Part shown: positions 1 through 57,369 of the stretch, one piece after another
How the letters are laid out: the number at the start of each line of letters is the position of its first letter
Position numbering within the stretch: the first letter of the stretch is position 1
From: a virus
Strand: one strand, 5' to 3'
Length of the DNA: 57,369 nt
Virus record (IMG/VR): IMGVR_UViG_3300010354_000105
Location: 1-57,369 of that record
Made by a program: the position numbers and the translations under genes
The notes under the pieces: model-generated
What the model saw: only the letters and a program-made list of their open reading frames with translations
What the model was told of the DNA's origin: nothing
The model's database searches: none

Positions 1-208
1 AGTCAGGAACATAGATGGTGTTTTTACCAGTTAATGGATTACGATATGGAATCATAAAAGGTTCACTGGCCCATTGCAGCACACTGGGATTGTTGTCGCA
101 AAATTGCATAAAACTAAATTCCCAACTGCTACGATATGTAGGTTCTTTTCGGCCCACATACTTTTCTCTATTTTTTATGGTATACTTACCGTTGGCGTAC
201 TTACTCAT
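1..208 (-). CDS. 4: Head completion protein, T4 gp4-like (partial, 3' end outside window)
   Basis: The open frame starts at the ATG at 208 and runs off the left edge, giving 69 N-terminal residues. The start reads MSKYANGKYTIKNREKYVGR and is followed by a YRSSWE motif, a W..E motif and a closing YVPD. This matches the N-terminus of the T4 gp4 (gp50) family, which acts on the DNA-filled head before the tail joins and has a nuclease-like fold; catalytic residues further on are not visible. The start overlaps the stop of the upstream gene (ATGA), so the two are probably translationally coupled. Family assignment is by motif recognition from a fragment, so confidence is good but not complete. Confidence 0.75.
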   Translation of the reverse strand, partial: MSKYANGKYTIKNREKYVGRKEPTYRSSWEFSFMQFCDNNPSVLQWASEPFMIPYRNPLTGKNTIYVPD

Positions 209-582
209 GGGCGTATCATACGATCCACATATTTGCTGCGTTGTGGTGCACCATGCAAGCCAAGGTAACTAGTTCCAACTCTATTAAGATTTAAAAATAA
301 CCCCAAATAAGCAGCAGATTCTTCGGCTGTCATTGTACGAATTTTATCAACTATTGTCATTGGATCTATTCTTTGGGCTAAACTAGTATAAATTACAGAA
401 CTTGCTAGAATTTTGGCTGCTTCTTTATTGTTTGTGATTTTTTCAAATTGAGCCAAAATCACATTGTTAACATCTTGGCTGACTGAAAAATTAGGTTGAA
501 AATAGTTATTAAAAAAATCTCTAGAACTGCTGTTTAAATCTGCTCTAGTACTATTGGTTGTAAGATTATTGGCTATGCTCAT
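205..582 (-). CDS. Conserved hypothetical protein of the T4-like tail/head-completion cluster
   Basis: This is a 125-residue protein with no membrane segment or signal peptide. The middle is helical and Ala/Ile-rich. The C-terminus (LFLNLNRVGTSYLG, then KYVDRMIRP) resembles small proteins I recall beside the baseplate and head-completion genes of marine T4-like phages; their function is unknown to me. It begins one base after the stop of the tube-cap-like gene (TAA-T-ATG) and ends overlapping the gp4-like start. Tight packing between two virion-assembly genes suggests a late structural or assembly role, which is inference only. Confidence 0.7.
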   Translation of the reverse strand: MSIANNLTTNSTRADLNSSSRDFFNNYFQPNFSVSQDVNNVILAQFEKITNNKEAAKILASSVIYTSLAQRIDPMTIVDKIRTMTAEESAAYLGLFLNLNRVGTSYLGLHGAPQRSKYVDRMIRP

Positions 583-583
583 A

Positions 584-2305
584 TTATCTACTCAAACGAG
601 TTCTTTCTTGTACATAATCATTTAACAAAGTTCTTTTTTGATTTATTTCAGTTACTTTGGTATTATATGTTGCAGTGGCAATTTGATTCAATGATCGCAT
701 GGTGGTTAATTCTTGCTGCAATGATGCGACTAATAAATTACGATCACTGGTCCAATTAACTAAATCAAAACCTGGTGGCGGTACCATTGGAGGTGTCAAT
801 GCTTGAGCAGCAGATAATCTTGTAGTAAGATCATTTATACTGTTTTGCGTGTTAGTGATTTGTGTTTGTGCCTCGGCTGCGTCGGTGCTTAACGTCGATA
901 TTAAAGTATTCAACCCAGAGATATTTCTATCTAGGTCTATTAATCGTCCTGCATTATTAATATTTCCTTGTGACCCGGCCGATCTAAGGTTACTGCTATC
1001 ATTGGCAATATTAAAACTTGGATTAGTACCAGTGATTGGTGCTGTTGCGCCTGGCACCGTGGGAAAACTAGGATTGTAACCAGATATAGGTGCACCCGAT
1101 TGTTGTGTAACTGGATTAGATTTATATCGATTAGTCAAGGGCGTGCTGTTTAAGAACACAGCGGCACCGGCTAATGCTGCTACACTGGTTAGGTCTTGAA
1201 GGCCTGTGTATTTGTTAGACAAAGCACCATTGGCTTGCGGTATCGTAGATATTTGATAGCCGTTTGGACTGTTGGGATTAATTGTTTCCCTTACTGCTCG
1301 ATCAATGGTTGGCAAAGCACCGATGATGGCATTAGTGGCTGCACTAGTGGTGATACCAGTTATTTCAGACACCAATGACTTCTTTAAATTCATTCCTCTT
1401 GCTGTATTAATTGCTCTGGCAGCATTTAGTATGGTACCTAAACCCACTCTGCCGTTTTCAAAATCACTGAGCACTGACCCAGCAGTATCTAATAATCCAC
1501 CGGCACCAAATATACTTTTAACACCACCTTTCATTCTCAAAGGACTTGGTGTTAAATCATAATATTCTAACATGGCAAAACCGTCGGGTGTGGTTCTTGA
1601 TATTATGCCATCTTGGTACAGAACATTTTCATATGCAATTACCATGTTATGATCCATGGTGCCTGAATCGCCACTGTTTTGATGTTGGCTATGCCTAAAC
1701 GATTTGATCAACGGATTAATTAAGATATATTCGCTGAATTTTTTCTGATGTAAACTATAAATCCTAATGGAATTAATAAACTGATTCGTGGATTCTTTTC
1801 TTCTTTGATAACCAAAATTTCCTATTGTCTGCGGTTGGTATTTGTTTGGAATAGCGTAGGTGGTTAAATTAGTTGATGAACCATAATCACTATCTCTATA
1901 GTAATACCTAAAATAATCATAGTAAAAGTTTCTTACTACATTGGCGCTATCATCATGAAATACTATGTTAATATCTTCATAACGAACTTTATTTTGAACA
2001 AGGTTAATTCTGTTATAAGCATTGTGTGCTTTGATATCAAAATTAAATTTAGGAAGGTCCGCAGATTTAGCCATTAGTCCTAATTCAATTTCGCTAGAAC
2101 GACCGGTTAAATAAGCACTAGCCAATGATTCGTTTACATCAATGAATACATGGAATAAAAAATTATGTTTGGGTGATAGCCTATAGTTACCGCCGCCCAC
2201 AAAAAGGCGACTAGCATGCCGATAATCTTTTAAGTTATCAACTGTGGCTGCTTGTTTTAAAGTACTGCCTATAAAATTTACTGCGTTCTGAAATATGCTG
2301 GCCAT
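584..2305 (-). CDS. 48: Baseplate tail-tube cap protein, T4 gp48/gp54-like
   Basis: A 573-residue protein starting MASIFQNAVNF. The start at 2305 is preferred to an in-frame ATG at 2350 because the latter lies inside a terminator hairpin. Residues about 25-180 carry a tube-like beta region with PKFNFDIKAHNAYNR and a following VVRNFYYDYFRYYYRD motif, which I associate with marine T4-like tube-cap proteins. The family sits on the baseplate hub and nucleates the tail tube. The C-terminal 150 residues look like a long coiled coil with heptad spacing (NISGLNTLISTLSTDAAEAQ). The protein is longer than T4 gp48 (about 360 residues), mainly through this extension. It lies just downstream of sheath and tube genes, which fits. 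gp54 is the alternative. Confidence 0.6.
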   Translation of the reverse strand: MASIFQNAVNFIGSTLKQAATVDNLKDYRHASRLFVGGGNYRLSPKHNFLFHVFIDVNESLASAYLTGRSSEIELGLMAKSADLPKFNFDIKAHNAYNRINLVQNKVRYEDINIVFHDDSANVVRNFYYDYFRYYYRDSDYGSSTNLTTYAIPNKYQPQTIGNFGYQRRKESTNQFINSIRIYSLHQKKFSEYILINPLIKSFRHSQHQNSGDSGTMDHNMVIAYENVLYQDGIISRTTPDGFAMLEYYDLTPSPLRMKGGVKSIFGAGGLLDTAGSVLSDFENGRVGLGTILNAARAINTARGMNLKKSLVSEITGITTSAATNAIIGALPTIDRAVRETINPNSPNGYQISTIPQANGALSNKYTGLQDLTSVAALAGAAVFLNSTPLTNRYKSNPVTQQSGAPISGYNPSFPTVPGATAPITGTNPSFNIANDSSNLRSAGSQGNINNAGRLIDLDRNISGLNTLISTLSTDAAEAQTQITNTQNSINDLTTRLSAAQALTPPMVPPPGFDLVNWTSDRNLLVASLQQELTTMRSLNQIATATYNTKVTEINQKRTLLNDYVQERTRLSR

Positions 2306-2322
2306 ACAAACCCCATTTATAA

Positions 2323-2330
2323 TATTTATT
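2323..2330 (-). promoter_or_regulatory. Putative late promoter box AATAAATA
   Basis: The minus strand reads AATAAATA 17 bases before the ATG at 2305. It is one mismatch from the T4 late consensus TATAAATA and lies directly after the tail-tube terminator. A GGGG tract between box and ATG could be the ribosome binding site. Confidence 0.5.
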
Positions 2331-2336
2331 CCATAA

Positions 2337-2361
2337 AAAAAGGGCCTCAATGGCCCTTTTT
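2337..2361 (-). terminator. Rho-independent terminator after tail tube gene
   Basis: A perfect stem GGGCC/GGCCC with a 5-base loop is flanked by A5 and T5, giving a 10-bp symmetrical hairpin. It sits 19 bases past the tail-tube stop on the minus strand. Confidence 0.85.
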
Positions 2362-2379
2362 AGGTCGCTTTATTTTGTA

Positions 2380-3000
2380 TTATAGTGTGGAATTATATCC
2401 AATGGCTCTACCAATATTGGTACCAATACCTGTACCGCCTGGCACTTGTACAGCGTTGTCGTAACGCAGACTAAGTTGGATGGTCACTGGTTCATTGCTG
2501 GAATAGTTTAGTTCCTGATAGTTTGCTTCTTTAATGTAGCAACCATATAATTCCCAAGTTTCCAATGCCAGTGGTTCGTGCACACCATTGCCGCCATCAA
2601 GAATTTGACAACGAGTGATGAATTTATAATCGCCGCCGGCTGCTGCACTACTTTGCTCCATAAAGTCAAATTGCTTCTGAAGTTGTAGCCCAACAAGTCG
2701 ACTAACGTTGCCTGCTGCATCATCGCGAATAGTAGTACTAACATCACTCCAACTATGTTTACCTGCTAACTTAACCACACTGTTATAAACGTGTAAATCA
2801 ACATCAGCAAACGATACCTGTGGACGATTAAAACTTACCACTTGTTTGGTAAGTTCTAGTGTATCAACCCCGCCGACCCCTAATCCTTCAAAAGTTACTC
2901 TAAAACGATATTGCAACTTAGGCATTAACAAACCTTGTGCGCTGGCACTCTGATTGGTTTGTAAAGGTACTGTAAATCTATTCATGGAAGCGACTGCCAT
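2380..3000 (-). CDS. 19: Tail tube protein, T4 gp19-like
   Basis: A 206-residue protein that polymerises inside the sheath to form the inner tail tube through which DNA passes. The N-terminal half has the tube-family pattern MPKLQYRFRVTFEGLG, followed by an LTKQVVSFNRPQ strand and the loop HVYNSVVKLAGKHSW. The length is typical of gp19 proteins (T4 about 163, marine relatives about 200). It lies directly downstream of the sheath gene, the conserved 18-19 order. An AGGAG ribosome site precedes the ATG and a GATAAATA late-promoter box lies just upstream. A strong terminator follows, so it can be made as its own abundant late transcript, as expected for a major structural protein. Confidence 0.9.
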   Translation of the reverse strand: MAVASMNRFTVPLQTNQSASAQGLLMPKLQYRFRVTFEGLGVGGVDTLELTKQVVSFNRPQVSFADVDLHVYNSVVKLAGKHSWSDVSTTIRDDAAGNVSRLVGLQLQKQFDFMEQSSAAAGGDYKFITRCQILDGGNGVHEPLALETWELYGCYIKEANYQELNYSSNEPVTIQLSLRYDNAVQVPGGTGIGTNIGRAIGYNSTL

Positions 3001-3023
3001 GCTTATCTCCTAAATTATAAAAA

Positions 3024-3031
3024 TATTTATC
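3024..3031 (-). promoter_or_regulatory. Putative late promoter box GATAAATA
   Basis: GATAAATA on the minus strand lies 23 bases before the tail-tube ATG at 3000 and differs from the T4 late consensus at one base. An AGGAGAT ribosome site lies between it and the ATG. Confidence 0.6.
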
Positions 3032-3094
3032 TTTTTTAAAACCATTTTTGTTTCTGCACACGGATTCATTAACAAGAGTTTTAATTCTACAAAT

Positions 3095-3122
3095 AAAAAC
3101 AGGCACAGATGTGCCTGTTTTT
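3095..3122 (-). terminator. Rho-independent terminator after tail sheath gene
   Basis: A perfect 12-bp stem (AAAAACAGGCAC/GTGCCTGTTTTT) with a 4-base loop ends in a T5 run on the minus strand, 17 bases after the sheath stop. Confidence 0.9.
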
Positions 3123-3138
3123 ACCATGCTTGCTTATA

Positions 3139-6100
3139 TTAAACAGTTGCGGTAGTTACTGCTGTTCCAGCAATCGTGCCCGGATTCTTCAAACGCAATG
3201 GAATGTAGATGAACTCTACAGCCTTCATTGGTTCGATTGCAATGTCAACATACAACTCGTTTCTAGCAATACGATCTGATGTATTGTTACTTTCGTCACA
3301 AACCACTAGATAGTCGTAAACACCACGCTTGGCAACCAAGTCGTTTAAGAGACTTTCAATTAACTGCTTGATTTGGTCTCTTGTGATCTTGTCATTTGGT
3401 TCAAACAAGAACTGGCTTGCCACACCACCTAACACTGTGCGTAAGTAGTTTACTAGACGTGCAACATTTACACGATCCAATGCGCTGCCACCGCCCACTG
3501 TACTGCCAGTGGTACCTATACTTGGAGCACGAGTCTTTTGACCGTAAGCAACAAGACCAACACCATTGATCAGCGTAATTGGGTTTAGACGGTTTTCATA
3601 CAAGACATCTCTTAGACTGTTTCTAATACCTGTGCGTACAAATTCTCCGCTGCCAGCATCTACATAACCAATGGCTGATACATTGTCAACTAATCCACGG
3701 CGTGTTCCGGCTGGTGCGAACCATTGATAACTCACTTGATCGTTGTACAAGAAAGTACGCAACATCATGTGGCTTGCTGGGACTGCGATTTCGTTGCCAT
3801 TTAAGTCATTAGTCAATGCACTTGGGTAGTACAGTGCCAAATACGGCGATCCAGTCACAGCCTCATTGTTGCTATAATCAATCAAATCGGTTGTAGTATT
3901 AGGCAATGTCATTGGTACGTCGCCAATAACGAAACCAGTTTGTGCACGATCATTGTTTAGCGCAACAAGATTTGGTACTAGTTCAGGATATCCAGGTGCA
4001 GTTAATAAATTAAATGCGTATCCTTCTTCACGCATATCTAAATTACCGTCTACTGCTGCTTTCATGGCCTGTACGATCTCGTTACGCTGAGCATGATGTC
4101 CCATTGCTGGAGAACCGTTGGACTTAAGACCAAGTTGGCTGACCCAAGTTGAACGTTGGGCTGGTAAAGTTACAGCAGTTGGGAAGGCTGTGCTATTAAA
4201 ATAGTTAACCACAAACTTCTTAACTGTAAATCCGCTGCGTCGTGTGTTAAACAACAATGTGCCACGTGGGTACAGTCTGTAATCAGGACAATCAGGATCA
4301 ATATAATCACTGGTTAACATGGTTACTGTGCTGGGATAATTTCCGCTGACTGGATCTACTAGACCGCCAACGCTGACACTAGAATTGTTTAAACTGGCGT
4401 CCCAACGAGCATCAGCAAAAATAATACCATTTTGGCTGACTTGGTCGGTAGTATCTACCAAAGTCCAGACTGCACTGGTTTTGTCATATCTATACAGTCT
4501 TGGATAGTTTTCTAGATCACTGGTGTCTAACCATAGATCGCCGTTCTCTAGTACTGTGTTGTCGCTTTGTGTTTCAGGTTCTGTAGCAGAGACAATAACA
4601 CCATTTGGATCAGTTAGTGTTAGATTGTAACCTCTTGCATCAGAAGAAACATTACGATAACCTTTCCAACCCGATGCATCGCTGACCATTACGTCCACTG
4701 CGGTGGCATCGTTGTAGTACCACAATTTACCATCTGCTGGAGCAGTGTAAGGTTGCTCGCTGCTGTAGGTGTAAACAGATTTAACCCAGTTTGTTAAATT
4801 GATGCTGCCAGACACTACATCAGCAGTGACACCCACTGTGCTAGTTGTAAATCCTGCATTACCAATTGGGTTACCTGTTGAGTTGGTCAATGTGATTATG
4901 CCGCCGGCGCGGTGTGTGATCGACACTGCACCTGTTGATTCTACTTGTGCTGTTACATTAGGAATATTTGCACCTAAAATTGCTTGTACCAAGGCCTGTT
5001 GTGAACCTCTTGTTCCTCCTGGCACAGTGCCCACAGTCACAGTGGTCACGGTTGGTGCAGTAATCGACGGATCAACGTTAGGCTGACTGACTTTCATTGT
5101 AAAGGCATCACCGGCTGTAACAGTCATTGAAGTGTTTGATCCAACAACCTTGGTTTGTCCTTTAACTCTTTGAGTATAAATTTCAAATCCCACTGTTCCG
5201 TTGTTACTTGGGTTATACTTGGCAAACACGCTGCCTGCAGAAATGTTTACGCCGCCGCCAACTTGATCTAGATTGTACAATGCTTCATAACCATCTTTGT
5301 AGACTGGCATAGCCAATTTGGTCCAAGCGTCGGTTAATGAATTATATCGTCTGTAGACTAGATTAGTTCCACTGCCTTGTACTGATGTTTTAACCCATAC
5401 GCTACCACTGGGTCTTGGCGTTGCTGCACTTCTGCGCCATAGCGGGGCACTGGCAAAGGTTCCTTGGCTAACAGCAGCCTTTCTGAATGTGGCATTACCG
5501 CGCCAACGTTGTTGTCCTACATTCCAGGTCCAGGTAGTACCGTTGATTGTGGTTGTTGAAGTTGCTGCGGTGTTAGCCGGTGCATCAGGAATTTCGCCAA
5601 TTAGGCCAATTCGGCTGGCTGGAGACCCTGTTTTGTCTGTGATCACCAATAGACCGTCGGCAGTGACGCCGTCACTAGCAGCAGCCGAAGTAATCAACAG
5701 TTCTAGTCTATCGTTTTCGACTCTGGCACTGATGCCAACAAGATTAGCATTGGTATTGATAATATTAGCCAGTGCTGTCATCGACGATGTAGTTACACTG
5801 AATACTACATCAACATTATTAATAGTCATTGTGGCACCACCAGTTAACACGTTGCTGATGTCCGAAGACACAGATGTTAAACTGGATTTAACCACTGGAA
5901 TAGTGTCAGACCATGTGCTGCTGCCGACTGCTACCCAGTTGTTTAAATAATTCTTTTTATAGACAAAGTTATTGTCGTCTGTGACCACCACAGCATAGTC
6001 ACCTTGGTTACCAATGCTGCTCAACGGCACTGCGGGACTGCCCACTGTGTTGTCAACTGAATCGATGACAATGGGTGTTTTTTCAACAAATGGTGTATCA

Positions 6101-6561
6101 AGAACACTAATGCTCTCGTCAAATTCGTAAATACCCCAAGAACTGGTAGCGGTGTCTAACCAATTGGTGTTGTTAGAAGGGCTACCAGTTGGTCTTACTG
6201 CTGTGCCTACTAAGTCGTCAAGGTTAATATCTGCTCTAACGACCCAGGCACGATTGCCTAATCCTAGCGCACTGTAGGCTGCCATTAAGCCGTATTCGTT
6301 TAATTCATCACCGTGTAGAGGTGTGTCGTTTACACTTCTACGAAATACCGGTGCTCCAAAAGTAGTTGCTAATTCGCGCTGGCTGGTTATACCATATGCC
6401 TTGCCTGCATTAGCTTTTGTGGTGCCAGGAGCAACAACACCATTTATAGTTTTATCTTGAGCGGTGGCAATTACCACTAGTGGTACTGTGCCAACTGCTG
6501 CTGGTAAGTATTGACTTTCGTCAATTACTGTAACCTCAATTCCCGGAGATACAAGCGCCAT
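3139..6561 (-). CDS. 18: Tail sheath protein, T4 gp18-like, unusually long
   Basis: A 1140-residue contractile sheath protein. The N-terminus (MALVSPGIEVTVIDESQYLP) and the C-terminal 250 residues (from about 880: NNDRAQTGFVIGD, GLVAYGQKTRAP, then DYLVVCDESNN and VEFIYIPLRLKNPG) are typical of gp18. The family subunits surround the tube and contract on infection. T4 gp18 has about 659 residues, so some 480 extra residues sit in the middle (roughly 190-700). They contain two related beta-rich units (near 225-325 and 485-590) with an ALxxxIxxNxNxxxxxAxVE pattern, probably extra surface domains on the tail. The start is supported by GGAAAAAATC before the ATG and an AATAAATA late box upstream. 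Confidence 0.9.
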   Translation of the reverse strand: MALVSPGIEVTVIDESQYLPAAVGTVPLVVIATAQDKTINGVVAPGTTKANAGKAYGITSQRELATTFGAPVFRRSVNDTPLHGDELNEYGLMAAYSALGLGNRAWVVRADINLDDLVGTAVRPTGSPSNNTNWLDTATSSWGIYEFDESISVLDTPFVEKTPIVIDSVDNTVGSPAVPLSSIGNQGDYAVVVTDDNNFVYKKNYLNNWVAVGSSTWSDTIPVVKSSLTSVSSDISNVLTGGATMTINNVDVVFSVTTSSMTALANIINTNANLVGISARVENDRLELLITSAAASDGVTADGLLVITDKTGSPASRIGLIGEIPDAPANTAATSTTTINGTTWTWNVGQQRWRGNATFRKAAVSQGTFASAPLWRRSAATPRPSGSVWVKTSVQGSGTNLVYRRYNSLTDAWTKLAMPVYKDGYEALYNLDQVGGGVNISAGSVFAKYNPSNNGTVGFEIYTQRVKGQTKVVGSNTSMTVTAGDAFTMKVSQPNVDPSITAPTVTTVTVGTVPGGTRGSQQALVQAILGANIPNVTAQVESTGAVSITHRAGGIITLTNSTGNPIGNAGFTTSTVGVTADVVSGSINLTNWVKSVYTYSSEQPYTAPADGKLWYYNDATAVDVMVSDASGWKGYRNVSSDARGYNLTLTDPNGVIVSATEPETQSDNTVLENGDLWLDTSDLENYPRLYRYDKTSAVWTLVDTTDQVSQNGIIFADARWDASLNNSSVSVGGLVDPVSGNYPSTVTMLTSDYIDPDCPDYRLYPRGTLLFNTRRSGFTVKKFVVNYFNSTAFPTAVTLPAQRSTWVSQLGLKSNGSPAMGHHAQRNEIVQAMKAAVDGNLDMREEGYAFNLLTAPGYPELVPNLVALNNDRAQTGFVIGDVPMTLPNTTTDLIDYSNNEAVTGSPYLALYYPSALTNDLNGNEIAVPASHMMLRTFLYNDQVSYQWFAPAGTRRGLVDNVSAIGYVDAGSGEFVRTGIRNSLRDVLYENRLNPITLINGVGLVAYGQKTRAPSIGTTGSTVGGGSALDRVNVARLVNYLRTVLGGVASQFLFEPNDKITRDQIKQLIESLLNDLVAKRGVYDYLVVCDESNNTSDRIARNELYVDIAIEPMKAVEFIYIPLRLKNPGTIAGTAVTTATV

Positions 6562-6598
6562 GATTTTTTCCTTATAATAGGCATGAAACCTTTGCTAT

Positions 6599-6606
6599 TA
6601 TTTATT
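6599..6606 (-). promoter_or_regulatory. Putative late promoter box AATAAATA
   Basis: AATAAATA on the minus strand lies 37 bases upstream of the sheath ATG and right after the hairpin at 6613-6647. One mismatch from the T4 late consensus. Confidence 0.55.
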
Positions 6607-6612
6607 TTTAAT

Positions 6613-6647
6613 CACGAAAAAGACCCAGACGAGCGGTCCTTTTCGTG
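6613..6647 (-). terminator. Hairpin in divergent intergenic region, probable terminator
   Basis: A CACGAAAA/TTTTCGTG stem continues into GACC/GGTC with one A-C mismatch, 13 positions in all, and a 9-base loop. On the minus strand the GGTC arm runs straight into T5. It could stop minus-strand transcription arriving from the dNMP kinase gene before the sheath promoter. It could act in both directions. Confidence 0.5.
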
Positions 6648-6670
6648 GTCCTTTCCTTGATAAATAACCC

Positions 6671-7012
6671 ATGCCAAGAAAAGTATGTCCCATTTGCCGA
6701 CTGCACCCAGTGGCTTTAAACTATTATAGGAAAGAAAAAGCCTATTATCGAACAGCCTGCACTGGTTGCATACATAGAAAAAGAAAACCTGCTCCTTCCG
6801 TGCCAGGATGGGTAAGATCAGGATATAAAAAGAGTGAGCGTTGCGATCGCTGCGGGTTTAAATTTAAACACACTGAGCAAAGCAATGTGTACCATGTAGA
6901 TGGCAATCTCGGCAACAATAACTGGGTTAACTTAAAAACTATATGTTTAAACTGCCAACCCGAAATAAACAAAACACGCTGGAAACCTAGTGATCTAAAA
7001 CCAGATTTTTAA
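6671..7012 (+). CDS. HNH-like / zinc-ribbon protein
   Basis: A 113-residue basic protein with four Cys-x-x-Cys knuckles (C6/C9, C30/C33, C58/C61, C92/C95) and a central YHVDGNLGNNNW stretch with H75 and D77 leading to NLKTICLNC. The layout H-x-D-G-N...N-L...C-x-x-C resembles the HNH nuclease fold, and similar proteins occur in marine T4-like phages. Nuclease activity is not proven, since a classic HNH catalytic set is not fully visible. It is the only plus-strand gene in its area, lies divergent from the sheath gene, and overlaps the 3' end of the dNMP kinase gene by 26 bases in the opposite direction. GATAAATA lies immediately before the ATG; no clear ribosome site is seen. Confidence 0.75.
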   Translation: MPRKVCPICRLHPVALNYYRKEKAYYRTACTGCIHRKRKPAPSVPGWVRSGYKKSERCDRCGFKFKHTEQSNVYHVDGNLGNNNWVNLKTICLNCQPEINKTRWKPSDLKPDF

Positions 7013-7640
7013 TTTGTTGGTATAGATAATCTACTGTACCATTGTTATCAATTACTTGATCAAACTTGGTACCTAACCAAGCCCATTCACTGGGATGGAC
7101 GTCAGGGTATCGGGAGGCCATATCGCGTTGTTGATCAGATATGATCCATTGATCATCTTCTGCGGTGTGCACAGTCTGTAGAGCACAGGCTAGCCACTCA
7201 GGCGGAGCACCACGTTCCACACAGATCATTTTCCCGCCTACACCACGTATGGCACGGACTTCATTTGGAAAACGTACATCTGAAATCACAATGTTGTCTG
7301 TGCTTTGGCGTAACTTGTTTTCTAAACTGGCTACCCAGATGTCATCGTGGAATCCATGACGGCAAACATCAGTGCCCCAGTACTGTAAGATCCAACGCGG
7401 CGTAAGATTGGGCATTTCGAGACGTTCAGCCCACCAGGTGTCTACTTGTTCACGCCAGGCTCTACTAGCAGCAGTGCGCCCTTCTAGCATGATTCTGTCC
7501 CAGCCAAACACGCAGGCCACAGCATCTTTAAGAGTATTAGCAAAACTTTCTCTACGAAAGCCGTGATAGTTAACTAGGTAGTCGGCCACAGTGTCTTTGC
7601 CTGAGCCTATGAATCCTGATATACCAATAACTTTAGTCAT
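6987..7640 (-). CDS. 1: Deoxynucleoside monophosphate kinase, T4 gp1-like
   Basis: A 217-residue kinase that phosphorylates deoxynucleoside monophosphates (in T4: dTMP, dGMP and hydroxymethyl-dCMP) to feed phage DNA synthesis. The N-terminus carries the P-loop GFIGSGKDT (residues 8-16). The lid/substrate region includes LQYWGTDVCR and a NIVISDVRFPNE strand-loop typical of this family. The length is close to T4 gp1 (241). It is an early-type enzyme among late genes. Its promoter is sigma-70-like and ends six bases before the ATG with no Shine-Dalgarno, suggesting a leaderless transcript. The 3' end overlaps the convergent HNH-like gene. Confidence 0.88.
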   Translation of the reverse strand: MTKVIGISGFIGSGKDTVADYLVNYHGFRRESFANTLKDAVACVFGWDRIMLEGRTAASRAWREQVDTWWAERLEMPNLTPRWILQYWGTDVCRHGFHDDIWVASLENKLRQSTDNIVISDVRFPNEVRAIRGVGGKMICVERGAPPEWLACALQTVHTAEDDQWIISDQQRDMASRYPDVHPSEWAWLGTKFDQVIDNNGTVDYLYQQIKNLVLDH

Positions 7641-7646
7641 AGTGTA

Positions 7647-7675
7647 AGTTTACACTAGACTTTATTCATAGTCAA
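7647..7675 (-). promoter_or_regulatory. Sigma-70-type promoter before dNMP kinase
   Basis: The minus strand has TTGACT (7670-7675), a 17-base spacer and TAAACT (7647-7652), scoring 5/6 and 4/6 against the bacterial consensus. The -10 box ends six bases before the ATG at 7640, so transcription should begin at or next to the start codon. Confidence 0.6.
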
Positions 7676-7678
7676 TAT

Positions 7679-8044
7679 CTAGACACCAAATTTATTTTTG
7701 GTTCGTGCCCGAACTGGGCTCTTATTATTGGTTTGTGACAGTTCTACACTACCTTCGCCAGTGGATCTGCTGGGCTGGATTCCCATAATGCGCTCAGCAC
7801 CAAGGCGTATTTCTTTATCACCTGCACTGTAATCAATGGTATTAAAATTGCTACCAATTGGACCTTTTTGGTACATGTCGCTATCAGGACTAGCGGCTAG
7901 TGCGATTCCGAACCTATAAGCCAAATATGGATTATTGTTATTGTCGAGCGCATCATACTGAGACAAATTAGGCAAGGCCTCTTCAGCAGACTTGCGTAAA
8001 GGCTTTCTGCCCACTGACTCGCGTACGATTTCTATGATTTTCAT
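7679..8044 (-). CDS. Small virion-type protein with capsid-targeting-like N-terminus (paralogue A)
   Basis: A 121-residue protein starting MKIIEIVRES. It is a diverged paralogue of the neighbour at 8041-8418. Both begin MKI-x-EI(I/V)-x-E, contain an N-R-(V/F)-G-(M/I)-A-(V/L)-A segment and end in NN(K/Q)SPV....KN(K/R)(F/Y)GV. The first ten residues resemble the capsid-targeting sequence of T4 internal head proteins (MKTYQEFIAE, cut by the prohead protease after Glu), so cleavage after E9 is plausible. No enzyme motif is visible. The gene overlaps its paralogue by four bases (ATGA) and lies downstream of the neck gene. Internal head protein is my best guess; a prohead-core or tail-associated role remains possible. 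Confidence 0.7.
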   Translation of the reverse strand: MKIIEIVRESVGRKPLRKSAEEALPNLSQYDALDNNNNPYLAYRFGIALAASPDSDMYQKGPIGSNFNTIDYSAGDKEIRLGAERIMGIQPSRSTGEGSVELSQTNNKSPVRARTKNKFGV

Positions 8045-8418
8045 ACACCGTACCTATTCTTTTTCTTAGCAGCCACCGGACTTTGATTGTTTACATGATT
8101 AGGCTCTCGGCTTCTATGATCTGTGACCACGGGATTGACTTCGGTCTTGATTGCTTTGAAAGCCTGTTTAAACATTTTTTCTTCTTCGTCGGTGTACGGT
8201 ACAGCCACATTGTCATGATGAAACCATGTTCTGTCATCGACATCCAACTTTTTATTGCTACCGTCTGACATGGCCACTGCCATGCCAACACGATTAAAGT
8301 TGTAATCATACCCGGCCCCGTGACCATCATTGTATGTTATAGTCTTATGAAAGGCATGTTTATGATCTTGGTGCAAGGAACCTTTAGTACCTTCCTGAAT
8401 TATTTCTGTAATTTTCAT
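8041..8418 (-). CDS. Small virion-type protein with capsid-targeting-like N-terminus (paralogue B)
   Basis: A 125-residue protein starting MKITEIIQEG at 8418. The start overlaps the neck gene stop by one base (TAATG), so an in-frame ATG at 8433 is less likely. IIQE followed by Gly fits the T4 prohead-protease rule (Leu/Ile-x-Glu, then a small residue). The body has a DYNFNRVGMAVAMSDG segment and a charged KKMF-like helix. The C-terminus VAAKKKNRYGV is basic, useful for contact with DNA in the head. It is a tandem paralogue of the gene at 7679-8044. Packaging inside the capsid is inferred from the N-terminus only. Confidence 0.7.
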   Translation of the reverse strand: MKITEIIQEGTKGSLHQDHKHAFHKTITYNDGHGAGYDYNFNRVGMAVAMSDGSNKKLDVDDRTWFHHDNVAVPYTDEEEKMFKQAFKAIKTEVNPVVTDHRSREPNHVNNQSPVAAKKKNRYGV

Positions 8419-9554
8419 TATCCAATTACCCATGTCAATGGCATACTGCCGTCTACCATATTCTTTAAATCTTCTTCCAATTTGGTCATTTCTTCTCTGC
8501 TCTCTGCGATCAATGCTGTACCATTGAGAGTTGTGCCACCTTGTGGACCGGCCAGCGAAGCAAACTTACTGCGGGCTTCTCCTAGAATACCTTTGGCAAA
8601 ACTATAAGCAAAGTCTTGTATCCAAGGGAATATATAGGGATCATTGAGAATCATCACATCTGGTTTTTTGTTATAGATATGTAACAGCACACTTTCTGCT
8701 GGTGTGTCTGTAAACGAACTAGTAATCTGTGTTTTACTAATATTAATTGTTTCAACGCTGGCTGCTCCTAGCGTGTTAGCAGCAGTAATAACAATGGTAT
8801 TAGTGGTCACGTCCACGGAATCAATTTGGTAATTTCCATTATATCCTGCAATAGGACAATTTTGAATACGCAAGGAACCACCGGCTTCAATGGCTGTCTG
8901 TGGTTGTGATGTAATGATAGTGATCGTACTGCCCACCTCGGTTCCGTCAGCAGTAATACTGTTAGCCCTAATCAAATTCCTACCAGTGTCGGGTATCTTA
9001 CGCACAAGAGTTAGTTTACGTGTGGCCGGGTTCCAAGTAAAATTAATATGGCCGCCAAACATTTTCATGGCTTGTTCTTGGTAATGGGTAAACAATTCAT
9101 AGTTGGCCAATCCACCAACACGACCGGCCACTAGCATATAAGTGTTAAGATAACCAGAAGCAAATGGTTCAAATTGGCTGGCTGTGGTTCCTGTAACTGA
9201 TCCTATGCCTCTACGAAAGATCTGACGTACATGCACAATTTCTTGTGGCAGTATATACTCTTGAGTTTCAGGCAACAATTCAAGAAAGGCATAACTTTCT
9301 TCTGTGCTATTAGTGGCCTTTTGTCTATACTTAACCAAGGCCTGACGGATAGCCAAATCGTAATGCTCGCTGTCCAGTTCAACATCTACAATACCGTCGG
9401 CCAAACGTAATCTTATGTAATCTTTGATTTCCTTACGTTTTTGGTCAAGTGTGTTTTCTAACTGGCTTTGATTAAAAGCAATGGGCCCGGGACCGCCAAG
9501 ACTGTCTGTGGATATGCTCTGTCTTTCATTTAGTCCCTGTTTAAGTAATGCCAT
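8418..9554 (-). CDS. 13: Neck protein, T4 gp13-like
   Basis: A 378-residue protein that I match to the neck (head-tail connector) proteins of marine T4-like phages. Markers are LRLADGIVDVELDSEHYD (about residues 50-67), LPQEIVHVRQIFRRGIGS (about 101-118), FEPFASGYLNTYML, an EARSKFASLAGPQGGTTLNG segment near 337-356, and the terminal PLTWVIG. A beta insertion of about 70 residues (near 205-275) looks extra. In T4, gp13 with gp14 closes the filled head so that a tail can attach. The ribosome site GAGG lies in the 3' arm of a hairpin (9561-9591), so translation may depend on where the mRNA starts. Assignment to gp13 rather than another connector protein is moderately sure. Confidence 0.62.
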   Translation of the reverse strand: MALLKQGLNERQSISTDSLGGPGPIAFNQSQLENTLDQKRKEIKDYIRLRLADGIVDVELDSEHYDLAIRQALVKYRQKATNSTEESYAFLELLPETQEYILPQEIVHVRQIFRRGIGSVTGTTASQFEPFASGYLNTYMLVAGRVGGLANYELFTHYQEQAMKMFGGHINFTWNPATRKLTLVRKIPDTGRNLIRANSITADGTEVGSTITIITSQPQTAIEAGGSLRIQNCPIAGYNGNYQIDSVDVTTNTIVITAANTLGAASVETINISKTQITSSFTDTPAESVLLHIYNKKPDVMILNDPYIFPWIQDFAYSFAKGILGEARSKFASLAGPQGGTTLNGTALIAESREEMTKLEEDLKNMVDGSMPLTWVIG

Positions 9555-9560
9555 AAAAAT

Positions 9561-9591
9561 AGTCCTCAGATAACATATTTACCTGAGGACT
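9561..9591 (-). promoter_or_regulatory. Hairpin with late-promoter-like loop that sequesters a ribosome site
   Basis: A perfect 9-bp stem AGTCCTCAG/CTGAGGACT with a 13-base loop. On the minus strand the 3' arm contains GAGG, nine bases before the ATG at 9554, and is followed by ATTTTT, so the structure may also end the upstream transcript. GGTAAATA (9576-9583), mostly in the loop, resembles a T4 late promoter box. Transcripts begun there would lack the 5' arm and expose the ribosome site. Confidence 0.6.
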
Positions 9592-9597
9592 GACGAG

Positions 9598-10779
9598 TTA
9601 GCCCACTTTGAGTAACACAGTTTCCTCGTTGATACGACCGTTAAGACGCACTTCCACTGCTTTAATGTCTTTTAAGAAAGTTCTTAATGCTACCTTCCCT
9701 GCTTTTAAGAACTCTTTGAGTTGCTCGTCGGGCTTGCGCAGTGTTTTAGCCAGACTCTTGGCTTCATCATAACCAACAATTGTGGTACCTTTAACACCAA
9801 GTTGGCCCATGGCTTCTGCCACATAGCGTCCAAGTTTACGAGTCTTAGTATTAAACACCCATAGTTCTTGGGCACCAATGATGTCCACTGGATTAATACT
9901 AACCACTTTAAGTGCACGATCTTCGCGAGCATATTTGAGTTTGGCAACTACCTTTTCTTTGGCTGGCGCTTTTCGTACTCGGGCTTTTTTAACTGCCTTC
10001 TTAATGCCGCGGTACTGCTCAATTCCAGCCAACAGATCAGCAAGAAAGGCAAACAAACGTTTATAATCACCAGCGCGATAGTGACGATATGACTCCACCA
10101 GTTGTGCATCTTGTTTATCCTGAGCCGCCATGAGTTCTTGAGTTCGATTTTGAAATACCGACTCATATTTACCCAATTGACTCTGGGGTACTCGTTGCAC
10201 TGTTAAGAAATCATAAACTTTGAAATCTACTTTTTCTCCACGCAACACTTGATCGTAGACACCTTCGATTTCGCCAATTAATTCTGCTGTACGTTCTTGT
10301 AGCCTGTCCTGGATGGTTATCTTACGCTCTACAACTTGGCTAGGAGCAGCAATGGCTTCATCCCCGGCATCACCATGCTTGGCCGCTAGTGCTATACTGT
10401 ACTCCACTTGCTGATGTAAGTACTTGACATGTCGGTCCAGTAAGGGCATACCACGTCTATGAGCCATAATCAAGCTACACGGAGTCATAACCACATAGCG
10501 GTCACCTATACGCTCGAATTTATCAATGACTTTTTTGTCAAATTTGGCATTACGTCGTACCCAATCATTAAGATACTTGCGACATTGCTTGACTGAATAG
10601 TGGTAATTGTAGTACTGAAAACTTTTGCGCAGGTGATGATCAAAGGTAGCGTCATCAAAGTCCAAGGCACGCTCGGTGTCCCATTGCGGTTCTGGACCTG
10701 TGGCTTTTTCGTCACTGGCTAAAACTCTAGCATTGGGCTCTTTTTTCTTAGGTACTTTGATGCCTTTGATAATAGCCAT
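9598..10779 (-). CDS. Conserved hypothetical protein, highly charged
   Basis: A 393-residue soluble protein with many Lys, Arg and Glu residues. I do not recognise its function. It has an N-terminal basic stretch (KGIKVPKKKEPN), a helical core with Trp/Tyr-rich SFQYYNYHYSVKQCRKYL (about 52-69), and a second basic segment rich in Lys/Ala (KKAVKKARVRKAPAKEK, about 261-277). The C-terminal domain includes ELWVFNTKTRKLG and a TTIVGYDEAKS segment. The basic linker hints at nucleic-acid contact. It follows the 83-residue gene with a nine-base gap and has an AGGAG ribosome site. The two share the sigma-70 promoter at 11047-11074, so both are probably early genes, and the hairpin at 9561-9591 closes the unit. 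Confidence 0.75.
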   Translation of the reverse strand: MAIIKGIKVPKKKEPNARVLASDEKATGPEPQWDTERALDFDDATFDHHLRKSFQYYNYHYSVKQCRKYLNDWVRRNAKFDKKVIDKFERIGDRYVVMTPCSLIMAHRRGMPLLDRHVKYLHQQVEYSIALAAKHGDAGDEAIAAPSQVVERKITIQDRLQERTAELIGEIEGVYDQVLRGEKVDFKVYDFLTVQRVPQSQLGKYESVFQNRTQELMAAQDKQDAQLVESYRHYRAGDYKRLFAFLADLLAGIEQYRGIKKAVKKARVRKAPAKEKVVAKLKYAREDRALKVVSINPVDIIGAQELWVFNTKTRKLGRYVAEAMGQLGVKGTTIVGYDEAKSLAKTLRKPDEQLKEFLKAGKVALRTFLKDIKAVEVRLNGRINEETVLLKVG

Positions 10780-10788
10780 GTTTTGCTC

Positions 10789-11040
10789 CTAAATTGTCAA
10801 TAATGCTAGTGTAACATATTGATCAAGATTTGTCACGGCTTCTTGGAACTTGTTGTTTAAATCCCACAATCGATGATTTTGCAGTAAATGTCTGCTGTTG
10901 ACTTGCTCTTGCGCTATTTCCCGTTTGAGATTTTCACAATTACGGTACATCTTGAGTAGATCCTTTCGCACACTATACGGACCAATACTGCGTATGCGCT
11001 CAGGCAACTTCTCGTAAAGTTCCAAAATTTCTGAGTCCAT
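10789..11040 (-). CDS. Small conserved helical protein, probable early gene
   Basis: An 83-residue, predicted almost all-helical protein (MDSEILELYEKLPERIRS...). Its heptad-like central region suggests a coiled coil. No known family is recognised. It is the first gene of a two-gene minus-strand unit with 9598-10779. A near-perfect sigma-70 promoter sits immediately upstream; its -10 box is six bases from the ATG and there is no Shine-Dalgarno, so the mRNA is probably leaderless. It is divergent from the plus-strand tail genes. Confidence 0.72.
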   Translation of the reverse strand: MDSEILELYEKLPERIRSIGPYSVRKDLLKMYRNCENLKREIAQEQVNSRHLLQNHRLWDLNNKFQEAVTNLDQYVTLALLTI

Positions 11041-11046
11041 AATGTA

Positions 11047-11074
11047 ATTATACAGCCTATCCGAAATTTGTCAA
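11047..11074 (-). promoter_or_regulatory. Consensus sigma-70 promoter, early-type
   Basis: The minus strand carries perfect TTGACA (11069-11074) and TATAAT (11047-11052) boxes with a 16-base spacer. The -10 box ends six bases before the ATG at 11040, so the transcript should start at the start codon itself. Confidence 0.85.
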
Positions 11075-11082
11075 TATGTTAA

Positions 11083-11090
11083 CCATAAAT
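11083..11090 (+). promoter_or_regulatory. Putative late promoter box CATAAATA (plus strand)
   Basis: CATAAATA lies 24 bases upstream of the GTG at 11115, with an AAGGA ribosome site between. This geometry is like that of the best minus-strand late box at 22243. It nearly abuts the divergent early promoter. Confidence 0.5.
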
Positions 11091-11114
11091 ACTAGATATT
11101 TACAAGGAATCGCA

Positions 11115-12200
11115 GTGCCTAGACTAAGTTTATGGAAAAACGGTACTCATAGCAACGATTACAAGTTTTTTGATCAACGCATATCCGAAATCTTTACCAT
11201 TTCGGGCACAGGTGTGCTGGTACACAAATACCTAGGACCCATAAATCAGACTGACAGCACTGACCTTACTCAACCCAGTTATGCAACTCAAAGTGAACTA
11301 AACATACAGGACCTACTGCTGTTAGAGAATCGTGATCGTAAGTACGAAGAAAATGTATATCGTATGCGTGGCATTTATCAGGTCACAGACAATGCGTTCG
11401 ATCTTACACAGTTCGGTCTGTTTCTGCAAACTGGCACACTGTTTATGACTTTCCATATCAATGACATGATTGCCACCATGGGTCGTAAAATCATGAACGG
11501 CGATGTACTGGAACTAGAACATCTTATGGATTACGAAACACTAGATCCCAGTTTGCCAGTGGCACTAAAAAGATTTTTTGTAGTCAGCGATTGTACTCGT
11601 GCGGCCGAGGGATACAGTCCAACTTGGTGGCCTCATCTATGGCGCTGTAAGATTAACCCATTGGTTGACAGCCAAGAATACAAAGACATACTAAGTCGAA
11701 TCACTGCATCACCTACTAACTCTACGCCTTTGTCAGACATATTAAGCAGTTATAACAAATATGTGGATATCAATAACGCAGTAGTAGCACAGTCTGAAGC
11801 CGAAATACCTGTTAGCGGTTACGATACAAGTTCCATATACCATCGTAGTCAGGACAGCAACACACCTGATTTCGCAGTAAACGGTTACTTGACCGGCATG
11901 GGGGTTCCTCCCAATGGGCTTCCTACTACATCGGGTATTACTTTCCCCAATAATCCTACCGAAGGACAATATCATTTAAGAACTGACTATTTGCCAAATC
12001 GACTATTTAGATTCGACGGCACACGCTGGACCAAGATCGAAGACGAAGTTCGTACCAACATCACCAATAATTCCACTGATAATCTCACACAGCGTAACAG
12101 TTTCATTACCAATGATCGTACTTTCACTGATGTACGTGGTAACACGCAGCCCGAAAAACAAAACCTCAACGACATACTTAAACCCAGGGCCGACAACTAA
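11115..12200 (+). CDS. Conserved virion structural protein, probable neck/tail-completion role
   Basis: A 361-residue protein from the GTG at 11115 (AAGGA ribosome site seven bases before). An ATG at 11076 would add 13 residues but has no ribosome site. It matches a family I recall from marine T4-like phages: PRLSLWKNGTHSNDYKFFD, FGLFLQTGTLFMTFHINDM, GRKIMNGDVLELEHL, ALKRFFVVSDCTRAAEGYS then TWWPHLWR and DSQEYKDIL. The middle pattern (a loading surface, then a strand, then a closing Trp-rich motif) and its place before the gp15-like gene suggest a gp14 neck counterpart, which is inference. The last 90 residues contain FPNNPTEGQ...RLFRFDGTRW, the same motif found at the N-terminus of several fibre proteins in this window. 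Confidence 0.7.
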   Translation: MPRLSLWKNGTHSNDYKFFDQRISEIFTISGTGVLVHKYLGPINQTDSTDLTQPSYATQSELNIQDLLLLENRDRKYEENVYRMRGIYQVTDNAFDLTQFGLFLQTGTLFMTFHINDMIATMGRKIMNGDVLELEHLMDYETLDPSLPVALKRFFVVSDCTRAAEGYSPTWWPHLWRCKINPLVDSQEYKDILSRITASPTNSTPLSDILSSYNKYVDINNAVVAQSEAEIPVSGYDTSSIYHRSQDSNTPDFAVNGYLTGMGVPPNGLPTTSGITFPNNPTEGQYHLRTDYLPNRLFRFDGTRWTKIEDEVRTNITNNSTDNLTQRNSFITNDRTFTDVRGNTQPEKQNLNDILKPRADN

Positions 12201-12202
12201 TC

Positions 12203-13636
12203 ATGAGTTCATATTTTTATTCAGGTCAGATACGACGATTTCTACAACAATTCATCAGAGTACTCAATAACTTCGAAGTAGAACTTGGCCAAAATCGTGA
12301 AGGTGTACGCACTCTTATAAGAGTACCAATTTATTATGGCGACAGCAGCAGACAAGTTGCCAGTATTATTGCTAAGAATTCTGAAAACAGTCTTCCCAGT
12401 GTGCCGGCAATGAGTGTGTATGTCAGTGATTTTGTTTACGATCGGGCTAGACTACAAGAACCACAGTTTGTTAGCAAAATGCAACTCAGACAGCGTGCCT
12501 ATGATCCTGCTACCGGTCAGTTCACACAATATCAAGGTGATTTGCTCACTGTGGAAAGATTAATGCCAGTGCCTTACTTGTTAACTTTAAAAGTTGACAT
12601 TTGGACTAGCAACACTGAACAAAAATTCCAATTGTTGGAACAAATAGCAGTGCTGTTTAATCCTAGTCTTGAATTACAAAACAGCGACAGTTACGTTGAT
12701 TGGACTAGTTTGAGTTACATAACGTTAACTGGATCAATATTCAGCAGTCGGTCGGTTCCCATTGGCACCGAGGAACCCATTGATGTTAGTACGCTGACAT
12801 TCGAACTACCGGTTTGGTTAAGTCCTCCAGCCAAGGTCAAACGCCAAGGGGTAATACAAAAGATTTTAGCCAATGTCTATGATGCACAAGGCACTGTTGA
12901 TCAAAATAATAATACATTCGACATCGAGGGCAGTTTATTTGCCACACAACGAATTTATACTCCTATTAATTTAAATGTGGTCTACTTGGGTAACACCTTG
13001 AAATTGTACGTTAACGAAAGCGAAATAGCCTTCGATGATGGTACTGTTCCGCCAATGACCGAAGGTGATTGGGGAGTGGCAGTAAGAACATTTGGCGAAC
13101 TCAGCGGTACCGGTAATGTTGATTTGCTAACCAATGGTATTAGTCAGGTTAGATTAGAAAACGACGGTGTTACTGTGGTTGGCACTGTGGCCTATCATCC
13201 CACTGATGCTAGTTTATTGATCTTTAATGTCGACACTGACACACTACCAGTAAACACCCTGAGCCCAATTAACGCTATCATTGACCCAAGGAATGTTACT
13301 GTTAACAGCGGATTATTAAATCCTGTAACCGGGACACGTTATTTAATTTTAGACAGCATCGGTCACCTAGACAATAACGATAATAATGCTCTCACTGTAG
13401 ACGGCGCACCGGTTTGGAATAGAGCAGGTCAACCACAATTAATTGCCAATGCCAATGACATAATTCAATGGGATGGATCAAAATGGACAGTGTCCTTTGA
13501 TAGCCAGCTAACTACTAGTGTACAATATGTAACTAATCTTACCACCGGTGTTCAATACAAATGGAAAAACAGTCAATGGTCAAAAAGCGTGGAAGGACGC
13601 TACGGAGTGGGCGCCTGGAGTTTCGCGCCAAATTAA
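12203..13636 (+). CDS. 15: Tail completion / sheath terminator, T4 gp15-like, with long C-terminal extension
   Basis: A 477-residue protein. Residues 1-225 follow the T4 gp15 layout: YFYSGQIRRFLQQFIRVLNN at the start, a VPIYYGD strand, MPVPYLLTLKVDIWTSNTEQ with a QLLEQIAVLFNP helix, and TLTFELPVWLSPPAK closing the domain. gp15 caps the tail tube and sheath at the head-proximal end. T4 gp15 has about 272 residues, so about 200 residues are added here. They look beta-rich and end with QWDGSKW and YKWKNSQW motifs reminiscent of fibre attachment domains. It starts two bases after the previous stop and overlaps the Nudix gene by 76 bases. Confidence 0.62.
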   Translation: MSSYFYSGQIRRFLQQFIRVLNNFEVELGQNREGVRTLIRVPIYYGDSSRQVASIIAKNSENSLPSVPAMSVYVSDFVYDRARLQEPQFVSKMQLRQRAYDPATGQFTQYQGDLLTVERLMPVPYLLTLKVDIWTSNTEQKFQLLEQIAVLFNPSLELQNSDSYVDWTSLSYITLTGSIFSSRSVPIGTEEPIDVSTLTFELPVWLSPPAKVKRQGVIQKILANVYDAQGTVDQNNNTFDIEGSLFATQRIYTPINLNVVYLGNTLKLYVNESEIAFDDGTVPPMTEGDWGVAVRTFGELSGTGNVDLLTNGISQVRLENDGVTVVGTVAYHPTDASLLIFNVDTDTLPVNTLSPINAIIDPRNVTVNSGLLNPVTGTRYLILDSIGHLDNNDNNALTVDGAPVWNRAGQPQLIANANDIIQWDGSKWTVSFDSQLTTSVQYVTNLTTGVQYKWKNSQWSKSVEGRYGVGAWSFAPN

Positions 13637-14049
13637 TACAGGGTGTTGGAGCACTAATATTTTCTAAAAAAACCAAACGCTACTTATTTTTACTCAGAAA
13701 TGGCGGCAGTTGGTCAATGACCTGGGCCCTGCCCGGGGGTAAAATGAATGCTGACGAAACTGTAATAGTTGGTTTGGCCAGAGAAATCGAAGAAGAACTA
13801 GGTGGTCGAATCAATGATCCTAAATTAATTCCCATCGAAAAGTACACCAGCGACGACCATCGTTTTGTATATCATACTTTTTTTATCAGCGTCGACGATG
13901 AATTCGTGCCCGAACTCAATGACGAGCATATAGGTTATGCTTGGTTGCCACTGCGAGCACTACCAAAACCATTGCATCCTGGAATTGTCAGAACAATGAA
14001 TTCATCTGTGGTCTTAGAAAAAATACAGATTTCAGAACAATTGTGTTAG
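13561..14049 (+). CDS. Nudix hydrolase (MutT family)
   Basis: A 162-residue hydrolase of nucleoside diphosphate derivatives. The Nudix box is complete except for its last hydrophobic residue: G-K-M-N-A-D-E, then seven residues, then REIEEELGG. The expected beta strands flank it (GVGALIFS before, FVYHTFFISV and GYAWLPL after). Substrate cannot be told; oxidised or alarmone nucleotides and mRNA caps are options in this family. The reading frame opens 76 bases before the stop of the gp15-like gene; an ATG at 13576 is an alternative start. The stop shares bases with the stop of the convergent fibre gene (TTAG). Confidence 0.85.
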   Translation: MEKQSMVKKRGRTLRSGRLEFRAKLIQGVGALIFSKKTKRYLFLLRNGGSWSMTWALPGGKMNADETVIVGLAREIEEELGGRINDPKLIPIEKYTSDDHRFVYHTFFISVDDEFVPELNDEHIGYAWLPLRALPKPLHPGIVRTMNSSVVLEKIQISEQLC

Positions 14050-16616
14050 AGTACAAAACTACCTGACGTTGTAAACACATGCATGGTTTTATTTGAACCG
14101 GCGTCGTATACCACTGATCCCCCGGTGGCACGCTGAATTCCAGTATACCGTATTATACAAACCCCGCTGCCACCTTGTTTGCCTTGTTGTGGATTACCAG
14201 CAGCTCCACCAGCACCACCACCACCTCCGGTGTTTGCTACCCCAGCAGTACATCCATTGGTACTGAATGTAGCACTGCCGCCGCCACCTAGACCGCCAAT
14301 GGCACCAGTACCGCCACCACCACCAGCAAGATAATATACACCCCCACTTAATTCACCAACTGTGCTGCCTGCAAATGGGTTGGCCCGACCGACACCACCT
14401 AAACCGGTGCCACTTGAGGCTTGTGAAATTCCGCCCTCCCCACCGGCTCCACCACCGCCACCATATTGACCAGTCTGTTGATTGCCTGCTGATGCGCCAC
14501 CAAATCCATATCCATAACCATACGTGCTAAACTGCAACCCAGATGTGGCTGACCATCCGTCGGCACCACCGCCACAACCACCTGAACTACCATTAACACC
14601 AGTGCCATCTCTGCCGCCGCCGATACCGCCGCCCATAGCAGTGTAGTTTATTCCTAGGCCAATTATAGTACTGTTTGTTCCGTTGGTACCAGCCACGTTG
14701 TACCCACCAGGTGGTGGACTTCCACCACCGCCAATGGTGATCGTGTAGGATTGTCCTGTTTGAGCAGTAGCATTAAAAATTTCTACAAATCCGCCAGCAC
14801 CACCGCCACCAGCATTGTGATTACCAGAGTTAGCATAACCCCCGGCTCCGCCGCCGCCGATGATCAATACGTCGAGTTTAAATGCAGTGGTACTAAAAGT
14901 AATACTACCAGTACCGGCTGTAAAAGAAGTTATTTTAAATTGCCCAGATGTTGCAGTACTGGCAGTAAGACCAGCGCCAACTGATATTGAATTTGCGATA
15001 GGATATTTTAGTATGATTACTCCGGAACCACCGGAGCCTCCTGTGGTTCCCCCGCCGGCACCGCCGCCGGTGTTGGCAGACCCAGATCCACCTGTTCCAT
15101 TGGTCACCGCTGAGCCACCACCGCCGGATCCACCTGTACCGGCAGTTGCACTGCCACCTCCGCCACCGCCGCCAGCATAATAAACATTACTACCGGTTAT
15201 ATTCAACTGAACACCAATACCACCGTTGCCGCCTACTGTGTTCCCGGCATTATCTCCTACTGCCCCGGCACCGCCACCACCACCGCCGGCGTTGTTGCCA
15301 TTGGAAACCCCGCCCATGTTTGATCCGCCGTTATTGCCTTGGCCCAGAACTCCGGTACCTCCTAGATTAAAATCATTGAAACTTCCAGCCGAGCCTGCTC
15401 CTCCGCCTGAGCCACCGTTGAATCCGGTTTGTGCCCAGGAATAACTACCACCGCAACCTCCGCCGACGGCAGTAACAGAAGAAAACACCGAATTAGATCC
15501 ATTTGAACCCCCGCTGTACCCTCCACTGGTATTATTAGAGGCCCCGGATCCCCCAGCACCAATGGTAAGCGAATATGACGTCCCAGTTAACAAACGCAAC
15601 GAACTAGTTATCAAACCCCCGGCACCACCTCCACCACCGATGCCGCTACCTACTACATATCTTCCTGACCCACCTCCACCACCACCGGCCACTACCAAAT
15701 AATCTAGTGTAAAAATTGCAAAAATTTCAAATGTGCCCGACGAAGTATAAACATGATAGGTGTAGCCGCCTTGAGTTGTGATAGTTCCGCCAATGGCTGC
15801 TTGACTCCCAGGATAACGAATTATCACTATGCCTGAACCACCATTGGCCCCGTTCACAGTGGTAACATAATCAAACGATGCACCACCGCCACCGCTGCCT
15901 GTGTTGGAAGTGGCATTTGTACCAGATCCGCCACCGGTAGCGCCACCACCGCCACCTGCTCCATTTACTCCACCGGTACCCGACGGTCTACCACCCCCAC
16001 CTCCGCCGGCATACGCACCACTGACCCCAGTCGATGTTGCCGATGACCAAGAACTGAAGGTACTTATAGCAGCACCGCCATTTCCACCGGCTCCGCCGCC
16101 TACACTTTGCCCAACGCCGCCGGCACCACCTCCACCGCCGCCGCTATAATCGTTTGGTCCCCCAGATGAACCCGTGCCACCATTATTACCGTAACCAGTG
16201 AATCTAGAAGGAGTATTTGCTGCTTGATTTGATGAGCCCCCACTGGCAGCGCCGCCTCCGCCACCTGACCCTCCGGGCCCACCGGGGGATTCCCTACCCC
16301 CATAACCGCCGCCTTTGGCTGCTAGGTTTAACCCCCCACCTGTTACCGTTGTGTCGGTACCAACTGTGCCATTAAATTGTCCTGTTGCCCCTGTTCCGCC
16401 GCCACCAATGGTGATACTATATGTTAAAGATGAACTACGATCTTGGCTAATAGACCCGTATAGTACACCGCCGGCTCCGCCACCACCACCGCCGCCCCAA
16501 CCGCCGTAGCCTCCACCGCCACCGCCACCACCGATGACTAATAAATCGATTAATAGATTTTTCGGACTTGCAATGCGCCTAAGTCCCCGAAAAACCACAC
16601 TGTTTAAAACCGGCAT
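14046..16616 (-). CDS. Tail fibre/adhesin with three glycine-rich domains
   Basis: An 856-residue protein made almost wholly of three glycine-rich domains (about 24-275, 302-539 and 579-856). Each opens with a hydrophobic strand (DLLVIGGGG, DYLVVAGGGG, DVLIIGGGG), continues with poly-Gly/Ser/Asn loops and ends with a GSG(I/V).I(I/L)(R/K)Y strand and a YHV-like closing hairpin. Such domains occur on phage fibre tips, where Gly loops form the receptor-binding surface. The third domain is close to one in the giant gene at 31648-39564, and the first to one in 47360-52525. It is translated three bases after the collagen-like gene at 16620. Receptor-binding is inferred from domain type and place. 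Confidence 0.8.
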   Translation of the reverse strand: MPVLNSVVFRGLRRIASPKNLLIDLLVIGGGGGGGGYGGWGGGGGGGAGGVLYGSISQDRSSSLTYSITIGGGGTGATGQFNGTVGTDTTVTGGGLNLAAKGGGYGGRESPGGPGGSGGGGGAASGGSSNQAANTPSRFTGYGNNGGTGSSGGPNDYSGGGGGGAGGVGQSVGGGAGGNGGAAISTFSSWSSATSTGVSGAYAGGGGGGRPSGTGGVNGAGGGGGATGGGSGTNATSNTGSGGGGASFDYVTTVNGANGGSGIVIIRYPGSQAAIGGTITTQGGYTYHVYTSSGTFEIFAIFTLDYLVVAGGGGGGSGRYVVGSGIGGGGGAGGLITSSLRLLTGTSYSLTIGAGGSGASNNTSGGYSGGSNGSNSVFSSVTAVGGGCGGSYSWAQTGFNGGSGGGAGSAGSFNDFNLGGTGVLGQGNNGGSNMGGVSNGNNAGGGGGGAGAVGDNAGNTVGGNGGIGVQLNITGSNVYYAGGGGGGGSATAGTGGSGGGGSAVTNGTGGSGSANTGGGAGGGTTGGSGGSGVIILKYPIANSISVGAGLTASTATSGQFKITSFTAGTGSITFSTTAFKLDVLIIGGGGAGGYANSGNHNAGGGGAGGFVEIFNATAQTGQSYTITIGGGGSPPPGGYNVAGTNGTNSTIIGLGINYTAMGGGIGGGRDGTGVNGSSGGCGGGADGWSATSGLQFSTYGYGYGFGGASAGNQQTGQYGGGGGAGGEGGISQASSGTGLGGVGRANPFAGSTVGELSGGVYYLAGGGGGTGAIGGLGGGGSATFSTNGCTAGVANTGGGGGAGGAAGNPQQGKQGGSGVCIIRYTGIQRATGGSVVYDAGSNKTMHVFTTSGSFVL

Positions 16617-16619
16617 AAT

Positions 16620-17267
16620 TTATCCAAACGTGGCATAGGATCCAAAAACTATCCAACTACCGGCATTACGCACTAGATTAAACGAGGCCATGTCTTTTTT
16701 ATTGGCCACTGGAGTTGGTGTTAATCCTTCGAGCCAGTTTATTGTTTGTGCAACTCCATCAATTTGAACTGCATTAGGAAAGTAAGGTGAGGCACCTTGA
16801 ATAAGAACCAGTGTAAAATTAACCACAGAACCGGCGGTAGTCGGCACGTTTGTAAAATTGGCAGTAAAATTGGCTGCTATGCTAGTGTGTATCCAAATGC
16901 CGCCCACTGTATAATTGTGTGCCACAGTACCGGTGCTACCGGTCAAAGTATTCGATGCTTCTAACACAAAGTTCGGTGACGGACCTGTACTTCCAGTGGC
17001 ACCGGTTAGTCCAGTGGAACCGGTTAGTCCAGTGGCACCAATCACTCTGCCTGCATTGATGGTGCTGTTACTTGATAATCCAATGACTAAGTTTCCAGTT
17101 GAAACATTTGCACTAGTTACCGACACCCCGGTGGCACCAGTTAACCCAGTGGCTCCGATTATGCCTACGCTGGTTAAATTCCATGCTAGGCCGTCCCAGA
17201 TCCAACTGCGACCATTTAATACATAGGTACTACCTATTGTGGGATTCGACGGGTAATCTAAGGGCAT
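16620..17267 (-). CDS. Collagen-like fibre protein A
   Basis: A 215-residue protein with three parts. The N-terminal docking-like motif is YPSNPTIGSTYVLNG then WIWDGLAWN. Two short collagen tracts follow ([10 protein letters not shown] at about 37-46 and [19 protein letters not shown] at about 76-94). The C-terminal domain of about 115 residues closes with FGSYATFG. It is the paralogue of 18717-19325: the C-terminal domains share [10 protein letters not shown](N/D)[16 protein letters not shown] and VQIDGV(A/L)QT. Such short collagen fibres trimerise in phages and bacteria. It precedes a Gly-rich adhesin gene, as does its paralogue. An AATAAATA late box lies upstream. Confidence 0.8.
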   Translation of the reverse strand: MPLDYPSNPTIGSTYVLNGRSWIWDGLAWNLTSVGIIGATGLTGATGVSVTSANVSTGNLVIGLSSNSTINAGRVIGATGLTGSTGLTGATGSTGPSPNFVLEASNTLTGSTGTVAHNYTVGGIWIHTSIAANFTANFTNVPTTAGSVVNFTLVLIQGASPYFPNAVQIDGVAQTINWLEGLTPTPVANKKDMASFNLVRNAGSWIVFGSYATFG

Positions 17268-17284
17268 TTTTTTAACCTTTTAAT

Positions 17285-17292
17285 TATTTATT
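17285..17292 (-). promoter_or_regulatory. Putative late promoter box AATAAATA
   Basis: AATAAATA on the minus strand lies 17 bases before the ATG at 17267, in the short gap after the Calx-beta/Gly-rich gene. AAAGG between them may be the ribosome site. Confidence 0.5.
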
Positions 17293-17301
17293 TTAAGAAC
17301 G

Positions 17302-18714
17302 TTATCTAAAGGTAACCGTACCGCTTGAGAATATAGTGTATACATTGTATGTACCGTCGGACGAACTGCTAGCCGACGCTCCACCGCCAAATGTAGCCGA
17401 AAACGCCACAGGAATTCTTAGAATCGCTATACCCGATCCGCCATTGCCTCCGATATTATTGGTATCTAATGTGGCCCAGCTGGCACCACCGCCACCACCA
17501 CCACCGCTATTACCTGATCCCGAATTACCAGCCCTTGAACCATTGAGATTGTACCCACCACTGGCTCCACCTCCGCTGCCACCGGATCTTCTTCCCCCAG
17601 TAGCATACCATCCGGCGCCACCACCTCCGGCATAGGTGCCACCATTAAGAGTAGATGTTTTTCCTGGACCTCCATCCATTACACAGGCGCTGTAGATGCT
17701 GCCTGTGTTCATTGCTGCATTTGGTGGGCTGCCACCAGCTCCACCGCCGCCTCCAGCGCCAGTGGCAGTGTTTCCTGGAGTAGGATAAGCACCACCTTGG
17801 AATCCTTGACCCGAAGTTCCTGCACCGCCGCCGATTAAGGTGGCTTGGTTCCAGGCACCGCCGCCTGATCCACCGCTGTTGCCTGCAGATGAATTGGTGT
17901 TGCCGCCGGCGCCACCACCGACAGCACTATGGGTGTCAAAAACAGTGTTTGATCCATTGGTGCCTTTATTGGATCCGCCGGTGCCACCACCTCCAATGGT
18001 AATAGTGTATGCACTTAAAGTAGTCTTGGTTGCTGAACCCGACAAGAATCCGCCAGCCCCACCGCCACCGCCGTAATTATTGGCACTGGGCGACCCACCG
18101 GCCCCGGCACCGCCACCAGCAATTAGATTGTACTCAACAGTTAAACTCTGTGGTAATGGCGAAGGGGTCGGAGTCGGTGGTGGACTACCCGAAGGTGTAG
18201 GTGTTGGAGTAGGCGTCGGTGTCGGCGTGATACTTGGAGTCGGCGTTGGTGTCGGCGTGATACTTGGAGTAGGTGTTGGACTTGGTGTAATACTTGGTGT
18301 TGGTGTTGGTGTTGGTATGACACTCGTACTGGTATCATTGATGATCACATTAGAACTAGTGGCAACGATATTGCCAGCGGTACTGTCTGTTCTAATTTCT
18401 AACCTAAACACCTCAGGTCCTTCGGTCGCGCCGGGACTAGCATCAGCAGCAATGTATGTAGTGACCGTTCCTTGACCGTGAGTTATTGCGAAACTGCCGC
18501 TGTTAACATTGCCGGTAAAATCAGAAGCCGACACATTACCAGTCACAGTCCAGTACAACGTAGTACCCGAAGTCACATTCAATGTGGTAATAAAAAAACT
18601 TATATTCTCGCCTTCGTTGATTGTTGATTGTGCCGGAGTAACAGAATATCTAACTGAGGGTTTTTTAAATTTTCTCGCCAGTGGTTGTTTAACTAAACTA
18701 TTCAGCCTAGGCAT
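17302..18714 (-). CDS. Tail fibre/adhesin: Calx-beta domain, Pro-Thr linker, Gly-rich domain
   Basis: A 470-residue mosaic. Residues about 25-128 form a Calx-beta-like domain ([47 protein letters not shown]). A Pro-Thr/Ser linker follows (about 128-190, repeats of PTPTPSITP), then one glycine-rich domain (about 195-450) closing with [10 protein letters not shown]. The linker resembles stalk regions of cell-wall enzymes and would give a stiff, extended spacer. No signal peptide is present, as expected for a phage virion protein. It follows 18717-19325 after two bases, mirroring the gene pair at 16620/14046. Confidence 0.78.
18150..18315 (-). repeat. Pro-Thr-encoding tandem repeat
   Basis: Repeated units on the plus strand such as GGTGTTGGAGTAGG encode Pro-Thr/Pro-Ser dipeptides in the gene at 17302-18714. 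The array contains four PSITP-type units and several (PT)n runs. Such repeats can change length by slippage. Confidence 0.8.
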
Positions 18715-18716
18715 GA

Positions 18717-19325
18717 TTATCCGTATGTACTAAAACTACCCATTACACGCCAACTTGAACTTGATCTTATTAGACTAAACGAAAAAACTTCTGTTTTGTT
18801 GGCATTTGGTGTAGGTACAGCATTATCATTCCATAACACAGTTTGTAATACACCATCAATTTGAACACTATTAGGGTAATAGGGTATAGATCCTTGATAA
18901 AGAATAAGTGTAAATGTAATTACATTGTTATTAGTTGTAGGAACATTGGTAAAATTAGCAGTAAAGTTTGCAGCAACTCCAGTGTGCAACCATAGACCAC
19001 CCAAGGTATAATCATGTGCCACTGTGCCGGTACTACCTGTTAATACGTTCATACTTTCAATGGCTATATTGGCGCCAGGGCCTGTGGCGCCTGTGGAACC
19101 CGTTACGCCTGTGGCACCTGTGGCTCCGCCAGGACTGCCCTGAGGGCCTGTAGCACCTGTGGCTCCATTTGTTCCATTGCTCCCAGATGCGCCAGTGGCT
19201 CCAGTCAAACCTGTGGCACCTTGCGCCACAGATGCGTTCCATTTAACGCCATCCCAGGTGTATATAATATTGCCAACATTGACCGTGGCGTTAATTGAAG
19301 GATTATTAGGAAAATTTAATGGCAT
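18717..19325 (-). CDS. Collagen-like fibre protein B
   Basis: A 202-residue paralogue of the protein at 16620-17267. The N-terminus has [15 protein letters not shown] then YTWDGVKWN. One collagen tract (about 35-88) follows with [10 protein letters not shown] and a [11 protein letters not shown] segment. The C-terminal domain closes with MGSFSTYG. The collagen part is longer than in protein A while the flanking domains are conserved, so the repeat has expanded or shrunk independently. An AATAAATA late box overlaps the stop codon of the upstream protease gene. AAGG lies before the ATG. Confidence 0.8.
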
Positions 19326-19345
19326 ACTTTGACCTTGTTCAATTC

Positions 19346-19353
19346 TATTTATT
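19346..19353 (-). promoter_or_regulatory. Putative late promoter box AATAAATA
   Basis: AATAAATA on the minus strand overlaps the stop codon of the S8 protease gene and lies 20 bases before the ATG at 19325. Confidence 0.5.
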
Positions 19354-21016
19354 AACCAAATCTGCGTATTTTTTGTCTTGGAAATGTTCTTCCTGCTGCG
19401 GGCCTAACAAAGTGATCGCGCCTTGGATATACCTGATTGGTTCTATTTCCTTCACTTTTGTAGGCGGCGTATAAATTAGGTCCGTTATATAGTGTGTTAT
19501 AACTCAAATATGAACTAGAACCATATGTTGTACTAAAAGCAGAATTACTCAGTGAGTTAGAAGTGGCCGAACTTTGTATGTACTGCAAAGCCTGCGCTGC
19601 TGTCATGTTAGGGTAGTTTTCTAGTGCGCAAGCAATTAAGCCTGTTACTTGCGGCGACGCCTGACTAGTTCCAGACATTTTACCTTTATTAAAACCGGCA
19701 TTCCTGGGGTCGGCTACTCCACCAGTATAATATGCCCCCATGATATTGCTACCAGAAGCAAAAATGTCGGTGCGTGTACCAGCATTACTATAATCTGCTT
19801 TGCGCTCAACAACTGTAGAATCAATGGAACTAACACAGATCACACTGTTTGCTGCCGCCGGCGATGGACCCCGCATATAAAATAAACTTTGATATGTGCC
19901 CGACAAGTACTGCAAAGCATTATCATAATTGGTATTACCAAATCGTTCATTGTACATGTAAAAATTTCCAGCGGCGCCTACTAGAATAATACCGTCATTA
20001 ATTGCATCTGCCATGTCTGCGTCTATGCTAGCGTCCCTGGCCATGTACAACATATTAGATCCACTGGCTGCTACTAATCCAAAATTAGCACGATCTGTCA
20101 CTGTCCAACCGCCGCCGGGCTTGTTATAAGTAACGCCTTGATATATAACTCTATCGATACTACTCAACGCTATACTTCCTTGCAATCCCCAACTCATGTT
20201 GCATATGGTAGGGTTCTTACGCCCAGTTGCAGGATTAATGGGTTTACCTTGATGCCATATTCTTACGTAATTCATAAGGTCGTATAGATAATTAACATAT
20301 CCTGAGGAGTTATTAGTACTCGAACTATACGGTGTAATATTATAAATGTTTGCTCCGCGGGCCCAACCACAGGTATTTCCTGCTGCAATGGCTGCTACAT
20401 TATTTCCGTGATTATTGTCAGCGTCTGCTCCAGTGATAAAATCGTAAACATAAGTTCCGGCAGCAACGCCACGCACTTCGTTGTTGTATTGAAACCAATT
20501 AAATTGATTCAAGCGTGTGCCACCGGTGCCATCTGCATTAACTGCCCATTCTGGGTGCCCGGATACCAAATGCCCGTCGATGATGACTACATCAACATTT
20601 CTTCCGATGTTGGTTAAATCAATGGTGCCTGTAACTGCTGCTGTATTATCACTGCCCCAATTTGCTCTAGTGGCACGTTCATAACCTCTTAGCAATCCCC
20701 AATTAACGTCAGCGGCATTATTAGTACTGGATTTATCCCAATTCGAACTGGTTTGTAGTACACAAGGTCTAATTTCCAAACCGCGATCAACATAGTGCAA
20801 ATCAACGGCTTCTACACGCGAGTCCTGAGCAACCTGCGCTGCTTCATCATCGGTTAAAAAATAATGCGTGCCACGACTCATCGGTCTTCTATAAGCACAT
20901 TCAATTTGCCGAAACGGAATTTCAGCATCCCCATAGGTGCTTTCCATGTCGTCGTAAAATTGATCTAGGTCGGCACCAGGTTTTAGAGTAATTATATACT
21001 CGCGTTCTTCGGCCAT
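19352..21016 (-). CDS. Subtilisin-like serine protease (peptidase S8 family)
   Basis: A 554-residue protease with an intact subtilase active site: Asp147 in VVIIDGHL, His203 in [13 protein letters not shown], oxyanion Asn351 in GAAGNF, and Ser451 in [12 protein letters not shown]. Spacing and order (D-H-N-S) are correct. Residues 1-80 look like a subtilase propeptide or inhibitor domain ([18 protein letters not shown] ... VEAVDLHY). No signal peptide or membrane segment is seen. The last 45 residues are basic ([12 protein letters not shown]). It lies between collagen-like fibre genes, starts one base after the upstream stop with GGAG before the ATG, and is probably late. It may process fibres or degrade host surface protein; both are inference. 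Confidence 0.9.
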
Positions 21017-21017
21017 G

Positions 21018-22217
21018 TTAGAGCTCCGTTCTAACTATGGTTACATTTACTGTGATTGTGTTTGCACTGACGCCAGTATTTGTGACGTAAATTGGTATTT
21101 GATTGGTCACTGGGTTTTCGTCGTTGAATCCCAGTACCGCAGGTGATAACGTTACAGTTTGATTAACTGTGGTAGTTATAACTTCGGCAATAATACCAAC
21201 ATCTGGAGATGGATCAACGCCTTGCGATCTAGTTAAATCAAGAGCGCGGGCCGCAATATTTGTATACAACCTTACCCAGGCTGGATTACTTACTTGTATT
21301 TTATATAGATTATAACCAGTGAACCCAGTTATAGAAGCATTAGCATTGGCTCCAGCGGCTAAATTAGTCACTGTAACACTGGCATTACTTCTGCTGACTA
21401 AACCAGTGGCGCCGGTTGCACCAATTGACCCCGAAGTCCCGGTTGCACCAGTGGCTCCGCCTGGACTACCTGTAGGACCAGTTGCACCAGTGGCTCCCGA
21501 AATTCCCGATACACCACTGGCACCAGTTGCACCAACAGGTCCGGCTGGTCCTAAACTAGCTGTAATCCACTGGCCGCTGTCGGAGTCAACATAATAAAAA
21601 TAAAGTGATCCAACATTGCTAGCCCACCATAGCGTTCCGCTAGATGGACTTGACGGCGGATCATCGCTTACAGCGATCGTAAGAATCGGTCCTGTGGCAC
21701 CAGCAGGCCCTGTTGATCCTGTTGCTCCTATTCCTGTTGCTCCTGTCGCACCAACACCAGTGGCTCCTGTTAATCCAGTGGCACCAGTGGCTCCGCCAGG
21801 ACTACCAGGACTTCCAGATGGGCCTGTTGCACCAGTGGCTCCCCCGGGATTACCTTGTGGTCCAGTGGCCCCTTGTACGCCAGTTGCACCAGTGGCTCCG
21901 CCTGGGCTACCAATATTACCTTGAATGCCTTGGGCACCAGTTGCACCTTGTGTTCCGCCCCCTAGTTCAACCCATTGACTGCTGGTATTGTCATTAACGT
22001 AGACATATTGTTTACCAGAATCTGAATCTATCCAAATGTTAACTCGATCAGGATTAGCAACGGTGGCCGGTGGAATTTCGCTTACTACAACAACACCCCC
22101 AGCAGTTGATCCAACACTGCTGGTCCTAGACCAAGCGTCTTTGGCACTGTTATAGGTATATAATGTACCGTTAACAGTTACTTGTTGACCATTAGTTGGA
22201 TTTGACGGAAAAGGCAT
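21018..22217 (-). CDS. Collagen-like tail fibre protein
   Basis: A 399-residue protein. The N-terminus has the docking-like motif [20 protein letters not shown] then a closing DAWSR. Short beta units with [10 protein letters not shown] and SSQWVELGG follow. Two collagen tracts (about 95-180 and 230-275) are separated by a globular segment with [18 protein letters not shown]. The C-terminal 120 residues are a beta-sandwich-like domain ([24 protein letters not shown]) seen in other phage fibres. A perfect late box TATAAATA lies 25 bases upstream of the ATG and a terminator sits just before it, so this gene starts its own late unit running into the protease gene. Confidence 0.8.
21395..21960 (-). 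repeat. Collagen-like Gly-X-Y coding repeats (two tracts)
   Basis: The plus strand shows many copies of a 9-base unit close to GTTGCACCAGTGGCTCC, encoding GATGATG runs. The two tracts (about 21395-21545 and 21690-21950) are interrupted by a globular coding segment. Similar short tracts lie at about 16985-17165, 19070-19220 and 56715-56920 in other genes. Confidence 0.85.
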
Positions 22218-22242
22218 ATGAAAATCTCACAATCGTATGCTA

Positions 22243-22250
22243 TATTTATA
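22243..22250 (-). promoter_or_regulatory. Late promoter, perfect T4 consensus TATAAATA
   Basis: The minus strand reads GTATAAATATAG here, 25 bases upstream of the ATG at 22217 and just after the terminator at 22277-22303. Confidence 0.75.
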
Positions 22251-22276
22251 CTTTATTCTGCTAGTCAAGTGCTCAA

Positions 22277-22303
22277 AAAAACTGCCCTTTACGGGCAGTT
22301 TTT
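22277..22303 (-). terminator. Rho-independent terminator
   Basis: ACTGCCC/GGGCAGT stem with a 5-base loop, extended by A/T pairs and a T4-T5 run, two bases after the stop of the 129-residue protein gene. Confidence 0.9.
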
Positions 22304-22304
22304 G

Positions 22305-22694
22305 TTATTCGGTGGGAACAGGTGGTGGCGGTGCTTCTTGCCAATTTAGTGTAGATTCGTCCCAGAAATAAATTTTCATAGGATCACCGGTGCCTGCATC
22401 CGATGGCATCGGAACCGGTGCTTCCCATAAACACGAGTCGTTGTTTAAAACCCAACTTGGATACGGCTTCGGTGGTACAAAAGCATCTAATTGTCTGTTA
22501 TAGGTATAACCAATGCCAGCATAATTTTTACGCAATGGGGTTCCGCCCAGTCTATGCACGCCACCTATAGTATTGTAACTGGTTTGTATCCAACGACTAG
22601 GATCTCCCACAGCACCAGTGTTAATAAAATCTTGTTCGGCCACAATAACTTGTACTACTACATCATTTTCATCTATCTGTGCAAAATGTCCCAT
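22305..22694 (-). CDS. Small conserved marine-phage virion-type protein (paralogue 1)
   Basis: A 129-residue protein of a family widespread in marine T4-like phages: an N-terminal MGHFAQIDENDVVVQVIVAE, a WIQTSYNTIGGVHRLGGTPL core, RKNYAGIGYTYNRQLDAF, and a Pro/Trp-rich C-terminus. Its function is unknown to me; a small fibre-associated or decoration role is a guess. It is paralogous to the next gene upstream (22705-23073). An AAGGAG ribosome site lies before the ATG, and a strong terminator follows. Confidence 0.8.
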   Translation of the reverse strand: MGHFAQIDENDVVVQVIVAEQDFINTGAVGDPSRWIQTSYNTIGGVHRLGGTPLRKNYAGIGYTYNRQLDAFVPPKPYPSWVLNNDSCLWEAPVPMPSDAGTGDPMKIYFWDESTLNWQEAPPPPVPTE

Positions 22695-22704
22695 GTTTTT
22701 CTCC

Positions 22705-23073
22705 TTAAATTGACAGATTATCGCCTTGAGGAGGCAATGTTATCGAGTCCCATTGTTGTCTAGTTTCGTTCCATACATAATTACCGCCATCATTGGGATA
22801 AGGCACTGGTGCTACCCATTGGCCTGTATCGGGATCAACCACCCAACTTGGTGTAGTTTTTGGCGGAATAAATGCATCAAGAATTTCGTCATACGTGTAA
22901 CCAAGTTGGGCGAAATTTTTCCTTAAAGGAATACCATCAAATCGATGTTGACCGCCAATTGTGTCAGGATCTGTTTCAATCCACCGATCACTTTGTGTAG
23001 CCACCCATTCAGCATCACCGCCGCGAATGTCAATAACTATATTATTTTCATCAACTAAAGCATAAACAGCCAT
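22705..23073 (-). CDS. Small conserved marine-phage virion-type protein (paralogue 2)
   Basis: A 122-residue paralogue of the protein at 22305-22694. Both share DENN/DV-type N-termini, RW(I/V)(E/Q)T..(D/N)TIGG.HR..G.PLRKN(F/Y)A..GYTY, DAF(I/V)PPK..PSWV and a W.APVP.P segment. The N-terminal third has diverged (DIRGGDAEWVATQSD). GGAGG precedes the ATG and an AATAAATA late box lies just upstream, after the terminator of the large gene at 23166. The two small genes thus form one late unit that ends at 22277-22303. Confidence 0.8.
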   Translation of the reverse strand: MAVYALVDENNIVIDIRGGDAEWVATQSDRWIETDPDTIGGQHRFDGIPLRKNFAQLGYTYDEILDAFIPPKTTPSWVVDPDTGQWVAPVPYPNDGGNYVWNETRQQWDSITLPPQGDNLSI

Positions 23074-23093
23074 AGAGAACCTCCGAGATCATG

Positions 23094-23101
23094 TATTTAT
23101 T
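23094..23101 (-). promoter_or_regulatory. Putative late promoter box AATAAATA
   Basis: AATAAATA on the minus strand, 20 bases before the ATG at 23073, with GGAGG between. Confidence 0.6.
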
Positions 23102-23121
23102 GTAAATAAAGACACAAAAGA

Positions 23122-23150
23122 AAATGTGCCGCAATAATTGCGGCACATTT
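23122..23150 (-). terminator. Rho-independent terminator
   Basis: A perfect 13-bp stem (AAATGTGCCGCAA/TTGCGGCACATTT) with a 3-base loop, 15 bases after the stop of the 1049-residue protein gene. Confidence 0.9.
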
Positions 23151-23165
23151 ATTGTAAAAGCAAAA

Positions 23166-26100
23166 TTATGCTTGTGCTTCGGTCCAGTTTAATCGTGCTG
23201 CAACCGCGGCATTGACTGCCAGTGGCGTAACGCACAAAGTGATCATGTCAGGGCCGTCGGGGTATTTGTTAAGATCATTTACTGTATTAGTAAACGATAA
23301 CCCGCCGCCCATGATGCTGTTACCTAAGTCACGTACCAAACTAAGATCTTGCGTACTTAACCCGCCTGACGGAGCAAAGAAGTTAAACACACTTTCGCCG
23401 CCTGCTATAGTACTGTTGGTACTGTGAACTGCATATTGTGCTAAACTTGAACCACCAACTGGTGTCCATGTACCAGGAGTACCTGTGACACGACCATTCA
23501 AAATAAACTCGCATCGAACAGCAGCAGTGGTAGCAAACACACCCACACCTCTTAGTGTCAACTGCATTCTGTTGACGATCTCTCTGCCGCCGAGTAAGCC
23601 AGTTAAACCTTGATCTACAGCAGGTGCAAGACGTACACTAAACACAGCATATCTTACGCCGGCTGTTGGAAAAGTTTGTTGTGTATTTTGTCCAAAGTTA
23701 AACACAAACGATTTATCATCGTCGTATCTACCGTCCATGATCACAGAACTTCCCCAGTGACCAATAGTAATACCGGCTTGTGGAGAATAAAGAGCCACTT
23801 GAATTGGTGCCAACGCACTATAAGTAAATGTGTTTGTGCTAGCACTGCCGCCTAAATTAACTAATTGTCCCGGACCGGTTAAGTTTTGCAAGGCACGAGT
23901 CAAACCGGTAAAAGTAGTTCCAGTTTTACCAGTATATCTGATGTATTCAATTGCTCCACCAAGAAAGGCCGATTGTTTTAAAATTAAAATACCAGCCGGC
24001 GGAAAATCTGCGGTGCTAGTAACATTGATGGTACTTGTTTCTGCTGCTGACACAGTTGCAGTTAATGTAGTAAACGGCCAATTGGTGTTTACTTCGTAAC
24101 GTGCAGGCATGTTTCCTGAGCGCATGTAAGCCTCAGTATTTCTACCGGCGTTGACAATTCGATGTGCGTACTTAACTTCCCCTCTTTGGTCTTTAATACC
24201 GAAACGAATTGCACCTGCACCATACCAACTATAATCAATATACCACATTTGCATTCTCAGTGGGTCTAGTGTGTAACCACTCACACCACTGCCGTCGAGT
24301 CGATCAATGTTAAACTGGCTCTGTGGAATTCTAGTGTTAATAGTTTTGCTCATGGTTACCTGAGCCGGGAATCCAATGTTAACTCCCCGATATTCAGGAT
24401 AAATTACCATTTGTGTATCATTGAGAATATTCTCAACTACATAACTCATGCCACGAATCACAACATAGTCGCCCGGAATTAGTTGTTTAGAGAACACCGA
24501 ATTGTTAGCAGTTACAATAGTATTTCCTGCATTTAATGTTGTAATTAATCCCGACAACTGCTGTGTGCTACTTCTTAACACAGCATACATTTGTTGTCCG
24601 TCATACTCCCAATAAAATCCATTTTGCATGTCGAACATACCAACACGCACACAAGCACCATACCAATTTTGTGCTTGAATACTAATAGGAAATCCTAATG
24701 AAGGACTAGTACTCGGAGCCGAATTTGCTGTATACTGTAATTGATTAAGCGTTGGGGTCGAAGTCACCGTAAAGGTACCATTGTAAGCCGAATCAGCAGC
24801 GCCCGAAACTCGAACGACTGTATTTGCACCTAGCTGATGGGGAATACGACAGTTAACACTAACTGTTGTACCTGTTGCAGTTAAATTGTCAACAAATATC
24901 GGAGGACTAAGATTTGACCCGGTACTAAACTGCATGCCTTTGCCAGACTGATAACGGAAATAACGACGTGTCTGACGTATTGTTTGGTTACCGTTGTAGG
25001 GGATACCAGCAGTAAAGTTTACACCGCCGTCCCAAGGTCTATGAATACTTGAACCGTATGTTCTTGGAAACAATGTGTTGCAACTAAATGCCATTGATGT
25101 TCCTACAGCACTAGCAGACGTATATCCAGTACCGCCATGGTATAATGACACCGCAGTAACCACACCGCCATTCTGCGCCATGATTTTACACCAAGCGTTT
25201 GAACCGCCGCCGGTGATTAGTACCACGTCCCCGGTTTGATATCCGGAACCAGCGGCATTAATTGCAATTTGACTAATAACACCACCGGCTAGCACTGTGG
25301 TGTTTAGTGTAAGCCCTGAACCCGGGGCCGTTAGACCAATAGTTCCAGTTGGAGCACTAATAACATCAAAAACAAATGTATTAGTTGTCGGTGTATTTCT
25401 AATAGTCCAAACACCATTGGGCGGGTTTGTTGTTGCTGTAGTACCAATAACAAATATACTGTTACCTGCAGAAAAACCATGAGGCTGTGCTGTTGTACAA
25501 GTAATAGCAGTTCCCGAATAGGTAAACGCAACACCAGCAGTGGCACTCAATGTAACGCCCGCTAAACTGAAATGGTTACCTACCCAAACGTAACTTTTAG
25601 TAACATCGTAGATCGATTGATTTAAAACGTTTTGAAGTGCATAGTAGGTAAAGTTACTGTTAGTTGTAACAGAAAAAGGCAAGAACCACCCATTGGCATT
25701 AGGATCAATGGTATCTTGAATATAGATAGGAGTGCTGGTTGTAATGCCGGTAGTGTTATTAATACTAACTGTGACTAACCTTGTACCGTTGCCAGCAATG
25801 TTAGTAATCTGATAGTTCCCTGAGGCATTAAAAAATGTACCTGCTGTGTTAATGTTGGTCAACGGACTAGCGTTATCAAAAAACGCACTGGGCCTATTAT
25901 TAACTAGAGTAATTGTTTCCCATTTTGTAGGTTGTGTCCCGTACTCAAAGTCTGTATCAATGAGAGCCTGCGGAGTGCTCATTCTAAATTTTTGCACCGG
26001 ATCCATCATTACTTCAGCCGGATACATTAATTCATTAACTTCGTCAACAATAATACTGAGTTTATCAGTATTGGCCATTGATGTTGTATTATAATTCAGT

Positions 26101-26315
26101 ACAATTGTTGTTGATTCAGCTAATGTAGTTGGATCTACAGTGGGTGTGTAGCTTGTTGCTGTTAAATTAGGATCAGCAAAATTATAAATTACTGTGTTTC
26201 TAGTTACATTAAGGATAAGAACTAGTGTTTCTCTGCGTATCATTTTACCATTGATCACAATGGTTCTTGTTGACGCAGTAAACGAATAGTTTTCCCCAAT
26301 TACTCTTTTGGCCAT
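23166..26315 (-). CDS. Large virion structural / tail fibre protein
   Basis: A 1049-residue protein. The N-terminal 160 residues (IVINGKMIRRETLVLILN, then YPAEVMMDPVQKFRMSTPQ and DTDFEYGTQPTKWETI) match a large structural protein family I recall from marine T4-like phages. The middle has at least two repeats with the pattern PHGFSAGNSIFVIGTT...NGVWTIRNTPTTNTF (about 275-325) and HQLGANTVVRVSG...YNGTFTVTSTP (about 500-540), plus a GSGYQTGDVVLITGGG repeat pair. A globular region near 555-730 includes YWEYDGQQMYAVLRSS. It has an AGGAA ribosome site. Baseplate-associated fibre is the likely role; no enzyme motif was seen. Confidence 0.75.
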   Translation of the reverse strand: MAKRVIGENYSFTASTRTIVINGKMIRRETLVLILNVTRNTVIYNFADPNLTATSYTPTVDPTTLAESTTIVLNYNTTSMANTDKLSIIVDEVNELMYPAEVMMDPVQKFRMSTPQALIDTDFEYGTQPTKWETITLVNNRPSAFFDNASPLTNINTAGTFFNASGNYQITNIAGNGTRLVTVSINNTTGITTSTPIYIQDTIDPNANGWFLPFSVTTNSNFTYYALQNVLNQSIYDVTKSYVWVGNHFSLAGVTLSATAGVAFTYSGTAITCTTAQPHGFSAGNSIFVIGTTATTNPPNGVWTIRNTPTTNTFVFDVISAPTGTIGLTAPGSGLTLNTTVLAGGVISQIAINAAGSGYQTGDVVLITGGGSNAWCKIMAQNGGVVTAVSLYHGGTGYTSASAVGTSMAFSCNTLFPRTYGSSIHRPWDGGVNFTAGIPYNGNQTIRQTRRYFRYQSGKGMQFSTGSNLSPPIFVDNLTATGTTVSVNCRIPHQLGANTVVRVSGAADSAYNGTFTVTSTPTLNQLQYTANSAPSTSPSLGFPISIQAQNWYGACVRVGMFDMQNGFYWEYDGQQMYAVLRSSTQQLSGLITTLNAGNTIVTANNSVFSKQLIPGDYVVIRGMSYVVENILNDTQMVIYPEYRGVNIGFPAQVTMSKTINTRIPQSQFNIDRLDGSGVSGYTLDPLRMQMWYIDYSWYGAGAIRFGIKDQRGEVKYAHRIVNAGRNTEAYMRSGNMPARYEVNTNWPFTTLTATVSAAETSTINVTSTADFPPAGILILKQSAFLGGAIEYIRYTGKTGTTFTGLTRALQNLTGPGQLVNLGGSASTNTFTYSALAPIQVALYSPQAGITIGHWGSSVIMDGRYDDDKSFVFNFGQNTQQTFPTAGVRYAVFSVRLAPAVDQGLTGLLGGREIVNRMQLTLRGVGVFATTAAVRCEFILNGRVTGTPGTWTPVGGSSLAQYAVHSTNSTIAGGESVFNFFAPSGGLSTQDLSLVRDLGNSIMGGGLSFTNTVNDLNKYPDGPDMITLCVTPLAVNAAVAARLNWTEAQA

Positions 26316-26342
26316 AATTAATTCCTATGTTTTTTGTTACTA

Positions 26343-26579
26343 TTATTCTTGGTTAGGGGCTGGCTCTATAGGTGTGCCCGGTACTGGATTTAACCAACTG
26401 ATGTCGTTTGTATCGATTTTGTGTTTAACAGCAAAAATAATTTTTCCCTGATAATTAACAACGTGCCCATCGTCGCCGGTTAGTCGGGCACAGCGCTCTA
26501 GTGCATCACTAAAACTCATATTCCCTACTTCATAAAAATGAAAATGGTCCGGGAAAATGTTGTTTAAATCGTTGTACAT
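26343..26579 (-). CDS. Small hypothetical protein
   Basis: A 78-residue acidic protein (MYNDLNNIFPDHFHFYEVGN...) not recognised. A short alpha/beta fold is plausible: SFSDALERCARLTGDDGHV, a strand KIIFAVKHKI, and a Pro-rich tail ending PNQE. The start is well supported by GGAG nine bases before the ATG. Two overlapping late boxes (26603-26617) lie upstream, and the gene runs into the 1049-residue fibre gene after a 27-base gap, so it probably leads that transcript. Confidence 0.65.
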   Translation of the reverse strand: MYNDLNNIFPDHFHFYEVGNMSFSDALERCARLTGDDGHVVNYQGKIIFAVKHKIDTNDISWLNPVPGTPIEPAPNQE

Positions 26580-26602
26580 GTTGAATCTCCGTAATTTAAC
26601 GT

Positions 26603-26617
26603 TATTTATTATTTATG
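26603..26617 (-). promoter_or_regulatory. Tandem putative late promoter boxes
   Basis: The minus strand has CATAAATA (26610-26617) directly followed by AATAAATA (26603-26610), sharing one base. The nearer box is 23 bases before the ATG at 26579. Confidence 0.6.
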
Positions 26618-26633
26618 TTTTTTGCTTTATAAA

Positions 26634-29600
26634 TTAAGTCCAGAAGGTCACTGGATCTTTCTTACGTTGTATTTCATGCAATGGATTTCGAGAATTGGCT
26701 GGTATTTTGAATACCTCTAATCTTCCTTGGGAATCGGATGATGGAATTAGAACAAAACCAATGGCAAAATCAACAACATTAAATTTATATCTGGCCTCAA
26801 GTCTACCAAAAAATCTTTTATCTAGTACATCTACTAGATTTGCTGCAACTTGTTTTTGAAGGTAGGAGAAATATCTATTATCTGAACGATTTACAAGATC
26901 AAGTACTTCACTGACAACTTCCCTAGGAGCATTAATAAGCCCATCGATTTGTATTTGTGGCCCCATTAGTCTTAACTGCAACTTGGCAACTTCGCTAATA
27001 CCAAATGTTTTTTCGATTCCAGGAACAGTTACTACCTTTTGGAAAGCCCGATTTAAAACAGCAATTCTTTTATCTAAGGGGAAGTCCTGCCATAATTCCC
27101 AAATACTGCCTTTCTTGAGTCCTAACTTAAGAATATTTCCTAAACTCAATCCGAGACTCTTTGATGAGCCTTCTTTTTCGTCGGCTAAGAAAGTGCCTTT
27201 GTTGATCATCAAGGTTCCGCCAGACAAATTCAATGCTGACACACCTTTGTATCCAGGTACTCGTTGAGCAAAATATAGTAAATCTCTGGGCTTGTTGGCC
27301 GACGAGGTTGTTATAATACTATAAGTTGTTTGTGCTATGACTGCGTTGCCTGTTGTGAATGCAGCATTTGAAGTAAAGGGGTAAGATGCACCGGTACCGT
27401 AGACGATTCTTACTGCACCACCTGCACCGTCACCACCTGCCACAGCATAATTAAATGCAGTACCAATTGGGCCGCCTCCTGATCCACCACCGCCATATGA
27501 TCCGCCTGGGCGCCCGTTTCTAGGAATAAATTCAGAAAACGTTGACCCATTTGTCCCACTGCTACCACCAGAACCGCCACTGCCACCTGTGAATGTGGTG
27601 CCAACATAAGAATTAGCGGTCCCGTCCCACGCTAACCTAGACACCCTTACATTATACAAACCACCGAAAACTTGATTACCTGAATTAAACGAACTGTCAA
27701 AATATACAGTTTGGTTCAAACCATAATTAACTGAATATAGCAGTGTAGTTCCGTTGTAGTGTTTGATGAGCCCGTCGGTGTCATAAACTATGTAAAATTT
27801 ATTATTAGGATTCCATGCACCGCTGAAAAAAACTTGAGTGCCATTGTGGTGAACTGAATAAATGTCAGTTCGATATGGGTAGGAGGCGTAATCTAGTGTA
27901 TCAAAACTAGCATTGGTTGCAGGATCACTATTCCAACCTATCATGGTATATCCTACACCATTATCTCCAGAATCGGCTCGTTTATTAAATTCAATAGTAC
28001 ACGGTGCTGTAAAAGGCTGTAGAGAATAAACTTGTGCGTCCCAAGCATCGCCTGCTGCCGATCTATACATGTTTGTGTCAACAAACGAAGTAGCAGGACT
28101 GTTTCTAAATTGAAATCTAACATGACTTATATAAGAAGCCTCGTCTGTGGCAACTTGGTCTGCGCCAATGAAATGACCGATAGTAATATTTGCCGCAGTG
28201 TGATTAATCCATCCTGTGTCTACATAAAAGTATCCATTGAAACCGTCACCTCTATTACTGCCCCAAGGTGCGTAACTGTACCCATTGTAAGTTCTCCAAG
28301 AAAAATTTCCACCATTGGCACTATTTGCCGAGCATAAGTTTATAGTAGTTGAACTTGCACCGGCCACGTTCCAAACTTTGGTAAATTGTAAGTATCTAAC
28401 TCCCTCGACATCAAAGAAATTGGTTTCGCCATCGACACTGTCAACAAAATGCCAGTAAAAACTATATCTGACTTGTGTGTGCTGCGGAATAGAACTAGAG
28501 AAAAAATAGAACCAAGTGGACGGAGAATGCCCGTGTGCAGTGGTGTTACCAAATCCGCCCATCTGCGTCATATTAAATGTTGTAGTCGGGCTCCAATTAT
28601 TTAAATAGGGTGTGGCATCGTTACCTTCGTAGTATTCTGTTGGTCCTACTAGGTTAACGGTGCCCGAAGTAAGATAGTTCATCTGCTCGTAAACTACTTG
28701 TGATGATGTTAATGTGGCTCTAGGATTTAAATTTCCTGCTGCCCCAGTGGATCCCGATTGTAATAACCCGACACCACCGCCGCCACCACCGGCTGACCCT
28801 ACATAATCATAGATAGATGGGCTACCATAAACGCCTGCTCCGCCACCGCCGCCTCCCCCAACTGCACTAGTAGCGATATTGGCAGGTACTGTGCCTGACG
28901 TATGTGCATCGCCACCGCGACCACCAGAACCCGAATAACCACCAGCACCGCCACCACCTGCCGCAGCCCTGAATCCAGAACCAGTCCAAGTACCGCCGGG
29001 GCCGCCTCGGCCGCCACCGTCGCCTACATACTCGCCCCCAGGATTACCAAGTGATAAACCAAAAGTTTCTACTAAACTTGCATCGGCTGCGTTAAGCGGA
29101 TATGTTCTTCCGCCGCCCCACATGATCCTTACAGCACCTCTCCCGCCAATACCGCCGGCACCTGACGCAGTTCCGCCACCGCCATACAAACCACCATTAG
29201 CAGCCCGACGATTTGCTTCAGGTAAATTTGGTGCACCTTCAGTGCCCCAGGTACCGTCTGTACCACCTGAACCTCCACGACCGCCTACCGTTTCAAAATC
29301 AGCACCTACAGCGCCAGCACCACTGGTGCCTTGACCTAGTATACCTACACCCCCACCACCACTGGGCCGTTGACCAATGTAAACTCCATAATCACGTGCA
29401 AAAGCGCCGCCACCGCCGCCGCCACCGCCGGACCCATTTTGTCCATTAAGCCCGGTTGTTGCATTGTAGCCTCCGCGTCCTCCACTTCCGCTATACCCGC
29501 CAGCACCACCAGCACCGCCCTCATAAAATAATGCAGTAGGGGTTCCACCTTGACCACCAGCACCACCGCCATCACCTACAAAAGATCCACCTGCACCACC

Positions 29601-31646
29601 TGTTGATCCACCAAATCCGGCCACTGTTGCAGTGCTTATAAAATAACTTGCTCCGCCATTGGCATTTAAAGCGCCACCGGCACCAACTACCACAGTGTAA
29701 GTTTGTCCCGGGACAACCGGAATGTTATTTCGCCAACCAAGGCCTCCCCCGCCACCGCCGTTGTTGGTGGCTGAGTTCGGGCCACCGCCACCGCCAATGG
29801 CCACTACACTAACACTGGTAACACCAGCCGGGGCAGTCCAAGAATAAGTACCGGCAATGGTATAGGCAATCTGACCAATGGTCTGAACAGTACCTCGTTG
29901 GCTCAGTGCTACTCCTCCCCCACTGCCGCCGAATCCTGCTACTGTAGCGTTACTCAGGAACCAACTGTCACCTCCATTGTTGCCTAACGAGATACCAGTG
30001 CTCAGTGCGCCGCCGCGACCACCTTCGCCTACTCGAATTGTGTAACTTTGCCCCGGGGACACTGCAACATTTCCCCATCCTAAACCTCCACCGCCACCGC
30101 CTTCGCCATGGTTTGAGCCACCACCTCCGCCACCAACGGCTACTACACTAACACGAGTCACGCCCGGGGGTGCCGTCCAAATATAAGTCCCCGGTAAGGT
30201 ATAAGTAACCTCGCCCTTTCGTGTGTTATTTCCAAAATAATCGTCTAAATCCTTATCAAGTGCTTGATAAGGCACTATTGGCGCTTGGTCCGCAATTAAT
30301 CGAGAAGTAGTATTAATTACAACACCACGACGTCCAGGTGCCAACGTAGAGAACCAATATCTGCCCAGCGCAGTCGATAAATCAGTAACAGTAGGGTTCG
30401 GGAAATTTAATAACAAGTTCGCTTGAATTGTTAAATTGCCACGAAAAGCACTGTCAGCAATGGATTGTCTTAGGTCGGGGATGTTATCTCTGTAACCATA
30501 CAGTCTCGGAGCGACAGAAAGATAATAATAAAGTTCTCTTGAATTCTTTGGTCTAGTGGTAGGTTTAACCAGGGTCTGTGGATAAACTAGGCTATAATCT
30601 TTTTCCACATAGAATGTGGCACCAACATTAGTCACAAACACATTGGCTGTGACACTGCTGTTTGTAGCGGCTAAAACTTGTGTGGTTACTGTAAACCCGG
30701 TTGTGGTATCAATGATTCTAACGTTTGAATTAACCGGAAATGGTACAGCATCTTGATAAGAAAATGACAGAGTAGTGACATTGGCGGTGTCCCTGGTATA
30801 AGGTGTTAAAAAGTCGTTGTCGTCGAGATAAAAAGAAACAGTATTACCAAAGGGCGTTGTATCAATACCGGTGACCAATAATCTCAAATCACCTGGTGTT
30901 TCTGTGGTATAATTAACAGGACTCAGTGTTTGTAGAATGCCAATGTTGCTGGTGATATTTTCACCTAGGTTTCGATCAACACTTAAACGTACAGTTTTAT
31001 TATTTTCAGTGTATCTAGAAGCCAGCAGTCTTTCCTGCGGAGTACTGGCCGACCTCCAATCTTGATAGGGCAATTGTGCAGTGGGTTTTACAAAAGATGA
31101 CAAATTCTGTATGGTCATGCCACCTAAGTAATCTATAGGGAATCCTTCAATACTGTTAAAAGTAACAGTGTTATAATCGGTGCTGATTACATTGGCTGTG
31201 GCAGAGAAACCTGTGTCAGAATCTTTGATTAAAACTACATCACCGGCATCAAATTTATCAAAATACTGCATCCTAATAGACGATGTTTCATCTCTACGAA
31301 CCACTGGTTGATTATAAGACAATCCAGTTTTAATTGTGTTAACAGTGGGCATGCCATAGGCTGTTAACACAATATTTCCATAATTACTAGAATTCTTTGT
31401 GACTACGTCATTGTCAACAAAACTCAAGACCAACACAGAACCAGGACTGATAGTGGCTGCTGTGTTGGCTCCTAGTACACCCACTGTGGTTGTGGTCAGA
31501 GTGTCAACATTTGGTGCTGTAAAATTACCAGTGTACAGTGCCTGACCAGTGGTGATTCTAAAATTAGAAATATAACCCTTAAAGAATCCAGTGGTAACCG
31601 GAGTATCGTAAATGAACGGATCAAATGAATCTATACTATTAGGCAT
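26634..31646 (-). CDS. Giant tail fibre with nested Gly-rich domains, beginning in a truncated LamG fold
   Basis: A 1670-residue mosaic. It begins MPNSIDSFDPFIYDTP and at once GFFKGYISNFRITTGQALYT, which is normally the end of a LamG-like lectin fold; the front of that fold is missing. Residues about 60-470 hold beta modules with DAGDVVLIKDSDTGF and FYLDDNDFLTPYT. A Gly-rich domain starts near 480 but is interrupted by a second complete Gly-rich domain (594-850) and again by a globular region (about 982-1349) before closing near 1418. The C-terminal 220 residues are charged and non-repetitive (GSIWELWQDFPLDKRIAVLN), perhaps an assembly domain. It starts one base after the 31648 stop, without a ribosome site. 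Binding function is inferred from domains. Confidence 0.8.
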   Translation of the reverse strand: MPNSIDSFDPFIYDTPVTTGFFKGYISNFRITTGQALYTGNFTAPNVDTLTTTTVGVLGANTAATISPGSVLVLSFVDNDVVTKNSSNYGNIVLTAYGMPTVNTIKTGLSYNQPVVRRDETSSIRMQYFDKFDAGDVVLIKDSDTGFSATANVISTDYNTVTFNSIEGFPIDYLGGMTIQNLSSFVKPTAQLPYQDWRSASTPQERLLASRYTENNKTVRLSVDRNLGENITSNIGILQTLSPVNYTTETPGDLRLLVTGIDTTPFGNTVSFYLDDNDFLTPYTRDTANVTTLSFSYQDAVPFPVNSNVRIIDTTTGFTVTTQVLAATNSSVTANVFVTNVGATFYVEKDYSLVYPQTLVKPTTRPKNSRELYYYLSVAPRLYGYRDNIPDLRQSIADSAFRGNLTIQANLLLNFPNPTVTDLSTALGRYWFSTLAPGRRGVVINTTSRLIADQAPIVPYQALDKDLDDYFGNNTRKGEVTYTLPGTYIWTAPPGVTRVSVVAVGGGGGGSNHGEGGGGGGLGWGNVAVSPGQSYTIRVGEGGRGGALSTGISLGNNGGDSWFLSNATVAGFGGSGGGVALSQRGTVQTIGQIAYTIAGTYSWTAPAGVTSVSVVAIGGGGGPNSATNNGGGGGGLGWRNNIPVVPGQTYTVVVGAGGALNANGGASYFISTATVAGFGGSTGGAGGSFVGDGGGAGGQGGTPTALFYEGGAGGAGGYSGSGGRGGYNATTGLNGQNGSGGGGGGGGAFARDYGVYIGQRPSGGGGVGILGQGTSGAGAVGADFETVGGRGGSGGTDGTWGTEGAPNLPEANRRAANGGLYGGGGTASGAGGIGGRGAVRIMWGGGRTYPLNAADASLVETFGLSLGNPGGEYVGDGGGRGGPGGTWTGSGFRAAAGGGGAGGYSGSGGRGGDAHTSGTVPANIATSAVGGGGGGGAGVYGSPSIYDYVGSAGGGGGGVGLLQSGSTGAAGNLNPRATLTSSQVVYEQMNYLTSGTVNLVGPTEYYEGNDATPYLNNWSPTTTFNMTQMGGFGNTTAHGHSPSTWFYFFSSSIPQHTQVRYSFYWHFVDSVDGETNFFDVEGVRYLQFTKVWNVAGASSTTINLCSANSANGGNFSWRTYNGYSYAPWGSNRGDGFNGYFYVDTGWINHTAANITIGHFIGADQVATDEASYISHVRFQFRNSPATSFVDTNMYRSAAGDAWDAQVYSLQPFTAPCTIEFNKRADSGDNGVGYTMIGWNSDPATNASFDTLDYASYPYRTDIYSVHHNGTQVFFSGAWNPNNKFYIVYDTDGLIKHYNGTTLLYSVNYGLNQTVYFDSSFNSGNQVFGGLYNVRVSRLAWDGTANSYVGTTFTGGSGGSGGSSGTNGSTFSEFIPRNGRPGGSYGGGGSGGGPIGTAFNYAVAGGDGAGGAVRIVYGTGASYPFTSNAAFTTGNAVIAQTTYSIITTSSANKPRDLLYFAQRVPGYKGVSALNLSGGTLMINKGTFLADEKEGSSKSLGLSLGNILKLGLKKGSIWELWQDFPLDKRIAVLNRAFQKVVTVPGIEKTFGISEVAKLQLRLMGPQIQIDGLINAPREVVSEVLDLVNRSDNRYFSYLQKQVAANLVDVLDKRFFGRLEARYKFNVVDFAIGFVLIPSSDSQGRLEVFKIPANSRNPLHEIQRKKDPVTFWT

Positions 31647-31647
31647 A

Positions 31648-34600
31648 TTAATTTATTGTAAAGCTACCGCCTCCGAAAAATGCACGATATGTGTAAGAAC
31701 CGCCAACATAGGCAGTGCCGCCTGTTATATTTAACGATCCTGTAATATATCTAATGATCACAATGCCGCTGCCGCCGCTGCCGCCGCTGCCGGACCCTGC
31801 ACTGCTTTGACCCCCACCCCCACCACCTGAGTATTGAACGCCGTTGCCCCCATTGACATTTTGTCCCGATGTTGATGCTAACCCGCCACCGCTGTTGGTG
31901 TCAACTGTGCCCTGTACACTATTATCAAATGTACCCCCTGCACCACCTCCGGCGAATCCACCGGCTGTTAGTCCTAGTGTGTATGTCCATTCAAAGAAAC
32001 TGCCGTAAACACTTTGTGCTCCGTTGCCGCCGTTGCGTCCTGAACCTGCTGATCCTGCACCACCTCCACCACCGCCCCAACTGTTTAGCGTTCCGCTGCC
32101 GCCTAGACCATCACCGGCCCCAGGAGCACCATTATTACCCTGCGGCGACGAACCTGAACCTGCCGCGCCTGCACCTATGTTTAATGCACCACCACCCCCT
32201 GACCCCCCTGACCCACCGCCCGGAGTACTTAATCTACCAGCACCACCACCACCGCCTAAGGCAGTAATGTTTATGCCTGGTCCCGAAATTGAAGAATTGC
32301 CACCAGTACCCCCTCTACTAGATGTCGACGTTGCACCCGAGCCGCCGCCACCGACGCCCACAGTGTAGGTTCCATATCGGTAGAAGGTCTTGGATCCCGA
32401 ATAGTTTGAACCAGTTCCGCTGTTGACACTGTACCAGAATCCACCAGCACCACCGCCACCACCAATATCTTTTCCGCCTCCACCACCACCGCCGACTATA
32501 ACAAAATCCAAGGCAACAATTGGGTTAGCATCATTGACTGTGACTGTGGCTGCTGTTGCTACCACTGTGCCACTGGTGCTGTTGATCCTTAGTTGCAAGA
32601 CTATGGTTTCACCTGGATCAGCAACTAAATCTGCTACGGTGTTTAATGTAATCGATGCCGACCCCGAGGCCTGGGTTCCGGTTATTGTGACATTGCCGCT
32701 GTTCAGGCCATCGCTGAAATCAGATCCAGTTGTTGATCCAGCGTTTGTCCAATATAACACAGTTCCTGGCAGGATATTTGTTGTAGCAATGGTAAATGTT
32801 ACACTTTGTCCTTCGGTAATGGTTGTAGTACTTGGTGTAATAGAATATGTGGCATCTAGCACTGTCACAGCCGAACTGGTGGCCACTATTGGACCAGCAA
32901 TGGAATTTTCTCTCAATTGAATAATAATTGTTTCGCTGCCTTCTGTGGCTGAATCCAAGGCAGATGTAACAACAAACGATGCAGATCCAGATGCGTAGGT
33001 TCCATTTATTACCACATTTCCACTGTTTTGTCCTGAAGCAAAATCGGCTGCACTTGTGGTGCCGCTGTTGGTCCAGAAAATAGTGGTTCCAGGAACAACG
33101 TTGCCTGTAGTGATCGAATATGACACTGAACCACTTTCAAGTATAGTTGCCACATTAGGTGTTATAGTATACACAGGAGTCAATGATGTATCAGTTACAG
33201 TAATTGTCTGGGAAGTTGCTAATAAAATACCCCCTGCTGAACCGTATCTGAGATCAATGACCATGGTTTCCGGGCCTTCAGTGGCACGATCATTGGCCAC
33301 TGTGATTGTGAAGAAGCCTGAATTATTTGTTACTGTAAATGTTCCTTGATTTGACGCACTTGTGAAATCAGTGACTCCATTGGTGGTACCAGTGTTGATC
33401 CAATAAAACACTGATCCATCACTTACATTAGTGGTGCTAACCGTAAAGCCAACTGTGTTTCCTTCGGTGACTGTTAGTGTATTTGCACTAATAGTACCAG
33501 TGAACAGAGCCAAATTAAGTATCCCTGACGTTGTAAAAGTATGGTACACATAACCACCAATGGCTGTTGCATTACCTCCGGTACCTAAAACTGTATTTCC
33601 GGGATAGCGTATTACAGCTACTCCACTACCACCTGCTTGCCCTTGTTCTGGGTTGCCGTCGGCACCACCAGCACCTCCGCCACCACCGGTGTTTGGTAAC
33701 CCAGCAGTACATCCATTGGTGCTGTATGTAGCACTGCCACCTCCGCCTACGCCACCCACAGATCCAGTTCCGCCACCGCCGCCTGCGAGATAATATACGC
33801 CTCCACTCAATTGACCCACTGTGCTATGTGCTGCTGGGAAAGGGTTGGCTAGGCCTGCACCACCGACTCTATTAGAACTTGTACCACCAAATCCGCCGAC
33901 GGCTCCTGCACCACCACCACCGCCGGGTTGTCCAAATTGATTAGAACTTCCTCCATTATTTCCTGAACCATAGCCGTATGTGGAATTCTGTATTGCTACT
34001 CCCGGAGAACCGTAAATTCCACCTGATCCGCCACCGCCTGAACCACCATTACCACCATAGTTACCTGCATTAATGATACCACCCTGACCATAGCCGCCGC
34101 CTAGGGCAACTATGTTGGCTGTGCTAATTGATCCACTGGAGTACATGGTTACATTCGCGTTAGAGAAAAAACTGCTAGCAGTACCATTATAGACGGGATC
34201 ACCTTGATCGGTCCACACCGGTCGTGCCCCACCTGCTCCAATGGTAACATAGTATTGAGTCAGTTTTGCTAATCTGACAGGTAACGAAACATAGCCACCA
34301 GCACCACCACCACCGGCATTGTGATTTCCACCATTGGCATAACCACCAGGACCGCCGCCACCGATTAACAGTAATTCACCAAGTATTAAATCGTTGACCA
34401 CAATCGACGGCGCTGACGCCACAATCGGGCCTGACGTGCTATCGGTCCTTAGATCAAAACTCAAATACTCTGTATTTTCTGCTACCGCATCATCGAGAAC
34501 ACCAAAATCAATAAATGCATTATCATTATTAATCACAATCGAGCCCGAAGCGATTCCGCCTACTAGGTCAGCCGATGACAAGGTGCCGCCCAAGGTCCAA

Positions 34601-37600
34601 TAGTAGGTACTCAAGTTCGGGACATTGTTGCTGGTTATTGTAAATCTTACGCCACTTCCTTCAGTGATACTGCCACCGGCAATATTTGATGTAATTGTAA
34701 ATGTAGGCGCTGCATCAAATACTTGCACCGGATCAGCCGATGCTTTAATAGCACCTGATGGAGAACTTACTCTAATATCAAGAATCATTGTTTCAACAAC
34801 ACCTTCATACCTATCCAATGCAGGCACTATGGATATGGATGTTTGGGAGTTGTTTATGTAGGCTACACCTGAATTTATATTTCCTGCGAAATCTGTGGCA
34901 GATACGTTACCACTCAGTGACCAATATAAAACTGTTCCGTTTGGCACATTTGGACTTGTGGTCACTGTGTACAGTACCGTATTGCCTTCAAATACAGAAC
35001 TCACGTTTGATGTTATAGTGATAGATCCAAAATCAACCAAGGACACGTTTGGTGATGTGGCTAAAATTAAGTCTGCTGCAGAAATTAATCTAAAATTCAA
35101 TACAATGCTTTCTGTATTTTCATCTACAATATCAAAATTGGTTGTTCGTGTAACTGTGACAGACCCATTCGACAGAGTTGCGTTTCCAGACATCAGCCCG
35201 TCATTGAAGTCAGCAGCATTTGTTGAACCTACGTTTTCCCAAAAAATATTAATTCCATCAGGTAAGCCAGAAGTGACCAGAGTAAATGTAACTGATTGCC
35301 CTTCAAAGATAGAATTAGCAGTTACGTCGACGCCGGATGTTCCTGCTGTTGAGAAAATGTAGATTGGATCGCTGATCTTATAAATTAAACTGTCGAAACT
35401 TCTGGTTCTCAAATTGATAAAGAATCGTTCAAGCGCAGTATCCGGATCAATGGTAGGCAAGGTAACTATGGTCGCCGAATTATTTAAAAATGTAGTTGTG
35501 CCCGAGGACGGACTTAGATCTGTCGAAGTTATTTCTCCATTGGTGGTCCACCAGAGTTGTGTACCATTGGGAATGGCCGAATTAGAAACCACTGTGGCAA
35601 CCACATTCTCTCCTTCGGTGTACACTCGTTTTGGAATAGAAATGGAAATGTTAGCCACTGGGGCCGGTAAACTTTCTCTAACAATAACCGTGTTTGCTTG
35701 TGCTACAATAAATCCCGTCACACTGTTAATTCTTAAATCTAAGTTTACAGTCTCATTGCCTTCGAACAACAAATCTTCAACTGTGCTAAAAATAAACGAT
35801 CCAGTGACTTGATTTGAGCCTATAGACGAAACAGTAAACGATCCATTAGCTGAAATTATATCGTTTGAACTTATTGTAGAAGTATTTCGTAAAGTATAGT
35901 ACAATCTTGTGTTATTTGGTACATTTACACCCGATACCTGATATACAATGGATTCGCCTTCAAAAATACTCTGAGCGCCCGGTGTTATAGTGAAGACGTA
36001 ACCTTGCAAGAAACCACTTGAAGTAAAGGTATGCACAGTATAATTGCCTAATGTGCTGATATTACCACCAGCAAACCATGGCGCACCAATATACCTTGCG
36101 ATTACTATGCCTGAGCCCCCATTGCCTCCATTGTTATTAACATTATAGTGTGAACCGCCGCCACCACCGCCGCCGGTGTTAATTCCTCCAGCACCACCAG
36201 GAACATTTGTTTGACTATTAAGGGTACCCACTGTGCCGTTGCCGGCAAAATTTATACCATTGGTGTCACCGTAGCCGTCAGTGGTTGACGTTAGCGACGA
36301 TCTTGGCGCTCCGCCTCCTCCGCCACCAAGACCACCATTGCCTCCATAAGAAGTATATCCCGCGCCGCCACCGCCACCGCCCCAATATAGTATTCTACCT
36401 AATATGGTATTCAATACACCCGCGCCGCCTGTGTTATAAACTAACCCAGTGCTGAACATTTGATTGGAGTCAGCCGAGGTAACGTTTCTGTTTCCGGCAC
36501 CACCGCCACCGGCAGGATACCATTGGCCTCCTGAAAATCCTCCAGTAAACCCTTGTCCAGGTATGCCCCATCCGAAGTTGCTTAATTGTCCCGAAGCACC
36601 ACCACCGCTGGCTCCTGAACTAGCAGGTGTATTAGTAGTGGTAATATCGTGTGTGGTCGCTCCTGCGCCACCGCCTTGTGCTATTCTTGATTGCGAATAA
36701 TTTTGATCATTTACACTGTAAAAATTTGTAATGTACTTAGACTCAATGGGATAACGTACTATGGCAATACCATTTTGCCCGCCGTTGCTGTTTGATCCGC
36801 CATAACCGGCCTGATACCCGCCACTGGTTCTTAGGTAATTACCAACATCACCGGGGATGTCAAGATTACCATTGGAAAACGCTGTGTTGACCAGCAGCGG
36901 AGAATTTGCTGAGTAGGAACTTCCGCCTCCACCTCCGCCCATGGTGTTGGCCTCAGAATAACCACCACCCGAGCCACCCATCCAACCGCCACCTCCGCCC
37001 CCACCATACGAGTTAGTTCTGCTGTTGCCACCTTGGAACAATGCTTGGTTACCAGCAGTGTTTGCGCTGTCCGAACTGGCGTCGGCTCCTGGAATAAATT
37101 GAGTACCACCACGACCTGCATAACTGGTTTTTCCATCATAAGGAGAAAAACCGTTTTGACGATTGGGATAACCGCCGGCACCACCTCTATTGGCCGATCC
37201 GGCGCGACTTGATCCGCCACCGCCACCGCCTGCGGCAAGCAATAGAACTGTTTGTGAATTATAAACATTACTATTATACAAGGCAGTAAATCCGCCGCCG
37301 CCACCTCCATAACTGTTGTCAGTGCCATTGAAACAAGCAGATCCACCGCCCATGTTACCGCCGGCTGCACCCGAGTTATAGTTTCCGCCACCGCCAATGG
37401 CAACATAATATCTCGAATACAGTGTAGGAGTTATTTCTGTTCTAACTGCTGCACCACCGCCTCCATAGGATCCTGTGCCCCAACCACCAGGTCTTCCGCC
37501 GGCACCGCCTGCGCCCCATAAAAATATCTCTATTCTATCAGTGCCAACTTGGTCAATGGTCAATGTAGCGTTTCCACTGGTAATAGTATGAACGTTATAT

Positions 37601-39564
37601 AATCTACCATTTACATTGGCCACAGTGGGCAATATAGGAGTAGCACCATCGATATTAGAATTTACTGTGACAATATTTCTTACAAATGGTTGAGCGTTGG
37701 CTTTGGTAGATTGTTCTCCTACCAAGAAAGGATTAAATGTGGTAGTGTAAGGATTACCTGATCCCACAGACAAAGTTAAATTGCCAGCACTGTCAGTAGT
37801 TGCTGTGCTAGTTTGGCACAGCAAGGTAACAGTGTTGGCCACAGTTGTAAGAGCACTAGTCGAAGGAGTAAAGTTTGCTGTATAGATCGCAGTACCCACA
37901 ACTAATCTATAATTAAAAATATATCCTTGGAGGTTTGAAGTATTGTTCTGTGCTGTGCCAATGGTCAATGTGTCACTGGTCGGTGTTACGGCTGTGCTGT
38001 TATTCCCAGCACCTATTAGTGTGCCATTTCTAAAGAAACACCATGCACTGCCATTTCTAACCATGGCAATGTGATACCATACCCCGGTGGTCACCGATGT
38101 GGTACTACTTTCAGTAAAATCAAAACCACTGCTGGTATTAAAGTAAAATCTCCAATGTTGGTTGGCTATGCTGTCTTGGCCGGGGCCACGAAGTTGTAAA
38201 ATCCACTGACTCGAACTATTCCATTTACCAGTGATGTTGACGTTTACAGCATTGATCCCAGTAAAATACACCCACATTTCCAAAGTAAAACTACCGGATC
38301 CGAGATCAGTTTGAGTAGTTTGCCCAACGCTAAGATAATCACCAGTTCCGTCAAAAAACGTCGAGGCTATGGCGCTGGTTGTTAAACCAAATGGATTTAC
38401 ATACTGTGCGACTGTGTCACCAAAACGTGTTATTGGGAGATTGTTTAGACTACTGTCTATTAGATTATCGGTTTGGCAGGTCAGCAGTGTAGTTCCTGCC
38501 ACTGCTACCAATGGGCCAGTTGGAGGTGTAAAATTTATTGAGTAGACACTTGTACCGTTTACTATTCTAAAATTAGAAACATATCCGTTGAACCAAGATC
38601 CGTCGCCATTTATATTAAAGAAATAACTGCCTAAACTAAAAGTTCCGCCGGTGGTGGCTGTGCCAAAATTAAGAGAACCATTGGCATAACGCAAAGCACC
38701 GTCCACAAACATCAACAAGGTATTAACGCCAGCACGAACTATGGCCACATGATGCCAGGTGTTAAGCCTAATTAGGCCTATTGGCGATGTTACCGGAAAC
38801 CCACTTTGCCATGCCCAACCTCCGGTGCCCATGCCAAACTGCACTTCGCCATTGGTTAATCCAACCCACATTTGATAAAACAACTGCGAGCCACCGGTGC
38901 CTAGACTCATCACAGACCCATTGTTACCTAAACTGGCATTACGGTAAAACCATCCTTCAATGGTCCAGTTGTTGTACAAATTGAGATTTAATGCTGCGAT
39001 AGGTGGTGCCGAAATTGCGTCGCTGTCGCCGTCAAAAAATATAGAATTTGATCTGGTTAGACCGCCGGCATCAACTTCAGAACTCTTTAATAAAGAACTT
39101 GATCCACCAACTGTGCCCCTGGGCACACGAGTTCCTGCAACTGCCCCGGTACCGCCTGCACCAACTGTGACAGTGTGTGTGGCATTTAGATCTAGTACAA
39201 CGTTGCCAGACAAGACACCGCCACCACCACCGCCGCCTCCCATGTCAGATCCGCCACCTCCGCCGGCGCCTACGATCAAGTATTCTACATTTATTTCTTG
39301 TGCTACCCGTAATTTAATCAATCTAGAAATTGACGTAAACCCATTGCTAACTATGACATAAAATGGTGGAGTTTCAGTGATGCCGTACAAATTGGTTGTA
39401 GTTCTTAGATACCCAGTGGCAGAATCAATGGTAATATAATCAGGATTCCCTGACAACGAATAAGTCATAGTTGATCCCGCTGAATCACTGGCCACCACAG
39501 GCATATAACTCAGTGATCCGGCGATTGCCGGTATAGTATAAGTGTATACAATATTATCGGGCAT
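31648..39564 (-). CDS. Giant fibre protein (2638 aa): LamG, Gly-rich and eight Calx-beta repeats
   Basis: The largest gene here. Domain order, approximate residues: an Ig/cadherin-like unit (1-90); the first half of a Gly-rich domain (93-168); two LamG-like lectin folds (about 170-360 and 395-620; IFFDGDSDAIS, WTIEGWFY, GYVSNFRIVNG); a complete Gly-rich domain (678-938); the second half of the first Gly-rich domain (961-1155); five Calx-beta repeats (1190-1725; for example FEGNTVLYTVTTS, GTVLYWSLSGNVSATDF); a Gly-rich domain (1728-1990); three Calx-beta repeats (2018-2345); and a last Gly-rich domain. Calx-beta domains often bind calcium, so the shaft may need calcium. Start and stop abut both neighbours (TAAATG and TAATATG). 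Confidence 0.85.
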   Translation of the reverse strand: MPDNIVYTYTIPAIAGSLSYMPVVASDSAGSTMTYSLSGNPDYITIDSATGYLRTTTNLYGITETPPFYVIVSNGFTSISRLIKLRVAQEINVEYLIVGAGGGGGSDMGGGGGGGGVLSGNVVLDLNATHTVTVGAGGTGAVAGTRVPRGTVGGSSSLLKSSEVDAGGLTRSNSIFFDGDSDAISAPPIAALNLNLYNNWTIEGWFYRNASLGNNGSVMSLGTGGSQLFYQMWVGLTNGEVQFGMGTGGWAWQSGFPVTSPIGLIRLNTWHHVAIVRAGVNTLLMFVDGALRYANGSLNFGTATTGGTFSLGSYFFNINGDGSWFNGYVSNFRIVNGTSVYSINFTPPTGPLVAVAGTTLLTCQTDNLIDSSLNNLPITRFGDTVAQYVNPFGLTTSAIASTFFDGTGDYLSVGQTTQTDLGSGSFTLEMWVYFTGINAVNVNITGKWNSSSQWILQLRGPGQDSIANQHWRFYFNTSSGFDFTESSTTSVTTGVWYHIAMVRNGSAWCFFRNGTLIGAGNNSTAVTPTSDTLTIGTAQNNTSNLQGYIFNYRLVVGTAIYTANFTPSTSALTTVANTVTLLCQTSTATTDSAGNLTLSVGSGNPYTTTFNPFLVGEQSTKANAQPFVRNIVTVNSNIDGATPILPTVANVNGRLYNVHTITSGNATLTIDQVGTDRIEIFLWGAGGAGGRPGGWGTGSYGGGGAAVRTEITPTLYSRYYVAIGGGGNYNSGAAGGNMGGGSACFNGTDNSYGGGGGGFTALYNSNVYNSQTVLLLAAGGGGGGSSRAGSANRGGAGGYPNRQNGFSPYDGKTSYAGRGGTQFIPGADASSDSANTAGNQALFQGGNSRTNSYGGGGGGGWMGGSGGGYSEANTMGGGGGGSSYSANSPLLVNTAFSNGNLDIPGDVGNYLRTSGGYQAGYGGSNSNGGQNGIAIVRYPIESKYITNFYSVNDQNYSQSRIAQGGGAGATTHDITTTNTPASSGASGGGASGQLSNFGWGIPGQGFTGGFSGGQWYPAGGGGAGNRNVTSADSNQMFSTGLVYNTGGAGVLNTILGRILYWGGGGGGAGYTSYGGNGGLGGGGGGAPRSSLTSTTDGYGDTNGINFAGNGTVGTLNSQTNVPGGAGGINTGGGGGGGSHYNVNNNGGNGGSGIVIARYIGAPWFAGGNISTLGNYTVHTFTSSGFLQGYVFTITPGAQSIFEGESIVYQVSGVNVPNNTRLYYTLRNTSTISSNDIISANGSFTVSSIGSNQVTGSFIFSTVEDLLFEGNETVNLDLRINSVTGFIVAQANTVIVRESLPAPVANISISIPKRVYTEGENVVATVVSNSAIPNGTQLWWTTNGEITSTDLSPSSGTTTFLNNSATIVTLPTIDPDTALERFFINLRTRSFDSLIYKISDPIYIFSTAGTSGVDVTANSIFEGQSVTFTLVTSGLPDGINIFWENVGSTNAADFNDGLMSGNATLSNGSVTVTRTTNFDIVDENTESIVLNFRLISAADLILATSPNVSLVDFGSITITSNVSSVFEGNTVLYTVTTSPNVPNGTVLYWSLSGNVSATDFAGNINSGVAYINNSQTSISIVPALDRYEGVVETMILDIRVSSPSGAIKASADPVQVFDAAPTFTITSNIAGGSITEGSGVRFTITSNNVPNLSTYYWTLGGTLSSADLVGGIASGSIVINNDNAFIDFGVLDDAVAENTEYLSFDLRTDSTSGPIVASAPSIVVNDLILGELLLIGGGGPGGYANGGNHNAGGGGAGGYVSLPVRLAKLTQYYVTIGAGGARPVWTDQGDPVYNGTASSFFSNANVTMYSSGSISTANIVALGGGYGQGGIINAGNYGGNGGSGGGGSGGIYGSPGVAIQNSTYGYGSGNNGGSSNQFGQPGGGGGAGAVGGFGGTSSNRVGGAGLANPFPAAHSTVGQLSGGVYYLAGGGGGTGSVGGVGGGGSATYSTNGCTAGLPNTGGGGGAGGADGNPEQGQAGGSGVAVIRYPGNTVLGTGGNATAIGGYVYHTFTTSGILNLALFTGTISANTLTVTEGNTVGFTVSTTNVSDGSVFYWINTGTTNGVTDFTSASNQGTFTVTNNSGFFTITVANDRATEGPETMVIDLRYGSAGGILLATSQTITVTDTSLTPVYTITPNVATILESGSVSYSITTGNVVPGTTIFWTNSGTTSAADFASGQNSGNVVINGTYASGSASFVVTSALDSATEGSETIIIQLRENSIAGPIVATSSAVTVLDATYSITPSTTTITEGQSVTFTIATTNILPGTVLYWTNAGSTTGSDFSDGLNSGNVTITGTQASGSASITLNTVADLVADPGETIVLQLRINSTSGTVVATAATVTVNDANPIVALDFVIVGGGGGGGKDIGGGGGAGGFWYSVNSGTGSNYSGSKTFYRYGTYTVGVGGGGSGATSTSSRGGTGGNSSISGPGINITALGGGGGAGRLSTPGGGSGGSGGGGALNIGAGAAGSGSSPQGNNGAPGAGDGLGGSGTLNSWGGGGGGAGSAGSGRNGGNGAQSVYGSFFEWTYTLGLTAGGFAGGGAGGTFDNSVQGTVDTNSGGGLASTSGQNVNGGNGVQYSGGGGGGQSSAGSGSGGSGGSGIVIIRYITGSLNITGGTAYVGGSYTYRAFFGGGSFTIN

Positions 39565-42500
39565 TTATATGTTACTCACAAACGTCCACGAAGGTTGTGG
39601 TGCACCAGCGAATCCAATTCTGAATTGTGCGTTGCCGCTGGGACCAATAACTTGATTCGTTCCGACGATGGTTTGTTGCGCTCCATTAAAGTAAACAGTT
39701 ACAGTATTATTTTGAATAACTATGGCTAAATGAGTTATATAACTTGTATTTAAGGGTTGTTCAGTTCTACAGAATAATCGGGTTTCATAGGCTCCTTTTA
39801 CAGGCGAAAAAATATCTAAGGATCTAGGATATACTTGACCAAAGCAAATTTGCAACTGACTATTTAAATAGATATCTAACTTATCGGTGTAATAAAAATT
39901 AGAATTACTCCATAAACTTGTAATCACCTGTATCGGTGATCGTGCCATGGGTCGTATCATCATTTCAATTGTGGTTGGTACAGAACCAAATCCCAACATG
40001 GCCGAAGGCGACGATTCAATGTAATCTTGATATCCGTCGAAGTACACAGCCGGGCTTTCTAAACGTACCACAGGATTAATTGTCACTGACTGTGTTGGTG
40101 TAGTATTACCGGCTGTTAATGTTAATATGTCGTCGTCGTCTAAATACAGTTGTACCAGGTTGTTGGTTATTCCAGACTGTCCAATAACCTGCATGGGCGG
40201 CTGTACAATGCCTTCGTTTATGTATTTTCTTAATCCAGCAAAACTGTTTCTCAATGGTTCATCATTGACCACGTAAAATTTATTAAACGCAGGGTTAATA
40301 TTGCTTATTCTAGAGATGGTGCCAGTGATACCCAATTTATCGGGTATAAATCCGGTTTGCGGACGAATTTTGAATGAAGCCGGTTTTTCAACAGTTAAAT
40401 GAGTAAATTTATGCCTGATGAACGTTCTATTCACACGGGCAAGATACAATTCGTTTACCGGAACCGAAAATCTCGGTACTATCCTGACAGGAATAGGTTG
40501 ATAATAAAATCTTTCTATGTGACTACTAATGGCCATGGCAACGTTAGCCATGGCCAATCTACCCAATCGAGCAGTGTTTCTTAAAGTTCGATCGTTATCG
40601 GTCCTTAGAGTAAACACTTGTTTTTGTAACAAATTAACTCGTTGATCGAAATCCACTGCGGACAAAGTACTTGCTTTAATAACAGGTATTACTTTACCCT
40701 GTGTTTTTAAAACGTTTTCTAAATTAAGACTTACTGCGTCTAAATTAATATTTGTATTAATAAATTGAGATTTGTAAATCGGTTTTAGTAAGTCTATTAG
40801 ATAGCGTTCTTGAGCCGTGTAACTAGATTTTGAAGTTAACGTAGTGACATTAGAAATATTATTTCTTGTAACAGTTGTAACCACATTTGAATCAAGACGA
40901 GCGAATCTTGTTCTCAAAAATTCTATGTCTGTTAAAGTATGAAAATTGCCAGAGATTCTTTTTTCAATCAAAGAAACATTGTCTAATAGGGCGTCAGTTG
41001 ATACACTAAATAAATTTTCCGGTCTTAATCTAAGAGTGGCTTGATCAACTTTGTGGAACAGATTAAATCGGTCAGCCGGGATTACTTTTGTACGATCTCT
41101 ATCAAGTTGAGCGAAAGATGCTGATCCATGCTGAGGATAAACATCGTGCATTCTTCTGAATACCATCTGTGGCTGAATGTACGTGGCTTCACGTCTGTCG
41201 GGCGGCGGCACAAAGAAACGAGGCCCAATTACACTTATTTTGGGCAATGGCGCCAGGTAACTTTCTCTGGTGGCCATAAAGTTTGAAAATTTTGGTTCAA
41301 CTACGGCTCGATCTGCCAAGTTAGTAGGATGGCTTCTTAGTTTCGTTTCTAAATTAACAACGCTTCTTTTGCTTAAACTTAAATTGGTCGCGTCTTGTTC
41401 TTGTTTAAAGATAGCGCGAACACTGAATCCCATGGGATTATTACTGACCCAACTAATGTCAGGTCTTAACGGAAGTGTCTTGTCCCTGTTTAAAAATACC
41501 GGTAATAAACTGCGTGAAGGAGTTCCTTCCTTGAATACATACACTGAACTGGACTTAAATGCACCAAGTTTTAGTTGATTGTTCAAATTAATTTCGCGAA
41601 GTTTTAAGGAATCGCGATTTAAAATTCCTGGCAGTATTCGAGACTCATTGAAGCCTTTGATAACAAACTGACTTCGTTGTGCAAAACTAATATGAGATTT
41701 GGTTACTAGGTCATTGACTTTATTATCCGCTGGCCTTGCATCAACAAAACTGTAATTAATTTTGTCTGTGCCAAGTATTACTTGAGCACGATAAGGAATC
41801 CCAAAGTAAGTACTGATATAATAATTTGCCTTGGGTGAACTTATGTTACCAACAAATGAATTCAATCTAAAATCGTTGATGATTTTATCTTGTGTGTAAA
41901 CTGGACTAGAGCCTCTAGCAAGAATTACAAACTTTTCAGATATTGGATCAGTGGTGTTAATGGTAACAGTTCTAGTCGTACATGCTGCCACTGTGTAAAT
42001 TTTAGTGATACCAGCAAAGGCATCGGTTACTCTTATGTTTTCGCCTACTGCATAAGGCACAACTGCTTGTTCAGGAATATATAAAATCTTGGTTGCGGAT
42101 GTGCTAACAGTAGGTTGAAAAACATCTAAATCATTAATATAATAATTTGCAGTCTCATAGGTTACAGTGCTAACACCTAAGATGTTGATAATCGGCGGAA
42201 AATCGTATGAATAATCAACATAATCAGTTAAATTCCCTGAAACTGAAACTAAATTCGGTGATAGAGTTGATAGTCCTAATATAGCATATGAATTAGCCTG
42301 CGTTGAGTTGTACTCGGTGGGTGTTGAACCTAATTCTAGTTGTGGCCAATATACATTAACAGATCCAAAATTCGATCCTACTGTGTTATCTACTAAAAAT
42401 ATAGTCGACAAATTGCATTGACTGCCAGTGGTAAACGTTGAAACTATTCTAGAAAATGTGTTAGCATTAATGTTAGTAGTATAGTTTGTGGCCTGAACTA

Positions 42501-42918
42501 TATCCAACGAATTGGTATTATCTACTATTCGATAAAATACATTCGCAGCAGTGCCGGATTTAGCATAAAAAGAAAGTGTATAGGTGGTATTAGGCAATAC
42601 CGATATTCTTTGACCAAATGATGTGCTGTTAGCCGTGACTGTAATATTAAAACTGTCATCGTTGTTTCTAAAAACAGTAACGCCATTTGGTAATATGGGA
42701 TCGTTGTCGTATTGATAATAATTAACATTATCAAAATCAGCAGTAAAAGTGGTGTTACCAGTCTGACGTAGCCAATTTGTTCGAGTTAGGTCTTCGGTCC
42801 AGATTAATAAATTAGTATATCTATAAGTAAACACCGGCGTAACATCAAACCCACCGAAACTGGTTAGATGTTGTACTGCATTAGGAGACCCAGGAGCCGG
42901 AAAATTAAGTTGAGGCAT
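39565..42918 (-). CDS. Large tail fibre with carbohydrate-binding-like domain, ending in a truncated LamG fold
   Basis: An 1117-residue protein. Residues about 35-210 form a jelly-roll, carbohydrate-binding-like domain (NLLIWTEDLTRTNWLRQTG ... YTLSFYAKSG ... VYWPQLELGSTPTEYNST). Residues 230-940 are a long, less repetitive shaft with many Arg/Lys and few Cys. At about 949 a LamG-like fold begins (AVYFDGYQDYIESS, ITHLAIVIQNNTVTVYFNG, QFRIGFAGAPQPSW) but the protein stops before the usual closing GYISNFRI segment. That segment opens the gene at 26634-31646. The modules GENIRVTDAFAGITKIYTV and LYLDDDDILT are also shared with that gene. A weak ACTAAATA box lies upstream, after a strong terminator. 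Confidence 0.78.
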   Translation of the reverse strand: MPQLNFPAPGSPNAVQHLTSFGGFDVTPVFTYRYTNLLIWTEDLTRTNWLRQTGNTTFTADFDNVNYYQYDNDPILPNGVTVFRNNDDSFNITVTANSTSFGQRISVLPNTTYTLSFYAKSGTAANVFYRIVDNTNSLDIVQATNYTTNINANTFSRIVSTFTTGSQCNLSTIFLVDNTVGSNFGSVNVYWPQLELGSTPTEYNSTQANSYAILGLSTLSPNLVSVSGNLTDYVDYSYDFPPIINILGVSTVTYETANYYINDLDVFQPTVSTSATKILYIPEQAVVPYAVGENIRVTDAFAGITKIYTVAACTTRTVTINTTDPISEKFVILARGSSPVYTQDKIINDFRLNSFVGNISSPKANYYISTYFGIPYRAQVILGTDKINYSFVDARPADNKVNDLVTKSHISFAQRSQFVIKGFNESRILPGILNRDSLKLREINLNNQLKLGAFKSSSVYVFKEGTPSRSLLPVFLNRDKTLPLRPDISWVSNNPMGFSVRAIFKQEQDATNLSLSKRSVVNLETKLRSHPTNLADRAVVEPKFSNFMATRESYLAPLPKISVIGPRFFVPPPDRREATYIQPQMVFRRMHDVYPQHGSASFAQLDRDRTKVIPADRFNLFHKVDQATLRLRPENLFSVSTDALLDNVSLIEKRISGNFHTLTDIEFLRTRFARLDSNVVTTVTRNNISNVTTLTSKSSYTAQERYLIDLLKPIYKSQFINTNINLDAVSLNLENVLKTQGKVIPVIKASTLSAVDFDQRVNLLQKQVFTLRTDNDRTLRNTARLGRLAMANVAMAISSHIERFYYQPIPVRIVPRFSVPVNELYLARVNRTFIRHKFTHLTVEKPASFKIRPQTGFIPDKLGITGTISRISNINPAFNKFYVVNDEPLRNSFAGLRKYINEGIVQPPMQVIGQSGITNNLVQLYLDDDDILTLTAGNTTPTQSVTINPVVRLESPAVYFDGYQDYIESSPSAMLGFGSVPTTIEMMIRPMARSPIQVITSLWSNSNFYYTDKLDIYLNSQLQICFGQVYPRSLDIFSPVKGAYETRLFCRTEQPLNTSYITHLAIVIQNNTVTVYFNGAQQTIVGTNQVIGPSGNAQFRIGFAGAPQPSWTFVSNI

Positions 42919-42936
42919 ACCAGTATTTAGTTATAA

Positions 42937-42963
42937 AAAAAGGCTGCACTAAGCAGCCTTTTT
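42937..42963 (-). terminator. Rho-independent terminator
   Basis: GGCTGC/GCAGCC stem with flanking A5/T5 pairs and a 5-base loop, 20 bases after the stop of the 967-residue protein gene. Confidence 0.9.
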
Positions 42964-42982
42964 GTCCGCACATTAACTCTAA

Positions 42983-45886
42983 CTACGCTGGGACTGCGAA
43001 TCGGAAGTTATTGGTATATGCGTTTGTGGTATTAGCCGAGCTAGCACCAGTGTCTTCCAAACTACGTGTTGACTGGAAGTTGGTACCACCTAGGGTCATC
43101 CTAAAGGTTTGAACCGAACTTGTTAACACCCAGTGGTCTGTGGCTGTTGCTGTGGAATCGTAAAAATCATTGCTGTCAATGGTAACACTGACTGTGTCCA
43201 TTAATGTTCCTAATGAACTTGGAATGATCTTTAATCCATAAATTCTACCACGAATATCCGGATCGTACATTGGTCCTAACACCACAACCGGGCTAAACAT
43301 AAAACGTTTAGCGTTGTAAATGTTGGTGTACACAGGAACCATATGACCCATGTGTGGTTGGAATATGGTGTTGGCCGGGTGTGTGATTGCGCTAGCCGAC
43401 GGTGTACCGGGGCTAGTATAAGATCCGCAACCACCTAATTCAAACAAGTGACCCCAACGACCTGTTGTAATGGTAACAGCACTATATGTATGTGCGTTCA
43501 ATCCTACTAGGTCGCCGGCACTGTTTCTAACTCGTGGAGTTGCCAACACGTTACCATGAACCGCAGTATGGCTGATCGGTGCAGTAGGTGCTTGAGTTGC
43601 CCCAACAGGGAATCTATTTCCGTGGATGTAAGCAAATGCAGGCCATGGACTTACACCAGGAGTACCCGATACCGGAGCACCTGTGTTGATCACAACACCG
43701 GCTGTGGTACCAGCACCTGTTCCAAGATCTTCAGGTTGTGCACGCTCAAACTCAATGACACCTAACCATGCTTGAGGCAAGTTAGCAAATGTCTTACCTT
43801 GTGTAATAAAGTAACGTGGCTTAGCAAACAAGTACAAGAATCCACCTGTGGTATGACTCATATTGGTTAAATCCGTTACGCCGCCCACTGCCGAAGTACT
43901 GTCTGACAAGTTTGCTAGATTAATACCAACACCGTTGGTACCTGCATAAGAAGCAGCCCAACGCTCGTAAACAGTGAAGTTGTAAGCACAACCTGCTGTA
44001 GACAATGCGTTACCTGTGCCCGAGCCAGTGGCCAATGGATAGAATCGGAATCCAAAGAACTTACGATCGTTACTGGTATTCAGCAGAGTCGTACTGGCTT
44101 CTGCAGTCTTGTTAGGAGCACTGTAAACATACTCTAAGAAGTCAGTGGCAGCACTGATTGTGTAAATCAAAGCAGGGTTTGTACCGTTACTGTAGATATG
44201 ATTCTTCAGTGGGTGACCAAGACCAATGGTAGTAGAAACTACAGATGTCACATATGTGTACAAAGGCTGTGTTCTAAAGATTGGTGTTGCACTGGAAATA
44301 GTTCCTGATTGTGCAATGGTTAACGAAGTGTCACTGGCAATCGCGGTGACTGTAAAATACTGACCAGCCATGATAATTTCAGCACCAACGTGCAACTGTG
44401 TGGTAAATGCTGTACCAACTCCAGTTACTGTGGATGTTGCTAATGTGGCCTGACCAGTTATGGCAATTGGTGGACCGCCACCACCTTGAATTTTAATCAA
44501 GTTGTTAACGTTAAAGTTGGTCGCTGATGCCACAACAATACTAGTGTTACCTGCTGTATAAGTTGTACCAGCAGTGGTCAACATTGTTGTTGCTGTTGAG
44601 AATTTATTACCGGTTCCCGAACCTTCACGAGTTCCTTCTAACACATAACCATGCATTTTACGTTTTTCGTATATGGTACTGGTTGTGGTAGTGTGAGTAA
44701 ATGGAAGACTAACTCTAAATTGTGTGGCACTTACGATTTGTGTCACATAAACTTCAGTGCCGTCAATGATCAACTCGTCACCGACTCTGGTTTCTGTTGT
44801 TAGTGCACCATTGGTCACGTTAATTAAACTTTCATCACGATAGAATGGTATGCCGGTCACAGCTTGACGTAGTACGTTAACAGCAGTTCCAACAAATCCA
44901 GTGTAGTCGCTTATTGTAGCCGATGTAGTTGCGCCCGGGACAAAGGTAAAAGTACGTAGTTCGTCGCCAATCCAAACTTGATCGCCGGAAACTAAATCCC
45001 AACTAAAATTGGCATTAGTGCCAGTTACACTAGAACTACCAGCACTGACCGCGAGTGTGCCCCTTGGATAAGCCTTGATTTTTAATCCTGTTCCAGTAAA
45101 ATCCATGGGCTGTGTTAATGTGACACTGGTATTATTATTAATACTAGCAATCACTCTCACACGACCATTGATCTGAATGGTACGACCGGCTACACCATTA
45201 GTGGCTTTAAATATGCTTGTACCTGGGCTAACTGGTGAAGCCAATGTAGTTGTCAGTGTTGCTGCTGTATCACTGGTCACTGTGGCAACAATATAGTAAG
45301 CAGACCCAATCTGTACATAATCTCCAGGAAACAAACCGTTGGCACCACCTTGGCTAGTTACAAAACTGGTTCCAGTTCCAGTAACATTACCACCTGTGTC
45401 AACTGCCACTGTGCCAGTTAAAGCCGAACCAACTGTCACAGAGTTTGTGAGTTCTGCTAAGAAGAACGTGTTTAAACCAGTTACGTTGGCAGATCCGTTT
45501 GTCACAGAAACTGTGCCATTGCAACTTCCGCGCACAGTAACGTTGGCAGTTCCAGTTAATGTTTGGCTAATTAATTTACACTGAGCCGGCACAGTTATGT
45601 CCGGACTAAATCCCGAAGTAACTGTAAAACTGGTGTCAGATGTGATAGCTTGCACAGTTCTAACTTGGTTACCAATGTAGACCACGTCGCCTGCTCTTAC
45701 TTGTGTGCTAAAAAGAGTGTTCACTCCAGTAACTGTGGTACCGGATGTTTGCACTACCCCTTGTAACGTGTCATTTCTTGTCCACTGATCAAACAATGCC
45801 AAAAGAGGCCAATGTTCTGCACCGGTAGTCGAAGGCCCGTATGTTATCGAAGCACTGTTTCTACCAAGTTCATTAAGTGTTGCCAT
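42983..45886 (-). CDS. Large virion structural / tail fibre protein with beta repeats
   Basis: A 967-residue protein. The N-terminus (MATLNELGRNSASITYGPST) leads into five or six beta repeats of about 55-80 residues in the first half, each with the pattern G(T/V)-x-V-x-x-G-x-x-V-T-G-x-x-x-x-F ... GD-x-V-x-IG ... V-x-x-I-x-S-D-T. The second half is globular, with LEYVYSAPNKTAEAS, KFFGFRFYPLATGSGTGN, a NRFPVGATQAPTAP segment and a final MFSPVVVLGPMYDPDIRGR region; it reads like a surface-layer or fibre tip. Similar proteins occur in marine T4-like virions. It has an AGGAG ribosome site and tandem late boxes upstream, plus its own terminator, so it is a single-gene late unit. Confidence 0.75.
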   Translation of the reverse strand: MATLNELGRNSASITYGPSTTGAEHWPLLALFDQWTRNDTLQGVVQTSGTTVTGVNTLFSTQVRAGDVVYIGNQVRTVQAITSDTSFTVTSGFSPDITVPAQCKLISQTLTGTANVTVRGSCNGTVSVTNGSANVTGLNTFFLAELTNSVTVGSALTGTVAVDTGGNVTGTGTSFVTSQGGANGLFPGDYVQIGSAYYIVATVTSDTAATLTTTLASPVSPGTSIFKATNGVAGRTIQINGRVRVIASINNNTSVTLTQPMDFTGTGLKIKAYPRGTLAVSAGSSSVTGTNANFSWDLVSGDQVWIGDELRTFTFVPGATTSATISDYTGFVGTAVNVLRQAVTGIPFYRDESLINVTNGALTTETRVGDELIIDGTEVYVTQIVSATQFRVSLPFTHTTTTSTIYEKRKMHGYVLEGTREGSGTGNKFSTATTMLTTAGTTYTAGNTSIVVASATNFNVNNLIKIQGGGGPPIAITGQATLATSTVTGVGTAFTTQLHVGAEIIMAGQYFTVTAIASDTSLTIAQSGTISSATPIFRTQPLYTYVTSVVSTTIGLGHPLKNHIYSNGTNPALIYTISAATDFLEYVYSAPNKTAEASTTLLNTSNDRKFFGFRFYPLATGSGTGNALSTAGCAYNFTVYERWAASYAGTNGVGINLANLSDSTSAVGGVTDLTNMSHTTGGFLYLFAKPRYFITQGKTFANLPQAWLGVIEFERAQPEDLGTGAGTTAGVVINTGAPVSGTPGVSPWPAFAYIHGNRFPVGATQAPTAPISHTAVHGNVLATPRVRNSAGDLVGLNAHTYSAVTITTGRWGHLFELGGCGSYTSPGTPSASAITHPANTIFQPHMGHMVPVYTNIYNAKRFMFSPVVVLGPMYDPDIRGRIYGLKIIPSSLGTLMDTVSVTIDSNDFYDSTATATDHWVLTSSVQTFRMTLGGTNFQSTRSLEDTGASSANTTNAYTNNFRFAVPA

Positions 45887-45936
45887 TTAAATGTTCTCCT
45901 GAATTATTGTATAGACGCACTAAAATCTCTATATTT

Positions 45937-45948
45937 TATTTATTTATT
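45937..45948 (-). promoter_or_regulatory. Tandem putative late promoter boxes AATAAATAAATA
   Basis: Two overlapping AATAAATA boxes on the minus strand lie 50-61 bases upstream of the ATG at 45886, in the 76-base gap after the gene at 45963. Confidence 0.55.
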
Positions 45949-45962
45949 TTAAATAGCATATA

Positions 45963-47336
45963 TCATATGCTTAACAAGGTCATAGTTAAATTTTTCCCTG
46001 ATCCGGCTACCACATTCACCGTGATGTAATCATTGGTATTTATGTCAATTGACAAGTTGGTGATCCTAGTGGTTTGGTACCCGGCAGGCAAGGTCAAAAA
46101 ACTCAAAAAGTCATTGTTTCGATACAGACCTAGCATGATATCAACGCCAGCAACGGCTCCGTTTGTTATCTGCACTGATCGTATGGTAGACTGGGAAATG
46201 GGCACAAACACTTGAGTTCCGATCAAGGGTGCACTAAAATCATTTAGAATGTTGTAGGTTTTAATGACCCCGCCACCGCCCCCGGCGCCACCCAAATTAT
46301 TAACCTGTACTGCGCCCGATCCCAAATCGCTGATGGTAAATCCGCCGCTGTCGAAACGTATGCTAGTGACATTGTTTACAGCGTTTGATATGGTATTGCC
46401 TGAAATTCTGCTGACAGATATGCTGCCGCCTACATTACTGGCCCGCCATTTTCTAGTATTGCTGTTGAAAACAAGTGCTTGTCCTTCAGTGGGCCCAATA
46501 GACAAATCTACGTCAGCAAAATTATCAATGGTGCCCAACCCTGCAACCAAAGTGGTAAACACAATGGCTTCGACATTGGCACCTTGAACCGGAGGAGTGT
46601 TAAATGTAAGTACGTTTCCAGCAACATACCACTTGGTAGTGTCTTGGTTTACGCCATTGATGTAAACCAATGTGGTTTCAGGTATGGCTGGCTGCGCTGT
46701 GAGATTGTATGTGGTTTGAACGCCATCGACACCCGAAAATAAATCCCGTATAAAAATCGAAGTCGTATTAGTAATAAACGAAATTACTTCTACTTTGGCA
46801 TTGGCAGCAGGAGCGCCACTGAATGTGATTGTGCTGCCACTTAAGGTATAAGCAGAATTATTTTGATAGACGTTATCAACGTAAACTTGAACTTGCTGCT
46901 GATTAAGCGGAGTGCCACTTAAACTAAAAATAGATTGAGCACCAGTTCCAGTAAATTGGTCCCTAAGGAAGTAATTGTTAAGATAACCTGGCAGTGCACT
47001 ACCGCCGCCACCACCGGAAATATCAGATCCTGGCGCCCATTTTGCGCCATTCCATTTTAATACTTGCCCGGCTGCTGGTGTACCGGTTATCTGTACATCA
47101 CTTAATGCACTAAGAGTACCGCCGCCAATGGGCACACCACCGATAGTGGATCCAGCCGGAAGGTTAACAATATTACCCGAAGAACTAATAACTGCTGAAC
47201 CTAAGGTGATGGTATTGCCAGTTAAAACCAGATTTCTAAGTACAGGAACCCAGCGTTTACCGTCAAATCGGTAACTTGCATTACCTTGATTATAAGTTTG
47301 TCCTGTGGTGGGATTCCCTGGAAATGAGATTGGCAT
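45963..47336 (-). CDS. Tail fibre protein
   Basis: A 457-residue protein. The N-terminus has the docking-like motif ISFPGNPTTGQTYNQGNASY then FDGKRWVPV. A Gly/Ala region with GQVLKWNGAKWAPGSD follows (about 90-110). Two repeats of about 70 residues come next (FTGTGAQSIFSLSGTPLNQ ... VQVYVDN and FSGVDGVQTTYNLTAQPAIP ... TLVYINGVNQ), typical of phage fibre shafts. The C-terminal 170 residues include ISVSRISGNTISNAVNNVTS and a FDSGGFTISDLGSG motif also seen in the gene at 56281. A perfect TATAAATA box ends six bases before the ATG and there is no ribosome site, so either a leaderless late transcript or coupling to the upstream gene drives it. Confidence 0.78.
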   Translation of the reverse strand: MPISFPGNPTTGQTYNQGNASYRFDGKRWVPVLRNLVLTGNTITLGSAVISSSGNIVNLPAGSTIGGVPIGGGTLSALSDVQITGTPAAGQVLKWNGAKWAPGSDISGGGGGSALPGYLNNYFLRDQFTGTGAQSIFSLSGTPLNQQQVQVYVDNVYQNNSAYTLSGSTITFSGAPAANAKVEVISFITNTTSIFIRDLFSGVDGVQTTYNLTAQPAIPETTLVYINGVNQDTTKWYVAGNVLTFNTPPVQGANVEAIVFTTLVAGLGTIDNFADVDLSIGPTEGQALVFNSNTRKWRASNVGGSISVSRISGNTISNAVNNVTSIRFDSGGFTISDLGSGAVQVNNLGGAGGGGGVIKTYNILNDFSAPLIGTQVFVPISQSTIRSVQITNGAVAGVDIMLGLYRNNDFLSFLTLPAGYQTTRITNLSIDINTNDYITVNVVAGSGKNLTMTLLSI

Positions 47337-47342
47337 AATTCG

Positions 47343-47350
47343 TATTTATA
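47343..47350 (-). promoter_or_regulatory. Late promoter, perfect T4 consensus TATAAATA, next to the start codon
   Basis: TATAAATA on the minus strand ends six bases before the ATG at 47336. T4 late transcripts begin about six bases after the box, which would put the 5' end at the start codon. Confidence 0.6.
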
Positions 47351-47359
47351 TTTGAAATA

Positions 47360-50300
47360 TTAGGTGAAATTCAAGGTTCCTGATGAAAGAAATGTATGAT
47401 AAACGTATCCACCATTTAATGTTATAACTCCTCCAGATGCTTTTGCTGTAGCACTAACATATCTGGCTATTACTATTCCAGATCCCCCGTTGTATCCGCG
47501 TACATTGTTGGCACCACCGCCACCACTACCTGTATTAGCAGTAGCATCGGGCCCACCTCCTCCTGTGGCTCCACCACCACCGCCTAATCCAGGTCCACTA
47601 GGCGGCTCATTATCTCTACCACCGCCACCTCCACCTGCATATTGACCACCTACCCCAGTAGAGGTTGCAGACGCCCAGGTACTAAATAGAGATGTGGCTG
47701 CTCCACCGTTTCCTCCTTTTGTTTCTCCGTCGCCGTTTTGACCAACACCGGCCGCTCCGCCGCCACCGCCCCCGGTAAAGCCTCCAAATTGATTTATATT
47801 GCCGCCCCCGTTATTACCATATCCAGTGAATCCAGCAGGAACAAAACTAGATTGTGTGGCAAGGCCACCGCCAGATGCTCCGCCACCGCCGCCAGACCCA
47901 CCGTTGCCCCCAGGTGCTTCTCTACCGCCATATCCGCCACCTTTGGCAGTTAACGTACTAAAAGATCCACTGGACACATTTGAGTCGAAACCTGTAGACC
48001 CACTTACCTGTCCTGCACCACCGCCACCACCTGCACCAACTATAATTGTGAATAGAGCCCCAGTACTCATGCTAAATGAGCCAGTCAATACACCTCCGGC
48101 ACCACCACCACCACCATTACCAAAGCCGCCGTAGCCACCACCCCCACCGCCTCCGGCTATAACAAGCCACTCAAGTGTAATAGGTCCCGAAGTGATTGGA
48201 TAAGTTTGTCCTAAACCATACAGTATTCTAACTGCACCACCTCCACCAACTCCGTAAGTTGGACTGCCAGTATTAAACGATTTTGCACCTGCTCCGCCTC
48301 CGTACAATCCACCTCCCCCGCCTGTGCCGTCAAATCCACCGCCCCCACCGTTTGTGCCGTCGCTACCGGCCGTTCCATAAGTATTAGTGAACCTAGGATC
48401 CCCAGTGGTACCTCCTGACCCGCTAACTCCTTGGCCAAAAATACCCACACCGCCACCGCCACCTCCACCGATGTACTTGTTGCCTGCTCCGCCCCCGCCT
48501 GAACCTCCCGATCCTGCGGAACCATTGAAACTGGTAGTACCTCCATTACCACCTGCACCTCCTGTCCCTGCATAGCCACCTGCACCACCCCCGCCACCGA
48601 CATCATAAAAACTCTCAGTACTTAGCCCACCAGCGCCTCCATTACCACCGCCATCGCCCACAAAGGTACCACCAGTTCTACCATTCCCGCCACGTCCAGC
48701 CACTGTACTTGTGTTTACAAAATAACTTATTCCTCCCGGGGTGTCGACTCCTCCTCCTGCACCCACGACCACTGTATATTGTTGACCTGGAACAACAGTG
48801 ATATTGTTTTTCCAGCCCAACCCACCGCCACCTCCACCGTGACCGCCTGCAAAATGCGTAGTAGTTTGCCCACCTCCACCGCCTATGGCCACTGCACTAA
48901 CAGTTGTAACGCCCACCGGAGCTGTCCAAGTGTAAGTACCCGGCACAGTAAACTCATTCTGTGGCGTAGCAATAATATTAATAGTTCTATCTGTATATCG
49001 TCCAACTAAATCGGTTGCCCGCAAAATAAAGGTTTTAGAACTATCATTTGGAATTAAATTTCCAGAAATAGTTTTAGTTGTATTACTCACAGTTAAACCA
49101 GATATATTACCATTACTAACAATGCTATACCAAATATTTGCACTTAACCCATATGCCACTAAGTTAGCAGTAAAAGTACCACCTGTATTTGTTATAGAAA
49201 CATTAGGACTAAACCATACAGGTGCTAGATTAGGGACTAAAAAATTATTAAATGGATCAAACGGAAGACTTTGAATCTGGTCTGTCATCCAAATAGTATA
49301 CGAATTACTGGTTTTTCGAGCGCCCACCGAATCGGTGGCTCTGACTCTAAATGAATATACATTTATGTTAGCGTTGCTGGGTGTGATTCCTGAAATAACC
49401 CCAACGGTGTTCCCGTTAATATTTCCTGATGTTATTGTTATTCCTGGTGGCAAACTTCCTGAATATACACTGTAGGTAATATTACCTGTTCCTCCACCAA
49501 TGTAAACATAGTTAGTATAATTATTACCTATAGTCCCTATAGATGTACCTCCTGTGTTAGACATGGTCATCGGTGTTACGTTCTCGGTGTTAATTTGCGG
49601 AAAAGATCTATTAAACCCCCAAATTACTCTAACAGCCCCGCCACTGCCACTGCCTGCTCTAGACCCTGCCGTAGGCGCACTACCACCACCGGCTCCACCG
49701 CCACCGGCTCCGTATGATCCGCCGGCACCTCCATCTTTTGTGCCTCCGTTGCCACCATTGGTACCGCTAGAACCTCCGGTGCCACCGTTAAAAAAGTCTT
49801 GTCCATTTCCGCCACCGGCACCGTCGGCACCTTTGCCGTAAATTCCTACGCCACCGCCACCACCACCGCCTACGTTAACCGAGGTACCCGATCCACCACC
49901 ACCGCCACCGCTGTTGAGTGTAGCAGCACCACCACCACTGTTAAATCCGCCACCACCTCCACCTTTGCCCGAGTACCCCCCAGCCCCGCCGCCACCGCCT
50001 TGCTTGAAAGCAAACTGCGTCGCAGTGGCAGTATCGCCTGCGTCCCCGCCATCACCACCTCCATATGTACCGTACGCATTACTTGCGAAGTAGGCGCCCC
50101 CACGGCCACCTGTTTTCATTGGAATATTAAGAGTAGAGGGGAAAAGAGTGTAACCCGACCCATCAGGAGCAGTTCCCCCATATCCAACTAGAATACTAGT
50201 ATTCCCAAAGTAACTAAGACTACCACTGGTTCCTTGGTACTGCCCGAGTGCATTAAATCCCCCGGCCCCTCCAGCACCAACTACCACAGTGAAAGTATCA

Positions 50301-52525
50301 TCCGGGTATGCTGTAAGGCCGTTAATCCATGCAAGTCCACCGCCACCGCCACCACTGGAACCACCACCGCCGCCGGCCACAACACCACCGCCGCCACCAC
50401 CTACTGCGACTACGCTAATGTTAGGGAAAAAACTGTTGTAAGAAAATGTATAGGTACCCGGGATTGTGTACTCAATTTGCCCAGGGTCTGGATCCATTGC
50501 TTGTAGCGTGAAGGTATTCGAAATTTGGCCAGAACCTTGTGTTATATAAACCGAATAATTTCCAGGTGGTTTTGATGGTGCAAAAAACCGGATCAAAGTT
50601 GAGCTTTGGTAGTATGTGGTTACTGGATATCCGTCAAAATTAATAACGGCAGATCTTGAAAAATCGTTGCCTTTTAATTGTACTAGTCCACCATCGACAT
50701 CAAAATACTTAAATGTTGCTGCCGAAATGACCGGTATGTACACCATACCAACAGTAAAACTTTTAATGGTTGTTTGGAATTCGGAGTCAACGGCTGTAAT
50801 ATTAAAACTATAGGTTAAATTACCAGTGACGCTAGTAAATCCGCCTAATATTCCTGTGTTGGCATTTAATGTGATACCAACAGGTAAATTAATGTTACTA
50901 GACAAGTAATAAAGTATAGACGAGTCTGATGTAGCAGCACTGACAACAAAAATGTTTGTACTGTATTCAGAGTTTGAATCAATGTTAGGCAAGGAACTTG
51001 CAGGACCCCAGACTGGAACACTACTGAATTTCATTAGAACATTTGAACTAATAGTAGAATCAGAATTTCTTACATAAACATTATAGTTTCCTACAGATTT
51101 CGCTGGTGTTGTAAATGTTAATTGATTCGACGCGACCCTGGTACTCGAAATTATAACGTTGTCAAGGTATAAAGTAACGCCTGGTTTAAAACCAGTGCCA
51201 TTGACTGTGACTACTTGACCACCGCCGACGTTGGCAGCAAAAGTATTGTTAGGGAATACGAAACCGGTGATCACCGGAGCCGAATATAGATTAACAGTAA
51301 ATGTTCTAGTGGCGTTTTGTCCGAATGCCCCAGTGGCCAAGACAGTAAGTGTATAAGTAGAGAGTGAGGAGACATTTGCTTGTCCACTTATAGCAGTGCC
51401 AGTGATTAATCCGTTAGAATTTAAACTGATGCCTGTTGGTAAATTTCCTGTAGCAATCGAATATGTTATCGACGCATCAGTGCTAGCACTCAAACTAAAG
51501 TTAAACGGATATAATTCGGTAAGTGTACCAATTAAACCGGCTGGCGTTGTCCATGTGAGAGGTGGTCTAAAGGTTAAAAAGTTTCTTCTAAAAGCGTATG
51601 TGCCATTGGTATTGTTAATCCTAACGTCATACGTTCCAGCAGTTGTTGCCACCGTGGTAAATGATATTGTTGTACTACTGGAAAATGTAAAGGCTCTTGC
51701 AGCAGCATTACCTACAATTATATTTCCACCAGACAAAAACGGTCCGCCCACAAACGTAACAGTATCTCCGCCGGTGATGACTGCGGAAAGATTACCTTGA
51801 CTCGGTGTGCTATACAATAGATCGGTTAATCTTACACCACCGGCCAAAGTCACAAAGAAGTCTCGGTAAATTTTATTTAAATTGTTATCAAAGACCGAAA
51901 CATTAAAGTTATAATTACCCACCGAGGTAACAGGAGTGCTCCCTGTGATACTCCCATTGGAATTTAGTGTGATGCCGGAAGGCAAGGACCCTGATTCTAA
52001 GGTAAAAGTAAGAGCGCCGTCGCCAATGGCAGATATCTGCTCGTATACAGAATTGTCCGGTATAATCAGGTTACCAAAAAAACCAGAAGGACTGTAAAAT
52101 TTAATCAGTGGTATGTAATTTATCCCAAACGGTAAAAAACTAGTGGCACCGTTTTGGTTATCAACAAAGACATGATAAAACCCTCGTGGGTTAGGTGGGG
52201 CCAGGAATGTTAGGAAATATTGATTTGTAACTAAAACATTGCTAGCCATGGTTTTATTAACAACAACTTGTGAATTATTTGTAAAGCCCGATCCAGCCAA
52301 TGTTATCGTTTGCCCTCCATCAACATCAGCGAATGTGTTTAGTCCGTCATAATATAAATTAGTAACCTTTACACCGGCGGCAAATTTGCTTGCAAATTCC
52401 GGTTCTAGTTTCGCTAGGGTTATGGCACCTGTGGCTATTTTAGAAGATACTACAGCACCAGAAGAGATCACATTTCCGGTAATAGCAGAATTAGCCAAGG
52501 AATTAGTAACTAGTTTATCAGACAT
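47360..52525 (-). CDS. Giant fibre protein (1721 aa): TIG/Ig-like repeats and three Gly-rich domains
   Basis: The N-terminal 45 residues are a repeat-like trimerisation or docking segment (SDKLVTNSLANSAITGNVIS ... GAITLAKLE). Residues about 48-680 alternate TIG/IPT units (TITLAGSGFTNNSQVVVN, VTVNGTGFKPGVTLYLDN) with putative Ig repeats (LPSGITLNSNGSITG, LPTGISLNSNGLITG, LPVGITLNANTGILGG). Gly-rich domains lie at about 682-972, 1190-1438 and 1450-1721, separated by another pair of Ig-like units. It is the first of three genes sharing this N-terminus and TIG-Ig order. It has no strong ribosome site; a weak TGTAAATA box overlaps the upstream stop. Surface-binding fibre is the inferred role. Confidence 0.8.
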   Translation of the reverse strand: MSDKLVTNSLANSAITGNVISSGAVVSSKIATGAITLAKLEPEFASKFAAGVKVTNLYYDGLNTFADVDGGQTITLAGSGFTNNSQVVVNKTMASNVLVTNQYFLTFLAPPNPRGFYHVFVDNQNGATSFLPFGINYIPLIKFYSPSGFFGNLIIPDNSVYEQISAIGDGALTFTLESGSLPSGITLNSNGSITGSTPVTSVGNYNFNVSVFDNNLNKIYRDFFVTLAGGVRLTDLLYSTPSQGNLSAVITGGDTVTFVGGPFLSGGNIIVGNAAARAFTFSSSTTISFTTVATTAGTYDVRINNTNGTYAFRRNFLTFRPPLTWTTPAGLIGTLTELYPFNFSLSASTDASITYSIATGNLPTGISLNSNGLITGTAISGQANVSSLSTYTLTVLATGAFGQNATRTFTVNLYSAPVITGFVFPNNTFAANVGGGQVVTVNGTGFKPGVTLYLDNVIISSTRVASNQLTFTTPAKSVGNYNVYVRNSDSTISSNVLMKFSSVPVWGPASSLPNIDSNSEYSTNIFVVSAATSDSSILYYLSSNINLPVGITLNANTGILGGFTSVTGNLTYSFNITAVDSEFQTTIKSFTVGMVYIPVISAATFKYFDVDGGLVQLKGNDFSRSAVINFDGYPVTTYYQSSTLIRFFAPSKPPGNYSVYITQGSGQISNTFTLQAMDPDPGQIEYTIPGTYTFSYNSFFPNISVVAVGGGGGGVVAGGGGGSSGGGGGGLAWINGLTAYPDDTFTVVVGAGGAGGFNALGQYQGTSGSLSYFGNTSILVGYGGTAPDGSGYTLFPSTLNIPMKTGGRGGAYFASNAYGTYGGGDGGDAGDTATATQFAFKQGGGGGAGGYSGKGGGGGGFNSGGGAATLNSGGGGGGSGTSVNVGGGGGGGVGIYGKGADGAGGGNGQDFFNGGTGGSSGTNGGNGGTKDGGAGGSYGAGGGGAGGGSAPTAGSRAGSGSGGAVRVIWGFNRSFPQINTENVTPMTMSNTGGTSIGTIGNNYTNYVYIGGGTGNITYSVYSGSLPPGITITSGNINGNTVGVISGITPSNANINVYSFRVRATDSVGARKTSNSYTIWMTDQIQSLPFDPFNNFLVPNLAPVWFSPNVSITNTGGTFTANLVAYGLSANIWYSIVSNGNISGLTVSNTTKTISGNLIPNDSSKTFILRATDLVGRYTDRTINIIATPQNEFTVPGTYTWTAPVGVTTVSAVAIGGGGGQTTTHFAGGHGGGGGGLGWKNNITVVPGQQYTVVVGAGGGVDTPGGISYFVNTSTVAGRGGNGRTGGTFVGDGGGNGGAGGLSTESFYDVGGGGGAGGYAGTGGAGGNGGTTSFNGSAGSGGSGGGGAGNKYIGGGGGGGVGIFGQGVSGSGGTTGDPRFTNTYGTAGSDGTNGGGGGFDGTGGGGGLYGGGAGAKSFNTGSPTYGVGGGGAVRILYGLGQTYPITSGPITLEWLVIAGGGGGGGYGGFGNGGGGGAGGVLTGSFSMSTGALFTIIVGAGGGGGAGQVSGSTGFDSNVSSGSFSTLTAKGGGYGGREAPGGNGGSGGGGGASGGGLATQSSFVPAGFTGYGNNGGGNINQFGGFTGGGGGGAAGVGQNGDGETKGGNGGAATSLFSTWASATSTGVGGQYAGGGGGGRDNEPPSGPGLGGGGGATGGGGPDATANTGSGGGGANNVRGYNGGSGIVIARYVSATAKASGGVITLNGGYVYHTFLSSGTLNFT

Positions 52526-52532
52526 TTTATAT

Positions 52533-55265
52533 TTACAAGTTTCCAGTAAGACTTAAAATTCCTGAAGTTGTAAAGGTATGATATGTAAAACCTTGAACTA
52601 CTTGAACACTTCCGCCACTATACAAAGGAGTACCCTGATATCTAAAAATTATAACACCAGATCCTCCAGATCCCCCTACTCTAGCTCCGCCGCCACCGGC
52701 TCCTCGATTAACTGCACCGGCGGTACCATTTGCACCACCAACGTTACTTCCGCCTATACCAGATCCTCCTGTGCCATTTGGTCCTCCTCCTCCACCAGCA
52801 GCGTAGAATAAGCTAGTACCAGACAATGAATTTTCTAATCCAGCACCTCCAGCACCACCTTGACTGGCGCTTGGTACACCACCTGCCGAACCGGCACCGC
52901 CACCGCCACCACCGGCACCCTGCCCATCTTGTGCCCAGTTTGACGCTCCGTTGTTACCTTGTCCTACTGTGCCAAGTCCACCACTTGTTCCTTGACTACT
53001 TCCTGCACCACCTCCGCCACCACCCGAACCGCCATTTCTACCACCAGACTGCCCACTTAAAAAAGCGTAACTTCCCCCTCCCCCTCCACCAACAGAAATT
53101 ATTGATACTCCTGTTCCAATTACAGAACTATTTCCCCCGTTAGATCCTTGAGTAGGTGTTCCTGATGGTACAGCGCCGGAGCCGCCGCCACCAACTGTGA
53201 TAGTGTAAGTTGTACCTATAAAGGTAATATTATCTCCAGTAAGTAGACCTCCTGCACCCCCACCTCCACCTATTGAGCCACTACCACCATCCATACCGCC
53301 CCCGCCCCCACCTCCTGCAACAACAAGATAAGAAACATTTATACCAACGACTTGTAGTGTAAATGTTCTTGTAGTTTCTACCCCAAATATATTAACTGCC
53401 CTGATAGTAAGTGAGAAAGATCCTACAGAAAATGTTCTGCCTGAAATAGTGCCATTGCTTCCATTAAAAGATAAACCACTCGGTAAGTTTCCTGATAAAG
53501 GTTGATAATAAACATATACTTGACTTTGGGCTATCAACGTAATAGAATAGTTGGCACTAATCGTAGCGTCCGGTAAAGATGTTGCAGTTATCCATGTAAC
53601 AGATGTGCCTGCAACAATCGAATTAGATATTACAAATATGTTTGACGTTTTATATTCGTATAGAGAAACACCGCCAGTCTGGCTGACTAAATTGCCGCCT
53701 GTGAAAAATCCAAAAGAGGGGTACAATTTTAGATAAACAATGCCCGAACCGCCCGCACCAGATCTACTTTCTAAGGCAACACTGCCATGCTTATATCCCC
53801 CACCACCACTACCGGTATTAGGTAAAGCATCGCCACCTGAACCAGTTAAATAATAAGCAACGTTATTGAACCCACCAGAACCTGCACCTGCTCCTCCGCC
53901 TGCACCGCCGAACTGTCCACCACCTCCACCTCCACCACCTGCATAGGCTACATTTGCACCAGTAAATGTAGAATATACAGGAGGACCGCCGGCTCCTCCT
54001 GTAGGCTTAAAGGCACCCGAAATTACAGAAAACCCCGGACCACCAGCGCCACCACCACCGCCACCTGCTTTTTCATCAGGAAGTTTAAAAACATTGGTGT
54101 CAAAATCGTTACCAGTTTTCGTTGTGTTGTAACCAGCATTTCCGCCTGCGTATCCCTCAGGGGGCGTATAACCACCTAAGTTACCTGCACCACCTGAACC
54201 AATAAAGATTGTGCCGCTTGCCACAGCAAATGCGCCACCACCCCCTGATCCACCAGCAAATGCTGAGTTGTAACTTATACCACCACCGGCACCCCCGCCG
54301 CTGCCGCCGGTGCTTTGTGAAACTAAGTTACCGCTTGCTCTTACAATTGAATTACCACCTGCACCGCCTCTTGTGATGCCGTAAAAGAAATCATATTGTC
54401 CAGTTTGAGTATTGTAAGCATCCTGGAATGTGCTGGTGCCACCAGCACCAACAACCACACTGATGTTACCTGAGCTACTTATTTGAGCGTTACTTACTAT
54501 TCTGAAGCCACCTGCTCCACCACCACCATGAGCACCTCCAGCACCTCCCGCCACAGTCATAATATCCACGTTGGCCACAAATGAACCAGCAGATAAATTT
54601 AATGTAAAATAGCGGGTATTTTCTATTCCAGTAGTGGTTTTCGTTGTTACACCGATAAAATAACTGCCCGCAGATGCGATTGGATATCCTGAAATTACAC
54701 CCGAAGGCGTTATACTCAATCCAGGAGGAAGGGAGGCTGCGGAACTATAAGTTAAGGTTTCCAAACTAGATGCTACAACTGAGGTACTGTAAAAACTGTA
54801 TTGGGTCGCAGCAGGTATGCTCACAGTTTGCCAAGTCGGAGGGCTCACAAATTGTAATCCAATGGGCTTGACCACTGAGCCGCCGTCGGGATTGTAGATC
54901 CAGACGTGATACTTATCCGGTGCTAGACTAGGAACAACAAAATCTATGGTATTTGAATTTCTATAGGTTATATTGGCTTGAGCAACTTCATAATTGTCTA
55001 AAAAAATTCTAACGCCAGATTGAAAACCAGCACCATTAATGGTAACTGTTTCTACCGAGTTTAAATCAGTATAACCTACACCCGATGGTCCGGATACGTT
55101 TGCAAATCTAAGTGCGCTAACTGAGTTCAATGCTCCTTGAGTGAACTTATCTTCTGTGATAGTACCATCAGGAATTTTAGATGTAGTCACACTGCCATTG
55201 GCCAATGTTTCAGTTATCACTGCGTTATCTTCGATGGCTCTGGTTATGATTTGATCTATTGGCAT
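52533..55265 (-). CDS. Large fibre protein (910 aa): TIG/Ig-like unit and two Gly-rich domains
   Basis: Paralogue of the genes on either side. The N-terminal segment (IDQIITRAIEDNAVITETLA, then DGTITEDKF) matches theirs in pattern. A TIG/IPT unit (TVTINGAGFQSGVRIFLDN) and an Ig-like repeat (LPPGLSITPSGVISGYP) follow up to about 225. A Gly-rich domain spans about 228-512. Another Ig-like repeat (LPSGLSFNGSNGTISGRT) precedes the second Gly-rich domain (642-890), which closes with GSGVIIFRYQG. It is smaller than its 1721-residue neighbour through fewer TIG/Ig units and one Gly-rich domain less. The start follows the 55269 stop by three bases, so coupling is likely. Confidence 0.8.
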   Translation of the reverse strand: MPIDQIITRAIEDNAVITETLANGSVTTSKIPDGTITEDKFTQGALNSVSALRFANVSGPSGVGYTDLNSVETVTINGAGFQSGVRIFLDNYEVAQANITYRNSNTIDFVVPSLAPDKYHVWIYNPDGGSVVKPIGLQFVSPPTWQTVSIPAATQYSFYSTSVVASSLETLTYSSAASLPPGLSITPSGVISGYPIASAGSYFIGVTTKTTTGIENTRYFTLNLSAGSFVANVDIMTVAGGAGGAHGGGGAGGFRIVSNAQISSSGNISVVVGAGGTSTFQDAYNTQTGQYDFFYGITRGGAGGNSIVRASGNLVSQSTGGSGGGAGGGISYNSAFAGGSGGGGAFAVASGTIFIGSGGAGNLGGYTPPEGYAGGNAGYNTTKTGNDFDTNVFKLPDEKAGGGGGGAGGPGFSVISGAFKPTGGAGGPPVYSTFTGANVAYAGGGGGGGGQFGGAGGGAGAGSGGFNNVAYYLTGSGGDALPNTGSGGGGYKHGSVALESRSGAGGSGIVYLKLYPSFGFFTGGNLVSQTGGVSLYEYKTSNIFVISNSIVAGTSVTWITATSLPDATISANYSITLIAQSQVYVYYQPLSGNLPSGLSFNGSNGTISGRTFSVGSFSLTIRAVNIFGVETTRTFTLQVVGINVSYLVVAGGGGGGGMDGGSGSIGGGGGAGGLLTGDNITFIGTTYTITVGGGGSGAVPSGTPTQGSNGGNSSVIGTGVSIISVGGGGGGSYAFLSGQSGGRNGGSGGGGGGAGSSQGTSGGLGTVGQGNNGASNWAQDGQGAGGGGGGAGSAGGVPSASQGGAGGAGLENSLSGTSLFYAAGGGGGPNGTGGSGIGGSNVGGANGTAGAVNRGAGGGGARVGGSGGSGVIIFRYQGTPLYSGGSVQVVQGFTYHTFTTSGILSLTGNL

Positions 55266-55268
55266 TGT

Positions 55269-56231
55269 CTAAGAGGGTAAAACACTATATCTAAAAAAAT
55301 TGGCGATGGTACCAAATGTTGCGTTGGGATTAGTCACTGTTAGTGCGAAGGTTCCTGCACTGCCCGACGATGTGGTAAAAGTCAAAAAGGTCGAATTAGA
55401 CACTGTGGTAACAATTGGCGTTTGATTACCTATTCTCACAGTGGCGCCAGTTGCGAATTCTGTTCCCCTCAGTATAATTATTTCGCCGCCGAGGGTACTA
55501 GCAGCGTCTTGATTGTTAGGATATGTGATGCCGGTGATCCCAACAGTACCTTGCACTGCTAAAATATATGATCGACTAGCAATTTGTCCTTCAATATCAG
55601 TGGCTTTTATATTAAAATAATATGGCGACGATGGTACTGCCGTGGTAGGTATAGTGCCCGACAAGTTCCCTGATGTTGATAAAGATAGCCCCGGCGGTAA
55701 TGTCCCAGAATCTAGTGTGTACGAAACTGCACTATCACTGACAGCTACGAAATTATACGTGAGAAAATTTTGACTATTCACTGTTCCTAATAGACCAGCG
55801 GCAGGACTGGTCCAAGTCGGTGCTGTGCTAACAATGATAGCGTTTGGTTTAAAGGCTGCTGCACCGTCAGCGTTTTTAACATATACCCAATATGTACCCG
55901 GAGATATTGACGGTACTCTAAATTGTAACTCAGTGCTGTTGATGTAATAAGTCAAACATTGATAATTTGCTACAAATACCACTGCTCCATTGATAAAACC
56001 AGATCCAGTTAAGTTAACAAATTCATTGGTAGTGCCTGCCACAGAAAGACCAGTTAAATATGCTACACCAGTTATTTTAACACCAACACTTTGAGCAATT
56101 AAACTAGAGCTCAAATTGGTTAAAGTAATTGTATTTGCAGCAATTTTCGAGGCAACAATGGCATCATTGGCAATCTTAGTGCTTGTAACAATGCTATTTC
56201 CTAGTGCCTGTGTAATGATTCTATCCGACAT
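55269..56231 (-). CDS. TIG/Ig-like fibre protein (320 aa) without Gly-rich domain
   Basis: The shortest of three tandem paralogues. Residues 1-45 are the shared repeat-like segment (SDRIITQALGNSIVTSTKIA ... TITLTNLS). It then has a TIG/IPT unit (FVNLTGSGFINGAVVFVANY), an Ig-like repeat (TLPPGLSLSTSGNLSGTIP) and a second TIG/IPT unit (IIILRGTEFATGATVRIGN) ending FRYSVLPS. It stops where the others continue into glycine-rich domains, so it may form a short shaft or a basal piece. AAGGAC precedes the ATG and sits in the loop of a small GTTCG/CGAAC inverted repeat (56232-56248). Confidence 0.8.
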   Translation of the reverse strand: MSDRIITQALGNSIVTSTKIANDAIVASKIAANTITLTNLSSSLIAQSVGVKITGVAYLTGLSVAGTTNEFVNLTGSGFINGAVVFVANYQCLTYYINSTELQFRVPSISPGTYWVYVKNADGAAAFKPNAIIVSTAPTWTSPAAGLLGTVNSQNFLTYNFVAVSDSAVSYTLDSGTLPPGLSLSTSGNLSGTIPTTAVPSSPYYFNIKATDIEGQIASRSYILAVQGTVGITGITYPNNQDAASTLGGEIIILRGTEFATGATVRIGNQTPIVTTVSNSTFLTFTTSSGSAGTFALTVTNPNATFGTIANFFRYSVLPS

Positions 56232-56280
56232 GTTCGTCCTTGTCGAACGTAATTAAATCAAATTGAAAAAATGCATGATA

Positions 56281-57369
56281 TTAGAACGCCCAATTAGTTG
56301 AACCCACCTGTACCCAATTGTTACTTATGAACACAGATAATATGCCATCATCTGAGTCCAACCACATGTCCCCAGTTTTTTGTCCTGTTGGCACTGTGTT
56401 GGCCACAATAATAGGATTATCTACTGTGCTAAATGTAATACTTTGATAAGGGCTAGCATTGGCATTACTGGTAATAACTATACCATTACCACTGTTAATG
56501 GTAATATGATCTAGCCCAGTGGCTACAAGTTGATCGCTGCCAGTCACTTCCCAGTACTTGAATGTACTGTTCATGGCAATTAGTACGTTGCCTGCTCCTC
56601 TATCCTGTACATCAAAACCGCTGTCGTCGTCGAACTCAATGGTATTAATGTTTGATACTGTGACTTTGGGTTCACCGTTACCAGAATATAAACTTTTAAC
56701 AGTGATGGTGGTAACACCAGTAGCACCTATGGGCCCTTGTACACCAGTGGCTCCAGTGGCTCCGATGCCAGTGGCTCCAGTACTACCAATTGGCCCAGTG
56801 CTGCCAGTTGCGCCCACATTTCCTTGTATGCCAGTGGCACCAGTAGCACCAAATCCAGTGGCTCCAGTAGCACCAGTGGCCCCAGGAACACCCGTGGCGC
56901 CAGTGGCCCCTAACTCCGATGCTGGCCCAAAACTAATGTTGTATAAGCCGGAATTGAGTTCGTAAAAAGAAGAATCAAAGTATAAAGCCGCACCAATTGC
57001 TCTAGCAGTTGTCTTTAATAAGGTTGAATTTTGATAATAGAGTACCGAAACTCCATTGTAAAGAACATAAAATTGATCATTGGTGGTATAACTTCCACCT
57101 GTAAATACCGGAACACCACTTTCATAAATGTTTACTGTGCCCGCGTTAAAATAAATTGCATAATCAATGCCTGTAAACCCAGCGTCAGCGGTTGGATCTG
57201 CATTCAGGCCAAACATTACCCTGGTGTTAGTGGCTGTTGGGCTAGCAGTGGCAAAAGCACCTCTTGCAAATCCTTGTGCTGAATAAATTTGCCCATCCCA
57301 GACATTGGTATTTCCGGTGGTTTTGGTATAAAGATAGTTATTAAGAGTAACTACGCCGCCGGTGGTAAT
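56281..57369 (-). CDS. Collagen-like tail fibre protein (partial, 5' end outside window)
   Basis: The frame is open to the right edge; upstream of the first ATG at 57216 it still reads through 51 codons without a stop, so the true start lies outside. The visible 362 residues begin with a beta module ([11 protein letters not shown] ... [17 protein letters not shown]) related to the globular insert in the gene at 26634. A collagen tract follows (about 165-232 of the visible part), then a C-terminal domain with [15 protein letters not shown] and a terminal [19 protein letters not shown] short 49-base gap separates it from the next gene. It is another trimeric fibre by composition. Confidence 0.75.

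Follow-up and report, generated by a model that had tools for sequence, protein, structure and literature searches.

Fibres encoded by two genes in one phage and by a single gene in a relative are already known, as is a variable host-recognition cluster in aquatic T4-like phages (PMC4728585, PMC7029224). A fibre for which T5 uses a single protein is built in the T5-like phages DT57C and DT571/2 from the products of two neighbouring genes, LtfA and LtfB; these are believed to assemble into a branched fibre that carries two receptor-binding parts, and deletions can fuse both genes (PMC4728585). The part of the report cited here on pelagimyophages and cyanomyophages, which are T4-like aquatic myophages, describes a hypervariable host-recognition cluster with tail-fibre genes, with lectin-type (concanavalin A) domains among the putative receptor-binding proteins (PMC7029224). 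The locus analyzed here resembles LtfA/LtfB in that separate genes take the place of what a relative encodes as one fibre protein. It differs in that the second gene of the T5-like phages supplies an attachment segment of its own, similar to phiEco32 gp15, whereas here a third gene lies between the two parts and a pair of nested beta domains is cut through; the two are likened by description. As presented in the cited part of the aquatic phage report, that cluster is a variable gene cluster (PMC7029224), whereas a fibre gene cut within a domain is the feature of our locus. In the open-access literature, we found no account of this fibre family or of a fibre gene cut within a domain by another fibre gene, which is weak evidence of novelty.

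The window, by which we mean the whole stretch of DNA analyzed, is a linear virus record of 57,369 bases, a fragment from a metagenome. Its tail sheath, tail tube, head-tail adaptor and fibre families, together with a 1049-aa protein, identify the virus by homology as a T4-like, cyanophage-related myovirus. The 1049-aa protein has Synechococcus myovirus relatives at about 40% identity and hundreds of relatives in viral metagenomes. In minus-strand order, a 967-aa gene is followed by three genes of 1117, 2638 and 1670 aa, here called A, B and C, and then by the 1049-aa gene, such that A lies upstream and C downstream (Table 1). A first-pass annotation, made from the sequence alone, had read A and C as the two parts of an ancestral fibre gene of about 2800 codons into which a 7.9 kb adhesin gene had been inserted; the peptides that it quoted do occur in the translations. 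With A, the 967-aa gene and one intact relative as queries, there were no matches among 50,697 phage records, nor did megablast with the region or tblastn with A return any from phage records. Promoter and terminator scans gave signal at chance level.

Table 1. Features of the fibre locus, in the 5' to 3' order of the minus strand; positions are those of the window.
Feature	Position	Strand	Evidence or remark
967-aa gene	42983..45886	(-)	Upstream synteny anchor; homologues 43-66% identical, directly 5' of single-ORF gene in relatives
A: 1117-aa gene, putative 5' half of ancestral fibre gene	39565..42918	(-)	N-terminus (MPQLNFPAPG..) homologous to starts of L013, L015, L086
A N-terminal FPAPG segment and CBM4/9-like domain	42244..42918	(-)	Weak Pfam CBM_4_9 match (E 0.011); aligned with L013, L015, L086, L120
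Complete fibre-repeat module in A (residues 247-324)	41947..42180	(-)	8.4e-16
Fibre-repeat module front half in A (residues 911-949, model 1-39)	40072..40188	(-)	6.9e-6
LamG front in A (residues 957-1103, model 4-132 of 208)	39610..40050	(-)	LamG profile, Pfam 13385, AF2, PDB folds
B: 2638-aa probable inserted fibre/adhesin gene	31648..39564	(-)	He_PIG-like start, 2 intact LamG, glycine-rich domains, Ig-like / Calx-beta-like repeats
Two intact LamG of B (residues 172-392, 400-613)	37726..39051	(-)	LamG profile
C: 1670-aa gene, putative 3' half of ancestral fibre gene	26634..31646	(-)	Ends like single-ORF relatives L013 and L015, in a variant of the family motif
LamG rear in C (residues 19-65 matched, model 138-183; closing strand to about residue 97)	31356..31592	(-)	1.7e-8
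Fibre-repeat module rear half in C (residues 121-170, model 29-83)	31137..31286	(-)	3e-7
Complete fibre-repeat module in C (residues 258-335)	30642..30875	(-)	3.4e-13
C C-terminal RKKDPVTFWT	26637..26666	(-)	Counterpart of ..KEPIQFW[NS] in relatives
1049-aa virion structural protein (phrog_5838)	23166..26315	(-)	Downstream synteny anchor

A LamG profile of 208 model positions was built from 38 intact domains, all from other contigs and none from the window. With this profile, the tail of A matched the front of the model (1.8e-7, 36.9 bits) and the head of C matched the rear (39.8 bits), while the best score among 2,000 shuffles of each was 9.4 bits for A and 8.7 bits for C. The two matches are complementary, stopping at model position 132 in A and resuming at 138 in C, which upholds the first-pass view that a LamG-like fold is split between the two genes and that the N-terminus of C is LamG-like. 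Pfam Laminin_G_3 (PF13385) covers the tail of A over profile positions 1-131 of 151, C alone gave no Pfam LamG match, and neither A nor C singly holds a whole-domain profile match to this LamG/concanavalin A-like domain. Joining the two halves end to end brought no gain with Pfam (28.7 vs 28.9 bits for A alone) because the Pfam profile ends soon after the break, and a family-specific profile was needed. AlphaFold2 (AF2) predicted an LG/pentraxin-type sandwich for the tail of A (pLDDT 79, pTM 0.77), which compared with PDB structures matched LG and pentraxin folds at Z about 10; structure prediction for the head of C alone gave no confident fold (pLDDT 58, pTM 0.28).

The LamG domain is not the only one divided. 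Two sequence units that the first-pass annotation had seen in both outer genes (YLDDDDILT and GENIRVTDAFAG) proved to be parts of one fibre-repeat module of about 83 residues. We built a profile of this module from relatives alone, where it found 137 modules across the family (7 of them partial), and searched it against window ORFs of at least 150 aa. The module was confined to A and C, with two matches each, and B was without any. One match in each gene is complete; the other is a front half just 5' of the LamG front in A and a rear half just 3' of the LamG rear in C. Given that the module front precedes LamG in A, that the module rear follows it in C, and that B has none, the arrangement indicates that LamG was formerly nested in a loop of the module and that both domains are broken at the same point. 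Two nested domains cut at one point are not expected of independent genes, and it is this double break that brings an insertion history close to certainty.

To place A and C in a family, relatives' loci were collected via the 1049-aa and 967-aa proteins and their adjoining genes were read, loci being counted as distinct groups when their 967-aa homologues were less than 90% identical. In 19 distinct groups, a single ORF lies directly after the 967-like gene, and a 1049-like gene comes next in 14 of them. These ORFs, which we define here as the FPAPG..PIQFW giant fibre family, vary about 40-fold in length, from 130 aa (L091:6551-6943) to 5392 aa (L094:195-16373), with 1716, 1851, 2780, 4233 and 4471 aa among them. 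Their ends are far more constant: QFW[NS] closes the protein in 19/19 groups, the place in the locus is also kept, and the FPAPG start is present in most relatives, the N-terminal MPxxxFPAPG being absent or altered in L083, L088, L091, L100 and L116. Seven small or divergent relatives are without fibre-repeat modules, and in L095 and L124 an intact LamG lies inside the single ORF, not nested in a recognisable module.

A bears the family start and directly follows the 967-aa gene, as the relatives do, and the end of C, DPVTFWT, is a variant of [PT][ILV]QFW[NS] at the same place; the nearest relative, L003 (72-77% identical), ends DPVTFWS. Relatives with one ORF joining an A-like start to a C-like end, which the first-pass annotation had proposed to look for, occur in L013 and L015, where a 967-like gene, one ORF of 1851 or 1716 aa and a 1049-like gene stand in that order. 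No relative was seen in which A or C stands alone with a complete fold. One continuous frame is the usual state of the family (19 groups), and three frames were found in the window and in one other locus. On homology and synteny, A and C are descended halves of a giant fibre gene rather than an intact member of the family. Fibre modules do shuffle freely in this group, which would suit a history in which A and C never formed one gene, came by their common modules through domain shuffling and carry half LamGs as chance truncations. We give such a history almost no weight: it does not account for the exact complementarity of two nested domains, the synteny, or the conserved start and end in single-ORF relatives, and among the relatives we saw no basal one with A-like and C-like genes both separate. 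The complementary LamG and module, the synteny and the single-ORF relatives support the insertion read into the locus by the first-pass annotation, and A and C are very probably the halves of one fibre gene cut by an inserted B.

The other locus with three frames lies on contig 3300010160_000248 (L092:6092-11243, L019:3238-9708), where the same fibre gene is split inside its N-terminal CBM4/9-like domain. In the first ORF (1542 aa), the FPAPG start is joined by the front of the CBM4/9-like domain to about model position 75, after which the same frame leads through Ig-like repeats and a glycine-rich domain to a C-terminus of another kind. The second gene encodes a 169-aa tail-fibre chaperone (Pfam Phage_tail_APC just under the cut-off; PHROG tail-fibre assembly), and in the third ORF (2156 aa) the CBM4/9-like domain resumes at model position 103 and the protein ends in PIQFWN. 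The 5' junction is also present in a contig from another metagenome that is 95% identical over 7.7 kb. Fibre genes with a tail-fibre assembly chaperone gene (Phage_tail_APC) behind them are known, for example from Alteromonas phage V22 (PMC7289586), and the insert of this contig likewise closes with a fibre end and then such a chaperone gene; the window, in contrast, is without a chaperone gene between B and C. Since a different domain is cut and the insert is different, the comparison marks this split as separate from and independent of that in the window. The second case suggests a recurrent route of fibre diversification, with these giant fibres apparently serving more than once as the place where new host-recognition parts land.

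B itself reads as a fibre or adhesin gene. Its N-terminus gave a weak He_PIG match (E 0.003, below the cut-off), and a phmmer search with this part against the window's other fibre proteins returned no significant match. Within its repeats, Pfam gave only Ig_3, the Calx-beta reading being by eye, and its end resembles, also by eye, the window's separate glycine-rich fibre genes at 47360-52525 and 52533-55265. We recognised no attachment segment in B, and its nearest viral-contig matches were weak, at about 31-33% identity. Neither GC nor codon usage marked B as foreign, its codon usage being like that of A and C.

At the 5' junction, the TAA of A is directly followed by the ATG of B in the same frame (TAAATG), and at the 3' junction, one base separates the TAA of B from the ATG of C (TAATATG), which offsets the frame of C by one base. 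B abuts both neighbours as closely as had been claimed, within 0-1 bases. The likeness that the first-pass annotation saw between the two boundary starts is real (12/16 bases) but carries no special meaning: most fibre genes here begin ATGCC, and an unrelated pair is equally alike (9/13 bases after ATG). A target-site duplication was dropped as a candidate for these regions, other starts being equally alike. The ribosome-binding sites of A, B and C are weak, like those of most fibre genes of the window. The shared frame of A and B with a single TAA between them, and the one-base offset of C, could also reflect entry of B in frame as an internal block of a frame of about 5400 codons, which a later stop and a one-base shift turned into three genes; the largest relative reaches 5392 aa, and the 5' junction of L092 is an in-frame fusion. 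However, each break coincides exactly with an ATGCC start, and B is free of family modules and ends, by eye, like separate glycine-rich fibre genes, and we consider in-frame entry improbable.

The window is a metagenome fragment with repeat-rich fibre genes, and an assembler might have spliced in a second fibre gene. Among the viral contigs scanned, none spans either junction, L003 ending inside C, and single-sequence scans of viral contigs with A, with the head of C and with a degenerate LamG signature taken from that head found no relative. The junctions themselves argue the other way: there is no repeat of at least 15 bases within 200 bases of the 5' junction, nearby repeats at the 3' junction are of glycine codons only and lie more than about 120 bases away, and the exact contact of stop and start at both ends is not as expected from a misjoin. 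Codon usage agrees across the junctions, and an independent phage is split likewise, with its 5' junction in two assemblies. An assembly artefact is very unlikely.

Whether the divided gene still works is less settled than how it was divided. If the insertion is accepted and the gene is now decaying, the functional fibre would be A or A plus B, leaving C, or just its LamG-half head, as a remnant. The predicted structures lean this way, in that the head of C folds poorly alone and the half-domain of A nearly folds alone; so does L092, whose N-terminal piece, fused in frame to the insert, looks like a simple fibre-tip change. On the other hand, the reading frames of A, B and C run uninterrupted for 1117, 2638 and 1670 codons, and C starts with ATGCC, as is common among fibre genes here. 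Residues 892-1670 of C appear to be under purifying selection relative to L003, with dN/dS of about 0.06 (dS being saturated and the L003 contig ending before the junction), like the 1049-aa gene. This conserved 3' part argues against decay without settling the matter, as the split state of L003 is not visible, and we regard decay as unlikely, though less so than any other alternative raised here.

The final residues of A, SWTFVSNI (39565-39594), resemble the LamG strand carried by C (GYISNFRI; compare SWFNGYVSNFRI in B), and AF2 places a short strand there. This stretch may be an evolved cap or chance, and the predicted model allows that the domain of A might close on itself and leave the strands of C spare.

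Returning to an insertion that left all three genes in use, we reconstruct the following course of events. The gene very probably stems from a large, uncultured T4-like (cyanophage-related) myovirus group whose ancestral fibre gene carried an FPAPG segment, a CBM4/9-like domain, repeat modules (one with LamG in its loop), a glycine-rich region and a PIQFW end. B as a second fibre gene, or the distal part of one with its own stop, was very probably inserted in the LamG loop between model positions 132 and 138, cutting both LamG and the surrounding module, presumably by recombination between phage fibre loci. Given the exact stop-start contacts and the weak ribosome-binding sites, A, B and C are likely translated in series by stop-start coupling. 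All three may then enter the virion as a composite fibre in which B serves as an extra adhesin. With the conserved start on A and the conserved end on C, the fibre would be continuous only if the two proteins stayed attached, which could be achieved if their half-domains pair non-covalently at the cut LamG and module. This putative pairing is the least certain step, and we hold it as a possibility somewhat short of an even chance; if the halves do re-pair, they would form a natural lectin-like domain assembled from two virion proteins. More tentatively still, giant fibre genes with fixed ends may act generally as a landing site where distal fibre parts, with or without a chaperone gene, enter beta-sandwich loops, the cut domain re-forming between two proteins such that the old fibre is kept and a second adhesin is gained at a defined position. 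On the insertion history, the window captures a seldom-visible intermediate of fibre diversification, with one host-recognition gene inside another and both parts still open.

Other parts of the window are also rich in fibre genes. Three paralogous fibre genes (1721, 910 and 320 aa) at 47360-56231 have a common N-terminal region and IPT/TIG-like repeats, the repeats being named by eye. Beyond them, a 311-aa ORF at 56281-57369 has its frame still open at the contig end, and over the N-terminal 95 residues it is similar to C 1235-1334 (34% identity). Among minus-strand starts at 8041-57216, fibre genes are mostly ATGCC with weak ribosome-binding sites, and many other structural genes are ATGGC or ATGG with stronger ribosome-binding sites than the fibre genes.
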